From the NCBI GenBank assembly GCA_000151295.1, contig GG745339.1, positions 425,644 to 489,643 on the forward strand: a stretch of DNA of 64,000 bases. Reading direction: 5' to 3'. The notes under the pieces were generated by a model. It had not been told where the DNA came from, searched no databases, and was given only the letters and a program-made list of their open reading frames with translations. Both the position numbers and the translations under genes were made by a program. This stretch comes from Allomyces macrogynus ATCC 38327. Taxonomy: Eukaryota; Blastocladiomycota; Blastocladiomycetes; Blastocladiales; Blastocladiaceae. Shown here in pieces: positions 1-64,000 of the stretch (positions are counted from its first letter, which is position 1; each line of letters opens with the position of its first letter).

Positions 1-463
1 CCCAAGCGACGCCGACATGTCGAGGAACGACGCGAGGTGCGTCTCGTCGAGGTACGAGAAGGGCGCAGCCCGCGAGCGCGGCCGCCGCGGCTGCATTGTT
101 ACCGCCGAGCGCCGCGTTCACGTCTGGCGGGAAGAGCGATGCCGGCGGCGGCGTGACCGAGTTGGATCCGGACGCGCCGGGTGACGTCAGGTTGACCGCA
201 TTCGGCCCTTGTAGGATCTGGTGCGGGAGCATCGGCGCGCCGCCGAGCAACGCCGACATGGGCAGGGCCGACGCGGGATTGGTGTTGAACCCGTTGAGCA
301 GCGGGAGACCCGTGAGGACCGGGTCAGCAGCCGGGTTGCCAGGCGCGAAAATGTTGACCGAGTTGAGGACGCCGGGCGAGCCGAGTGCCGATGCAGCAGC
401 AGCTTGCTGTTGCTGTTGCTGTTGTTGTTGCAATTGCAGGAGCTGCAGCTGCTGCAGTTGTTG

Positions 464-504
<41 letters not shown>

Positions 505-1095
505 ACGGATTGCCAAACGGCGCGGCGCCCTGCGACGCGGCCGCAGCCGCAGCGAACCCGAGGCCCTTCACTACAAGGCAGAATCGCGTCGCGTCAGCCG
601 ACTGTGCCGCCAATGACACGAACCCAAACTAGCAAAGGACGTACGGTAATAATTCTCGGCCTCGAGCTTCTGTACAAGCGCACGCAACTGTGCGTTCTCG
701 AGCTGCAACGACGTTGCGTCCGAGACTTTGGTCAAATCCTCGAGTTCCTTGACGCGCGCCTCGAGCTGCTTGATGTACCGCTCTTTCCGTTCGCGGAACG
801 CGCGCTGTGCAGCACGGTTCTGAGCCTTGCGCTTGTCCGACGGCTCGGCCGAGGTCGGTTTGCGGCCGGCGCGCTTCTTGCTGGCCGCGTCGTCAGCGGC
901 CGAAGCCGACGAGGCGGTCGCGGGCGCGGGGGTCGGTTCGGGCTTGACGGCGGCGGGCGTGGGAGCAGCGGCAGGGGCCGGGGTCACGGGCGACGACGTC
1001 GCGTGCGGCGGTGGTGCGGCAGGGGCCGCGTGCCATGGCAGGAGCTCGGACGGGAAGAGGTCAACGAGCGTCAGGTTCGACGGTTGGCCCTCCAT
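1..1095 (-). CDS. AP-1/Pap1-like bZIP transcription factor (3' end beyond window)
   Basis: The first exon (1095-645) encodes an acidic/proline-rich N-terminus with the motif FPSELLPWHA. A basic region follows with the fungal AP-1 signature NRAAQRAFRERKERY and then a leucine-zipper coiled coil. A phase-1 intron at 644-571 (donor gtacgt, acceptor ttgtag) joins ENYY to LKGLGFAAAA. After that come a long Gln tract and a Pro/Ser/Asn-rich tail. The known role of this family is DNA binding at TRE-like sites in stress responses, with the protein cycling between cytoplasm and nucleus. Near 60-90 the plausible reading continues in a different frame as SYLDETHLASFLDM, so a small indel or unresolved intron lies there. 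A paralogue sharing the FPSEL-x-PWHA motif lies at 25091-25913. Confidence 0.8.
395..503. repeat. CAG/CAA (Gln) microsatellite inside bZIP coding sequence
   Basis: On the minus strand this is an interrupted CAG/CAA run encoding poly-Gln with a few Leu residues in the bZIP gene. On the plus strand it reads as CTG/TTG. It is a length-variable tract of the kind common in transcription-factor activation regions. Confidence 0.85.
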
Positions 1096-1741
1096 GATGG
1101 CGGTGACGATCGCGGGCGAGGGCGACGGTGCGAATGCGGGGAGTTGCGCGCGCGTGCGGGCAGTGGACGGGGCGGGACGTGCTGAGGGCGACGGCCGAGG
1201 AGAGCACGAGTCGTGGAGAGAGAGCCGCGGCGGCGGTCATGGGCGAGCGTGAGGGGAAGCGCGACAGAGGAGGCCGAGCACCAGCGACCGGACACGAAGA
1301 ACAAAGGGCCAGCTCAAGGCACCTCAGCACCACCACCACAACAACCACCACCTTGGCCGACCTTGACCATCAACTGCGAACCACACCACCACAACCATCA
1401 CCACCGTCAACAACGCCCTCTCGCGCGTCCACGGCGACCTACCCCAATGCCCTTCTCCCCGGCGCAACGCGCGGCGCCCGCCCTGGTCGACAACGTGGCG
1501 CGCTTGGCACCGTGCGCGCGGACGAGGCGCGCGCAGCTCATCGTTACCCGTTTGCCTATCGACGGCGAGGGCCAACACCACTCATTACGATCTTCTTCGT
1601 CCTTCTTTCGCGTGAGGGGCCCCGTGGCGGCACGCGCGCGCATGCCAACCGCCCGCCCTGGTCGACGTGTCGGTCGAGAACCCGGCACGCCAACGGCTGA
1701 CAAAGACTGCAGTAGCCCTACTTTTGGACACGCCTCGACGC
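1096..1741. other. Intergenic region, no supported gene
   Basis: This stretch holds the presumed 5' flank of the bZIP gene and the 3' flank of the coiled-coil ORF. It includes a CAC/CAA-rich low-complexity segment around 1320-1405. Open frames here run on both strands but have composition-driven, non-protein-like translations. Confidence 0.5.
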
Positions 1742-3543
1742 TCACTCGTCCGGCGCGAACGAACCCGCCGCGACCCCGGCTCCCTGCCGCGGCGCATCGC
1801 CATCGCGACGTGCGAGTCCCGCCGCGCGCGCCTCAGCGAGTTCCGCGACCATATCGTCAACCTGGTCCACCGCCGCTGCCACCGCGTCGACTTGCGGCAC
1901 GACCGTCGTTGTCGGCTGCTGCTGTTGCGCCTTGCGCGACTTTTTGTTGTCCTTTTCGTACGCGGCGCGCCGCTCCTCGAACCGCGCCTTGGCCTCGCTG
2001 GAACAGGTACTGACCCGCGGCAACAATTCCACTTGCCGCGCTGTCCAGATGTCGACATATGGTCCAAGTCCAACCCGGATTGCGTCCAGCGCCTCGACCG
2101 CAGTTTCCGGTTCGTCTCCACCTTGCCAATGGCCTTGACCGCCTTCGGTACGATACCCGACGCGCTGGTCTGCTCTCGAAACGGGCACAACTCATCACCC
2201 ACCCCGTCGACCTTGCTCTGCTCTTGCACGAATTTGCGCGTCGCACGGTACCCGGCTTCTTGGATCCCAAGCGGTGGGTGTTGCAGTCGCTCCTTCTCCA
2301 TCTCGCGCCGAATCGTACGCTCGCATGGGACGGCTAAACCCATACCCAACATCATGGCAGCGAACCCGCCGACCTTGGTCGAATAGACGACTATGCAATC
2401 TTTTTCGACCTGATGGTACGAAAAGTTGCGGGTCGGGAAGGCGGCACGAGTACATGTGCTGGCAATGACGTTGTAGGTCCACTCGTTGGGCCGGATCGCG
2501 TTTTCTGCAATCGCCTTGGTGAGGTGCAGGACCGGGTCGCGAGGGCCGAATGCGCGTCCCGTCCGATCCTTGATTATTTTCAGGTACGGCTCGAGTTCAG
2601 CGCCGAGATACTGATTACTCTTTTCCTTTTCGTCGTGTAGGGCGCCGCGCAGCTCGCGCACTTCCTGGTTTGCCGAGTTGAGCTGAAATTGCTGCCGTGC
2701 GAGCGCGTCGTCCTTGGTGCGTTTAGTTTCGGCAAGTTGCGCCTGGACTTCTGCGACCCGCCGCGCCGCGTCGTCGTGTGCGTGCCCGAGTTGCGCTTGG
2801 TGATGATCACGCTCACGATCCAGTTGGCGTCGTGTAGTGTCGAGTTCGGCACCGAGTTCAGCAATGCGCTGTTGTGCGGCCCGCGCGTCTCGCGCCGCCG
2901 TGGCGAGTTGTGCGCGAAAATGTTCGATGGTCCGTTCTTGTGTACTGATCATTTCGCGGTCCTTTTCTTTCGACTTATGGCACTTGTTCAACTCGTCACA
3001 CCAGGACCGACTCGCGCCATGCGCGTGATCCCGCTCGCGTGCAGCCTCGGCCGCCGCGTGTCGGTGGTGGTGTGCACTGGCCGACGCGTCGCGCAGTTGC
3101 TGCTCGAGCTGGGCGACGTGCGCTTGCGCTGCAAATGGGTGGCCAGTGCGACCAGGCACATGACCATTCCCACGAGAACGCACGAGAAGGTCGAGGAGCG
3201 CCGAGAGCAGGTGGAGAGGATCTTGTGCGCCATGAACAGGCCCGCCGAGCAGAACCCGTGCGAGCCGGTCGTGTAGGATGATTTTGGCAATGGTGGGAAT
3301 GGTGACGACACAGTGCGACTTGGAGGTGGTATGGCCATGGACTGGGTCAACGTTGGTCGTGGTAATATCGAGGAACCCGCCCAGTTGCTCGAGTTGGTGG
3401 GGCTTGGGGATCTTGACATTAAAATTTGCCAGGAACTCTTGTGGGTCGAAATAGTTGGAGAACACGTTGGGTGGGTCGTCTGGCGACAAATACGGCACAA
3501 GCCCGTGGACCTGGGCCCATTGTTTGATCTTTGGCCAGAACAC
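1742..3543 (-). pseudogene. Coiled-coil protein, frame-broken; possible mobile-element ORF
   Basis: I do not recognise this protein. The main frame begins near 3543 with a plausible globular segment (FWPKIKQWAQVHGLVPYLSP). A coiled coil rich in E/Q/R/H follows between about 3130 and 2600. A Cys/His-poor domain (around 2570-2190) contains SYHQVEKDCIVVYS and VPCERTIRREMEKER. Near 2130 the good reading moves to another frame (EPETAVEALDAIRVGLGPYVD) and ends at 1742, so there is either an indel or a missed intron. The true start may lie in an upstream exon. The gene points away from the Fanzor gene and shares its 5' region. The VPCERTIRRE region faintly recalls N-terminal parts of P-element/THAP9-type transposases, but no DDE catalytic core is visible. 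Function is unknown. Confidence 0.45.
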
Positions 3544-4208
3544 GCGCGGATCAGCGCTTTATCAATCGAAAAAGGTGAAAATTTGGAGTGCGGCGACTGG
3601 CTGTACCATGTACGGGTGCGCCATGGCGCAAGAACGGTGACGACGTCGTGCTGACCGCACCCCTCTTCTCCCGTTGCCTGGTTCACCCATCTGGACGCGC
3701 CTCTCGATTTTGACAGCGGCTTTCCGTGGCTTTCTGTGGCTTGAACAACATAGGGTTGTCAACGCGCTTGAACGGGATGCGGCCGAGCGAGGGCCTTTAC
3801 GAGGGGGTCCGTAATGGTACGCCACCAAGCCACGCCGTTATCAAGGTTGTCCGGCCCCTGGGTCGCCTCTCCTCTTCTCGTAATCGCGACCCCTCCCCAC
3901 CAACCTTCACCTCTTCCTTTCAAATATCTCAAGTCCAACATTAGCCGTCCCTCTCTCGCGTGTCCAGTCGCTGTATAACCCGTCTCTCGCGGCTCTCCCT
4001 TCACCATCACCCAAGTATCAGTACTCGCTTTTACTTTCGCGTCCACGCTGGCTGTCCTCTGTGTGCTCTTGTGCTCGTTTCTTGCCTACTTTCACGACCT
4101 TGCCCGTACGTCTTTTTTGCTCACGTTCCATGCGCCTCCTTGTGTCTTTCTGCGCGTTCTCTCATTCATCGTGTCGTTTTCCTTTATTCAGACCTGGTGT
4201 GTGTCGCC
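3544..4208. other. Divergent intergenic region between coiled-coil ORF and Fanzor gene
   Basis: About 660 bp between the two divergent genes. The part from about 3880 to 4200 is pyrimidine-rich on the plus strand, typical of a fungal promoter or 5' UTR before the Fanzor start. I could not find terminal inverted repeats by eye here. Confidence 0.4.
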
Positions 4209-7200
4209 ATGGCCGATACTACACTACCTGTCGATGCTGTGCCCAGTGATGCCGCACCTGTCGCAGAGCCTATTCTACCCGCGCCAGTCGAGGATGTCGC
4301 ACCAGGTCTCGCCCCAAGTGTCCCGGCTCTCTCGGCCGTTGCGCCGAGTGACCAAGCACGCGCGCCCATTGTTTCAGTCGTTCCTCAAACTCTTCACCAC
4401 GCGCTCGTTGACGCTCCTGAGTACTTGGCCGTGCGCGCTGTCATCGAGGCCCGCTCTGAGCGGCTTGTCAATGCACATGGTTTTGCCGCGACTGAGGCGA
4501 CTCTTTACCTGCGGTACCGTGCGCGTCGTGCCTATGAAGATTTCCGCGACGCGTTGCTCTACGCCGAAGAGGACTACGAGTCGTCCAACGACATGGTCTC
4601 GGTCAGTGTGCTTTTGCTTTCTCGTGCTATACATTTTTCCATGTGATGTGCCAACAGACCTGCTTCTCCGCTGTACATAGCTGTTGAAGGCTGTCACGGT
4701 CGCTGATCAGCAGGCCGATTATCTCGTCTTTGGCATCCCCAACTGCGACCAGCTTGACCAGTATGCGACCGAGTACCTGCACCACGTGCATTACCCCAAC
4801 ACGCCGTTTGTCAATCGCTCGTTCTTTACCAGGTCTTTCGAGTACCTGTTCCAGGAGATTGTCAAGAATGGCTCAGAACACTTTCATCGCACGTTTCGCT
4901 ACGCTGCCGGGCGTTGCATCAACCCATTTGCAGTCCTCGTCGAATCTTGGCCGCCGCCAGCGCCACCTCGTGACCAACGTGCTGTGGAGCCCCCAGCCAA
5001 CCGCAGGATGCGCCGTGATTTTTACGCGGCCATCGACAAGTGGGTCACGACCATTTGCCGCCGTGGCTCAAAGCTGCAGCTCGACAAGTTTCTGTACAAG
5101 TGCGCATGCATCATTGTCGACTACAACTTGTTCATCTTGCAGAACCCCGAGTATGCCCGTGCGACTAGCGGTCTTGTTCCCGATCTTGGCGTGCTGCATG
5201 TTCCGGTGCCTTTTGTGCCGCCGCCGCCTGCTGCCGCTGACGACGAAGCACAAGGGCAAGTCGAGCAACAAGATAGTGTTCACCTTCCGCGGTTTATCCC
5301 TGAGGGCGTACGGATTGCGGCTGAGACTCTGCCGCGCAATCGGCATGCTCGTCGCAAGCAGGGCAAGGCGTGGATCGCACCTGCTGGTATTGATTCGCAC
5401 GCGTTCCAGCGGCTCGCGAAAGAAGTGCACGCCCGTGAGCAAGGTTCCAGTCAGCAAGACGAGGCGACACCACCGCCGCCTGCGTCTGGCACGTCTGGCG
5501 TCGATGGGCTGCACGACCAAGACGTGGCCATGGGCGAGAGTGCTTCGCATGAGCAGCAACACGGCCACGATGGCCAGGCCGATGATGCTGCCGCGCGCAG
5601 GGACGCGACGCGCGAAGAGGACGTGCCCATGCACGAGGGCGATTCTCGTGCAGATGCCGAGCCCCGGGTTTCCATTGCTGTGCCAGCAGCCCGACCTGAT
5701 GAGCCCACATCGGCCGGATCGCATGACGAGGATGTGCCCATGTGTGAAGGTGACTCGCGTACCGGTGCTCGCGGCGATGAGGACGAGGACACGTTCATGG
5801 ACGATGCCGACGCCCTTGTGGGTGCTGAACGTTCGGTTCCCGCAGCTGCACCAGCAGTCGAACCAGACGAGCCCACGCCGACCGGGTCGCTCGGAGATGG
5901 TGGTCCGCGTGACGAGGACGTGCGCATGGACAATGCCGCGTCGCGTGCAAGTGCTGGCGACGACTCGCATGAGGACTTGCCGTCTCAAGGCCGCGGTGAG
6001 CAGGATGCGCCATCTGGTGGTGATACCACGCCTGCTGCCCCCTTGCCTGGTGCTCTCGGGTCCCGTACCGCGTCTGGCAAGTCGCCCCCTGTTGATCCCC
6101 GTTTGGTCTATCGTGATTACGACAAGATCAAGGACGATCCGCGTATGACGGCTTCTGGTCGTGCTGCACGGCGTTGGCGGTCCCGCCACAAGATCCATCC
6201 CGAGACCAATCACCCGCCTCCCTGGCCGCCAGCACTGCCGACGTATCCTCCTTCGGGACCGATGCGGCCTGGCCAAGCACATGTCGCGCGCACGCTGAAC
6301 GCCCATCGTGGTGGTATTCACGCTTCCACGACCGGTCCCATTTCCTCGGACGAACGCAAGCGACGCGCTGGTTTGCCGTCTGCCGCTGCTCGTAAGCGCC
6401 GTGCTGCCGAGGCTGATCGCGCTCCCAAGGCTGCTGAGCGCAAGGCTGCTGAGCGCAAGGCCGCCGAGTCTTTGCCGTCTTCCTCGTCGTCGCCGTCGTC
6501 CTCGTCGGCTCGCGCCGCAGATCCTGGTGGGGATGGTGATGGCGGGGATGGTGGTGACAACCCGGAGCGTCCTCCCCGCGTTCGTCATCCTGACGTGCGT
6601 GACCGGCTCATTGCTGACCAGGTCAAGGAGTTGGTTCTCAGTCTGACCGACATGTTTCGCCACTGTCATCGCAAGCCGACGCGACCGCAGAACATTCTGT
6701 TTGCGATTGTCGATTTTGTCCATGCTCGAGTCGATCTTGCTCGCCAGCATTACGCGTACCTGCAAGAAAATCGCGCCTGCATTGATCAAGTCGCTGATCA
6801 TTTTGCGGTTGCGCGTCGGTGGTTTTGTCCAGACTTGACCATCTTCCCGCACATGGCACTCAAGCGCCGGCATGTTCGGCTTGATTCGATGGACATTACC
6901 CGTGGTCTTCTTGCTGAGTTCCCGGGCAACTCGCCAGACTTACTCCACGTGGTGTTTGGGTTGATCATGAAACACGCGCATCTCGATTCTCTCGTCCCTG
7001 GTGCCAGTGACCTGAACGTGCCAGACGAGCAGTATGAGCTTGCCCTTGAACAGTATGCATGGCAGAAATTACGCGATATATCGCCTCAACTTGCACGTTT
7101 GCGCACCAAATTCTGCTCGGATCCGTCGATTAGTCCCGTCTTGAGTGGCTATTGGCAAAAGCCACGCGTTGATGGTGCACCGCGTGTCGGTTCGTCGTTC

Positions 7201-9016
7201 ACCACCAACGGCTATGCGGCGCACATCTTGATTTCGCGTGTGGTACGTGAATGATCACTCGTCTTGTTTTCCCGACTCTTTGTCCCGGATCATCAACTGA
7301 TCTGTATTTTCAATTTACCATTTTTCTTGCTAGCCTACGGACGACGACGTGCGTCGCGTCGGCGGGGAGGGCGAGATCAAGCAAAAGTCGACGCGTCGTG
7401 TTGTTACCCGGGGTCCTGGTCGCGCTGTCGCCGCCAAGTCGCTGCACTCGCGGCTCGGCACGGGCGAGTTTGCTGCGATCAAGAGTCGCTCGCTCATCGT
7501 GTCCGACTACCCAAAAGGGCTGATTGCCGTCGATCCGGGCCAGTCCACGCTCATGACCAAGACGACGCTTACGCCGTTCCGCGTCGGTGCCTTTGCCAAT
7601 GGCTGGATCAACATCAAGTGGGAAATCACTCGGCGTCGGAACCCGGGCTACAAGTCGTGGTCGATTCCGGGTCCTCGGTGGAGCGCTGCAACGGGTCAAC
7701 GCAACCAGACTTTGCAGATTTTGCGCCTACGGCAGCACCAGTCGGACTTGGAGCAGATCGAGTCGCGTTTGCCGGCCGTTCACGATCCGACCCTAGCCGG
7801 TATCATTGTGCTCGCCAAGGCCGTGACCACCAACATGGAGCGCATTCTCGGGTTCAAGATGGACCGCCGCTATGCCAAGTACGATTTGCAGGCGACCATT
7901 GCCAAGCAGCGCGCCTTGGCCTACTTGCGCAACAAGTTTACTGGTTATGGCGTTCTCTTTGGGAACAAGGGTGCTGTCCAAATCAACCGCGTCACGCGCA
8001 TGCCCGTCAAGGGCGTGATTCGCTATCTTTTAGTCTATGGTATCGACGTCCTGCTTGTTGATGAGCATCGTACGTCAAAATTCTGTGCAGTCTGTGGTTC
8101 TGAGTTTGAGGCGACGCCCGCGATGAAGGTCAACCGCAAGTTTGCCTACCGTTACCTGCACTGCCCTAGCTGCAAGTACGTTGTGAACCGCGACGTGAAC
8201 GCGTCGTGGAACATGTTCCGCGTCGCGTTGCGCGACGTGTTTGACATTTACGTTGCCGACTCGATGCTCAAGCACCCGCTCGCGCTCTTGCCGAGTCGTG
8301 GCGCACCTCGCCCTCTGCTCCCGCAACCAGGCGACGACGATTTTGACGATTCGGCCCACGATCGTTACTCTGGCAATCATGGTGGTCCCGGTGGCGGTGG
8401 CGATGGCGGCCACGGCGGTGGTCCGCGTGGTCGCGTTTCTGCTCCCCGCCGTGGTACTTTTCCGGCACGTGGTCGCTCTCGTGGTGGTGGTGCTCGTGGT
8501 GGATCGGCCACTGCTCAAGCCCATGCTGTTGCTGCACCCGTCGCGTCGAGTGGCGATCCACCCGCCGATACCGTGGTCCCCACAAATGGATCCGATGCCG
8601 CGTCTTTCTCGACCTCTCCCGCCTCGCCCTTCCCTGGTCTCCCCAGCCTTCCTGATCTGCGCCAAGGTTCCCGCTTGCTCGATTCGCTCGGTTCGGCTCC
8701 TGACCGATTGACTCTTGGCGCGCGCGAAAAGTTGGTGTTGATGCGCAAGGGTGCGGCGAGTCGGTTTGGCAAGTTTGTCTCGATCTGGTCGCCGGCCCAG
8801 ACGCTTGTTCATCAGGGTGTTGTCCAGGGCAACCAGGCCTATGATTCGTTGCCCACGCTCCCACCGCCCATTGCCCTTCCACTGTACCTGCCTCGCAAGT
8901 TTGGTTCTTTGGTTCGGGGTTTTACTTCGGATCTGTCGTCGTATTTTGATGAGGCTGGCGCCGTGCCGCGGGTGATTCCTACGCCCGAGAGCGAGGAGAG
9001 CGAGGGTCAGATGTAA
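4209..9016 (+). CDS. Fanzor: eukaryotic TnpB-like RNA-guided nuclease with giant N-terminal extension
   Basis: Three exons join in phase 0: 4209-4601, 4681-7242 and 7334-9016 (introns 4602-4680 and 7243-7333), giving about 1545 aa. The RuvC-like core lies in exon 3. RuvC-I is GLIAVDPGQST, with Asp about residue 1052 (codon at 7532). The Fanzor-type motif VDEHRTSKFC carries the relocated catalytic Glu at about residue 1229 (codon at 8063). A CxxC...CxxC zinc ribbon follows (about 1236/1239/1262/1265), and RuvC-III is NRDVNAS, with Asp about 1272. The segment SFTTNGY just before the second intron matches the strand preceding RuvC-I in this family. The N-terminal extension has acidic repeats (DEDVPM-type), a basic KRR-rich patch and a helical domain. 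The C-terminal tail is Gly/Arg-rich. Known Fanzors cleave DNA guided by an RNA made from their own locus and reside in transposons. The intron-rich, long form next to other element genes suggests the Fanzor1 group (inference). Confidence 0.88.
5515..5990 (+). repeat. Imperfect acidic repeats in the Fanzor extension
   Basis: The encoded protein repeats a module built around Asp-Glu-Asp-Val-x-Met (DVAMGES, EDVPMHEGDSR, EDVPMCEGDSR, DTFMDDA, EDVRMDNAASR). The modules are separated by Pro/Ala-rich linkers containing PDEPT. These look like degenerate intragenic duplications in a disordered segment. Confidence 0.7.
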
Positions 9017-9329
9017 GATTTGTCGCATCCTGTTTGTTCGTTTGTGTCCATGTCTGTGAATAACATTTCTCATTTGTCACTTTCTTGCTCGGTTGTCCTG
9101 GTTTGTGCAACTTTCTGGCACAGCATGGCGAGCGTCAATGCGATGGCTCCATTCTGACTCCATTCCCTCCAACACGGTCTCGACTGCCAGTACGACCGCG
9201 CGAATTGCCCCATCTTGTTCCACCTCTTCTCATTCTCTCGCAACACCACCGTCTACTGCGCTCTTGTCTGGTCGCATCGCGCTCAACCTGTCCCCGTGTC
9301 AGTGTCTGTGCTCTTCCATCAACCGTTGA

Positions 9330-11514
9330 CCGACTTGTTTGGCACCGATCCGCGCGTCAACATGCTACCGCTGCCGCAATACGAGCACATTGACGCCACG
9401 GCGCTCATCTACCCAACTGTGAATCCGGCGTACAAGAACATGTATCAAGTCGTGTCTGCTCGACTCGTGGTCCGTTTGCAGTTGCGATATCAACTTGTTG
9501 CGTTTCACAGGCGCCAAATTCAAGTCTTTTTGCATTCTTTTCTGTCAGCTCGCGCCGGACCTTATCGTCTTTTGCGGGCCCAAGATTCCCATGGGCTTCC
9601 GGTCGACACGATTTACTGTGCGTGTCGCGTTGGTTGATCCTTTTAAGATCAATTGTGTCTCAACTTGGCTGCTCTGTTTTTATAACACTTAGGATCCTGG
9701 CGGCCCCTACTCGACGCCGTGCCTCACGAAACGCGACTGTGTCGATATGATCCAGGTCCGTCTCGCCTCTGCACCCCTCTTTTATCATTTCCGCGTCCGA
9801 TGGTCGCTTGCACCGGGGTCTCTTGATTTGGCGATTCGTCGATTCTCCGCGTCCTTTTCACGAATCCTGACTGGGTGGACAATGATTCTTCTTCCTTTTT
9901 CTTTTGAAATCTAGAAGGGCGAATTGGTTGTGCAAAGCCGGCTCTACGGTGGGCGTAATTTGCCGCCCACGCAATATGCGTACGTACCCATGTTTTGCTT
10001 TGCCTTGATCTCCTCGCGGAACACGACGGATTGTTTGTCGAGCAACGTTTTCTACTCTTGTCCTGACTCGATGCGTTGGCATCTGTAGTCATTTTCGCTG
10101 TTGCCCTCGGGAACTCCTCAAAATGACGACCAACTTTGCCGAGTACGATCAGCTCAAGGCCGCCGCTCTCGCCAACCAGTCCATGACGCAGCAGCAGCTC
10201 GATCAACTTGATGCGCACCTGCGCGGACTCGATCTTACCCCTCAATGCATCCAAGCCGATCAACTTCCCACCTTCCGCCCTGGTTGGCTCGACGCTGCCA
10301 TGCAGAATCCCGAGTATGTTGCTTTGCTGGCCCGGGCCGAGTCTGCGGCCACGTCCTCGTCGTCGGCTCCCGTTGCTGCTAGCGTGCATCCTCCCCATTC
10401 CTCTCTTCCTACGGCGACCTTTCAACCACTGCATGTTCCGGCTGCCGCTCCCGCTTCTTTGTCGCCGGGCGATGAGCCCATGGACGTTGATCAACCACTG
10501 CCGCCGCCGCTCGACGTGCCTGTATCGCAGAACGTGGTCCTGACCTTGACTCCCGCGTTGGACCGACCCGACACACCGCGTCTGCCCGCTGCATCTGAGA
10601 CGGCTCCCGCTCCTCCTCGCGTTTCCAAGGCAAAGCGCTTACCCTCGGACGTCAATCTTGGTCCGAAATCCACCAAGCGCGTCAAGACCGGCAAGGCTGG
10701 CAATGCTGCCAAGAACGATGCGTCGGGTGCGACAGCCTCGAATTCGGTCGAGTCTGCCTCGTCGCTTGCTGATCCCGTCGAGGCCGCATACCAAAGCATT
10801 TTCCAGGATCCGGAGAAAGAACCTGTCGTATCGGTGCATCACTTGGAGACACTGACGCGTAAGGATCTGCGCTGTCTGCGGGACAAGGGCTGGCTCGGCG
10901 ATCAAGTCATCAATGGCTATGGTCGCATGCTCGCTGACCATTGTCGCAAATCTGGCGGTGCATTGCCCAACATCCACTTCTTCGATTCCTTTTTTTACCA
11001 GCACATCTGCGCCTACGGGCACAAGCAAGTCGCGCGATGGACCAAGCGATTTGACCTGTTTGCGCTCGACCTGCTGCTGTTCCCCGTGCACCTCAGCCAA
11101 CACTGGTGTCTCGGGTGCGTCAATTTCCGCCGCAAGCGCATCGAGTACTACGATTCGCTGCACGGGCCAGTGGGGCCATACTTTGCCAAGGTGCGCAAGT
11201 ACCTCGACGCTGAGCACCGCACCAAGAAGGGGGGCGCTCCGTTTGATTTTGATGGGTGGACCGATTACTATCCGACCGCGCCGGGCCACGAGCAGATCCC
11301 ACGCCAGACAAACGGCTATGATTGCGGCGTCTTTACGTGCGCCTTCATGCACCACGTCGTGAACCAAGGGGCCGAGTGGCAATTCAAGCAGGAGGACATG
11401 GCCGCCTGGCGGCGCCGGATCGTGCATGAGTTTGTCGAGTATGGTCGCGAGTGCAAGTTGGCGCAGTCGCAGTCTCGGCGGCAGCAGCGGCAGCAAGGGT
11501 CACAGTCTGCGTGA
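9330..11514 (+). CDS. Multi-exon gene ending in a Ulp1/SENP (C48) cysteine protease domain; 5' end uncertain
   Basis: The last exon (10090-11514) encodes a Pro/Ala/Ser-rich region (with GDEPMDVDQP) followed by a Ulp1-like catalytic domain. His is in LSQHWCLGC, Asp in YYDSLHG, Gln in PRQTNGYDCG and the nucleophile Cys in YDCGVFTC. Family members cleave SUMO or related modifiers and are often carried by eukaryotic transposons. Upstream exons 9511-9617, 9693-9755 and 9915-9979 splice in consistent frame into the protease exon (FRSTRFT / DPGGPYSTPC / KGELVVQSRLYGG). A further likely exon lies at about 9330-9466. If those exons belong to a separate gene, the protease would start at ATG 10123. It lies just downstream of Fanzor in the same orientation, which suggests the same element. 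Confidence 0.75.
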
Positions 11515-11972
11515 CAGATCGTTGTACAAGAGTGATATGTGGTCTTGTCGGTCGAGTTTGGTTGTTGGTGTGTTGATATCTTCTCTTTTTCCTCCTGCCA
11601 TTGTCGAGTGTTTACCCGCATTCCTCCTTGTGGTGATGATAAACCATCAATTTCCTTTGCCGGTCTCTCAAATTTGTCACATTTCTGTTTGCATCGTGGT
11701 GCAGCTGTGCTTCGGGCGTCACCATTGGTTTGCCCTTGTACGTTCCAGTCTGTTTGTCACTTTTTCTGTTGACACCTCCACTGCGGATCCTCGCACTGCA
11801 CGACCAAGCAGTATAAGCCGCTCAACTCCACCTCGATCAATTACAATCTTTGCCGTCCTAGAGACCCATCCATCGCTCGTCTCGACTCATCAAACTGACC
11901 CGACTCTTGCTCGGTCTGGCCAAACCAATCCATTTGCGCCTGCACTCCCCTTGTCCGTCTCGCACCGTTCAT
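11515..11972. other. Intergenic, possible right flank of the Fanzor/Ulp1 block
   Basis: Pyrimidine-rich on the plus strand and lacking a convincing gene. This is the natural place to look for the right terminus of the mobile element. No inverted repeat with the 3.6-4.2 kb region was obvious by eye. Confidence 0.4.
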
Positions 11973-12750
11973 CTACTTCATATCCTCCAGGTTCACGGGT
12001 ATGCCGGTCTGCCTCTCCAGGCTCTCTGGCGTGACCCCGAGTTCGTCGCGGTAGAGCAACTGCAAGATGCGCAGGTTCTGCACGTTGCGCCTGTTCGCCT
12101 CACGGCACGTCTTGATATGCTGCAGCGTCGTCTCCAACTCCTCCCTGTTCCCGAGGTCGCCGTACTTGGTGAGCTTCTCGGTGAGACTGGCGTCCACGGC
12201 TTTAATTCGCTCGTTGAGCACCTCGTCCAGGTCCTATGTGTGTGCGCACACGGGATTAGATGCGTGCTCCATGGACGAGATTTACGATCAAGTCGATTAC
12301 GAACGTACCCATCCCTCGTTCAACGCCTGTTCCATGCCGAGTTTGCGCGCGAGCGCCTCGTACTGCGCCTTGAGCTGCCCGACCTCGGCCTTGAGCTTGG
12401 CGAGTTCCGCGCGTTTCTATCGACCCAATATCGTAAGATGCGAATCGGTTCATTCCACTGACCATCTTCAACCAAAACTGCGACGCACATACCGTTTGCA
12501 GGGTCTGGTCTGGTAAGCAACTGTACCACCACACCCGACCGACCTTGGTCCTCTTGATCTTGTCCTGGTCCACGAGCTCCGTGAGCGCCGCCGTGAACAC
12601 TCGCTGGGCTATACGCGTGTCCCGTTCTGGTCAGATTGTTGCACAATATTCGCGGTCACTCAACATGTCCATTCCCCACGTACTGTCCGGCCGTCCGTCC
12701 CTTTTCGCGCGCCCCTCGATGTTTTCTTTCGTGAGAATCTTTTGCTCGCG
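11973..12750 (-). CDS. Winged-helix/coiled-coil protein, candidate Mnd1 (5' end unresolved)
   Basis: Four exons can be read. The first runs from about 12750 to 12684 (EQKILTKENIEG). The second starts at 12608 (QRVFTAALTELVDQDKIKR...VGRVWWYSCLPDQTL). The third encodes KRAELAKLKAEVGQLKAQYE, and the last runs from 12232 to 11973. Joins with gtacgt/gtatgt donors keep frame. The layout is a winged helix, then a coiled coil, then a C-terminal REANRR...TGIPVNLED, matching the shape of Mnd1 (winged helix ending G-x3-aromatic...P-x2-L; C-terminal EAANRW...GIP). Mnd1 partners Hop2 to stimulate Dmc1/Rad51 strand exchange in meiosis. Identification is by remote similarity only. The N-terminus upstream of 12684 is unclear and may hold another frame break (a promising frame, FKIESGEWIDVSKIAL, lies just upstream). 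Confidence 0.45.
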
Positions 12751-12850
12751 CAAAGTAGCCGACGCCCGATGGGAACCCAAGCGCGTTCAGCGCAATCTTG
12801 GACACGTCAATCCACTCGCCCGACTCGATCTTGAACCGGTGCATTTGCGA

Positions 12851-13718
12851 GACGCCAAAGAATCGAAATTGTGAGGAAGATGAATGTACAAGTCGATTTT
12901 GAACCTATAGTCGGTCTGTGAATCGATTTGTGACCGAAATAGTCGGTAGAGAATTTCAATAAGGAGGCAGAAATGTCTCGAACACAAGGTAAATGTATGA
13001 ACACGATTGAAAGGACATCAAGATGGACCTAGGGCCTGGGAAGTGAACTGGAAATCAAAGGAACCTAAACCCCTGAACGAGAACCAGTGTAATTAAATGC
13101 TTTATCCGAGGGGTCGCGGGCATAGATAAGGAGAGGGTGGCAAAGAAAAGAGAAGGCGGGCAGCAATGGCAGCATCACAGGCACGGGGAGCTGGATGAAT
13201 CTGCACGACGGATGACAATGCTTTCAATGTCCACCCGTACGGTGGATAATTGAAGGCGATTGTTATGACACAAGGTGGTCATGGCATGCCGACGGTTATA
13301 GGTACGAAGGGTCGAGGGAGGAGCGTGATGATTGTCTTCCAGGAGATGGGACGGTCATTCGAGGACTGATATGGAAGATCCAGTAGCGGCGGCCGCGTGG
13401 GGACCATGACATGGTTCTGCGGGTTGGTTGGTAAAAGAGTGGGAGCAGGGCACGCAGAGCTAGCCATACCTAAATGCTAGGGCTGGGGAAAAACATGCAT
13501 GCTGCAGAGGCATGGAAGGAACGTGAGAGGGACGACGCAGTGCGAAGTGCCACACATGTGGATGCTGGCGCCACGTCGCGCATCGGCTTCTTTGCATCCA
13601 GACTCGCAGCCTGGCGTACAAAGATCGTCGTCGCGTGAGATGCGCGACTAGTCGACGACATCGTGAACAGCATCGCATCGTTGCTCTATTCAACAGTTAG
13701 CACTCGCAAGACGGCGCC
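12851..13718. other. Intergenic, no supported gene
   Basis: A lower-GC stretch with no convincing coding frame. It contains attaaatgct-tta-tccgagggg at about 13092-13113, which is nearly repeated at about 18276-18297. Confidence 0.4.
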
Positions 13719-14276
13719 ATGGGCCAGCGCTCACGCTTGGAATTGCTCCCGCTCGAATTGCTTGAGAACATACTCAAGTTCGTCTTGTTCAACGACGCTC
13801 CAAGGGCCGAGGGGACCGCAACGCCGCCCCAGGATTGCAATTCGATTGGGTTCACCTCGGGTCAATTCTTCCCGGTCGCTGGCGCTTGCACGTCCGACGG
13901 CGTGCCGAAACGGTTCGCGGCCGCCACTGTCGGCGGCACACGCGACGCCCGTGGCGCCGGCGCTGTCTTCTTTGCTTTTGTTTTGTGTTCCCTGGGCGAC
14001 AGCGAGCGCGTTGCGGAGCGAGTGCAACGACCATTCGCATCAGACTGCAAGTCGCCGAAAGACGCCGCAAATCACGCCCTGCCCCGCGACATTGGAATGG
14101 ATGTACCATATCCAATGGGGGCGCAAAGTGCAGTTCCCACACAAACCGCTGGGGAACACAGCATTGACAATGATCGTGACAATTACCCACGTAAAAAGCA
14201 ATTCGGGACAAGGTATCAAGCGGAAGGCGAAGAATATGGGACAAGTCCCTTGTTGGATCCTGGTCCGGCGACGTAG
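13719..14276 (+). pseudogene. F-box-like start, probably a gene fragment
   Basis: The frame opens with MGQRSRLELLPLELLENI, a good F-box helix start, but the following sequence does not resemble an LRR or any recognised domain. An opposing F-box-like start lies on the minus strand in the same interval. Probably truncated copies of the local F-box family. Confidence 0.3.
13852..14244 (-). pseudogene. F-box-like fragment on the opposite strand
   Basis: A minus-strand frame starts MSHILRLPLDTLSRIAFYVG and later has DLRRLSATCSLMRMV, the two halves of an F-box pattern separated by an insert. It then degenerates into Arg-rich sequence. The overlap with the plus-strand F-box start means at most one is functional. 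Confidence 0.35.
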
Positions 14277-14690
14277 ACTGGGCGGTTCAGACAAGGCACG
14301 AGTTGATCAAATGTGATAGGCCAGGTTGGCCGAGAAAGTGCGGCAAGCCAGCGGAAAGGGAATGCGACAAGTCAGGGAGCTTGGTTTGTCAAGGAGAAGC
14401 TTATCAAAGGTGGTGATGGCTGACACAAAGAGAGAGCGTGTGCCGCTGGTGAGCAAAGCGTCGACAAAAGAACTTGGATCATTCATGTTGACTCGATGTA
14501 AGCGACCGGAAAGGCAAAACAGAGATTGATCATAAATGGCACGAAAATCCCAACCAACCAGGTTCAAGAACAAAGAAACTGACACCTTCACTCAAGAGGC
14601 GGCGAAGATGGAATAGGAGGAAGTCAACGGACAGAAAATACGACAATCACAACCGACGCTAAACGAAAAGACCGTCACGACACACGAGCT

Positions 14691-15736
14691 TCAGGGCCAA
14701 CGGATCGAAAAGCGCGGCATGCCGGACGGGGGAGACGTGTACGGGATGCGGGAAAGGTCGACGCCGGCCATGGTGTCAGTGACGATGCCACGATTGCGCA
14801 TAAACTCGACCGGATCCGTCGATTGGGCTAGCAGATGCAAGAGCGGGGGATACACGAGCGGCCACACGGTGTTGAAGACGTTCTGGGACCGCGACCACTG
14901 GTAGCGAGACGTGGCCAGCAAGTCGCGAAGCTTGGAGTGGAAATTGTCGGGGAAATTGGGTCGGGCGCGGGCCGTGGCAGCAGCCGAGAGGAGCGCGTCG
15001 TCTTGCTGGACGAGATCAAGACAGTTCAACTTGCGCTCAACTGTTAGAGAAGAACATGGACGTGAGGAAGAGACCAGAAGAGGGGCAACACAGGATCGAC
15101 CGAAAGGTGCTGCGCGCCGAGTCAGCAACGTACACACAGACACCTTGTCAATCAAGGCGTTGTACTGGTGGGCTTGGGCCGACAATTCCTCAATCTGCAG
15201 AACCACTTGGTCGAGATCGAGGGACTGCTCGGAGCCGTCAACTGTTGGCTAAAAGGAAAAGTGGTAGCGATCGATGAAAAGAAGCGACTTGCATCGAGAA
15301 AGTGAGGCCAGGATACACACGGTGAAGGGGTAGTACGCAGTCACCTCACCAGGTTCTTCCAGAGACCAAAGAACGTCCTGCTCAACCAAACGGTCGAGAA
15401 TGTTGCGCACGAGGGTGACTTGGCGCTGGTCATTCACGACTTGGGCGACTTGTTCTATGGCGATGATCAAAGGAACAGAACCCGAGTCACCAGCCGTGCT
15501 TGACTTTGTGAGTCAAGAGACTGGCTACGCACTCGCACTCTGCGGAATGTTGTTCCGGGCAAAATAATCACGGATGAGCGGCTCGACTATGATTTGTCAA
15601 ACATATATTCGCAAAGAGTGAGGCATCGAAAGCTAGGCCGCGACGCAGTCGAAATCAATGCGAGTCGGGGAGTATACAGACGCTCGGCTTCGGTACGGAG
15701 AGGGCGCTTGGGGGTGTTGGAACGCCTGGGAGGCAT
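14691..15736 (-). CDS. HOP2: Hop2-like (PSMC3IP) meiotic recombination accessory protein
   Basis: Five exons (15736-15697, 15586-15533, 15454-15321, 15248-15134, 15040-14691) total 693 nt and splice into one open 230-aa frame, close to the usual Hop2 length of about 220 aa. The N-terminus has a short basic stretch, then a winged helix (EPLIRDYFARNNIPQSA...ILDRLVEQDVLWSL), then a coiled coil (DLDQVVLQIEELSAQAHQY). The C-terminus YQWSRSQNVFNTVW...RGIVTDTMAGVDL aligns in pattern with Hop2's W-x-KRK...GIETDED tail. Hop2 forms a heterodimer with Mnd1 that promotes Dmc1/Rad51-mediated homologue pairing in the nucleus. A candidate Mnd1 gene is about 2 kb away on the same strand. The call rests on domain order and motif spacing. 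Confidence 0.6.
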
Positions 15737-16143
15737 CGTAGATAGCTGGAAATGATGATCGCTGGTGATTGCGGCAAGTTGGACGCGCGTAGTGCCCAAG
15801 GAAGCGTTGTGAATCAATGTCAATGATGGAGGTCAGGCGTGATGGAAGCAGTGTCAATCGAGCCACTTTGACTTGCACAAAAGGACAAGTGGAGAAACGC
15901 GGCAAAGGATATCACAACATCGTCGAGCAACACGCGGGCAAGAACAAAAGTCACAAAAGACATTCTCAAGCTGGGGCGATGATGATGAATCTACGACTGT
16001 CCCATGACATGCATCGATAGCGACAGCGGCGGGAAACAAAGCGTCATTGTTGTTCGTCAATGCTGGTCACAATCTTCAACTGGAGCAATCATTGTGATGG
16101 TAATGGAGAGTGTGAGGCATGTAGGAACCAAAGATGAAGCGCT

Positions 16144-17856
16144 TCATGTTCTCAAGTTGACGTGAGATTGACGTGAAAAGCAAAAGATTCTGATTCTGAC
16201 AAGACAAACACTCAAAGACAGAACAACAACACACTGCTCTGGCCATGGAGCAGCAGCAACAACAACACTGCAACGTCGCCCCGCCAGAAAGGTCCACACG
16301 ACAAAGACACGAGCATTGTACCAAACCCGATGCGTCATGGCAACAATGGTCTCGGGTTGGATAAGGCCACGAGGGAACAATGCGACAAACCGCAGGCATC
16401 GCCAAGCACAGGCAAGCAAACTTTCAGCCACGACTTGCAGACTTGGATCGTCATTGTCGAGTGCAAGTGCCAGAGACTCAAACATGGCCAAGGGCAGAGA
16501 TTCAATCGAGAGGACCAACCCCTGAGCCGTGAACACAAACCCAGATAAATGGAGAGAGCGGAGAGCAGGGATGCGGTCCACAATGACATTGGGCCAGAAA
16601 TCATAGACGATTGTCACTGCTGGCAAAAATTGCAGCTCCAGGAACCACAGGTTGATGTGAATCATGGCAACAATGAAGTCGAGGCAGTGAATATGCGTGA
16701 TCCCAGACAAGACCAAACTCCTCAGGCCAGATCGCTCCACAACAGCAAGTCGCTGACAAACCACGGGTGTCAAAGAGTCCGCCAATGCAAGCGAGACAAG
16801 AGTATCAGGAGCACGCGACACAATATCCAAGTCCGTTGGCTCATCAATGAGTGGAACAATTGTGAGTCCATGCAGACGAGGTGGCATGGCAAGATCACAC
16901 GTGACAGACAGTGATGCCCAATCTTGGAAATCAAGGTGCAGCCATGTCAAGCTGGTCGGGATATGGACCATCATTGAGAGGAGCGTGAAACTGGCCACAT
17001 CAACGTCGTCGATTGGGTCCTCCATGACACCAAATTCAAAACGGACCAGGATCGGGCAGCCCTCCAAGACATCCGCAATCAGGTCATATTCCAGACCAGT
17101 GGTCGCAGGACCAAGGCAGTCAATGGCAAGTATGGCGAGCCGTGGCATGATAAACAGCGCAAGGAACAGAACCACATATGACAGGGAGGAACCATGAACG
17201 GGCAGGCATTCCAAGGACGGAAACGGCAAGGGATCCGAGCTGTGCTCATCAATCCGGACCGAGTGGAGTGCGAGCTTGACGAGTAGCGAGAGACACATGC
17301 GCATGTGCTGAATGAAGAGAGCAGGCAAGTGCTGATAGTACAGCTTCACGACGCGAATCGTCAAGGGAAGCGGGTCAGACAGCAAGCACGGATGGTCGTC
17401 CCAGAACGTATTTGCAAACAGCATGATGTCAAGCTGAGAAATGTATGGCGGAAGATGCGCAACTGTATATGACGGGCTCAATATGAATGCGCAAGTGCCC
17501 CGCAGAGCATGGCTGCGCACCCAGATACAGTGCAAAATGAGATGAGAATACTGGACAGGCGCAGCCAAAATGAGAGCCCAACGCAAAGGATCATCGTGTG
17601 GTGAGACAGCAACGTAACCGACGACATTATCATTGTCATGCAGGTCCATAAGGTAACGTCCTTGCTCGTCCTGGAGGATGTTCAACAGTGGCAGGTGCGA
17701 CCTGATCGCCACGGGCAAGGCAGGGGCACACCAAGCAGGAGACACAAGCGCGAGCCCGACAAGCATCTGTGGAGGGGAATAGTCCGCCGACAGGAACTGC
17801 GCAATGTATTCCTTGAGCTCGGCAGGAAGGGATTCAAATGGGCGCGGATTGGACAA
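16144..17856 (-). CDS. F-box/LRR-like protein
   Basis: An uninterrupted 570-aa frame starts MSNPRPFESLPAELKEYIAQ, a typical F-box, with VGLALVSPAWCAPAL as the second F-box half. The rest is Leu-rich with irregular LRR-like strands (LTWLHLDFQDW, LRSLVLSGITHI, LRSLHLSGFVF). F-box proteins act as substrate receptors of SCF ubiquitin ligases through Skp1, and the LRR part would bind the substrate. The last 60 or so residues are hydrophobic/basic without LRR pattern, so the true end could be earlier or spliced. It belongs to the expanded F-box/LRR family also seen as decayed copies elsewhere in the window. Confidence 0.65.
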   Translation of the reverse strand: MSNPRPFESLPAELKEYIAQFLSADYSPPQMLVGLALVSPAWCAPALPVAIRSHLPLLNILQDEQGRYLMDLHDNDNVVGYVAVSPHDDPLRWALILAAPVQYSHLILHCIWVRSHALRGTCAFILSPSYTVAHLPPYISQLDIMLFANTFWDDHPCLLSDPLPLTIRVVKLYYQHLPALFIQHMRMCLSLLVKLALHSVRIDEHSSDPLPFPSLECLPVHGSSLSYVVLFLALFIMPRLAILAIDCLGPATTGLEYDLIADVLEGCPILVRFEFGVMEDPIDDVDVASFTLLSMMVHIPTSLTWLHLDFQDWASLSVTCDLAMPPRLHGLTIVPLIDEPTDLDIVSRAPDTLVSLALADSLTPVVCQRLAVVERSGLRSLVLSGITHIHCLDFIVAMIHINLWFLELQFLPAVTIVYDFWPNVIVDRIPALRSLHLSGFVFTAQGLVLSIESLPLAMFESLALALDNDDPSLQVVAESLLACAWRCLRFVALFPRGLIQPETIVAMTHRVWYNARVFVVWTFLAGRRCSVVVAAAPWPEQCVVVLSLSVCLVRIRIFCFSRQSHVNLRT

Positions 17857-18618
17857 GAGCAGGTCGAGGATGGGATCATCGATTGCCGCAGAAGTCGCTC
17901 AGGCGAGGATTGATGTCGAAATATCAGTGTTGACGGTGAATACGAACGTGGCGAGTCCTTTGCAGCGAGTGGCGGCGACAAGAACTGGAGATGAAATTGG
18001 ATGGACTCGTGACAAGGCGAGCAATATTGGCGACAGGCGTGACATCAAGACCTGCGATTCAAGTCCATGAATGACAAACGAACACATGTATAAGAGGCTG
18101 GACGGCAAGTTTGCTGTTGTAACCAAAGTTGAGTAAAACTGCAAGGAGGACGTGTATGGCAGAGAATGAATTTTGACCTCATTGATATCATAAAGATTGG
18201 ATGGGGCAACAGAGGGGAACATCGCACAGGGCGAGGGAACGAGATATACAAACTCCCAAACCTGAAACCAAAGCTATTAAATGCTAAGTCCGAGGGGGAC
18301 CAAGACATTTCCAAACGGGAACGATAAGGTACAGCTTTTAATAGCTTCGTGGCAACGGGGGGAACGGTGCTGGTAGGCATACAGTGACGGTAGATTGATA
18401 TTCCTTGCGCTGTGTGAAAGGAACAGATGGTAGAGACAACCAGGCTCATGGGGATGCTGGCAATGGAAGGGCGTGCATGCAAGGTGGCGAAACACGAAAC
18501 AAGCTTGAAGATGATGATCAATGTTTATGTGATAATGAATGAACATCAACGGAAGAAACTGCGTTTGCCATAGTTTTCGGGAACTGGTAACGAAGATAGA
18601 AATCTCCACGGAAGCGAA
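17857..18618. other. Intergenic between F-box gene and second Ulp1-like gene
   Basis: No convincing coding frame. It contains the attaaatgct-aag-tccgagggg sequence (about 18276-18297) shared with about 13092-13113. Confidence 0.4.
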
Positions 18619-20487
18619 TCACTCAAAGTCAAGGTCGGGGAGGAAAACCTCGGGATCGTCACGGAGCTGTTGTTGATACACCTCGGCAAACTGTTGAGCA
18701 ACGGCGAGATCGTGCGCGTGGACCCGATTGAGGATGATCTCGCGCTGCTGGATACTGATACGGTCTTTGCAGTACGCCGTGCACTGATCCATGAGGTTCA
18801 TGATGAGCTTGAGGAATTCGAGACGCAAAACTGACATGTTCTCGTGGCGAAAGAGTGTCTGGTCAATCGAGCGGAACATGCGTCCGACGGGCAGGCGACA
18901 AATCTCTCGGAGAAAGTCAAGATCGCGTTCGAGGATCGTGCGAACACACTGCACAGCGTGCATCCCACAGTTGTAGCCATCACGTTGCAGAGGCATCTCG
19001 GCCATGACGACAATGGGCCAGGAGGCCTGGGAGAAGTTTGAACCAGTGGCAAAGAATGGCTGGTCCCGCCAAGCGTCGTGCAACATGTACCGGTCGTTCA
19101 GGGCATGAGCGCTAGGATCGTCAATCGCACGCTGCCGCAAGTACCGATTGAGCCCGACAAGCGCAGGGTAGCGCGTGGCCGTTGGCGTGTAGGTGCGATA
19201 ATTGGTGCCAGAGTCAAAAACAATGAAAATGGGCGGGTCGGCCACGTCGGGACGCGCAGGAAGGGCTGTGATAAAAGGAAAGTGGAAACAGGTCAACGAT
19301 AACGCCAACATCGACCAGGGCTGCAAGTGTGCAAACGAGAGTGCAGAATACGGACCAGTGGGCCGGTGGACAAGCTTGTCGAGATTCACGCCCACGACAA
19401 CAGCCCAGTGGTTGGCGTTCACGAGCATTGGTGCAACAAGCAGGGAATCAAACGGGTCTCGGCCACCGCTGTGAAAGTTAACAGTGCGCGACACAATGGC
19501 GATATCATTGCGACCGAGAAAAAACATCCACTGAGGACGGAAGAGAAAGACGCGACGTTTGACGTGCTCAGAAGCGCACCCGTAAAAGTACCGTGTGAGC
19601 AATGAGACAAGCCGGTCTAGGAGCCACCCAAATTCACGGAGTTGGTCAACGTCGTCAGGGGTGACATATTCGCATTGGATCCACTCGTTAAACTTGTTGT
19701 AGGGGAACCAAAACATGGGCGTGTTTCTACCAAGATCCCATTCAAACAACTTGCGTTCGTATTGACGCCATGGGTCGTGATGTTGAGAAGCTTCGACGAC
19801 ACTCACGTCAAGAACTGACCCGTCTCCACTGATACCACCATCACTGAAAGTCAACTGATTGGACTGGGATGGCAAACCATGAGAGTATGGCTCAGCCGCA
19901 GCAGCAAGAAGAGGAACAGTGGAACTGGTCACAAGGGGCGAAGCACGAGCTGTGTGAACTGTTGGCATCATGGTCGACAGAGTTGAAGAGACTGTGCCAG
20001 ATGCAGCCACAGCAGCAGCAGCAGTCGATTGAGCAGTAGGAGTCGAGCCAGACGTGGCAGCGGCAGGCGACTGAGCAAAAGGAACCATGCCAGTACCAGT
20101 CGAGTCACCTTGGCCCTGCGACAATGGCACCTGCATCTGCGGCACACGCGTCACACGCACAGGACCATTCGACAAGACACGCGGAGGTCCATCGGGGACG
20201 GCAACTATCTCCTTCCACCGCTCACGGCCGTGGTTGGGCGGTGGCCGGTCGCGCCGGAAATCAAAACGGCGCCACGGCGGTAAATCGTGAGGGAACCGAT
20301 CTGAAATCATTTCAAATTCCAAGATTTCCGGGTCGTCCGATGGCAAGATGCGGAAGATGGACTGGTAGCGATCCCTCGTCGGGTACAGGAACGAGCGTGC
20401 AGGGGGATGGCGCACAATCCCATCAGCCTCGTCTTGTTGTCGTCGCGCCGCGTCACGCTTGTGGTTGAATTGCTTGGACCGTCCCAT
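18619..20487 (-). CDS. Ulp1/C48-like cysteine protease with disordered N-terminal region
   Basis: I chose ATG 20487 (MGRSKQFNHKRDAARRQQDE) over an upstream in-frame ATG because the preceding residues look non-coding; this gives about 622 aa. After a Ser/Thr/Ala-rich linker the protease-like region contains ANHWAVVVGVNLD (catalytic His), FIVFDSGTNYR (Asp), EMPLQRDGYNCGMHAV (Gln and nucleophile Cys), and a helical C-terminus (LEFLKLIMNLMDQ). The family removes SUMO or Nedd8-like modifiers. Element-borne copies are common in eukaryotes. It differs in sequence from the Ulp1-like gene at 9.3-11.5 kb, so it is a separate family member. No introns are needed. Confidence 0.72.
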   Translation of the reverse strand: MGRSKQFNHKRDAARRQQDEADGIVRHPPARSFLYPTRDRYQSIFRILPSDDPEILEFEMISDRFPHDLPPWRRFDFRRDRPPPNHGRERWKEIVAVPDGPPRVLSNGPVRVTRVPQMQVPLSQGQGDSTGTGMVPFAQSPAAATSGSTPTAQSTAAAAVAASGTVSSTLSTMMPTVHTARASPLVTSSTVPLLAAAAEPYSHGLPSQSNQLTFSDGGISGDGSVLDVSVVEASQHHDPWRQYERKLFEWDLGRNTPMFWFPYNKFNEWIQCEYVTPDDVDQLREFGWLLDRLVSLLTRYFYGCASEHVKRRVFLFRPQWMFFLGRNDIAIVSRTVNFHSGGRDPFDSLLVAPMLVNANHWAVVVGVNLDKLVHRPTGPYSALSFAHLQPWSMLALSLTCFHFPFITALPARPDVADPPIFIVFDSGTNYRTYTPTATRYPALVGLNRYLRQRAIDDPSAHALNDRYMLHDAWRDQPFFATGSNFSQASWPIVVMAEMPLQRDGYNCGMHAVQCVRTILERDLDFLREICRLPVGRMFRSIDQTLFRHENMSVLRLEFLKLIMNLMDQCTAYCKDRISIQQREIILNRVHAHDLAVAQQFAEVYQQQLRDDPEVFLPDLDFE

Positions 20488-21539
20488 GTTGGTAGAACAA
20501 TCGTCAAAGAGCAGCAATGAGGGCGCGAGGTTGACTTGCAGGGAGCTGTAGGACACGGTGGTGGAAATGGTTGACGACGACCAGCAAAGTACGAGAGCAA
20601 GAGGTGGTCGGAGATGGCGTTGGCCCAGAACACACGGGCGGCTGTTGCACGCTTAAATGACGTGGACAAAGTAACATACACGTCAAGAAAGCATCAGCAA
20701 AAACACAGGACCAAAAACTCATTGCCGCACAAACATCAAGTCAGGTCAACTGTGCAAGAAACATGCAGGAAAAGGGCATAACTCATGGCGAAGAGCAAGA
20801 CGCGAGCGTTCCGGGTAGTAAAAGTGGCAAACAAGCGTCGCCTGGAAATATAAAAAGCCCAAGACATCTTGCCATTGAAATCGAAAAAAGGGGCGTCAGC
20901 AGATGTGCCACAGATTGCCGCGACATTTCAGTTTGAAGCACAACCTGATCGTACAAGGAACCAACAAGAACGCAAACTGCTGCTGCGGCCTTGGAGAAGT
21001 GGACGCCACTGAGAGGATCATGTTCCCTGGGAGAGAACATTGTGATGCGATTCAATGGCCATGCAATCAAGGCGGAGATCACAAGAGCGGCACCCATGAG
21101 GAAAACAGAAAAAGGCGCATGCAGCAAAAATTGAAACTGAACGCGATCCATCAGAAATGGAGACCGAAAGCACATGGCACAGGCAAATGTGGCAACCAGG
21201 CGCTGCAAGCACAGCAATCAGTGAGCGATGCGATGAAGCACATCAGCCAGAAAACACGACCAACTACGATGTAACACGTTTTAAAGAACAAAAGGCGGCG
21301 CGCCAACACGCAGTGATTGGACGATACATGCGCAATTGACGAGAACAGGGGCGTCTCAGCAAGCAGGACATGTGTCACTGGGCCACACCCACGCATGCGT
21401 GCACGCCATTCTGCTGCGGCCGCCGCTGTGGTGGTGACAGCAACAAGACTGGGGCGTGCACCTATAAAGTCGCCATCGCCCACACGCGCAACTTGGACCA
21501 GAACAGGCGACCAACCAGCACACTGCACAACGCGTTGTT
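20488..21539. other. Gene-poor region with unassigned open frames
   Basis: The minus frame at 20783-21217 encodes a hydrophobic stretch with possible membrane segments (VFLMGAALVISALIAWPL), but it has no recognisable family and no clear upstream exon. It is left unassigned. A tataaaaa sequence sits near 20849. Confidence 0.3.
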
Positions 21540-21556
21540 CCCCCCCCCCCCCCCCC
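21540..21556 (+). repeat. Poly-C homopolymer (17 C)
   Basis: An uninterrupted run of 17 cytosines, followed by ctcctcc. Such tracts are prone to sequencing error, so frames crossing it should not be trusted. Confidence 0.9.
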
Positions 21557-21621
21557 TCCTCCACTTTCTACTCGCATCGACAGGTCGACCAAGGCCAAGA
21601 ACAACACTGGTCGAGGGCTCC

Positions 21622-22139
21622 ATGAACCGCACTGGCCGCAACATGCTCAAGCGGCCATTTGACCCAGGCGGTGAGTCTGACCGTGACACCATGTCATGGT
21701 TCATGACCAAGTCACTGCTCGCCAAGGTCTCTCGTCTTGAACGAGTTGTTGGCGTGCTTTTGCTCGTTTTATGTGTACGTGCTGAACCCACTTTTGTCTT
21801 CAATTTTCTCGAAAAAAAGGCGATGAACTTGGGTGACATGATGGGCTGAGAAAATGAGCAGGAAACTGACCCAAAAGGCTCGATTTGAAATGCTGTAACC
21901 GTGTAGTTTGGTCCCGTCATTGCTGTATTCATGGCCATGTCGGCGGGTCAAGTCGACGCTGACCAAGGTCAAGTGCACCTCGGTCGTGCACGCGCCCAAG
22001 CTCGAGGCGACGCTAACCACGGCCTGCAGGTCCCGAAAAGATTGCAGGTGCAACACGAGGAAACAACAGATTGCTTGTACTTGTGTGTGGCAGGCGAGCA
22101 GAGCGGGCGTGTGCTGTGATTGAGTGTGCACGCGTCTTG
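21622..22139 (+). other. Possible first exon and flank of an unidentified gene
   Basis: A frame starting MNRTGRNMLKRPFD (21622) runs through SLLAKVSRLERVVGVLLLVLC to a gtacgt donor near 21775. Downstream, 21930-22026 reads protein-like in more than one frame and on both strands. The gene cannot be completed because of the nearby sequence gap. Confidence 0.25.
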
Positions 22140-22271
22140 CTCAGTGTTTGTCGTGACCCCCATCCCCATCCCCATCCCCATCCCCATCCCCATCGTTTCA
22201 GGATGGCCCTCATTTTTTCGTGTGTTGAGGCGCGGGTGTACACCCGTCCAGACCGCATATTTGGGCTGTCC
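22140..22271. repeat. Dispersed repeat, left copy: (CCCCAT)n plus 71-bp MITE-like unit
   Basis: A 132-bp sequence consisting of a short leader, a ccccat hexamer array and a 71-bp unit (22201-22271). The unit starts ggatggccct and ends tttgggctgtcc, which form imperfect inverted termini, and has an inner palindrome around gggtgtacaccc. A nearly identical copy lies at 24371-24496 with one hexamer fewer. This copy abuts the sequence gap. Confidence 0.85.
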
Positions 22272-22274
22272 GAA

Positions 22275-23051
22275 NNNNNNNNNNNNNNNNNNNNNNNNNN
22301 NNNNNNNNNNNNNNNNNNNNNNNNNNNNNNNNNNNNNNNNNNNNNNNNNNNNNNNNNNNNNNNNNNNNNNNNNNNNNNNNNNNNNNNNNNNNNNNNNNNN
22401 NNNNNNNNNNNNNNNNNNNNNNNNNNNNNNNNNNNNNNNNNNNNNNNNNNNNNNNNNNNNNNNNNNNNNNNNNNNNNNNNNNNNNNNNNNNNNNNNNNNN
22501 NNNNNNNNNNNNNNNNNNNNNNNNNNNNNNNNNNNNNNNNNNNNNNNNNNNNNNNNNNNNNNNNNNNNNNNNNNNNNNNNNNNNNNNNNNNNNNNNNNNN
22601 NNNNNNNNNNNNNNNNNNNNNNNNNNNNNNNNNNNNNNNNNNNNNNNNNNNNNNNNNNNNNNNNNNNNNNNNNNNNNNNNNNNNNNNNNNNNNNNNNNNN
22701 NNNNNNNNNNNNNNNNNNNNNNNNNNNNNNNNNNNNNNNNNNNNNNNNNNNNNNNNNNNNNNNNNNNNNNNNNNNNNNNNNNNNNNNNNNNNNNNNNNNN
22801 NNNNNNNNNNNNNNNNNNNNNNNNNNNNNNNNNNNNNNNNNNNNNNNNNNNNNNNNNNNNNNNNNNNNNNNNNNNNNNNNNNNNNNNNNNNNNNNNNNNN
22901 NNNNNNNNNNNNNNNNNNNNNNNNNNNNNNNNNNNNNNNNNNNNNNNNNNNNNNNNNNNNNNNNNNNNNNNNNNNNNNNNNNNNNNNNNNNNNNNNNNNN
23001 NNNNNNNNNNNNNNNNNNNNNNNNNNNNNNNNNNNNNNNNNNNNNNNNNNN
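22275..23051. other. Assembly gap (777 N)
   Basis: Unknown bases. The left edge is the repeat at 22140-22271, and the right edge enters the coding sequence of a methyltransferase gene. Open frames spanning the gap are meaningless. Confidence 1.
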
Positions 23052-24324
23052 AAAAATTGCATCATCATCGCGCCGGCGATACATGCTCACCTCAAACTCG
23101 CCGTCCACGGCCATGTGCGTGCGCGCCAACACGTACCGCGCCTGGAACGCCTTGACGAGCTGCGGCTCGACCGAGTCGAGCTGGCACGCGTGCCACTGCG
23201 ACTCGAGCGCCGGTACCGTCACGATCCACGTTGCGCGCCAGTGCTGCAACAGCCACGTCCAGATCGCGCGCTGCTCCTTGGTGTCCGCAAAGTACTCGAA
23301 GACGTTGTTCATGACAATGATCCCCGTCGCTGCTTCGACGGCGGTAGGGAACGTGCGCACATCCCCCGCAAGGACAGTGAGGCGGTCGGCCAGGGCGTAC
23401 CGCTTCACCATGGTCTGCGAGAGTTCGGCCCAGTCGCGGTTCAGCTCGATGCCGGTAATCGCGGGCGAGGTCGTGAAGTGCGCAGCCGCGTAGAGCAGCG
23501 CGCCCGTGCGCGAGCCAATGTCGAGGATCGGGAGCGTCGTGGTCTTGAAGTACCGCGAGAAGAGACCCTCGGCGTTGTCGACCGACAGCGAGTGCGAGAT
23601 AAAGTCTTGTGCAAGAAACAGCTCTCGTCAGCATGCAGACTCGAAGCAAGCCAGCAACCGTAATCAACACGTACTCAGTGGTTCAACGTGCTTGGCCGTG
23701 CCGCACGCCGTGCAGTAGTACCGTGTGAGCTGGCCTTGGTCGCACAGGTCGTCGACGGTCGCGTCGTCGTAGAGGAACGCATCAACGTGCACCGTGTTCT
23801 TGCTCGTCAGGTCGCTCATTTGGTCCTGGGCAGCGACAAAACGTCAGTTTGACACTGAATCAAACAGCAACAGAGAGCGCCGCACGCACCATGTTCGCCT
23901 GGACGCCGTCGCGCTCGGCCGGGTACGTGACTGCCTCGGATTCAAGCACGGCCGTGACGACGGGCACCGACTCGCGCAAGTCGGCCGCGATCATGGCCAG
24001 TTCCTCGCGGGCAGCCGTGCGGCGGTCCATGTCGTCGAGCGTCGGCAGAATACAGTCGGTCTCGTCATCATTCTTGTCGTCGTCATCATCCTCGTCGGCG
24101 TGGCCATATAGGTTGGTACTAACGGGAGCAATTGGGGCGGCTGGTCAGGTCAGGTCATGGAGCTTGGTGCTGGTCGCTGGATGCTGGAGGGGCGGGACCG
24201 ACATGTATTCGGCCACGTCGGCAGCAAAGGCGAGCAATTCCTGGCACCGCTCGCGGTCGCCGAGCGCGTGCAGCAAGTCGAGCAGCTGGTGCTTCGCTGC
24301 AGTCAGCGTCGCGGCCGTGGTCAT
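23052..24324 (-). CDS. SAM-dependent methyltransferase (class I fold), C-terminus lost in gap
   Basis: Exons read from ATG 24324 (MTTAATLTAAKHQLLDLLHA) through NLYGHADEDDDDDK, DQMSDLTSKNTVHVDAF, a YYCTACGTAKHVEPL segment and NFISHSLSVDNAEGLFSRYF. The methyltransferase motif I is LPILDIGSRTGALLYAA, followed by ITGIELNRDWAELS (acidic residue of the second strand) and IIVMNNVFEYFADTKEQ, as in class I SAM enzymes. Introns have gt donors and ag acceptors that keep the frame (the first, about 100 nt, joins AEY to ITNLYG). The frame runs to the edge of the N run at 23052. The substrate cannot be deduced. A paired-Cys motif (CTAC) precedes the catalytic fold. Confidence 0.65.
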
Positions 24325-24370
24325 TTTGGCGTGCGGTCGGCGAGGCTCGAACACCGGGCCGATCAAGAGC

Positions 24371-24496
24371 CTCAGTGTTTGTCGTGACCCCCATCCCCAT
24401 CCCCATCCCCATCCCCATCGTTTCAGGATGGCCCTCATTTTTTCGTGTGTTGAGGCGCGGGTGTACACCCGTCCAGACCGCATATTTGGGCTGTCC
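24371..24496. repeat. Dispersed repeat, right copy
   Basis: Same sequence as 22140-22271 but with one ccccat unit fewer. The 71-bp MITE-like unit is at 24426-24496. It lies about 50 bp upstream of the methyltransferase start codon, in its presumed promoter. Confidence 0.85.
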
Positions 24497-24712
24497 TATC
24501 TCATATGTTAATACAACTACCCGGCTGTCCAGCACTCCAGCACGGAAGAGCAAGATTGGACCCACGGCGCGCTCGAAGTGGTCGTGGATCCGGTCCTCCC
24601 AAAACCGCAATCGCCACAAACCACACGAAAACCGACCGCGACACGGTGGACAAGACCGGCGCGCCCAAAAATAAATAAAGACTGCAGCGCGCGGGACCTG
24701 CCTGGCCTTGGG

Positions 24713-25075
24713 CTAGACGACTTGATCATGGTGCCAGCCATCACTGGCACAAACGACTTCAACACACCCCATTTCTTGGCAACCATGGCACTCCTCCACC
24801 GCCGCAGGCTGATCCGGCTCAACCTCGACGTCGACCTCAGGCGGTAGTGCCGGTTGCGGCTCCGCGTGTGCGTGTACTGGCTGCTCCTCTGCATCGTGCT
24901 CGTGTTCCGACGGCGTTTGCGGTTCCGACGGCTCCTGCTCGACGTCCACCTTGGTCTCCTCCTCGCCCTGCCCCGGCGGCCGTCCCGCCGCCGCGGCGTA
25001 CGCCGCACACTCGCCCGCACCCACATGATGATGATGCCCGACCCCCGGCGGCGCGCCGGTCAAAACACATAGCAC
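24713..25075 (-). CDS. Acidic His/Cys-containing open frame, possibly a 3' exon of the bZIP gene
   Basis: A 120-aa frame rich in Glu/Pro/His ends with a Cys-rich segment (ECHGCQEMGCVEVVC...HHDQVV). It follows the bZIP gene at 25091-25913 on the same strand with only 15 bp between. It could be an additional exon of that gene (AP-1-type factors often end in a Cys-rich domain) or a chance frame. I could not identify a splice join that settles this. Confidence 0.3.
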   Translation of the reverse strand: MLCVLTGAPPGVGHHHHVGAGECAAYAAAAGRPPGQGEEETKVDVEQEPSEPQTPSEHEHDAEEQPVHAHAEPQPALPPEVDVEVEPDQPAAVEECHGCQEMGCVEVVCASDGWHHDQVV

Positions 25076-25090
25076 ACGCGTGTGTCGGCG

Positions 25091-25913
25091 TCACGACCTG
25101 CGGCGCACCCCGGTGCCCAGCGACCACCGCACGACCACATGTCCTGACGGCGGGTCCATGCGCTCCGACCGGCGTAACAGCGCCCTCAGGTAGGCATTCT
25201 CATTCTGCAACGCCAGGACTTGGTGCTGCAAGTGCGCAATTTCAGCGTCGCGCGCAATCGCGCGCTCTTCGAGCGCGGCCTTGTGCGCTTCGAGGTCGCG
25301 CATGTACCGGTCGCGGCGTTCGCGGGAACGCACGCTGCGCGGCGCGGTTCTGCGCCTTACGTTTCTCGGCGAGTTCGGCCGGGGACGGTTTCAGGATACT
25401 GGAGGAGAGTTTGGCGCGTTTGGCGGCCGGTGGCGAGGGCGAGGATGCGGCGGCAGAGGGCGAGCAGGACCGAGTATGCGATGATGAAAAGTCAGGAGCG
25501 GGCGATTGCGCGGGGAGGAGCGGCACGGGGATGAGTGGGGCCGGGACGATTGGGATGGGCGCCGACGTGAAGATGGTTGGCGGCGGGATCGACTTGGATG
25601 GCGAGGACGCAGGCGCGGTCGTGGTGGTGGTGGAGGCGTGCAGGATCGCGGCGACGGTCGGGCTGGCGGTGTTGGCGGCACGGGCGGGACTCCTGGTCGC
25701 GGCGGCACTCGGTTCGGTAGTGCATGGCGCGACGTGCGCGGGCGCGGGCGCAGGGACGGCCAAGGGGAATGGCGGCGGCAAGGCGACGGCGTGCCATGGC
25801 GGCAGCTCGGACGGGAACAGCGACGGGTTGCATGGCGAGCAGACAGCAGCAGGGGCGGGCGCCGGTGAGGGCGCGGCGGCGGCGGCGGAAGTTGGAGGCG
25901 CGCGGGCGTCCAT
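25091..25913 (-). CDS. bZIP transcription factor, paralogue of the one at 1-1095, with one-base frame break
   Basis: From ATG 25913 (MDARAPPTS) the protein is Ala/Pro-rich with FPSELPPWHA, the motif shared with the first bZIP gene. The basic region is EKRKAQNRAAQRAF. Right after Ala-Phe the frame breaks: one extra C in ttcccgcgaacg (about 25324-25326, plus-strand ggg) must be removed to continue as RERRDRYMRDLEAHKAALEE and the zipper ending at 25091. With that base removed the basic region is canonical, so a sequencing error or a very recent mutation is likely. The family acts in the nucleus as stress-response DNA-binding dimers. Confidence 0.75.
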
Positions 25914-26224
25914 GGCAGCGCCAAACGATGGTGGAGAGTGCTGCGTGTCGGTGGATGCGGTGGGGCGGAGCGGAGCGGCTGTTGATGGCGGGAGAGCGAG
26001 CGCAGATCCCGCTGACAAGCGCGTTCTTCGCCGACGCGCTCTCCCTGACGTAAGGCACGTGTTACGTAACCCTGGCGCCTGCTTGTCGTGCTCCAGTCGC
26101 GCGGTTGCACAAGTCGTCCCGCTGATCGCTGTCCCCTGGCCTTCGCGACGGATCCGCGGCGCATTTGGAATCGCACACGCGACGCGTTTGTATTCATGAA
26201 CATGGTGTCTTTCTCCACCCGGAA

Positions 26225-28956
26225 TCACTCATCATCGTCGCCCACGTTCAACCTCCGCCGGCGCCTCTGCGACGTCGCCGGCGTGGACCCGCTACTCGAC
26301 GCCCCCATTGCCAGCGACACGGCGGGCGCAACAATCATGGACCCGCCCAACGACGCTGGCCCAGCACCCGTTCGCGCGCGGCGCGGCACCGGCTCCATGA
26401 TCTCATCCGCCTCGACCTCATCATCCACATCCATCAACACGCGCGGCCGCTTCCGCGACCCGGCGGGCATCGCCACGGGCAAAAGCGACTCGTTCCGCCG
26501 TGGCGCGGGCCTACGGCGCAACGACCCGGCACTCGACTGCGACTCGGAGCGCGAGACCGGGAACCCGAGCGGCGCTTTATCCTCGTCGTCGCTGCCCTCG
26601 GAATCGTCATCGAGTGTCTGAAACCGCGACCGCAGCACGTCGCGCGCCGGGGCGACTTCGTCCCGCGTCGGCGTGTACGGGACGAGGTGCGCCTGCGCGC
26701 GCGGGTGGCGACGGCGGAGCGCGTCGTCCGGGATCGATTCGAGCGTCACGTCGGCGAGCGACGCGACGGGACGTGGACCAGAGAGGGAGTCCATGGAGTC
26801 ACCTTCACGACTGTGGTGAGGAAACCCGTCATCGAGTGAGAGGACCGCGGGGTCGTACGTGATCACGCCGAGCGTCAGGATCTCAGGCATCGCGGGGACC
26901 GCTTGCCGCTTGCGGAACCGCTTGTAGTTCGGGCCCGTGGTCGTGGTGGTGGTCGCGCTCGCGGGGAAGTGCGACGCGTATCCAGGCCCAGCGCGAGCCC
27001 GGCGTGCGCCCTGAGTATTCTCACCACCCTGAGCTCCCTCGGCGTCACCCTCGCGCGCGAGCGGCATGTACTCGATCTGCACCATAGCTCCGAGCACACT
27101 CCAATCCACATCGGTCCCGTTCCGCATCGCCTGGGTGACGAGCTGCCGCGCCTTGCGCACGCTCTCGTCCTCGTCCTCGAGTGAGTTGACGGACTTGACC
27201 AAGTCCGCGCGCGACAGGTCCGCGGGAGGCTCGTCGGCGAGCGCGGCAATCTGTTCGGCAATCGCCTCGGCGGGCACGGCCGCCGCCGCATCATGCTGTT
27301 CGGCAGGCTCGAGCTCTTCCGATACGGACTCGACAGCCGGCGCCGCGACGACCGGCGCGGGCTTGCGCGGAACAACGAGCCCAAGTTCCTCCAGCGTGCC
27401 CTCGGTGCCCCACCGCGTACTCACCGGCACAAACCCACTGGCCTGCGCATTGCCACCCGCGCGGTGATTCATCTGCGACCCCGGTGGCGGCGCACCCACC
27501 GCTGACCGGTGCAACTGCGACAAGGCGCCCGCACGCGGCGCCGTCCCACCCCCCAAAACATGCCGGGGTCCGGAACTCCCCGCAGCGGCCGAGTGCGAGT
27601 TGCGCATGCTCTGCGACGCGGCAAACGCCGCGACCAGCTGCGACGCGTCCTTTTCAATCTCGGCCGACAGATTGTCAAAGTCGAACAGCGACGCGAGCGA
27701 CATACCCGAGTGCGCCGTGGACCGCGCCGGCAACGGCCGCGACCGGTGCGGGAGTTGCGTCGGCGGCGGCATTTGCGAGCTCATGGATGACCCGAGCGAG
27801 GTGCCGAGACCGGCGATCGAGGACCCGGCGCGTGGGAGGGATGCCTGGGTGGGAGCGGCTGGGCGTGCGGGAGCCGCTGTCACAGCGGCCGCGGGCGCCG
27901 GGTCTACGGCCCACTGGATCCGACCCGTCACGACGCTCTGCACGACCTGGTCAACGGTCGCTGCACACGCGCCCGGTTTCGCCGCAGCCGGGTCGGCCGT
28001 GACGTGGACCAGGGTCACGCCCGCAGCCAAAGAGCGCGGCTGCACGCCGACTTTCCCGCCGCACGACTCGATCAGGAGCGTGAGGACATCGCGGTCTACC
28101 ACACTCGGATCGAGCATGAACCGCGCCGAGGCAAATAACTTGCCGCGCGCCTGTGCTGTCAGGTTGGCGTCGTCGAGCGGCGGCGGGAACTTGATCGAGA
28201 TCGCTGGGAACCAAGCGTGTTCCCATGTGGTTGTTGGGTCGTCGTCGAGGTCCAAGTCCGGTTGGTGCGCAGCGAGGGACTGGACCCACGTGACATTGAC
28301 GACGGGAACGTCGAGCAGTTTGGCCAGGACGGCAGTCGGCGTCGTCGGCGCGCGCTGCAGCTTGACCGAGTCGACGACCAAGTGCGTGACGAGCGGCGAC
28401 CAGGCCGGGGTCGCCTTGGCGCCCATGGCCGTGGCCGCGTCGACGACGTGTGCAGCCTGGGTCGGTGAGAGCCCGGCCGTGCAAAAGACGACATCCTTGT
28501 GGAAAATCAGAAAGGAAGTGCCACGGCGGCCCAGTTCCAGGGTCGTGACGTGCTGCACGACGCGGATCGGCGTGCCGTCTTGCGGCGCCGCGTGGCTGTT
28601 GATGACCGTGGTGCTCTTGCCGGACTCGTCGGTGATGGAGAGCTCGGGTGTCTGGAACTGACCCGTCTGGGCCATATTCTAAGTTGCGAATTGTCGCGGT
28701 CAGCCTGGATCTGAGCAGTCACGGCCAGAATGGCAATCCTTAGAGCACCGACCAGGTTCAGCGCATCATTGGCGCCAACGTGCAGTGCGGCCTGGCGCTT
28801 GGAAATGGTCTTGTCGTCGGGCAGGACCAGGTCGGTCTCGCGGCGGCCAATCGACAGACGTGTGTTCGGTTTGAGCAGAACCACGGCCTGCGTGCCCGTC
28901 AACAGGTACCAGTCGGTGTCGGACGCGACGACGCGCTGGTTGACGAGGAACCACAT
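26225..28956 (-). CDS. NBS1: Nibrin (NBS1/Xrs2), Mre11-Rad50-Nbs1 complex subunit
   Basis: Exon 1 (28956-28753) starts MWFLVNQRV and encodes an FHA domain (RLSIGRRETDLVLPDDKTIS). A 74-nt phase-0 intron (28752-28679) leads into exon 2, which carries tandem BRCT repeats (GAKATPAWSPLVTHLVVD; VNVTWVQSL; FMLDPSVVDRDVLTLLIES). The total is about 885 aa. Near residue 650 the motif GPNYKRFRKRQ matches the Mre11-binding KxFxK-type motif of nibrins. The C-terminus is acidic/basic (RLNVGDDDE), and I do not see a clear C-terminal ATM/Tel1-binding motif. Known role: recruits Mre11-Rad50 to double-strand breaks and activates Tel1/ATM in the nucleus. Confidence 0.9.
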
Positions 28957-29242
28957 GCTTGGCTTGGAGTGGACAGCTGCAGCTAGTGTCGGGGCATGAA
29001 GACGGCGCCGGCACGGTTGGTGCGGATTGTCGATTGCAGTTTGGACTTCAATGGAGAGAAGAGCCCAGTCGCGCGCCAGTCGTGATCGTGGGCGGCAGAG
29101 ACGGCAATGATTCACCACTTCTCAGCAACAGGCAAAACCGCAACGGCACTGCCGTTTGTTGCGTTTGTTGGCCAAAATCCGTGCCGCCGCCGTCGCGACC
29201 AAACGACCGCAGAGAGCAGCGTATAATTATGGAATACACGAT

Positions 29243-29320
29243 CCTCTTGCAACACGCCATCCTCTTGCAACACGCCATCCTCTTGCAACACGCCATCCTC
29301 TTGCAACACGCCATCCTCTC
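29243..29320. repeat. 18-bp tandem repeat, four copies plus a partial
   Basis: The unit cctcttgcaacacgccat is repeated exactly at 29243-29260, 29261-29278, 29279-29296 and 29297-29314, with a partial fifth copy. It lies between the NBS1 5' end and the HPM1 3' end. Confidence 0.95.
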
Positions 29321-29354
29321 CACCCAAAATTGCCGCCACAGGAGGTCGATCCCA

Positions 29355-30409
29355 TCACGCCCGCCAGGTCAGCTCGAGGATCTCGCGCCGCACACCGCCC
29401 GATGTGATCTCCCTTGCGACGTGCACGTTCATTTTGCCGCGCGCAGCCACACGCGACTCGAACGCGCGGACGCCGCCGCCAACGCCGAAGTAGAACGTCT
29501 TGGCAGCAACCAGACTATCAAGAATCAAGAAACTCAGATCAGTTCTCGTGCCGCAAACTCGCTCCACCGCGACCAAAAAAGCACGTGCGCGCGGCCCGAC
29601 GGCGCGAGCTTGGCCTCAATCAACTCCAACAGCGCTGGCACGGTGGCCTCGTCGTAAATCGTCTCCGACGTCAAAATCACATCGTACGCCGGCTGCGAGA
29701 GCACCTCGGCCATGCCGGTGCCCCAATCGCCCGCGACAAAATCGATCTTGTCGGCACGCGGCAGCGTGTCCCAGTCACTGCGTTGCAACGTCACTTCGTA
29801 AAGCCCCTGTCGGTCGACCTCGTTCGCGGCCGGTGCAGGGCGCAAACTCAGTAGCACGTTGGGTGCCGTGACCACTTGTAGGACCTCGGCATTGTAGTCT
29901 TGCAGCGTCATGTGCGCAAACGGGCGGTTGCTCGCGAGAATGGCGAGCGCCGGCAGGGCCGACCCACACCCGAGTTCGAGAATACACGAGTCGGTGTCCA
30001 ACGGGAGATCCGATGACAGGGCGTACTCAGCCAGATCGACGGAGCACTCCCAAGTCTTGAGCCCGCCCTCGTAGACGCCCTTGACGAGATCGGTGTTGGC
30101 GAGAATCGTTTGCTGTAGGACGTCGGCATCGGACGAGGCAATTTCAAAGTGCACGTCCGAGACGTGCCGCCGGCGCACAGCGCACGGCAGGTGCACGAGT
30201 TCCGGGACAAGCTCGCCGACCACGTCGACAGCATCGCCGGATGCGAGCTCGAGCGTGTGCGAAGCGCCAACTTGAAGCTTGTCCTGGGTCACGAAATGGG
30301 CGCGCGGGTCGAAAGTGTGCGCGTGGACTTGCGGCCGCGACGGTGGTGCGCCTGCATCTTGAGCGGTTGCAGCGGGAGCTGGCTCCGTGTCGACAAAGTT
30401 GAAGAACAT
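29355..30409 (-). CDS. HPM1: Protein-histidine N-methyltransferase (HPM1/METTL18)
   Basis: The start MFFNFVDTEP (ATG 30409) matches the short F-rich N-terminus of this family. Diagnostic stretches are DLVKGVYEGGLKTWECSVDL, the SAM motif CILELGCGSALPALA, QDYNAEVLQ, DFVAGDWG and DVILTSETIYD. A 53-nt intron (29567-29515, donor gtggag) joins HVLFWSR to LVAAKTFYFGVGGGV, the conserved C-terminal motif. The total is 333 aa. Family members methylate a histidine of ribosomal protein uL3 (Rpl3) and act in the cytosol/nucleus during ribosome assembly. The alternative ATG at 30469 is less likely. The gene is divergent from POLD3. Confidence 0.9.
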
Positions 30410-30700
30410 GGCGAGGACGATGTATTTATGAGCAACATTGGATCTCGCTCGCGCTGGCTGGTCGTCCAAGAGCTGATCACATCACGTGGAGGATTGATGC
30501 GCGGCGCCTTGGACCGAGACGACCGTCGGTCAAGTCGGGTCAAGTCGAGCCGTAACTGCAACCATCATATCCACGCTGTACCGACCAAGCGCGCCGCTAT
30601 CTTCCCGCACGATATCCAGCAGCAAGGCCCCGTTTCAGCGCAGTACTCAGGTCTCATATTTCAGCGCGGTTTCGGCCCGTTTCCGACCATCACCACCACC
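30410..30700. promoter_or_regulatory. Putative bidirectional promoter, HPM1 / POLD3
   Basis: A 291-bp region between the two divergent start codons with no coding frame. Shared promoter activity is inferred from layout only. A tandem caagtcgggt/caagtcgagc element occurs around 30530-30550. Confidence 0.4.
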
Positions 30701-32588
30701 ATGGACTCAACCGAAATGATCGACATTACCATTTTGCACGACGGGCAGCCTGTATGTTACTGGAACAAGTGCCTTCAAGCGGCAAACAATGTCCCGTCTG
30801 CGAACCGCGCGTTGACCAACCATTATACCAATCGGTGCGGCCATCCCTTCGTCTAGGTGACCTACAAATGGCTCAGTCGCGAGCTCCAGGTGACGGCAAG
30901 GGAAGCGCAGCTGTTCGTGTTCTTCTCTGTTTTCTTTGGCGGGCCAGCTCGCTCAAACGCGGTCGAGAACGGCTTCTGACGACAGCGCGGTGCGTCACTG
31001 CACTCTCTCTCCAGACTGCTTGCCAAGTACGTCGAAGACAAGAAAGCGGCAGGCACGGCCATGGTCCCGCTGTTTTGCGTGACCGTGCGGGACGACCGCA
31101 CGGGTAACCGCCAGATTGCGCTCTTGACCGAGGCGGAGCTCGGATGTACGCGATTGCCTTTGATTCCGCTCTGCAAACCAGGTGGAGAGGTCGCTTCTCA
31201 CCGATTTGTCTCGATTTCTAGCATTGATGGGTGCACCAGGCCAGACAATTGTCGGGTGGCACGTCTACAGCGTGTTCAAGGCCGAAATCAAGGCATTTCT
31301 CTTCTTCTCAAACGAGCTCGACTCCACATCCTCGCTCATCGCGGTTTATTTTAGGACAAGGGCCTCCTGCAAACCATCGACCGGCCAACCTTCGACACGC
31401 CGTCCGCAAAGTATGTCTGTATTTGCCCGTCTTCACTCGTTCTTTTCCACCAAGTAGTCTCCTGAGCTGATCACCCCACTTATCCACCCAACAGCCATAG
31501 TCTCATCACCTGTCCCGGCATCTCCCTCCTCGCCCGCCCGACCATGCTCGCGCACTTGCTCGCTGGCACGACCGCGCCCACATTCACGCAAATCACGACG
31601 ACTTCGGCGCCCAAGAAGCTAGCACCACAGAAGCCGTCCGCTCCCGCATCCGCGCCGGCTCCTGCAGCAAAGACCACGCCCAAGGTGTCGGGTCCCGCGA
31701 GGGACTTTTTCGGTTCTGCGGCAGCGCGCGCGAAAAAGGGTTCAGCATCGGCTTTGGCGAGCAGCTCGACCGAGAACGCTGCAGGACCGTCGGCGGCGGC
31801 TTCTTCATCATCTGCGCCGGCAGCGTTGACCAAGAAGGACGCGCCCGTCAAACCCGCTGCGAAACCTGCCGCCAAGCCTGACGCGAAACCCGCTCCAACA
31901 AAGGCCTCTGCATCCAAACCCGCCACTTCCAAGTCTGCCGCATCCTCGTCCACTGACACCTCGATCCGCGCCGCGATCCGAGTTACGTCGCGCGACGGTG
32001 TCGATGCCGATGACGACGATGATTTCGAACCGCATCGCGTGATTGAAAAGAAGAAGCGCATCATCACCGACGACGATGACGAGGACGATGACGCGGAAAT
32101 GGCTGAGGCTGCTCCGGCGCCGCCGGCGATCCAGGACCTTTCGGAGCTGTTCGACCTTGACTTACCGACTGCCGAGGAACCGACGGCGGCGGGTGGAGAG
32201 GGGGAGGGGCAGCCGGCTGAACCGGCGCCGGCGCGACGCGGTACGTTATGCGAGGTTCGCGTGATTGTTTCATGCATGGTGGCTTACCCGGTTTCGGTTT
32301 GTGATGGTAGTTAAGCGCAAGCGGCACGTCAAGCAGTCGCATACCTACGTCGACGACCGCGGCCGGTTCGTGACCGAGGACGTGGTGGAGAGCGAAGAGT
32401 ACTCGGAGGACGAAGTGGTGATGCAACCGCCGCTCGCGAAAATGGCCAAGCTCGCCGTGACTCCCCCAGCCGCGGCCGACGAGGCAAGCGAGGCCGCGCC
32501 AAAGGCGCCGGCAAAGGGCAAGGGCAAGGCGAGCAAGAAGGGTGGAGGTGAGCAGAAGTCACTGCTGAGTTTTTTTGCGCGCAAGTAA
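30701..32588 (+). CDS. POLD3: DNA polymerase delta subunit 3 (POLD3/Cdc27/Pol32-like)
   Basis: Exon 1 (30701-30751), exon 2 (30857-30912, VTYKWLSRELQVTAREAQ) and exon 3 (from 31015, LLAKYVEDKKAAG) give the conserved N-terminal winged-helix start of the family. Further short exons carry VGWHVYSVF and GLLQTIDRPTFDTP. A long Ala/Lys/Pro-rich disordered region follows (31544-32240), then an intron with donor gtacgt near 32241. The last exon has VKRKRHVKQSHTYVDDRG...VTEDVV and ends in a PCNA-binding PIP box, QKSLLSFFARK. The exon around 31180-31290 has an uncertain left splice site. Function in the family: non-catalytic replisome subunit needed for polymerase delta processivity, translesion synthesis and break-induced replication. 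Confidence 0.87.
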
Positions 32589-33052
32589 GTTGGCGTGGGT
32601 GTGAGGGTCGGGCGGGTCGGGATCAAACGCAAGGGGGTTTATTACGTCTGAACCACGAACGTAAGAACACACACAACTACCATGAAGCCCAGGACAGCCC
32701 CATCACAGCTGAGCCGGGAGTGGGATGCGAACGGCCGTTCCTCAACTTCGACACAGGAAACCAGGTGCGGCTTCGTCCCCGCAGCGCCTCCTGTGTAGTG
32801 GACAGATCACAAAACCAGAAACGAAAGAATAGTCGCCACCGCACCACGTCTGAGTGTCGGGATAATATATTATCGCGATCGTCTACTAAGATCGCATGCA
32901 CACACAAAACTAGGATGTGACAGAAACACGAAGGCACAGAAACACAAAAACGACTTGTCGACACCCGGCAACCGGGAGCGACGAGCGAAGACGACGAGCG
33001 AGCAGCTCACCCGACAAACCAAACCCGCTAAATCCGCAACGAGTTGCACGCG

Positions 33053-34778
33053 CTAGCTGCGGAATGTCTGGATCGTGACAAACAACATCGCACCAAATCC
33101 TACGACAATAAACGCCCAGTCGAGCAGCTTCCAGCCGAGGCCTTGGTTCGGGAACGCGCGGAGGTGGAACGCGGCCGGGTAGCCTGTGGATCACAGCAGC
33201 AATCAATCGTGATCAGTCCCACACCAACCACCACCACCAAGCCCACCAACCAAGTAGAAAAGAAAAGAAACGTACAGAAACTCAACGGGACACACCCAAA
33301 CGACCCAACAATTGAGACCAACTTGTCGAGCGCGTCGGCTGCGAAATACGCGACCATGCCAATGCAAACGACGACCGCCCACCGCGACACGTTCTGGATC
33401 CAAAACAGCTTGCGCGGCGACCAAAGCGCCATGCCCGACGCAGGTTTGACGGGCTTCACGTCCGGGTCAATGTCGAGGACCGACGAGAACAAAACCTTGT
33501 CGAGGCACTGCATGGTGGGCGTGACGGTGATCGGGAACGTGAAGACAATCGCCCAAATGTAGAGCGCGTAGATGGTGCTCGAGAGCGCGTTCTGGTCGAG
33601 GTTGAAGAGCACGATCGTCTGGACTTCGGCGCCCCAACTCAAGTACCCGACGGCGGCGACGAACACGTCTGTACAGCAGGTAGTAGCGCGCGTTCAGTCA
33701 GATTGGCCGGACCGCGGCGGAAATATACGAAAGCGGAAGAGATGTACGAACAGATGGCGGTTGTGATGACCATGGCGACGCACAGAATCATGCCAAACTT
33801 CTTAGGCTCCTTGCACGCCTCCTTCATCGGAATGACCAGGCCTACACTCCACCGGCCAGCGTGAGCCGACAAACACCGGGTGGAGAACAAAAAATCGAGA
33901 TTTTCGAGCGTACCGATCCCTTCAAAAGTATAGATACTCGTGCCGATGAACAGCGGGAACCGGTCCGCGTTGAGCATGACGATGTCTTTGGCGACACCGC
34001 CCGCGCTCACCATATGGCTGATGGCCGCGACAGAGACGACGCCGAGCCCAAAGAGCACAAAAGCGTTGCCCATGATGGACAGGATTGCAAAGTTCTCCAT
34101 CCTGCGCACCGTGACGAGCGGCAAGTAGATACCCATCTGGATCAAGATGAACACCCACGGGCCTAGCAGGACGGCGTCGTTGCTCACGCGGCGCACGAGC
34201 TCGGACGCGTTTTTTGCGACCTACGGGTTTCGGTTCACGCGAACGTCAGTTCTCGCCGAAGCCAAGACGGAGCGAGGAGAAGTGGAATGAGTCACGTACG
34301 AAGAGGCAATACGCGCAGCCGAACCCGAATTGACTGATGCCGACACTTGCGAGCACCAACCACCGCGCGGGCTTGCCAAACAACCGGTCGCCAATCTGCT
34401 CAAACGATCCGGGCACGACCTCGCTCGTCCACACGAGCAGCATCATCCCGACCGTGATCAAAATGGCGAGCAGGAGCAGCATCGCGACTGAAAATGCAAA
34501 ACCGCCGTCGCGGAACGCCTGCATAAGAGAAGTTCGCGAAGATGAGCGCCATGTCGGGAGTCGTGCAGGCCGGGACGTCGTCGACGCACCGAGGACAGGA
34601 AGAGAACACCTGGACATGCGGGCGAGGGGAAATGGGTCAGATTCAGGATGTTCTGCGTCGAGGCGGATCGATCGTTTCGCGGGTCGAGCATACCGGTGCC
34701 GATAAACGACTTGAGCAACAGCAGAAACACGCGGCCGCTACTGCCCGTGCCCTTTTGAATGGCTGGTCCTGCACCCAT
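33053..34778 (-). CDS. Vacuolar-type amino-acid transporter (AAAP/SLC36, Avt3/Avt4-like)
   Basis: The start GAGPAIQKGTGSSGRVFLLL with LKSFIGTG is the hallmark TM1 of the AAAP family (ATG 34778; an earlier exon with an acidic tail is possible, for example DDQPGEGPASAAVEDE near 35000). Following exons encode AFRDGGFAFSVAMLLLLAIL, VVPGSFEQIGDRLFGKPARW, GPWVFILIQMGIYLPLV, SIYTFEGIGTLENL and GYLSWGAEVQTIVLFNL. The last exon is GYPAAFHLRAFPNQGLGW...VTIQTFRS, ending at 33053. About ten membrane segments are visible across at least six exons. The family exports or imports neutral amino acids with protons across vacuolar or plasma membranes. The substrate is not deducible. Confidence 0.8.
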
Positions 34779-35847
34779 GGTAGTGATCCGACGTGATTGA
34801 CGAGGTGGCGAAAAGATTGATCGGATCCGGTTGGTCGAGACGAGCGCGATCGCGTCGACGTTGCTGGAAATCGCGGGCCGAGCTGATGGAGACGGGTTCG
34901 GTCCGCTGAATCGCAAGAAATCGTGCGGGAGCACCAACCGTCGACGGGCGCTGGCCGGTACTTGTAGGCCTCGCCGCCGACTGGCCGCCGCCGCACTGGC
35001 CCCCATCAAGCAAACAACTCATCTTCGACAGCCGCGCTGGCGGGGCCCTCGCCGGGCTGATCGTCCGGGTGGTCGTGAAGGGGGCGCATCGGCAAATCCC
35101 GGCTAGCGTGGCGGTGGCCAGGCGGCGCTGCATCCAGTTGTCGTTTGCGGGCTAGACTTGAGGCTCTTCAATGGAGACGGGGGCTTGGTTGGGTTGGTCG
35201 GGTCGCATCACTGTTGCAGATCAAACGCCCGGTTTCAACAGCAAGACGCTGATCAAAAGGTAGAGAAGAAGCAGGTCGAGGCGCAAATGTTGGTTGTTCG
35301 AGCGTGAAGTCCATGCGTGAGCCCCGCACAACGAGGCTCGCGCCGGCTGGAGGCACGAACCCATGACCGGGTCAAGCCTGTGCACGAGCCGCACCGGCGG
35401 TTTCCAGATCAAAACCTCTCGCCGACGCGCTCGCAACGCGTAGGTACGCTGACATCGACTCGGTGGCGCTTTCGGCCGAGGTGAAGTGGAATGAGTGCCT
35501 CGGCTTGGCACTGAGGAGCAGCGCGACGGGCAAAGTCGGCCAGAACCCAAAGTGCAGCGCACGTCGCAGCAACCTCCACCAGTTCCCGAAGCACGGCGCG
35601 TTGCTGTTGGCGTATAGTTGGGGAGCCAAATCGCGCATAAAGTCAACGTTTCATGCGCGGGGCGGGCTGGGATGTGGGCACGGGCGCGGTGCATCGCGCG
35701 CGAGACGCGTTTGATTAGTGATTCGGCCTGATTCGACCATGATCATGCCGTCCATGGTCATGCCCCCTCCACAGCCTGCAAAGAATCACGCGTTGCAACG
35801 ATTGGAACACTGGCAACAAGAATCTCGTCCAGTTCTGGTCTTTAGGA
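34779..35847. other. Gene-poor interval, transporter 5' flank
   Basis: May include an upstream coding exon of the transporter. A minus frame at 35372-35638 (MRDLAPQLYANSNAPCFGN...) is moderately protein-like but matches nothing I recognise. Confidence 0.35.
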
Positions 35848-37233
35848 TCACGCTCCACCTGACGCGCTGGCACGGACGCGACCAACCAACTCGCCAAAGT
35901 GCGCGCGGCGCCACCCCTCGTCGTCAATCCTCATGGCCTCAAGCGCGGCCGCGCGTTCGGCGGGGCGCGACGAAGACGCCGAAATGGCGCCGACCACGGC
36001 CAGGAGCGAATCGAGCGCCGACTCGAGGGCGCGGTCGCGGTTGGTCGCGGCATTGCGCGGCGGTGGGCGGTACGCGCCGGCCTCGGCGAGTTGCCGCGTG
36101 CCACGTTCCAGCGCGGTCGCATCGATGGGCGTGTAGGGCTCGGGCACGGGCGAAAGCTGCCGCACGTGGTCGACCAGACAGCCCGCGGGCAAACGCTCGG
36201 CCGATGCGTAGTAGGAAAAAGGACCCGATGGAGGCGCGTTGGGTCCAGTCGAACGCGGATTGCGCGAGGGTTGAGCGTGTGGCTCGCCCGAGGTGGATGG
36301 ATGGCGATTGCGCGTGTGGTACTTGGGTGAGGACGGCGTTTGGCGCGGGGGACTGCGGTTTCGGGTCTGGTCGCGAGTACGACTGCGACTGCGATTGCGG
36401 GCCGGACTCGGAGTGAGACTGCAACCCGGGCTGCGACAAGTGCGACCACGACTCCGACTCTGACTTCGGCTGGATCGGCGGCTGCGCTTCCGCTCGCGAC
36501 TCGGGCTGCGGCTGCGGCTGCGGCTGCGGCTCCAGCTCCTGCCGCGACCACGGCTGCTGCTCGCGTACCGCCGGTCACGATCACGGCCACGCCCCCGGCT
36601 CCGACTCCGACTACGGTACCCACGGTTGCGACGGTCCGAGCGACTCTTGCGATCACGACTGTGGCTCCTGCTCCTGCTCCTGCTCCAACTCCGACTTCGA
36701 CTGCGACTATGCGACCAGCTGCGACCGCGACTCCGCGACCGTTCCTTGCGGCGGCGTGCCGGGGACCGAGATCGCGATCGGGAGCGAGACCAAGATTGCG
36801 ACCGCGACCCGCCGCGACGTGACGATCGCGTATCGGTATGATCTTGATGTTTACTGGTCATCGAGTACGACGCCGTGCTGGCGGCCGGCTGCACGCTCGT
36901 CGGCGGCGGCACGGCACCCTGCAACAATGGAGCGGCCCCTGGGAGCATCGGCAGTGGCGGCAGCATCCCCGGCTGGCCCCCAGTGGCAGCCATGGCCAAG
37001 AGCGAGGCGAGCAGTGCCGGCGGCATACCTGGCGGAGCCGATGGCGGCATGATCGGGTACGCGGCTTGCTGCTGCTGCTGCTGCTGCTGCTGCAGGAACG
37101 GCATGCCGCTGCCGGGCATGGGGAGCGAGAACGGTTGCTGCGGCATCGGATAGGTGGGGACAGCTGCGTTCGGGCGCCGCGGGTCGACGGGCGCTGCGGC
37201 CGGGTACCCGGGCGGGGGCGGGCCTGACGACAT
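35848..37233 (-). CDS. RS-domain (Arg/Ser-rich) protein, probably splicing related
   Basis: From ATG 37233 the protein begins MSSGPPPPGYPAAAPVDPRR, then a Pro/Met/Gln-rich region with a poly-Gln tract. About 150 residues of dense RS/SR/RD dipeptides follow (SRSRSRSRSPARRRKERSRS type). A C-terminal globular-looking part reads YYASAERLPAGCLVDHVRQL and RALESALDSLLAVVGAI. RS domains mediate interactions among splicing factors and are phosphorylated by SRPK/CLK kinases in nuclear speckles. No RRM is visible, so this is an SR-related rather than classical SR protein. The frame is open further upstream, but composition suggests the start at 37233. Family not identified. Confidence 0.65.
   Translation of the reverse strand: MSSGPPPPGYPAAAPVDPRRPNAAVPTYPMPQQPFSLPMPGSGMPFLQQQQQQQQQAAYPIMPPSAPPGMPPALLASLLAMAATGGQPGMLPPLPMLPGAAPLLQGAVPPPTSVQPAASTASYSMTSKHQDHTDTRSSRRGGSRSQSWSRSRSRSRSPARRRKERSRSRGRSWSHSRSRSRSWSRSRSRSHSRDRKSRSDRRNRGYRSRSRSRGRGRDRDRRYASSSRGRGRSWSRSRSRSRSPSRERKRSRRSSRSQSRSRGRTCRSPGCSLTPSPARNRSRSRTRDQTRNRSPPRQTPSSPKYHTRNRHPSTSGEPHAQPSRNPRSTGPNAPPSGPFSYYASAERLPAGCLVDHVRQLSPVPEPYTPIDATALERGTRQLAEAGAYRPPPRNAATNRDRALESALDSLLAVVGAISASSSRPAERAAALEAMRIDDEGWRRAHFGELVGRVRASASGGA
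37067..37093. repeat. CAG (Gln) microsatellite in the RS-protein gene
   Basis: A perfect CTG/CAG run encoding about nine Gln residues on the minus strand. Confidence 0.9.
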
Positions 37234-38434
37234 GTTGATGGGTGACTGCGGTAAGTGCACGACTTGGCCGAGTTGGTGGTGGACGCTGTGCTGGCTCGCG
37301 ACAACTAGCAGGGCTGACAGAGAGACACGGCCAAGTTGGCGCCGACAGGTGCTGCGCCCACATGGAGCGCTGGCGGTCAAGCAGCACAGCTCTCGATGCG
37401 CGGTCACGTGTGTCCTAATCGCGTCTGAGGCAAGCGTTTCCCAAACACAGGCAAGTCGCATACCGTCCGCCGTTCGCGCTTCGAACACTCTCTGCATCAA
37501 CGCGCGTTCCAGCGGCGCGACTTGCTGCCTTGGGACACTCGCTCGCCATGCTTGCCATGCCTGGGAACTGGTTGCGGCACGGCGCGCGCGCGCGCTTGCA
37601 GAGGCCCGGCCGCTCGCTGACCGGGTCGTCCGATGAGCACGCGCAGCCATGAGAATCCCAGCAACCGGTTCCCAGCGCCTGGCGCTCCCACCAGCGACGC
37701 CCTCGACCACCACGAAGTCGACGAGAAGACGACCGACTGTCCGCTAAGGACCCGTGCACCTCCAAGCGCCAGCACCGCGAGCGTGAGTCCAGCCTGTGCG
37801 ACGCGACCAAGTCAACATCGACGCACGCCCAAAGATCCACGACAGCGACGACGGCGACGACGACATTCACCACGTTGTTCACGACGGCAGAATCAACAAC
37901 GACAGCCTGCTGGACGCTGCCCGTGACCCTCGCGCTTCCTCTCTTCCATTTCCTGCTCTACGACCGACACGACGAAGTGCGATTGGCCCTTGCTCGGCCT
38001 CACCACACACAACCAGAACTTGATTGCACACGACCACCTCGAACCACGACGACCACCGGGCACGCTCGATCAGCACACCCGCGCCGACTCCATCCAGCCA
38101 AGTGACGACCGCACCGAAGCAGCGACCGCTCGGGGCGCGGGCAACCACGAGCGACCACTCTGGCCACGAGCGACCACGATCGACCACTTGAGACAGCAAC
38201 GACCACGCACACTTACTTGATCTGCACCCGCATTGCGTTTTGCTCCTGAACCGGCCAAGCCAACGATTCGATCAGGTTCGTCTTCATCACGCACGGCCGC
38301 TCAACGCCGGTGGTTGGATGTTCGTCCCTCCCCGCTCCGGCCAGCGGCACAAGTTCGCCCAGAATATCTAACGCCAACAGCTGCACCTTTTTTCCACCGC
38401 CACCAGACGCTGCGCCACCTCGACCACCTTCACA
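37234..38434. other. Divergent intergenic region, RS-protein / pseudokinase genes
   Basis: About 1.2 kb with no supported gene. The part around 38000-38210 is low-complexity and repeats acgaccac-like words (gcgaccac, cgaccac), which generates spurious frames on both strands. Confidence 0.45.
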
Positions 38435-41400
38435 ATGCTTGGCCGCACTGAACCCACGAGTCTCGGGTCAATGTCAGCCTTCCACGGCGACCGCGACATG
38501 CCACCACAACGCCAAGGCTACGCGTCCAAGTCGGTCGCGAGCAATAGCTCACACACGCCCAGCTACCTCGGTACCGTGCGTGGCGGCGGGTCGCGCCGCA
38601 CCTCGATCGCGTCGGGTGGGTACGCCAGCTCATCTGGGACCAGTGCCGCTGCAGCGTTTCTCGACATGCAAGTTGTACCGGTGCCCACGCAGCAGCAGCT
38701 CGATCCGGCGCGCCGCGATGAGATTGAGCGGCTGCGGCAGCTGCACGGCGAGGGCCAGCACCACCGCGCGTCGGTTGCGCGGTTTGATGACGACTACGAG
38801 CACGAGCACGGGCAGTACACGCAGCAGCTCATGCAGCAGCAGCACCACCAAGCCGCCGCGTCCAACTCGCCGTACCAAGACTTTGACCAGCTCGTGCAGC
38901 ACTCGCAACAGCAACTGCAGCAACAGCACCACTCTCAACTGCCTCCAAGCGACTCGGGTGTCCAAGTGGGTCGCGCAGCGCACTTGTGCACCATGGACCG
39001 GCTGCTCATGCACCCGGCATTCGAGGCCGCCAAGTCGCTCCTTCGCGCGGTCCCGTTTGCCGGGATTTTCGTGCACATGGTCGACACGCTGACGCGGTGG
39101 CGCCTGCTCAACCTCGAGCGGCAGCAGCACGACGGGTCCGACCCGATCGAGCTTGGCACGCGTGGTCTGCCCGGGTCCATTTCGGCCATGCACTTGGGCA
39201 TCGGCAACGTGCAGCGCGCTGCAGCGCTCGCCAAGCGCGCACACGAAGTCACGGCCGTTTTGCTGGCCACGATCGAGTTGTTGCCGCCCCGCGACCGTCG
39301 CGAAGATCATCCACGGTTGCGGATTTTCCGCGACCGGGTCACGGAAATCATGTTGCTGCAGCGGTCGATTGCGTCATTTTCCGTGTCGCTGGGCGACACG
39401 AACGAGGCGGCGACGGGCGGCAAGAAGCGGAGTGGGAAGACAGCGTCGCTCATGACGGCGTTCCGCGCCGACCACCACGCGCGTATACTCGACGCGTTGT
39501 CGGTCACACTCGATGCGCTCGAGCGTGATATTCAGACGCAGCTCGCCGTACACACGGCGACGGCTGCCGTGGTCGCTGACGCCAAGCTGAACGCGATTGC
39601 CGGGTACCTGCAGAAACTTTGCGACCAAATGACGGCCGGAGGTAGCGGCGGCGGGCAGGGTGGTGCGCAGAATGAGCAGCTAATCACACTGCTCTCGTCG
39701 CTAATCCCGTCGGTCCAGGCCGACAGAGAGTTGCAGCACGAGGAGATTCAGCGGCAAGTGCAGCTGGCCATGATGCCCGGGTTCCTGCACGATCCGCGTG
39801 TGCACCCGAACGTGCGCAAGCTTTGGTGGCATTTCCGCTGGACCGCGACGAGCATCGAACTTGACACACTCGTGCGCAATCTCGGCGACTTTTTTGTGGC
39901 CGAGCTCGCCGAGACGGCTGGAGACGATGCAGTCGCTGCCTCGTCGCAGGCCGTGGCGATCAAGGGCCCCAAGGGCTACGAGTCGGTGCGGTCGTCGCGT
40001 TACATGAACGAGACGGTGCGCAGCACGTTCAATCCGCTTGAGTCGATGATGGGCGGTGGTGCCAGCAGCGCAAGCACCAAGAAGGCCGGCAGCATGTCGG
40101 GTAAGCGCGATCCGCTGCTCCTCCTGTGGAATCATTTCCTACAAACGATTGCCGCTCCCAAGGACGCGCGCGCAAGCCGGCGCGGGATCCCGCGCCAGCC
40201 GCTGTGGTTTATCGAGGACCTGCAGCTCGACGGCGCCATGTCCCCGCTCGCGCTATCAGAAACGCTCGGGTCGGCCAACGTCTCGCTCGGCGACTATGTG
40301 CTCTGGAAGCTGTTTGGCTGGATGCACCTCGCGATCCGACTCGAGCACCGCATTTACACGCACACCCCAACACCGCCGGGCAGCGAGGCCACGGGCGGCA
40401 AGACGCCGACCTCGTCGCGGCGTATGAAGAACAATGTGTTCGTCCTGCTCGGGCGGCACCATCTCGACCGGTTCCTGCAGTGCATGCAGCTCGTCATGAA
40501 CGCATTGCGCAAGCGGTACCGGTACTCGCAGTCGTTGCACCACCGCATCATCTCAACCTACATGCGCATCTACGCGGCGCAGCGGCTGCCGGGCGCATCG
40601 TCGTCGCGGTCCGGACGCGGGCTTGATGCCGGCCGTCGCGGGTCCGATGCGGCCATGGACGCAATGATGCCTAAGTCGCTCGTGAGTTTTTCGGAACGGT
40701 TCGAGGACCTGCTCGTGTTTCTCGAGGAGACGACCGAGTTCTTGGACACGATCCAGCAGTCGGCGATTGTCAAGGTGCACCCACACCAGGCACGGACTGG
40801 TGGAGTTGCCGCGAAACCGATGCAGTTTATCACGCCCGAGGCGATTGCCATGTTCGAGGCGCAGATAAAGAGTTTGCAGGTGCGGCTCGTCGCGTGCGCC
40901 GGGGAAATTGGTGTGTTCGAGTATTATGTCCGTGGTCCGCGAAAGTGCGTTGGTTCTCATCGTTTCTTCCTTCCTTAGGTCTCGACTTGCCGTCCTGGAC
41001 CGCCGACGAACTGAACCACCTCGAGAGCCTCGACGCGCCGAACCAGCTCACGCTCAACCTGATGCGGCGCACGTTCATCGACACGGCGTCGGGCGTCGTC
41101 GGCGACCGGATCATTCTCGCGCCGACGTCCGTCACCAGCATCCTGCCAATTGACGACGATACCGACGAGGCGCGTGTCACCGGGGCCGGCGCGGACGGCA
41201 CGACGCTCGTGGCCACAGGCGACTGGTGCGGCCACCCGGTCCAGCTCTTCCGGCTCGCATGCGACCTGCCGGATGGCGCGTGGGAAGAAGACGAAAATGA
41301 CGAGTACGAGGCCGCGCATACGCGGTTTGAGAACGCGCTCAAGCTGATTTCGCTCGCTGCGTCGATTGCCTACGCGCCGTCGCTCCTGCAAATGCACGGC

Positions 41401-44400
41401 CTGGTCTTGCTCGAGGACCCGCCGTACATGACGGATGCTGCGAAAGACAAGCCGCGGCGGTCGGATCTGGGCCGTACGTCCGCGCCCAAGGCCAATCACG
41501 GGTGGTACATTGTCGCGGAAGGTGGTGTCCTGCCGTTGCCGCAGGTCTGCACTGAAGGGTTCCCGCTCGTTGCCAAGTTGCGCGTCGCACAGTCTCTCGT
41601 CGGCGCGCTTGCCGTGCTCGACGCGCACGGCGTCCCGCACTGGACGTGGTGCGCACGCAACGTTTACGTGACCATGGACGGCCACGCCAAGCTCGGCGGA
41701 CTGTGGGACGCACCGCGCGTGGGGGATGCCGAGGTTGCGCGATACCAGGCGCCCGAGGATATGGACGAGACGCGCGACGCGGCGAGTCTCGAGGTCGAGA
41801 GCCCGAATGCGCACTGGTTTGCGGCGCTCGTCTACGCTTTTGGCGTCACGCTCTGGGAAATGATCATGGCGTACGATCATGGCGTTGAGGTGTTTGAGCG
41901 ACCATTGCCGCTGTGCGAGTCGGCATTGCCGCAGCGCATCATTCAGATCAACCCGGAAGAGTTGTTTGATTGCTTGAGTCGCCAGGCGGCGGCTCTGGGG
42001 CAAGGTCCGCCGTCTCTTGCCGAGGGGGTGTGGAGTGTTTTGCTGCAAACGGACAGTTTTCTCACCCATTGATTGTAGTCATGACCGAGGACGAAATCCG
42101 ACTCCTGGTCAACGTGATCGACTCGTGCGTGAACCCGTCGCCCATGGGCCGGCTCACGGTGCGCGACCTCGTCTCGACCATGACCAAGATTGTGCGGCGC
42201 GTCGAGCGGCGGTTCTTGGCCAACCCACCTGCTGGCATGATGCCGAAGATCCTGACCATGGCAGCGATGCCGCCGTCGTCGGACGCCGACCTGTCTGCGC
42301 CCGCTGCTACGGCTGCCGCCGCCGCCAACCCGACCCCGCCGACCAAATCGACAGCGCCGACATCGGCGGCCACGACCGCGACCGTCGGATCGACGCCGCC
42401 ATCGATTGTGAACGGGTCGGTGCGCGGTGTGCCGCCGCGCATCGAGTCAGCCATGCACTCGTCACCGGCCAACTCGACGGGCGCCGTCGTGATAACGCCC
42501 AGCAACTCGGGCGACCTCGTGGCGCGCGGACTTGGATCCGACTCGATGCCGTCGCTGACGCTTTACCAAGCCGACACGACGGGCGTTATGCAAGCCGAGC
42601 TCGTCCCTCAAGACGGATCTGTCCGCAGTCGACAGTCGCTGCTCGACAAGAAGCACGCTGCGGCCGCGCGACACCGCCCTCTGCCCTCGACCGCCGGACT
42701 CACGCTCCAATCGCCGCCCACCACTACCATGGCACCGCGACCCATCATGCCCGACTTCCCCGGCTCGTTCCCAGCGGCTCCGACTTATCCAGCCGCTACC
42801 GCGCCGTCGTCAGGTACCGTGTCCCCGGACTCGTCGGACATTGAACGGCCGGACACTCCGCCGGCGTCGTCGCCGCTGCTCCTCACCCAGGCGCTCGGAA
42901 CCGCAGACGAGCCCTCGCATGTGACGGGCAAGATCAACTACGCGGCCACGACCCCATCGGCGCGCGTGCGGTTCAACTTGAGCATGAACGCGGCCAATGC
43001 GGATAAGAAGTCGGATACGGTGCGGTCGACGGGCCCGACGCGGTCGATTCTCAAGCTCGATCCGGAGGCGGCTGCGGCCAAGGCTGCAGAGGTGGCTGCC
43101 GCCGAGGCGCAGCGTCGACGCGAGGAGGAGGTGCACAAGGCGCGTGTCGCGGCCGCGGTCATGGCGATCTCGGAGCCGCCAACCAAGACGCCCGACCCGC
43201 CGGTTGCCGTCGAAAAGGGCAAGAAGAAGCGCATTCTGAGCCGGCTTGCCGACCGGCTGTCGTTCACTAAGGCGCCCAGCACGCCGTCGCTGTCTGACTG
43301 GGGCCCGCTGTCGTTTGCCAAGAGCGAACACGAGACGTCGCCGCGCAAGGGCGGCAAGAAGAGCAAGAAAAGCTCTGCTACCCCTGCACCGGCACCGGTT
43401 ATGGCCTCGCCCGCGTCTTCAGCCGCTACGCCCGCGTCTTCGGCGGCGACACCGGGGACCGCACCTGCAACGCCGTTCACGAGCCCAAATGTGATGGCCA
43501 CGTCCAAGCTGGCGTCGCCGCCAATGGCCACGTCCAAGCTGCCCTCGCCGCCAATGGCGCCAGCGCCCATGGCCTCGGACCAGCCCGACCGTAGCTCGTC
43601 GCCCGAGCCCGAGTACCACTCGGCGTCCGAGTCGGACTTCCCCGCTCGTCCCATGTCTTCTGCTGCCGACGACGAGGACGCATCGGCAGCGTCGGCATCA
43701 GCGTCCGCCTCGGCCGCAGTTGAAACCTCTCCGCCGTCGCGCGCCTTTGCATCGAGCCCGCCACCGCGTCACGCGTCGCCGCAGGCAGGTGCCGATTTGG
43801 AGCGTGCCGCCAAGGCACACTTCGACGCTGGCGACGGTGCCGAGGCCACGAGGCTCTTGGCACGAGCCGCCTCGGTGTACGGGCGGCCGACGGCAATGAT
43901 GCTGTTGGGCGACTGGTTCTACTATGGTGAGAAGGGCGCAGCAACGGGCACGCGCGACCTCGAGCGCGCCAAGTTGTTCTACGCCCAGGCTGTGGACCTC
44001 GGGCACACCGTGGCGCGCGCGGGGCTGGCGGACTTGATCATGTTCGGGTCCGGACACGGCCTGCCGCCGCTGCCGTCGCAGGTCGAGGCCGCGCTTGAGC
44101 ACTATGTTGCTGTCCTGCAGACGTTCCAGGCACCGCCGACCGTGAGCCGAGACGGAGATGCTGACGAGGACGACGCCGACGACGCGGCGTTCCCAGCGCC
44201 ATTGCTCGCGCGCGTGCATGCCGGGATCGCCGACGCCCTTGCGTTGCGCGGAGACATGGAACAGGCCGAGGACTATGCGCGCGTCGCGCTCGACATTGAC
44301 CCGAAGACGCGCCGCGCCGCGGCCCGACTCGGCAAGTGCATTGTCGAGCGCGCTGCCCGAGAGACAGAGCGCGGTGGACCGCCCGCGGTTGTGGATGCGC

Positions 44401-44546
44401 TGCTCAACGATGCGTGGGTCATGCTCCAGGGCGCACAGGGCACGCGCACGGGGCTCGAGGCGCTTGTCGAGTGGTACAATGTGCGTGGCGACCATGACGA
44501 AGCCGCGCGGCTGCGCGGGCATTTGCATGTGTACTCGGATATGTGA
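38435..44546 (+). CDS. Giant pseudokinase with Sel1/TPR-like repeats
   Basis: Three exons (38435-40934, 40979-42034, 42079-44546; two 44-nt introns) sum to 6024 nt, an exact 2007-aa frame. The N-terminus is Gln/Ser-rich. A large helical region follows (LLRAVPFAGIFVHMVDTLTRW; LWWHFRWTATSIELDTLVRN; RFLQCMQLVMNALRKRYRY). Exon 2 has a kinase-like fold lacking catalytic residues: the HRD site reads HWTWCARN (Asn kept, Asp lost), DFG is replaced by GLW, and the APE-like YQAPEDM is kept. The C-lobe continues in exon 3 (SCVNPSPMGRLTVRDLV). A long disordered Ala/Ser/Pro linker leads to C-terminal helical repeats (ARAASVYGRPTAMMLLGDW; AKLFYAQAVDLGHTVARAG), which are Sel1/TPR-like. It is probably a scaffold. 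Kinase-like plus Sel1 architectures are known in fungi, but this exact layout I do not recognise. Confidence 0.75.
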
Positions 44547-45703
44547 TGCATTCGGACAGACGAACGTGCATGAGGGGTGATTGTGGTTGCTGCTGTTGTT
44601 GCTGAATGTGCTGCTGCGCTGATATGTTGTACCCACCCATTCTCTTTTGAATTGTGTTTCCGTCCATGTTTTACTTGTTCGTTTCCTTCATTCTCATTTA
44701 CCCCATCGGTTTTCCCATTGATAAGCCGCTCGCGGACAGTTGTGGCCCCCTGCAAGCGCGATGTTCATGCGTGCATCGAAAATTGATTATCTGCTTGCTG
44801 ATCTTCGCTAACTTCACCCATTCTCTGGGACTTATCTTGCGCGCAGCCTCACAGTGTGGACGAATATGAAGACAAAGTATCGACCATGTTCCTGATTGGC
44901 AACCAATCGAGTCGTAGAGGGACACGACGCCTGGCGCTTCATCTTTGGGAACAAAAATCAAGCGCTCCTGTGCCTCGCTGAATCTGTGCAATGGATCTTA
45001 CAACCAATGGTAGAGCCTGCTGGATCGCTGGGTGCCACCCACGAGCCCTGACTTCATACCCCTATACTTGCAGAAACACCAGCTGTCGCGTTTTCCAGAT
45101 TCATCCTGTGCGAGTCAAGAGCAAACGCGTGCAAAACACCCCCAGGCTCAAGCGCGGCCAAATTCTCCATAAATTGAGCCCTGGCGCAAGCATCAAATCG
45201 CTAATGACATCATTGACAGAAAGCAGTGTCTTGGTTCCAGTTGGTGCTCCTTATAAACGATGCGATGAAGCTTGCAGGTGACTTATGTCCATTCAACAAA
45301 CACACGCAGGTCATTGACAGGAACGTCAAAATGATTGATACTCTAAACATGCGCAGTGAGCGTATGAGCGAGTCAATCCTGGTAGCACAAGTCGCAGCAG
45401 CACACGCCCCTGACGGTAATTTATGGTGTCAGTGAGTCCTGGGGAATGTGCAGCCAAGAGACAACAAGCAACATGAGATGGGAAGTAAGTTGATCAGGGA
45501 GATTGCTGTCACGATTCCTGCACTGAAATGGCAGGAAGCAGAAAGCAGCAAAGAATAAGAATAAGTAAAATACGAGCTTGTTGATGCATCACAAAAGAAT
45601 ACAAAAGAAGGCGCCAGAGCAGCACAGTGAAACTTGTAATGTGTTCCCAAAAGCACATGGACATGAAGAATGTCACTACATCAAAATTTGGGTACCACTT
45701 CAC
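44547..45703. other. Intergenic, no supported gene
   Basis: Lower-GC DNA with only short or composition-driven frames on both strands. Confidence 0.5.
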
Positions 45704-46396
45704 TCATGAAGCGCCTGAAGGCAAGTGAGTGGGCCTACTGACAATGAGCAATGGCATGCGTGTGGCATTTGGTTGATGAGTAGCAGATACTTGGTAAGCA
45801 GCAGATGGTTGATGAGCAGCTGCTGGATGGCGTGTGGCAGGTGGTAGGTGAGCATATGCTGCATATGTCATGGGACTGCAACTGGGCAACACCTGCAATA
45901 TCAGCAGTGGCATCTTGCAAAGAGCATCGCCCCTTTTGGCCACATTCAAGGACCACAACATCAGCAGCAGCGCCTGGATCCACTTGTTTGTGTGGTCACC
46001 ATCAAGCTTGTTCCAGAACATGTTCAGAACCCACAACTTGGGTCGATATGGCAACACTGGCGCTCTGAGACAGTTATCATCCAATTCAAGGTGTGTGAAC
46101 GACTGCAGCCAATGATGGGCAATGTTGGCAAAATTAGTTGTGTACAGTTTGCAACACTGAAGCTGCAAACACTGCAAACGCTGCAATCGTGGTGGCGATT
46201 GTGTACACCCATCCTTGTCATGAGCGTGTTGAGCTTGGTCGATATGGTGGATTTGTTGTATTGGTTGAAGTTGTTGGTTGCATTGCAGTTTCCCTTTGTG
46301 TTTTGCTGCTCGACCATGCCCTTTCCTTTGGTTCTTTGCCCATGGCTCGATCCCTGCCTTGGCACAGTCACAGGTGGCCACTTGACATGGCTCCAC
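45704..46396 (-). pseudogene. LRR-type relic related to the 59.6-63.4 kb copies
   Basis: The minus-strand frame contains LQRLQCLQLQCCKLYTTNFANIAHHW, SFTHLELDDN and LDGDHTNKWIQALL. It parallels LQRLVLQGCCPTENDFANLV and LDGSRAGEWISAVPP of the plus-strand copy at 62-63.4 kb. The ends are degenerate (CAG/CAT repeats at the C-terminal side), and no start with an F-box is present. A decayed dispersed member of the local LRR family. Confidence 0.5.
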
Positions 46397-47250
46397 AACA
46401 GCAACTCACACTCAACTTGTGCAATGGCCAAGTGTGCTGTTGGATTGTGCCCAAGCGTCATTCCGCGCCAGAGCTTGGGCGTTGCTGTCGCTTTGGATCG
46501 GTTCTGAGAATGCTTGCTGCTGCTGCTGCTGCGCAGTGCATAATGAGTGTAGGTCCTGGTGCAGTGTGGTCAGATCTGTTGGGCATGGTACTGGTCTTGT
46601 CGTCATTCGCAATGGTCCAATAATGGTCGGTTCGAGGCAGTCAGGAGAAAGGAAGCGCGGGACAATGCGAGCGCGCAAAGGACTTCGCATTGGCCTGGAA
46701 AACAGGAGATGCTGCCTGTCAAGATTTGTCAGGCCATGGTGAACAGCAACCCTGGCCTGCCCTGGCGTGATCAGCGTTTGCAGCCGGCCGAGACCCTTAT
46801 GTCCGGCTCGGTGGTCCCCTGGGGTGGAGCAAACGGGCATGAAACGTCGCGTCGGGATTGAAATTTGATGCGTGAGCAAGCAGAGATGTGCCTACGATCG
46901 GTTCGCCGAGCAGCACGATCGCGGTGACCTGCGAACGTGCCATTCACTGGCCAAGTCAAACAGATGCCAGGGCTGTCAGCAGGGCGTGTTGTGAAGCCAC
47001 TGCACCCACCACACATTTCCAAACACCTTCGCACACAGCCTCTGCAGCCTCCAGACTTTCACCACGCAAACCTGCGCAAACCGAAAACCGCACGTGCCGA
47101 TTTGTGTGACTTGCTCCCCACGTGAATCAGCACTCATGGCGCGCGCCGAGCCGCAACCGCTGGCAGCGGCCGGCGGTGGATCTTCAACCGTGCTCGTCGG
47201 CGGCTGCATGCGCGCGATCAATCCTGATCAAACGAGCCGCTACAGCGTCG
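46397..47250. other. Intergenic, upstream of AROM
   Basis: No supported gene. The open frames lack conserved features. Confidence 0.4.
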
Positions 47251-47258
47251 TATAAATA
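47251..47258 (+). promoter_or_regulatory. TATA box, AROM gene
   Basis: The sequence tataaata lies about 165 bp upstream of the AROM start codon in an otherwise GC-rich segment. Its placement suits a core promoter. The transcription start is not determined. Confidence 0.5.
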
Positions 47259-47422
47259 GCGCCACCGCCCAGGACCCGCTCGCGCGCGCCGTAACCGACC
47301 GCAGCGCAGCTCTCTGCACGTTGCTCTCTTCGCAAGCGCAAGCAAGGTCCAATAGCCAAACATCAATCGGCACTGTGAACCCAACCAGCTGTACCCGCCG
47401 GCCCAACCACCAACCAACCACC

Positions 47423-50400
47423 ATGACCGCAACCACGCTGCCCGCCACGAGCAGGCACCCTTCCAATCCCGACGTGACGCTCGTGCCGATCCTCGGGTCG
47501 CCCAACACGATCCAGGTCGGCAACAGCCTGACCGACCACATTGCCGCCGACCTGTTCTCAGCCATTGGCGCGACCGCGTCCAAGATTGCTGTCGTGACCG
47601 ACACAAACCTTGCCGCGCTTGGCCACCTCGACCGACTCGTTGCTGCGCTACGCAACGCGTGGCACGCGGCCACCACCAAGCGCGCGGCCGCCATCGCAAC
47701 CGACGCGCAATGGCTGCTCACCTACATTATCCCGCCGGGCGAATCGGTCAAGACGCGCGGGACTAAAGCCGCCATCGAAGACTGGCTGCTCTTCGCACGG
47801 ATGTACGCGCGACACGGTTGTGATCGCGGTTCGGTGGAGGCGTTGTCGGCGACATGGTCGGTTTTGTGTCGGCTACTTACATGCGCGGCACGGGTCGTGC
47901 AGATTCCGACCACGCTGCTCTCCATGGTCGACTCGTCGATTGGCGGCAAGACGGCTGTCGACGTACCTGCCGGTAAAAACCTCGTCGGCGCGTTCCACCA
48001 GCCGCTGCGGGTCTACATTGATACGGCCTACCTCGCTACTCTGCCGAAGCGCGAGATTGTGAACGGCATGGCGGAAATCATCAAGACGGCCGCGTTCTAC
48101 TCGGCCGACGACTTTGCGCTGCTCGAGGCCGACCCGGATCGCGTGCTCGCTGCCGCGCAGGCCGCCAAAGCCGACCCGCTGCTCATGCAAATTGTCGTGG
48201 GCGGTGCGCGCATCAAGGCGAGTGTTGTATCGCAAGACGAAAAGGAGGGCGGTTTGCGTGGGCTCTTGAATTTCGGGCACACGGTTGGGCACGCGATCGA
48301 GGCCGCGCTGACCCCGCGACTGTTGCACGGCGAGTGCGTGGCCATGGGCATGGTCTACGAGGCTGAGATTGCGCGGTACCTCGGCCACTTGCCGCAAGCC
48401 CACGTCGGTCGCTTGATCCGATGCATTGCCAGCTACGGCCTGCCTACGACATTGCACGACAAGCTCACGATCCAGTACGCTGGTGGGGTCCAAGCCGCGC
48501 ACGTGGCCGTTGACACGATGATGGAGTACATGAAGGTGGACAAGAAGAATGCGGGCGCACAAAAGAAACTCGTGCTGTTGAAACGTATTGGCGCGACCGT
48601 CGAGCTGCGCGCGAGTGCCGTCGACGACCATGTGATTCGGCTCGTTATTGCGCCGGGCGTGCGCGTTTTGCCGTCGCCGAGTATTGCGCTGCCTGCGACC
48701 AAGATCGACGCGTTGCAACCTGTCGTGCGCCCGACCATGAACGATGCGGATCGCGGTACTGTTGTGACCGTGCCCGGGTCCAAGTCGATTTCCAACCGCG
48801 CGCTCGTTCTGGCCGCGCTGGGCCGCGGCACTGTGCACATCAAGAATCTGCTCTTGTCGGACGACACACAGGTCATGCTCACGGCGCTGCAGCGGCTTGG
48901 CGCGTGTGAGTACACGTGGCGCGACGAGGACAATGTGCTGATTGTCACAGGAAATGCCGGCAAAATGGCCGCACCCAATGGCGAGCTCTATCTCGGCAAC
49001 GCTGGCACCGCCGCACGGTTCCTGACGGCCGTCACGACGCTCGTCGCTGCGCCCAAGGATGCCTCAGAGCAGACGGTTTTGACGGGCAATGCGCGCATGA
49101 AGCAGCGCCCGATTGGTCCGCTGGTCGATGCTCTGCGCGAGAACGGCGTGCAAGTCGACTACGTCGAGGGCGAAGGGTGCCTCCCGCTGCGTGTTGGGGC
49201 TGGTGGACTGCCAGGCGGGCACATCAAGCTCGCCGCCAGCGTCAGCTCGCAGTACGTGTCGGCGATCCTGCTGTGCGCACCGTACGCGCGGTTGCAGATC
49301 ACGCTCGAGTTGACGGGCGGCAAGGTCATTTCACAGCCCTACATTGACATGACGATCGGTACTTTTCAATGTTCTTTTTCGTAGCGCAACCGTTTCCGAA
49401 TCATCCGCTAACTTTTACACCGCGTGAATAGCAATGATGGCCTCGTTTGGCATCCACGTCCAGCGCACGGCGCCGACCGTCTACGTGATCCCGCAGGGCG
49501 CCTACACCAACCCGGCCGAGTACGCCGTCGAGCCCGACGCGTCGTCGGCCACCTACCCGCTCGCCGTTGCGGCCATCACGGGCCACCGCGTCACGATCCC
49601 GTACATAGGCTCGGCATCGTTGCAGGGCGACGCGCGGTTCGCCGCTGACGTGCTCCAGCCCATGGGCTGCGCCGTGCGCCAGACGCCGACCGAGACCACC
49701 GTCCAGGGGCCTGCGCCGGGCACGCTCAGCGCGCTCGCCGAGATTGACATGGAGCCCATGACCGACGCGTTCCTGACAGCCGCAGTGCTCGCGGCGGTGG
49801 CCACGCGGCAGGGTGGGGTCACGGCGATTCGTGGGGTTGCGAACCAGCGCGTCAAGGAGTGCAACCGCATCCAGGCGATGATGGTTCAGTTGGCCAAGTT
49901 TGGTGTCAAGACAGAGGAGCTCGACGACGGGATCAAGGTGTCTGGGACGGACGTGGTCACGATGCGCTCGCGCGCGGCGGCGGCCATGGCCGCGCGCGAG
50001 CCCGTGGCCGTCGATTGCTACGACGACCACCGCGTCGCCATGGCGCACAGCGTGCTGGGCGCCCTCGTGCCGTGCGTCATCAAGGAGCGCAAGTGTGTCG
50101 AAAAGACGTGGCCCGCATGGTGGGATACGCTCACGCGCGTGTTGAACGTGCCGACCGAAGCCGAGGATATCGAGCTGGAACACGATAGTGAAGGTGACCA
50201 AGCCGCGACTTCGGTAGCACCGCCGTCCGTGATTTTGATCGGGATGCGCGCCGCGGGCAAGACGTCGCTGGGCCAAGCCGCGGCCAAGGCGCTCGGGCGC
50301 ACTTTCATCGATCTCGACCACGAGTTTATGCGGCAGCGCAACTTGCTGTCGATCAACCAGTTTGTCGACCAGTATGGGTGGCCCGCGTTCCGTGCCGCTG

Positions 50401-52412
50401 AGGCCGATCTGCTCGAGTCGGTTGCAATGAAGTACCCGACGGGCGCCGTGATTGCCTGCGGCGGCGGAATTGTCGAGACCGAAAAGGCGCGCGAGTACCT
50501 CGCCACGGGCACGTCGCCGCTTGTCGTGATTCACGTCGTGCGTGGACGCGCGCAGGTGCTCGCTGAGCTCGCGCAGTCGGACCGGCCGTCGTGGGGCGAG
50601 TCCATGGACGACGCCATGACGCGCCGTCTCCCGCTGTACCGCAAGTGCACGGCGACCGAGTTTTTCGTGGCCGATGTGCAGGGCAAGTACGACTGGGCTG
50701 CGATCGAAGCGCAGTTTGCCGAGTTCGTCGCGCAGGTCACGGGGATGACGGCAGCGGCGCGCAAGCGCGTGGCGCTCGACTTGGCGCTCGGGCACACGCG
50801 CAAAGCGGCCGCGACCGCGTCGCCCGTCACGTCGTTTGTGTCGTTGACTCAGGCCACGCCCGAACAGCTGCTGGCCAACCTCGATCGAATTACTGAGGGG
50901 ACTGACGCCGTCGAGCTGCGCGCCGACTTGCTCAAGGACCGGTCGGTCGAGGGCGCCGCTCGCGCTTACTTTACGCTCAAGCGCCACCTGCCTGCAGACG
51001 TCCCCGTGATCTTCACGGTCCGGTCGGCCGAGCAGGCCGGCACGTTCCCCGACGACCAAATCGATGCCATGGTCGACTTGCTGCGTGCAGCGATCGCGTG
51101 GGGTGTCGACATTTTGGACCTGGAAGTGACCACCTTCCCGGCCGCGACATTGCGCGACCTGGCCGGTGCCGCCGCGCGACGCGGGATTCCGGTCCTCACC
51201 TCATACCACGACAAGGCCGGCGCGTACAAGTGGGACCGCGACCGCGTACACTGGGCGCAGATGCTGCAGCAGTGTGCTGCCCATGGCGACATTTGCAAGC
51301 TTGTGAGCCGCGCGCACGTTCCGCAAGACAACATGGCCCTGGTCGCGTTCCGCGTCAACGACGCGGCCGCGCTCACCGACAAGCCCCTGATCGCCATCAA
51401 CATGGGCGCGGCCGGGCAATTGTCGCGTGTGCTCAACCACACGCTCACGCCCATCACGCACACAAAACTGCCGGCGGCTGCGGCGCCTGGGCAAATGGCG
51501 CTCGATGCGATTCACCGTGCGTTGGTCACCACGGGCGAACTCGCGCCGCGCGAGTTTTACCTGTTTGGGTCCCCGATTGCCGCGTCCAAGTCGCCGGCCA
51601 TGCACAACACGGGCTTTGCGACGCTCGGGTTGACCAACCACACGTACTACCCGTACGAGGCGACCGACGTGAACTTGCTTCGTAAGATTATCGAGCGCGA
51701 GTCGTTTGGCGGCGCGTCGGTCACGATCCCGCTCAAGGAGCAGGTGCACCAGCTGGTCGCGGACGTGACGCCGACGGCCAAGGCGATTGGCGCCATAAAC
51801 ACGCTCTTCCGCCGCGCGAGTGACGGCGCGCTGGTCGGGGATAATACGGACGTGATTGGTATCCGTGACACGCTCGCTGCGCGGCTGAAGAACGCGACCG
51901 TGACCAACCTGCACGAGGGCGGGCTCGTCGCGCTCGTTCTCGGTGCCGGCGGGACCGCGCGCGCAGCCGTTGCTGCGCTCCTGACCTTGCCGACACGTAT
52001 CCCTATCACGTCGATCGTCGTCGCGAACCGCACTGTCGCGCGCGCACAGGCGCTTCTTGACGACTTCGCCTCGTTTGGGTCCGCGAACGTACAGCGCATC
52101 GCTGTCGCGCAGGACCCGGCGACGCTCGAGGCCGTGCAGCCGCACGTGGTCGTGGGCACGATTCCGCGCGACGCGCAGGACGCGACCTTGTTTGCGCGCG
52201 AGAGGGCGTGGGCGCGGACCGTGGCGGTGGTGGAAATGGTGTATGGCGCGCCGACGCCGCTCGTGTTGGCGCTGCCCAAGGGGTGCGCGGTCGTGTCGGG
52301 TGCAGAAGTGTTGGTCGAGCAAGGGCTCGCACAGTTTGAGCGGTGGACGGGGTTGCGCGCGCCGCGCGCAGTGATTGAGGAGGCCGTGGCCGCAGCGTTT
52401 GCGCGGGAGTAA
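47423..52412 (+). CDS. ARO1: Pentafunctional AROM polypeptide (shikimate pathway)
   Basis: Two exons (47423-49358, 49432-52412; 73-nt intron with gtactt donor) give about 1638 aa, normal for AROM. In order: 3-dehydroquinate synthase (QIPTTLLSMVDSSIGGKTAV, NFGHTVGHAIE); EPSP synthase (VPGSKSISNRAL, YLGNAGTAARFL, FHIKNL-type loop); shikimate kinase (ILIGMRAAGKTSLGQA, DLDHEFM); type I dehydroquinase (DAVELRADLLKD, TSYHDKAG, DICKLVSRAH with the Schiff-base Lys); shikimate dehydrogenase (YLFGSPIAASKSPAMHN, VTIPLKE, GDNTDV, GAGGTARAA). It performs five consecutive steps to EPSP in the cytosol. Oddity: around 47798, 47832 and 47893 three single extra bases shift the frame through CTRDTVVIAV and GGGVVGDMVGFVSATYMRG and then restore it, so the NAD-binding GGGVxGD motif is out of frame as written. 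Confidence 0.95.
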
Positions 52413-52644
52413 GTCGCGGATGAGTTGGGTCAAGGACATTGGTGTAAAGTTTGAAGTTTTGGCCTCAACAAAGCGAATGGTTTTGCATAACGATCGTGCA
52501 GCAGAACGTCTCGAGGAAACACTAGGACGCAATGTACTAAGGAAAAATGAACAGGTACCAAAACGCACAAAAACGCAACCGAAACCAACCCCAAAAAGAC
52601 CAAATGTTCCACTCAAAGACACGGGAGCCCACGACCGGGCGCGT

Positions 52645-53556
52645 CTAGGCGTACGAGCGCGTGACAATCTTGCCGACAAATGGCAAGTCCTCGCGGATTT
52701 GCTTGGTCGCTTGCCAGAGCACGGCGACCGACGCGCACATGGCGCTCGAAATGGCCATTGGCCGGACGCCACCTGGTGGAGAGAGGTCTTTGGTCAGGAT
52801 CGAGGCACGGAGAGCGTTGGAGGGGCACCAAGGAAGACATACTCGTTGCCTTGAAGAGAGCACCGGCACTGGCGGCGGCCATGACCGAGGCGGCGGGCGC
52901 GTTTGCGGTGCCGACTTGGGAGGTGATGGCCGAGTTCATGCTGTTGTACATGAGGGCTATACGCGTGCGACACAGGGGCAGGTCAGAAACCGACCTGGAG
53001 CAGCGGTCTCGCAAGGACCACAGTCGCAGTCGCAGCTGCTACACTGCGACTACCGTCGCGACGGGAGCAACGTACCAAGGACACCAATCGAGTTGGCCAC
53101 AAATGGTCCACGGCGCGTCATGGCGTTCAAGACGGCGTTGACGCGCAGCTTGGCCGACGCGACCGGCAGCGGAATGCGCATGCCCTGAACGAACCCCCAC
53201 GACCCACCAAACAACAAGCCCGACAGGTAGGCCGTTCCCGTGCCGTAGCAGAGATCGTCGGTCCACGACCGCGACGGCACAAACCCACCCGACGCGGCGT
53301 GCAACGGGGAGTCGTCGGTGAAAATGTACTCGACGCCCGACCCGAGCTGACCCACGGGCGAGAGCGCGCGCGAAGCCTGCGTGAAATCGAGTCCACTCAG
53401 CATCGACCCGACCGTCTCGATTTCCGGCGGCTGCGACTGCTGCTGCTGCTGGGGCTGTGCCGGCGCGGGTGCACGGTCAACGGGCGCGCTCGTGTCCGCC
53501 GGTGCGCCATCCGGTGAGTTCGACGAGGAGGACGTGAAGCTGCGGAAAAAGCTCAT
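52645..53556 (-). CDS. TIM23: Tim23, mitochondrial inner-membrane translocase subunit
   Basis: Three exons (53556-53076, 52956-52843, 52772-52645) sum to 723 nt, a 240-aa frame. The N-terminal intermembrane-space half is Ser/Pro/Gln-rich with LSPVGQLGSGVEYIFTDD. The Tim17/22/23 channel domain follows: DDLCYGTGTAYLSGLLFGG with WGFVQGMR (TM1), LNAMTRRGPFVANSIGVL (TM2), YNSMNSAITSQVG, SAGALFKATSGVRPMAISSA (Lys/Arg loop and TM4). It is the core of the presequence translocase importing matrix proteins. Splice joins are at phase 1 with gtacgt and gtatgt donors. The gene is divergent from the coiled-coil gene at 54346. Confidence 0.92.
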
Positions 53557-54345
53557 CGTGGAGGAATGATTCGGGGAGGTCGATTTACAGGTCGTCGAGG
53601 GCGTTTATTGGCAGCCGCAAGTTGGAATACTTGCAGGGACCGAGATGTTGGCGTGATCACAACCGGTCCAGCGCGGTCGGGCAGGTCCTGGGGACACTTT
53701 GCGGGCACTTGCAGTCGTCTGTCAAGGGCGATGTTGGGTCAAACGCGGCAGCAAACGGGTCCGGGGTGGGCATGGTGATGGGCCGACCCAGGGGCTGACC
53801 AGCTCGGTTTGCGATCAGCACAGCAAGCGAGGCGATTTGCCCACCGCCGAACCAAACATCATGCCACATCTGTCATGCTCTTCGAGTGTCATCAGGTGAA
53901 GCGGAATGTCCATTTGTCAGGTGACTAAACTGAGAGACAGTCTGGTTTGTCTCGCGCTTCCACTCTTTTCGCGCTGCGATTATTGCGCTTGCCGTTGCGT
54001 CGTGCGGCACGCCGGCACCCCGGCGATCACCATTGCACTATTCGCTCGTACCTGCTGCACATTATTGGCACCACATGGCCGCGCTGATTGCACCAACTCT
54101 CGACGACCGACGCGGAGCGAATCTGCACTGCACCATTGCTCGTCATTACCAACTCTCTCGCCAAATCGACTTGATCCATTTTTATTGCGACGATGCCGAC
54201 GCCGACGCACCCACTGGCTGGCTCGTCCTTGTGGCCACCACCGCCGCCCAAAGGATGGGGCCAACCGTGGGGCCATTGGCGCGCGGAAAGCCAAGAGTCG
54301 AGTGCGACGGACCGAGACGATGCGTCGACTGTTCGTGCAGCACTA
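53557..54345. other. Divergent intergenic region, TIM23 / coiled-coil gene
   Basis: No convincing coding frame. Presumably holds both promoters. Confidence 0.45.
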
Positions 54346-57300
54346 ATGGCAGCCCCTATGCGACCTCTCTCTCGCGGAGATCGACGGCCAACCGGCCAGG
54401 CTGATTCCGCTCAGAGAGCCCTGTCGCCCGTCGACTTTGCCGACCCGGGATCGCCACCGGATCCCTCAGCGATGGCGGCTCGCGAGCGCATCCTCCGCCG
54501 CATCAACTCTCGTGTGAGCGTCGACCGTCCTCCGAGCAGGAACACTGGCGCGCTGCCGCCGCCACTCGCACCCTCGCGAACGGATGCAAACGACGGGCAC
54601 CTGTCCTCGCAGCTGCGATTGGCTCTCGATGCCGTTGAGCAGAGCCTCGGCATCACGCTCGTTCCCGACGAGGTTCGTACTGTCGTTTTTTTCTTGCCTC
54701 TTCACTCGCCAGACTCTCACTTCCTGCTCTCCAGGAATCTATATCTCTCGCCGACGTGCGATCGCGGCTGACTACATGGCAGCGCAGACATACATTGCGC
54801 GCTGATCGCTCGCGGTCCCCGTCACCGACAGGCCGCATGCCTGCGCCGTCCGCCGACTCTCTCGCGGCCCTGCAACGCACCATTCAGACGCTCGAGACCG
54901 ACAACGCCGCTCTCCGCGCCGAAATCGCGCAACACGCCGCGACTGAAGAGTCGTGCCGCGCGCGGCTGACGCAGCAAGAGGCCGAAATCGCGCGGCTCAG
55001 CCGCGAGAATGCCAAACTTGTCGCCGACTACGACGCGCAGACGCTCGCGCACTTTACGGCCACCGACACGACCAACCAGGACGCCGCGGCGCGCGAGCAG
55101 GACCGCGACGCGACGATTGCGCATTTGCGCGACGAACTGGCCGAATTGGCGTCGCACAACGAGCAGCTCGAGATTCAGAACGAGCAGTTGCGCAAGACGC
55201 TTGTCGATACCAAGGACCGATTGATCGAGGCCAATGATGCGCGCACGCGGCACCACGCGGAGATGCACGAGACGGCGGCCGACTTGGAGGCGGCCAACGA
55301 CACGGTGCAACACTTGGAGCACCAGAACCAGCACCATGTCGAGGCGCGCACGTCACACGACGACGCCGCCGCGGCCTTGACGCGCGAGCGGGCGCATGCC
55401 GACCGGATCGAGTCTAAATTGGCCGAAGTCAAGGATCAGCTCGTGCAGGCCGAGCGCAAGTACCACCAGGCGACCGAGGACTTGAAGGCGGCGCACGCGC
55501 GCGAAGAGCAATTCAAGCGGCAGCTGCACGACTCAGAGACCGACCGGCGGAGGCAGGACAATGACCTGATGGTGTTGCGGTCGAAGCTCGAGAAAATCAA
55601 GGTCACGGCTCACGCGCGCGACGAGGAGCTGTTCTTGACCAAGCAGTTGCTCGATGCGCGCGAGCAAGAGGCCAAGGGCACAGCCGCGAGATTCCATAAG
55701 ACGTTTGGCGAAAAGGATCAGCTGGCCACGTTGCGCCGCGACTTGGAAATGCAGCTCAACCAGGCGCGATCCGAGCGCGACAAGCACATTACGATGCTGC
55801 GGCACCGCGACCACGAGCTCGCCGAGTGCCGCACGCAACTGCGCGTGCTCGGCGACGACTTGTCGGAACTCAAGCACCAGCACCAGCTACTCTACGCCGT
55901 CAAGCAGCGGCTCGAGACGGAGAAGAAGGAGGCCGAGTCGCAGCGCGATAGCGTCACGGCTAATCTGCGTGGCAGTGAGGACTTGCTCAAGCAGACGCGC
56001 AAGGACCTCGAAACAGCGACGATGCGGCTCATGAATACGCAGGACCAGCTCGACAAGGTGCAGCGCAATTTGCAGGACGCGGCGCAGCGGCGCGAGTTGC
56101 ACACGCGCGACCATGTCGCGACCAAGCAGGTCGCCGAGGCGCGCGAAAAGCAGCTGGCCACGCTCGAGCTGCAGTACAAGCAGGTGCTCGCCGATAACCG
56201 CGACATTGACCACCGCGTCAAGTCGCTAGTCCTGCGGCTCACGGCCAAGACGCACGAGGTTACGCAACTGCAGGATACGCTCAGGTGCGAGCAGGAAAGC
56301 TTTACCAAGAAGCTGAGCCATTCGATCCAGCACGTGCACGAGATTGACCAGCAGCTCGTGCAGTGCAAGACGCAGATGCAGCTCGTGACCGAAGAGCGCA
56401 ACCGGCTCGTCCAGGAGAACAAGCGGCTCGTGCACAAGCTCGAAAAGCACGCACAGCACCGCACGTCGGTCGAAGACAAGCTTTGCAAGGCGCTCGAGAT
56501 CAAGTGCAAGCTCGAGCGCAAGACGCGCGAGCTGCACAAGTACAAGGCAATGTACCAGAACATTTTGGAGATGGGGCTCGGGCATGAGCGCGACCGACGC
56601 GAACTCGAAATCGCGAAGACGGCGGCTGCTGTGGCTGTGCCCGCTTCGGGATCCCACGCTGCCGCGCGCGACTTGGCCAAGCTGCGCGGTGCCGTCCAAG
56701 AGTGCGTCGAGCGCGGGCGTCAGCTGGTGCAGTCAATGGCCGCGTACACCAAGGAGCGGTCGCCGAGCTTGCCGCCAACTCCAACGTCACCGCGCGACGG
56801 CTCCGCCGACTCGGCGCTGACAGCCGTCTTTGACACGCTCGAGACCATGGCGTTTGCGCTGTGTCGGCAAGCGTCGCAACGCCGCTCCCCGTCGACCGCG
56901 CACCCGGCATCCCCCGCCAACGACTCGTCCATTTCCGACACGTCCACACTGTCGTCGTCCTCCTCGGTTTCGTGGCGCCCGCTTACACGGCAGCTCACCG
57001 CAACTGTCGACCGGCTGCGCACGATCCTCCCGCCGCTCGTGCAGTCGCGGCTGATTGACGACGAGGGACTGCACGACCTCGATCTTGCTGCACGTGCCTT
57101 GCGAGAGCTGAGCGGCGCCGATGCGACGACGACGACCACGTTCTGCTCGGTCGTGCGGTGCCTCGAGGCGCTGCTCCGGCACATGGCCGCGACCGTGCAG
57201 GCCAAGTACGCGGACGTGGTCGCGCAGGCGCAGCAGCGTGCCGAGCGTGACGTCGAGGCGCAGGTAGCAAGAGAGGTGGCTGGGTTACGTAACGAGATCA

Positions 57301-57404
57301 CGTCGCTGAGAGGACAGCTGGTGGCGGCCAAGGACGCGGCGGATTGGCAGAGGCGGTCGGCAAGCCCAGTAGACCCAAAGTATTGGAGGAGCGACTTTGG
57401 ATGA
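54346..57404 (+). CDS. Long coiled-coil protein, possibly centrosomal or basal-body
   Basis: Exon 1 (54346-54672) and exon 2 (54735-57404), joined by a 62-nt phase-0 intron, encode 998 aa. Residues about 1-140 are Ser/Pro/Arg-rich with LRLALDAVEQSLGITL. Residues about 150-640 are almost continuous heptad coiled coil rich in E, Q, R, L, H (HLRDELAELASHNEQLEIQN type). The C-terminal third has a Ser-rich linker and a short final coiled coil. The architecture resembles structural proteins of spindle poles, basal bodies or Golgi golgins. In a flagellated fungus a centriolar role would be reasonable, but no diagnostic motif identifies a family. Confidence 0.75.
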
Positions 57405-57592
57405 TTGAAGACGGGTGGACTAAATCAATAGACAGGCATTGGAGTAGTTTCATTTGATTTCGCTACCCGCAGATGTCTCTCCTGTGAGCCTGGCACACAA
57501 GGCGCCTCACAGTCTGGGATTGAAGCCACAGCACTGCTCCAACAGTTACCATCCAGACCATTTGGACGCGACTCTCTTGGCAACACGACCAT

Positions 57593-58982
57593 TTATTTGA
57601 TTCGAGCCCGCTTCGTTTCACTCAAGTCGGCATCATTTCCTGCCGAGGGCTCTGCTGGGCGTTTCGCCGGCGCGGCAGTGGTGGCTGTTGTTGGCACCGA
57701 CCGTTTTTTCTTGACCAGGCCAGTGAGATCGCGGATCACAGCAGCTACAGAAGAGAGATGTGTGAGCACGTGCACGACGCACCGAAATCGCTGCGAAACA
57801 CGGGGAGCAAGACGGACCGCTTGACGAGGACTGGGAAGCCGACGCGCTTCCCGTCTTCTTCTTCACGAGCATGGTCAAATTATTGACCACGGGAGCCGGC
57901 GCCGGGTCTTGCGCAGAAACACTGGTGGAAGAGACTGGCGCTGCGCGGATTGCGACAGGGGCAGCACTGAGTCCTCGCAGGGCCGCGGACAGCGACGCTG
58001 AGCTGGACTGGACAAGCTCATCCGTCGCAAAACTCGCGGCCATGAAGGCGTTGATGAGTTGAACGTAGTCGTCGTGAGAAATGGCCGTCGGACCCGGCGC
58101 TGACGGCTGCCCGTCCTGCCCCGCCGCGCGCGGCGGAACCTGGACCGTGATCACAGTTGCGAAATCAGACCCGGCGGCAGAGAGCCCATCCCACAATTGA
58201 ACGAGCTCGTCGACGGTCGTCGCGTCAGTCGCCGCATCAGACGCGAGGAACCGGGTCAGCTCATGGTCGGGCAAGTCGAGAATGACAGCGCGCGGGTCGG
58301 CGGCACGCGAATACGACAGGCGATACTTCCAGGGCGCAGAGAGCCCTGGGAACGGGCACCGATCGGGCTCTCCGGGACAATAAAGGCTCGCATCCGTTGC
58401 GGCACCGACAAGAGGGCGCAACGTCGCAATCCACCACTTGGTCAGCTGGCGGCCGTCGAGCACGCGCTTCGATCCGAGCTTGTCGGACTGCGGGAGCAAG
58501 TACGCGCCAGCGGCCTTGGCGTAAATGTGAACGGCCGTTGCGCGCTCCGTCGATGAAGTGGCCGATGCGAGGTATGCTTGGACAATGGCGCGCGTCAGAC
58601 CGCGCGCAGCGGCACCACCACGGCCCGTTGAGTCGACACGGTCGACAAAGACGATGCGTGGGGCGGCGGCATTGTCAATGGGGTCGTATTCGTATGCGGT
58701 CAGGACAGCGAGCAGGTTACTGGTCGTCGTGGCCTGCAACTCCTTGGCGTCGTGTGATGCTGACGACGTTGCAAACGCAGCAACGAGGCGCCGCTGCATC
58801 CACGAGCTCTGGCCTGGGACTGGGCCCGTGGCCCGGCACGGCTTGGTGGAAACGTCGAAGAGAGCTACTGGGCATGGAGTTTGGTCGTGCAGACTGGTGG
58901 CCACCCCCACGGTGAGCGCAGCACTGCGCTCTGGCGCTGCTGTGGGCGGCCTTGCATCTGGTGGCTGAGTCGCCGTGGTCAT
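57593..58982 (-). CDS. RTT109: Rtt109-type histone acetyltransferase
   Basis: Exon 1 (58982-57818) and exon 2 (57744-57593), separated by a 73-nt phase-1 intron, give 438 aa from MTTATQPPD (an in-frame ATG at 59048 is the alternative). Conserved blocks of the fungal Rtt109 family are AVLTAYEYDP, IVFVDRVDSTGR, AVHIYAKAAGAYLLPQS, LDGRQLTKWWIATLRPLV, SAPWKYRLSYSRAADPR and LPDHELTRFL. The basic C-terminal tail LVKKKRSVP...SETKRARIK is typical. Rtt109 acetylates histone H3 (K56, with Asf1, and N-terminal lysines with Vps75) during chromatin assembly after replication. LVKKK occurs twice, on either side of the intron, suggesting a small duplication. Confidence 0.88.
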
Positions 58983-59180
58983 GGTTGCAGTGATTGTGGA
59001 GTTGCGCGGAGGAGCTTTGATCAAGTGTGATTGATGGTTCGAAGGCATACATGACCAACGACTGCGCGAACTCTTGCTTGTTCACAGGACGTGTTGGATT
59101 CAAGCATCACAATTAATCCAATCGCATCGACCACGACACACTCCTTCTCAGCTATTACAACTGCCGCCACTGCGTGCAAG

Positions 59181-59369
59181 ATGGACCTCGGAACGCGCGT
59201 TACCAGTTCCGTTTCGACGACTTCGACGAGCAGCAGCGCTGTCGTTTGCGACCACGAGCCTCTGCAGCGCTGCCTGCAAGCCAACAACGGCGACCGCTCC
59301 AAGTGCCAAAAGGAATGGGACGAGTTTCGCGATGCTTGTCGCCGCAAGATGATGGCTCAACAGCGCTAG
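59181..59369 (+). CDS. Small CHCH (twin-Cys) protein, probably mitochondrial intermembrane space
   Basis: A 62-aa protein from MDLGTRVTSSV. The second half holds four cysteines: CDHEPLQRC, then CLQANNGDRSKC, then CQKEWDEFRDAC. The spacing is C-x7-C, x10, C-x10-C rather than the standard twin CX9C. The CLQANNxxxxKC portion recalls Cmc4/CHCHD7-like proteins. Such proteins are imported and oxidised by Mia40 and act in respiratory-complex assembly. Longer starts at 59091 exist but add only Thr/Ser-rich residues. It is divergent from RTT109. Confidence 0.65.
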   Translation: MDLGTRVTSSVSTTSTSSSAVVCDHEPLQRCLQANNGDRSKCQKEWDEFRDACRRKMMAQQR

Positions 59370-59642
59370 TCGGGGCGCACCACTGCGCTCACGGGCGGCA
59401 CCATTTCGAATCCGACAAATGCTAAACGCAAGCGGCTAGCCCCAGGCTGCCAAGGAGTAATCGGAGCAGACCGTCCAGCAAAATGAATCGTTATTGTGGT
59501 GGCAAAGAGTCAGAATCGATACTGCTGGGCAGACAAACACAGGGAGTGAGGAGAAGATCATTCGCTTTGCCTTGGCTTCACCGTCCTTGCTTGCTCCGGC
59601 CGTCTTTGCGTCGCTCATACGCCCGCAGTTTCGGAGTCGCCA

Positions 59643-61160
59643 GTGCATGGTTGGAGTGATTTCGGCTCCGAGATTGTTCACTCTCCAGGAGACTCGTTTG
59701 CATTTACCGGACCGTCTGACCATTACCAAGTTGGGTCGTTTGCAACTCGAGTTGGTGCAACTGGGACTGTTGTGCTCGACTCGACGAACCATTTTCAATA
59801 TTTCTTGCTCCTGCCTCAGCGCAACCTGAATCGCATGGTATTGCCCTGTGATATCAAAGCGCAGCCTTCACCACATGCGTCTGCGACATGGTTGTTGGTT
59901 CTGATTCGTGGCAGCTCGCTGTTGCACTACACTACGCAGCTTTGGATCGCGGACCAATCTTGCTGGCGCATTCCACCATTGTGTCGCTCCCTCCGAACCA
60001 TCGGACATGATGTCAGCGTTGCCCGCGTCCAGACGTCGATTCCCGAGACCGTCTCTACATTGATGCTCGACTTCTGCTCGCTCCCCATGATTTCGGAAAT
60101 CAAGGACTTGTTTGGCGCCTTCCCTCGGGCTCTTCACTCCTGGTCGATTGAAGTCGAGGGCTATTATCTGGACCATTGCTCTGCCCTCGTGCCGCTTCTC
60201 CAACAGTTGCCCAACTCGCTTCGCAAGCCCAGGTTTCATTTCAATGGGTTCGACCTGGCATGGCCACCATGTGTCCCATGGCTGGCCAAGGCACTACCAG
60301 ATCTCGTTCACCGCGAATCTTGCACGCTCTTGGCAGCTATCAACCCGGCGAGTCTCATGGGTGTCGTGCGTGCGTTGCACCGCTGCTCGCGCCTTCGCCA
60401 CCTGACCTGCGGGTGTCGGTCTTTGTCGAGTCCGAGTATCCCGAGTGCATCGAGCTTGCGCAAATCCTGCCCGCAGGACTCGATCTATTGCAGTTTGGCG
60501 TAAATCTGAGCGACAGTCACACCCAAGATGCGTTGATCATGTCTCTCAAGTTTGCGCGGCCGCCTGCCCAGCTGGATCTTGCCGTGACAATCCCGGATTG
60601 GTATATGGAAATGGGCCGAGCCTTGCCACTTGCTCCGACTTTGATGCGGCTCTCGCTCTCGTCCCAATCTCGAAGCACTAATGTCCTCTTTGACGTCATT
60701 GCTCGGCTTCCCCAAACGCCCACGACGTTTATTCTCTATGATTGGCGGCTCCACGGCACGGGTGTCCTGGAGCACCTGGCGCAGCATATGCCACCGCGAC
60801 TGCAATCGCTGCAGCTGCAGCGGTGCAACATGACTGCAAGCGACCTCGGTCAATCATTGGCCGCATTCGCTCGTCCACCTCGACATGAATCTCGGCAATC
60901 TCGATATACTGCCGGTCCCGCTCCCGCCGCGGCTTCGTGCGCTGGATCTTTCGTACAACCAACTTGATGTCGACAAGGCGGCGACATGGATTTCAGCGTT
61001 GCCTCCGACATTGCGGTCGCTCAACCTCGGATTGACCAGTGTTGTCGAGGAATTGGCACCGGATCTGCTCGCCCATTTGCCGCCGCGCAGCTCATACGAA
61101 CGGTTGCCTTGGGTATCCATGTCAAGGAGATTTCGGCCGACGTTTTTTGGAAAATGAAGC
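59643..61160 (+). pseudogene. Decayed LRR protein, copy A
   Basis: Segments in several frames line up as one LRR-like protein: SLLHYTTQLWIADQ, VSTLMLDFCSLPM, LLQQLPNSLRKPRFHF, LDLAVTIPDWYMEMGRALPL, HMPPRLQSLQLQRCN, LPPRLRALDLSYNQLDVDKA and TWISALPPTLRSLNLG. Frame changes near 60400 and 60880 break it, so it is a pseudogene unless unannotated introns join the pieces. The same modules recur in copies B and C. No F-box is visible at its start. Confidence 0.5.
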
Positions 61161-61402
61161 GATGCGATTATTGCCAGGGATGCAATCGCTACTTTCCGCA
61201 ACTTAGTGCAGCGCTCCAAACGGGCTCGAAACTATCAATTCTCTGCCTCCTTGATAACAGGAGGACGCCCAAGCGGCGGCCATCGAGGTGCCGCGACCTG
61301 TGTCTTGACGTCGGCTCGTCACTGACCTGTGATGCAGTGCAACCCGTGCTTCGGACCACGCTTGGTCGTTTGAACCAGCCTCGCTACATTTGAGACGGCC
61401 AA

Positions 61403-62022
61403 ATGTCTTTGGGCGTCATGGCTCCCAGCGCTCGCGCAGCTGTCCATTGCAATTTTCCAGCAATCCGGAGTATTGCACTTGCGCCTGTCTCGCTCCTCCA
61501 GGTGTTATCCACGACGCTGCTCGACCTTGCCCTGGATTTGCCGCGTGAATTTGATTCCTTGGCTGCGCCGAGCTGGGAAAACTGCTGAACGTGCTCACCA
61601 GACTGACCAACCTCAAATCATTCACGCTCTTGACGGCAAGTGGCCCGAGGAGGTGGGTCCTCCACGAGACAGGTGTTCTCGCCCACCTCGCACTGCACAT
61701 GCCGCCGCGCTTGCAACGTTCGTCGATGCGGTGGCGCTACCTGCTCGAAGTCGATTTGGTCGACCTTATCCTCTACTGGCCGCAATCGCTCGCGCATCTC
61801 GACTTGCAATTCAATGAGATTGAGGTGCCGCCTGCGCCGCTCCCACCGAACCTGCGGACGCTGATTTTGCGCGGCAACTCGCCTGATGGGGATCGCGCGA
61901 ACGAGTGGATCCCGGAGTTGCCGCCGACATTTCGTTTGCTGAGCATGGAAGATGCTGGCAGTGCCATTTTCGACCTAGCACCGTTTTCGGAAGTGGTCTA
62001 TTCCAATTCGATTTGGACTTGA
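61403..62022 (+). pseudogene. Decayed LRR protein, copy B (3' half only)
   Basis: Contains VLAHLALHMPPRLQRSS, HLDLQFNEIEVPPAPLPPNL and DGDRANEWIPELPPTFRLLS, equivalent to the C-terminal LRR units of copies A and C. The 5' half is missing or unrecognisable (61403-61590 is scrambled). Confidence 0.45.
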
Positions 62023-62144
62023 AGCCGGACGGTTGTTCTTTTTCGCCCACCCAATTTTCACGATTCCGACCATGTTGGGCGATTCGTGTTGGTTCTATAC
62101 ATTGATCAGCACCAGGCGGTACTTGATGCCAATGGCCACCCTCA

Positions 62145-63416
62145 GTGGTTCTTGGCCTTGCTCTATCGCGACCACATGTCCCGCTCCCTCGTGTGATGAC
62201 TGCCAGAGTCCGTCGGGCCGCTTCGACGAAATGGTCGTTGGTTCCTGTGCGCAACAACTCGATCCTGCATTACACGGACCAGTTGTGGCTCCTCCGTGAT
62301 CGCAAGACGGACAAGCCGTGGCCATCGCATTGCCGCGACCTGATTTACATGGACTCGCCGCACATTCGCAACTTGCAGAGCGTCGCACCGGGTACGATTC
62401 GCCGTCTCACGGTCAGCCAGACTGCGCTCTCGACGTTGGATGCAGTCAAGTCACCTTGGGCGGCCATGCTGCCAGCCCTCACGGAACTGTCTGTTCACAT
62501 TTCCGACTGCAATTGGAGTAACGTAGGTGCTCTTGCCCCTCTCTTCTTGGCGCTGCCCAAGACGCTCCGCAAACTGAAACTTGAATTTCCAAGCCGTTTG
62601 AATCTGTCGCGTCGGCGAGTTGGGACAGCCTTGTGACAGTGCTGGCAAAGCTGACTTGCCTCGAGTGGTTTGCCCTCCTCTTGTGGGCAGACCAGTCGAC
62701 CCTTGCAGTCGTGCTGGCTGCACTGCGCCATTTCCCACGTCTCCGTCACTTGGAACTCGCCTTCACACGATTGGATCATGCAGAAACTACCCGCTGGCCT
62801 GGAGCGGCTTGATGTGACGGTGCTGTACGATGATTGGTATTAGCCAGACCCGGACGAAGTGCTCGTTGGCTTTGGGCGGTTTGAGGAAGAGGCTCCACCA
62901 TTGCTGATCCACGTCCCTGATTCGACCTTGTCGGTAACGGACCTGAACTTGGCCATGCCCAATTGGCACGCCGACATGGGCCGCGCTCTGCTCATGCCGC
63001 CGCTCCTGACACGTCTGGCTCTCTCATCGTACGATCGCGATCCCTCTGACGCTCTTTTGGGTCTGTTTCCGCGTCCTCTCATGACGTGCTTGTCCCTCGA
63101 GTTGTACTTGTGGCCGCTTGACGGGGGTCTGATTTTGCTCCTGACATGCCGCCACGTCTGCAGCGGCTGGTGCTTCAGGGTTGCTGCCCGACCGAAAACG
63201 ATTTTGCCAACCTGGTTCAGCATTGTCACTCACGTACTTTAACTTGGTGGGCAATCGTATCACGGTGCCTCCCTTGCCGCTCCCACCCAGGCTGCGGACG
63301 TTTGAGCTGGGCTGGAATGAGGGTCTTGACGGCAGCCGCGCAGGCGAGTGGATCTCAGCGGTGCCGCCAACGTTGCGGATGTTGAACATTGCCAAAACAG
63401 GCAATCATCTGTGAGG
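62145..63416 (+). pseudogene. Decayed LRR protein, copy C
   Basis: Starts with NNSILHYTDQLWLLRDRK, parallel to SLLHYTTQLWIADQ of copy A. It continues with LFLALPKTLRKLKLEF, LNLAMPNWHADMGRALLMPP, MPPRLQRLVLQGC and LPPRLRTFELGWNEGLDGSR. Frame breaks occur near 62630 and 63190, with in-frame stops between. Module order is the same as in copy A, so the two arose by tandem duplication. Confidence 0.5.
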
Positions 63417-63678
63417 GACTGATGCAAGTGCTGCCCAGTCACAGTCCACGAGAGCGCATCACGCTCTGCATTCACAAAGAGGACATTGAGGGCGACCAAA
63501 AAGTGATGAACGATTTGATGGTCGTGTTCTTTGTCATTTGTCGGGAGGAGTAGTATCTCAGCGACTCAAGTTTCGCGCGCCGTCATCTCGCTGCAGATAA
63601 ATAATTTTGCCGTGGATGTTTCAGTTGAAAGCGGTTCTTTGGAAGCAGGGTTCTATATATTGCATTTCGTCTCGAACT

Positions 63679-64000
63679 TCACCACTTGGCACTGATCCCC
63701 ACCGTCGCCTCGACCGCGCGGTACTGCGTGTGCAGCGCCGCACGTGCCCTCGGGTCCGTGCGCGGTCCAAACAGGCTCTCCACCAGCTGCGCCGCGACCG
63801 TGTTCTCGTGCGCCCACTGCGTCACGCCCGTCTCGTAGGCCTGGTGCACGGTTGCAACCCATTCGCGCGGCGTGACCATGGACTTGCTGTCGACGGGCAG
63901 CTGCCCACCGCCATTCACGCACCCGGACGGGCACGCCATGACCTCCACGTAGTGGAAGACCGGGTCGGCCGGATCGCTCGACTTGAGTTTGCGCAGCACG
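63679..64000 (-). CDS. NAR1: NAR1 (cytosolic Fe-S cluster assembly factor, hydrogenase-like), C-terminal part
   Basis: The partial frame entering from the right edge contains FHYVEVMACPSGCVNGGGQ, the signature of the Fe-hydrogenase-like C-terminal domain that binds the second iron-sulfur cluster in Nar1/CIAO3. It then has an AAQLVESLFGPR-type segment and ends TVGISAKW at 63679. Nar1 links the early and late stages of cytosolic Fe-S protein maturation. The terminal Trp fits the aromatic C-terminus seen in CIA factors and clients (family knowledge, not tested here). Confidence 0.85.
   Translation of the reverse strand, partial: VLRKLKSSDPADPVFHYVEVMACPSGCVNGGGQLPVDSKSMVTPREWVATVHQAYETGVTQWAHENTVAAQLVESLFGPRTDPRARAALHTQYRAVEATVGISAKW

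What the first reader, a model, noticed from the sequence alone, without database searches (positions are those of the whole stretch)
4209..9016. A 1545-aa Fanzor nuclease with an intact RuvC-type active site
All catalytic landmarks are in frame: RuvC-I Asp (AVDPGQST), the relocated Glu in VDEHRTSKFC, a four-Cys zinc ribbon and RuvC-III NRDVNAS. Two clean introns splice without frame loss. The protein is much longer than typical published Fanzors because of a roughly 980-residue N-terminal extension. It may be an active RNA-guided nuclease of a new subtype.
Basis: partly seen in the sequence, partly recalled or inferred. Interest (0 to 1): 0.88.

Follow-up and report, generated by a model that had tools for sequence, protein, structure and literature searches.

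The report
Long intact Fanzor1 gene in Allomyces
An Allomyces-like fungus carries one complete gene for a Fanzor1-type nuclease (a eukaryotic cousin of CRISPR enzymes) that is about twice the usual length and shows no transposon ends, so it is a real but mostly expected family member, with an open possibility that the host keeps it for its own use.

Summary
Bases 4209-9016 encode 1545 residues in three exons; start and both junctions agree with an Allomyces arbusculus protein. The Fanzor fingerprint is complete: DPG (D1052), relocated Glu E1229, four-Cys ribbon, NRD (D1272); Pfam TNB 1.5e-12. Sequence supports a Fanzor1-type protein; no tree was possible and both AlphaFold models failed.

The "980-residue extension" is overstated: a strand shared with another Fanzor1-like frame lies at 971-981. 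The excess is mainly a linker of about 475 residues and a tail of about 235.

Setting: none of six distant relatives examined (of seven found), nor a truncated copy on C73, has the full motif in one frame. The gene lies in a 19.6-kb segment missing from the aligned part of homeologous C62. No terminal repeats or guide-RNA structure were found. The C73 copy is decayed at CpG sites, this gene is not. A. arbusculus has the same downstream neighbour.

Best reading: an intact, probably catalytically competent, single-copy Fanzor1; domestication is possible but unproven.

The parts
4209..4601 (+). Exon 1, residues 1-131
   Evidence: same start and junction in A. arbusculus P0001
4602..4680 (+). Intron 1 (79 nt, GTCAGT...CATAG)
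   Evidence: the truncated copy on C73 keeps related sequence at this place, its donor GT mutated
4681..7242 (+). Exon 2, residues 132-985: first island (begins in exon 1), low-complexity linker, second island, WED-like strand
   Evidence: domain labels are my reading
5188..6618 (+). Low-complexity, disorder-prone linker (residues about 301-777)
   Evidence: composition windows with an ad hoc threshold; lower conservation against A. arbusculus (391-617: 188 of 222 aligned identical)
6355..6402 (+). Basic clusters RKRR...RKRR (residues 690-705), possible nuclear localisation signal
   Evidence: reading as NLS is inference
7198..7230 (+). WED-like strand FTTNGYAAHIL (residues 971-981)
   Evidence: aligned with TDGFAIHIL of a Fanzor1-like ORF on L057; resembles SFMTNGYEAWLL on C47 (by eye); the label WED is recalled
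7243..7333 (+). Intron 2 (91 nt, GTACGT...GCTAG)
   Evidence: junction identical in P0001
7334..9016 (+). Exon 3, residues 986-1545 and stop: RuvC, TNB/zinc ribbon, C-terminal tail
   Evidence: residues after 1346 are not matched by P0001
7532..7534 (+). RuvC-I Asp, D1052 (DPG)
8063..8065 (+). Alternative RuvC-II Glu, E1229
8084..8173 (+). C4 zinc ribbon (C1236, C1239, C1262, C1265)
   Evidence: PF07282
8192..8194 (+). RuvC-III Asp, D1272 (NRD)
1728..21358 (.). Segment of about 19.6 kb with the Fanzor gene that is absent from the aligned part of homeologous contig C62
   Evidence: left limit read by eye near 1727; right limit from the start of a repeat

Best explanation
The gene encodes a Fanzor1-type RNA-guided DNA endonuclease. 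SHOWN by sequence: a three-exon frame, a complete RuvC D-E-D set in the Fanzor arrangement, a C4 TNB ribbon, and an ortholog with the same core in A. arbusculus. INFERRED: the protein enters the nucleus, binds an omega-RNA through its WED/REC region (two islands, about 61-300 and 778-985, separated by a disorder-prone linker), pairs the guide with DNA beside a short transposon-adjacent motif, and cuts both strands with the single RuvC site. It now sits as a single-copy gene without recognisable transposon ends; it most likely came from a transposon-borne Fanzor1, and related copies in the genome have at least partly decayed.
For: PF07282 TNB 1.5e-12; 5 of 6 members of a core alignment match it. 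DPG, E1229, C4, D1272 in one frame; 0 of 20,000 shuffles match the motif. These are the fingerprints given in PMC10711439 and the motif of PMC3627910. A profile of the window core, A. arbusculus and four genome paralogs matches solved TnpB-like L79 (9.2e-7) and weakly P. parasitica Fanzor1 (0.0052). A. arbusculus P0001: 82% over the searched region, catalytic and Cys positions kept, 64 of 64 identical at 986-1049 and 237 of 251 at 1050-1300 against 188 of 222 aligned at 391-617 (Fisher p 2e-5, regions chosen after seeing the alignment). The tail of the P0001 model matches the gene downstream of the window gene, so the locus is the same in both species. None of six distant relatives examined, nor the C73 copy, has the full motif in one frame.
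Against: No RNA or protein evidence. No omega-RNA: 195 of 200 shuffles of the 284 nt after the stop fold at least as well, and no Rfam match at E 1 in 3000-12000. No terminal inverted repeats. Structure predictions, made on P0001 pieces, failed (pLDDT 31.4 and 37.0), so the RuvC fold was not checked in 3D. The P0001 model lacks counterparts of residues 618-777 and of 73 of the 208 residues 778-985, and diverges after 1346: annotation error or real difference, unresolved. A single-sequence search of the Protein Data Bank had nothing below 0.02 (best 0.024, Cas12f; P. parasitica Fanzor1 0.091), and the best profile match was L79, not a Fanzor1. NCBIfam matches are below their cut-offs.
Confidence: 0.7

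Rival explanations
1. It is still cargo of a mobile element (a large or asymmetric one, e.g. Helitron-like, or the whole 19.6-kb segment), and is simply a recent or surviving copy.
For: Segment 1728-21358 is missing from the aligned part of homeologous C62. A truncated copy of its 5' part exists on C73 (78% DNA identity). Fanzor1s are described as transposon-borne (PMC3627910, PMC10711439).
Against: No terminal repeats near the gene or the segment ends (46, 180, 57 and 19 of 200 shuffles reach the observed score in four tests). No transposase or recombinase Pfam match among the segment's ORFs that were scanned (not every ORF). Apart from the C73 copy no close copy was found: next best 33% by E-value. 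Downstream neighbour shared with A. arbusculus. Absence on C62 may equally be a deletion.
Confidence: 0.2
2. Domesticated host gene: a Fanzor1 kept by selection for a host role, with a host-acquired linker and tail. (Overlaps with the best explanation, which leaves the role open.)
For: Single copy, no transposon ends found, same neighbour in two species, core more conserved than linker, CpG o/e 1.20 against 0.09 in the C73 copy.
Against: No dN/dS (A. arbusculus DNA not available here), no expression data; linkers evolve faster in most proteins (recalled); absent from one homeolog; four of seven other copies measured are not strongly CpG-depleted either.
Confidence: 0.2
3. A catalytically silent DNA- or RNA-binding derivative (like nuclease-dead TnpB relatives, recalled).
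For: None direct; the long linker and tail could serve regulation (inference).
Against: All three acidic residues and four Cys intact in two species.
Confidence: 0.07
4. Extension and nuclease core are separate genes fused by the reader.
For: The C73 copy holds only the N-terminal part.
Against: The C73 copy ends inside the linker, so it is a truncation; exon 2 is one open frame carrying both extension and WED-like strand; P0001 joins them, though that is a gene model.
Confidence: 0.05

Closest known systems
Allomyces arbusculus hypothetical protein GGF31_001143 (P0001)
   Same: Ortholog: same start, junctions and catalytic set; same downstream gene
   Different: 1227 aa model, lacks three larger internal stretches and runs into the downstream gene after the position of residue 1346
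Fanzor1 (SpuFz1, GtFz1, PpFz1; PMC10432273, PMC11423790)
   Same: DPG/alternative-Glu/C4/RD fingerprint described for Fanzors; eukaryotic
   Different: The majority of Fanzor1s are 600-700 aa (PMC11423790); this is 1545 aa with a long linker and tail; no inverted repeats or omega-RNA found here. PpFz1 has an insertion of about 100 aa within RuvC; the inserts here lie outside RuvC
Allomyces macrogynus Fanzor1 families (three listed in Table 1 of PMC3627910)
   Same: Same genus as the nearest relative, same family
   Different: Sequences not seen here; whether this locus corresponds to one of them is unknown
Fanzor2 / IS607 TnpB
   Same: Same RuvC fingerprint (PMC10711439)
   Different: No IS607 TnpA seen among scanned neighbouring ORFs; much longer; introns

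Membership tests
Fanzor1 | RuvC-I DPG motif | tested here: met
   D1052-P-G
Fanzor1 | Catalytic Glu six residues before the zinc ribbon, canonical Glu absent | tested here: met
   E1229-HRTSKF-C1236; no Glu at 1162-1228 (sequence)
Fanzor1 | D-X(125,275)-[TS][TS]XX-C4-X(5,50)-RD (Bao and Jurka) | tested here: met
   0 of 20,000 shuffles
Fanzor1 | TNB/OrfB zinc-ribbon domain | tested here: met
   PF07282 1.5e-12, 47.9 bits over cut-off 26.3
Fanzor1 | Falls in the Fanzor1 clade of a tree | not tested
   No set of Fanzor1 sequences could be assembled
Fanzor1 | RuvC/WED/REC fold | tested here: inconclusive
   AlphaFold on P0001 pieces: mean pLDDT 31.4 and 37.0 with 3 and 2 sequences
Fanzor1 | Encoded inside a eukaryotic transposon | tested here: inconclusive
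   No inverted repeats beyond chance, but the segment is absent on C62 and a truncated copy lies elsewhere
Fanzor1 | omega-RNA at the 3' end | tested here: inconclusive
   9017-9300 not more structured than shuffles; folding alone is a weak test
Fanzor1 | RNA-guided DNA cleavage | not testable with these tools
   needs biochemistry
Fanzor2 / IS607 TnpB | Companion IS607 TnpA serine recombinase | tested here: inconclusive
   none among the ORFs of 1728-21358 that were scanned with Pfam; not all ORFs scanned
IS200/IS605 TnpB | Canonical RuvC-II Glu about 50 residues before the ribbon | tested here: not met
   no Glu at 1162-1228 (sequence)

The most novel reading that the evidence does not exclude
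A domesticated eukaryotic RNA-guided nuclease: a Fanzor1 that lost its transposon, became a fixed single-copy Allomyces gene with a large regulatory linker, and is used by the host (for example against other repeats), while some related copies were mutated at CpG sites.
Probability: 0.2. Interest if true: 0.78.

Novelty: new member of a known kind. Interest (0 to 1): 0.42.

Why it matters
Fanzors are eukaryotic RNA-guided nucleases, and the papers read here describe them in transposons and viruses. A long, intact, single-copy Fanzor1 at the same place in two Allomyces species is a good test case for whether eukaryotes have taken such a nuclease into their own service, and a candidate for biochemistry with unusual added regions. 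Whether a domesticated Fanzor is already in print I did not settle: 8 held papers contain both words (listing seen, none read).

Tried and rejected
Structure prediction of a core piece (A4) and of residues 56-395 (A3) of P0001 gave pLDDT 31.4 and 37.0; no fold search was run and the models are not used as evidence. Protein searches with the 458-aa core and with profile A1 found nothing at E 0.01; in all three protein searches only about 8,000 candidates sharing most words were scored, and P0001 itself lies outside the length limits of those two, so they say little about absence. Viral collection: one protein query and two DNA patterns found nothing. Rfam and 3' folding gave no omega-RNA candidate. 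Terminal repeats: none beyond chance. Islands: no relative in the Protein Data Bank by sequence (residues 56-395 of P0001, best E 0.83; window 6589-7242, best 0.55). A clean empty site on C62 was hoped for, but C62 carries roughly 290 bp of its own between the two homologous parts (about 257 by the BLAST ends), so insertion and deletion cannot be told apart. A tblastn of the core against C73b missed the hit already known, so that run was not used as a negative. A possible intron joining the two frames of the C73b copy was looked for: 16 open joins listed, none convincing to me, so C73b was left as 'not in one frame'.

The idea that this gene is the only intact Fanzor was not adopted: C74:770787 (392-codon open frame with a TNB match) was not examined, introns could hide intact copies, and the genome search gives lower bounds.
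Full report
OBSERVATION. The gene is as described. Reading bases 4209-9016 with introns 4602-4680 and 7243-7333 gives 1545 residues. Many splice choices keep the frame open (32 listed), so the frame alone is weak evidence; the better support is a database protein, A. arbusculus GGF31_001143 (P0001; a gene model), whose alignment has the same start and exactly these two junctions. RuvC-I D1052 (DPG), E1229 (VDEHRTSKFC), C1236/C1239/C1262/C1265 and D1272 (NRD) are present. The published TnpB/Fanzor motif is met and 0 of 20,000 shuffles of residues 986-1310 met it.

SOURCE. The window lies on contig C64 of a 54-Mb, 75-contig genome. The only database relative found is from Allomyces arbusculus, a blastocladiomycete fungus, so the genome is most likely another Allomyces (inference). 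It has duplicated regions: the AROM frame of this window (49428-52412; name recalled) has a 92% identical copy on C62.

FAMILY. Pfam TNB 1.5e-12; NCBIfam guided_TnpB 2.2e-10 but below its curated cut-off. DPG plus a Glu six residues before the ribbon, with no Glu in 1162-1228, is the molecular fingerprint of Fanzors in PMC10711439 (outline, abstract, part 1 of 3 of Results, and passages seen). The D-X-[TS][TS]-C4-RD motif is from PMC3627910 (outline, abstract, one section and passages seen), which lists three Fanzor1 families in A. macrogynus; among held papers it is the only one holding both words Allomyces and Fanzor. A single-sequence search of solved structures gave nothing below 0.02; a six-sequence profile matches TnpB-like L79 at 9.2e-7 and P. 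parasitica Fanzor1 at 0.0052. Calling it Fanzor1 rather than Fanzor2 rests on introns, size and lack of a seen IS607 partner; no tree was possible.

ARCHITECTURE. Composition (ad hoc threshold, boundaries my reading) separates a first island (about 61-300), a low-complexity acidic and then Arg/Lys/Ser-rich linker (about 301-777, with RKRR clusters at 690-705), a second island (778-985) ending in a WED-like strand at 971-981, RuvC/TNB (about 1040-1300) and a tail (about 1310-1545) that is mostly low-complexity except around 1441-1520. The strand aligns with TDGFAIHIL of a Fanzor1-like open frame on L057. The majority of Fanzor1s have 600-700 residues (PMC11423790, one section and passages seen); SpuFz1 has 638 (PMC10432273, passages and one section seen). 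That WED and REC precede RuvC in the chain is recalled. Against A. arbusculus, identity is 303 of 330 at 61-390, 188 of 222 aligned (of 227) at 391-617, 127 of 135 aligned (of 208) at 778-985, 64 of 64 at 986-1049 and 237 of 251 at 1050-1300. The core differs less than the linker (14 of 315 against 34 of 222, p 2e-5; regions chosen with the alignment in view). Residues 618-777 and 73 residues of 778-985 have no counterpart in that gene model, and 1347-1545 align at only 33 of 103, because its end runs into the downstream gene, matching window 9158-9637. That shows the same neighbour in both species, and also that the A. arbusculus model is doubtful at its end.

GENOMIC SETTING. The RuvC exon has six distant relatives in the genome, 32-38% identical; a Pfam scan adds C74:770787, not examined. 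None of the six, nor the C73 copy described next, has the full motif in one open frame; introns could hide some. A stretch of about 1.8 kb on C73 (about 974430-976250) is a copy of window about 4045-5790 (limits by eye), truncated inside the linker, with stops and frameshifts. Its CpG observed/expected is 0.09 between flanks of 1.27 and 1.30, against 1.20 in the window gene; of 336 mismatches in 1588 aligned bases, 214 are C-to-T or G-to-A relative to the window and 148 of these hit window CpGs. The C69 (0.09) and C47 (0.24) copies are also CpG-poor; C73b (1.01), C53 (1.0), C48 (0.80) and C71 (0.74) are not or less so. So three of seven other copies were strongly mutated at CpG, as after methylation, while this gene was spared.

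PRESENCE AND ABSENCE. C62 (436001-476000 compared) aligns up to about window 1727 and again from 23066, with roughly 290 bp of its own between. It lacks 1728-21358, which holds this gene, two Ulp1-like protease genes and others; genome searches with the Fanzor exons gave no C62 match. The right side is bordered by a repeat with 26 matched stretches in the genome, itself included (21357-22271), and a withheld stretch of N. No inverted repeats beyond chance were found around the gene or the segment, and no transposase among the scanned ORFs (not all ORFs). Insertion in one homeolog or deletion in the other cannot be distinguished.

MECHANISM. Most likely a working Fanzor1: guide-RNA binding through WED/REC, pairing beside a short motif, double-strand cutting by one RuvC site. 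Only the sequence anatomy is shown; RNA binding, guide, motif and cutting are inferred from SpuFz1, GtFz1 and PpFz1. No omega-RNA was detected: 195 of 200 shuffles of 9017-9300 fold at least as well, no Rfam match.

VERDICT. A true and intact Fanzor1-type gene: a new member of a known kind, with unusual length. Candidate domestication is the interesting open reading (about 0.2).

Noticed in passing
C73:974430-976250 of the window's genome (L022): A truncated Fanzor copy forms a sharply bounded CpG-depleted island (o/e 0.09, flanks about 1.3), suggesting methylation-driven or RIP-like mutation of repeats in this fungus.
   Followed up: yes
window 1728-21358: A segment of about 19.6 kb present on C64 and absent from the aligned part of homeologous C62, where the order of the neighbouring parts is also inverted.
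   Followed up: partly
window 10009-11514 (+) and 18619-20652 (-): Two Ulp1-type (C48) protease frames near the Fanzor gene (8.7e-33 and 2.4e-4), with partial relatives on C63, C55, C45, C24 and C48, and on C45 and C53.
   Followed up: partly
L057:5403-6566: A contig labelled as a Bacteroidetes metagenome genome carries a Fanzor1-like open frame (DPN, VDEYHTSKLC, NRDRN); probably eukaryotic DNA in the bin (inference).
   Followed up: partly
window 21357-22271: A repeat with 26 matched stretches in the genome (itself included), 99% identical to a copy on C62 at a different site, next to the withheld stretch 22275-23051.
   Followed up: partly
C74:770787-770981: A further TNB-domain match in a 392-codon open frame without stops, perhaps a second intact Fanzor; not examined.
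   Followed up: no
window 571-1236 (-) and 25242-26228 (-): Two reading frames share the bZIP-like stretch RKAQNRAAQRAF on either side of the segment 1728-21358; only the first has a Pfam bZIP match (5.1e-9).
   Followed up: no
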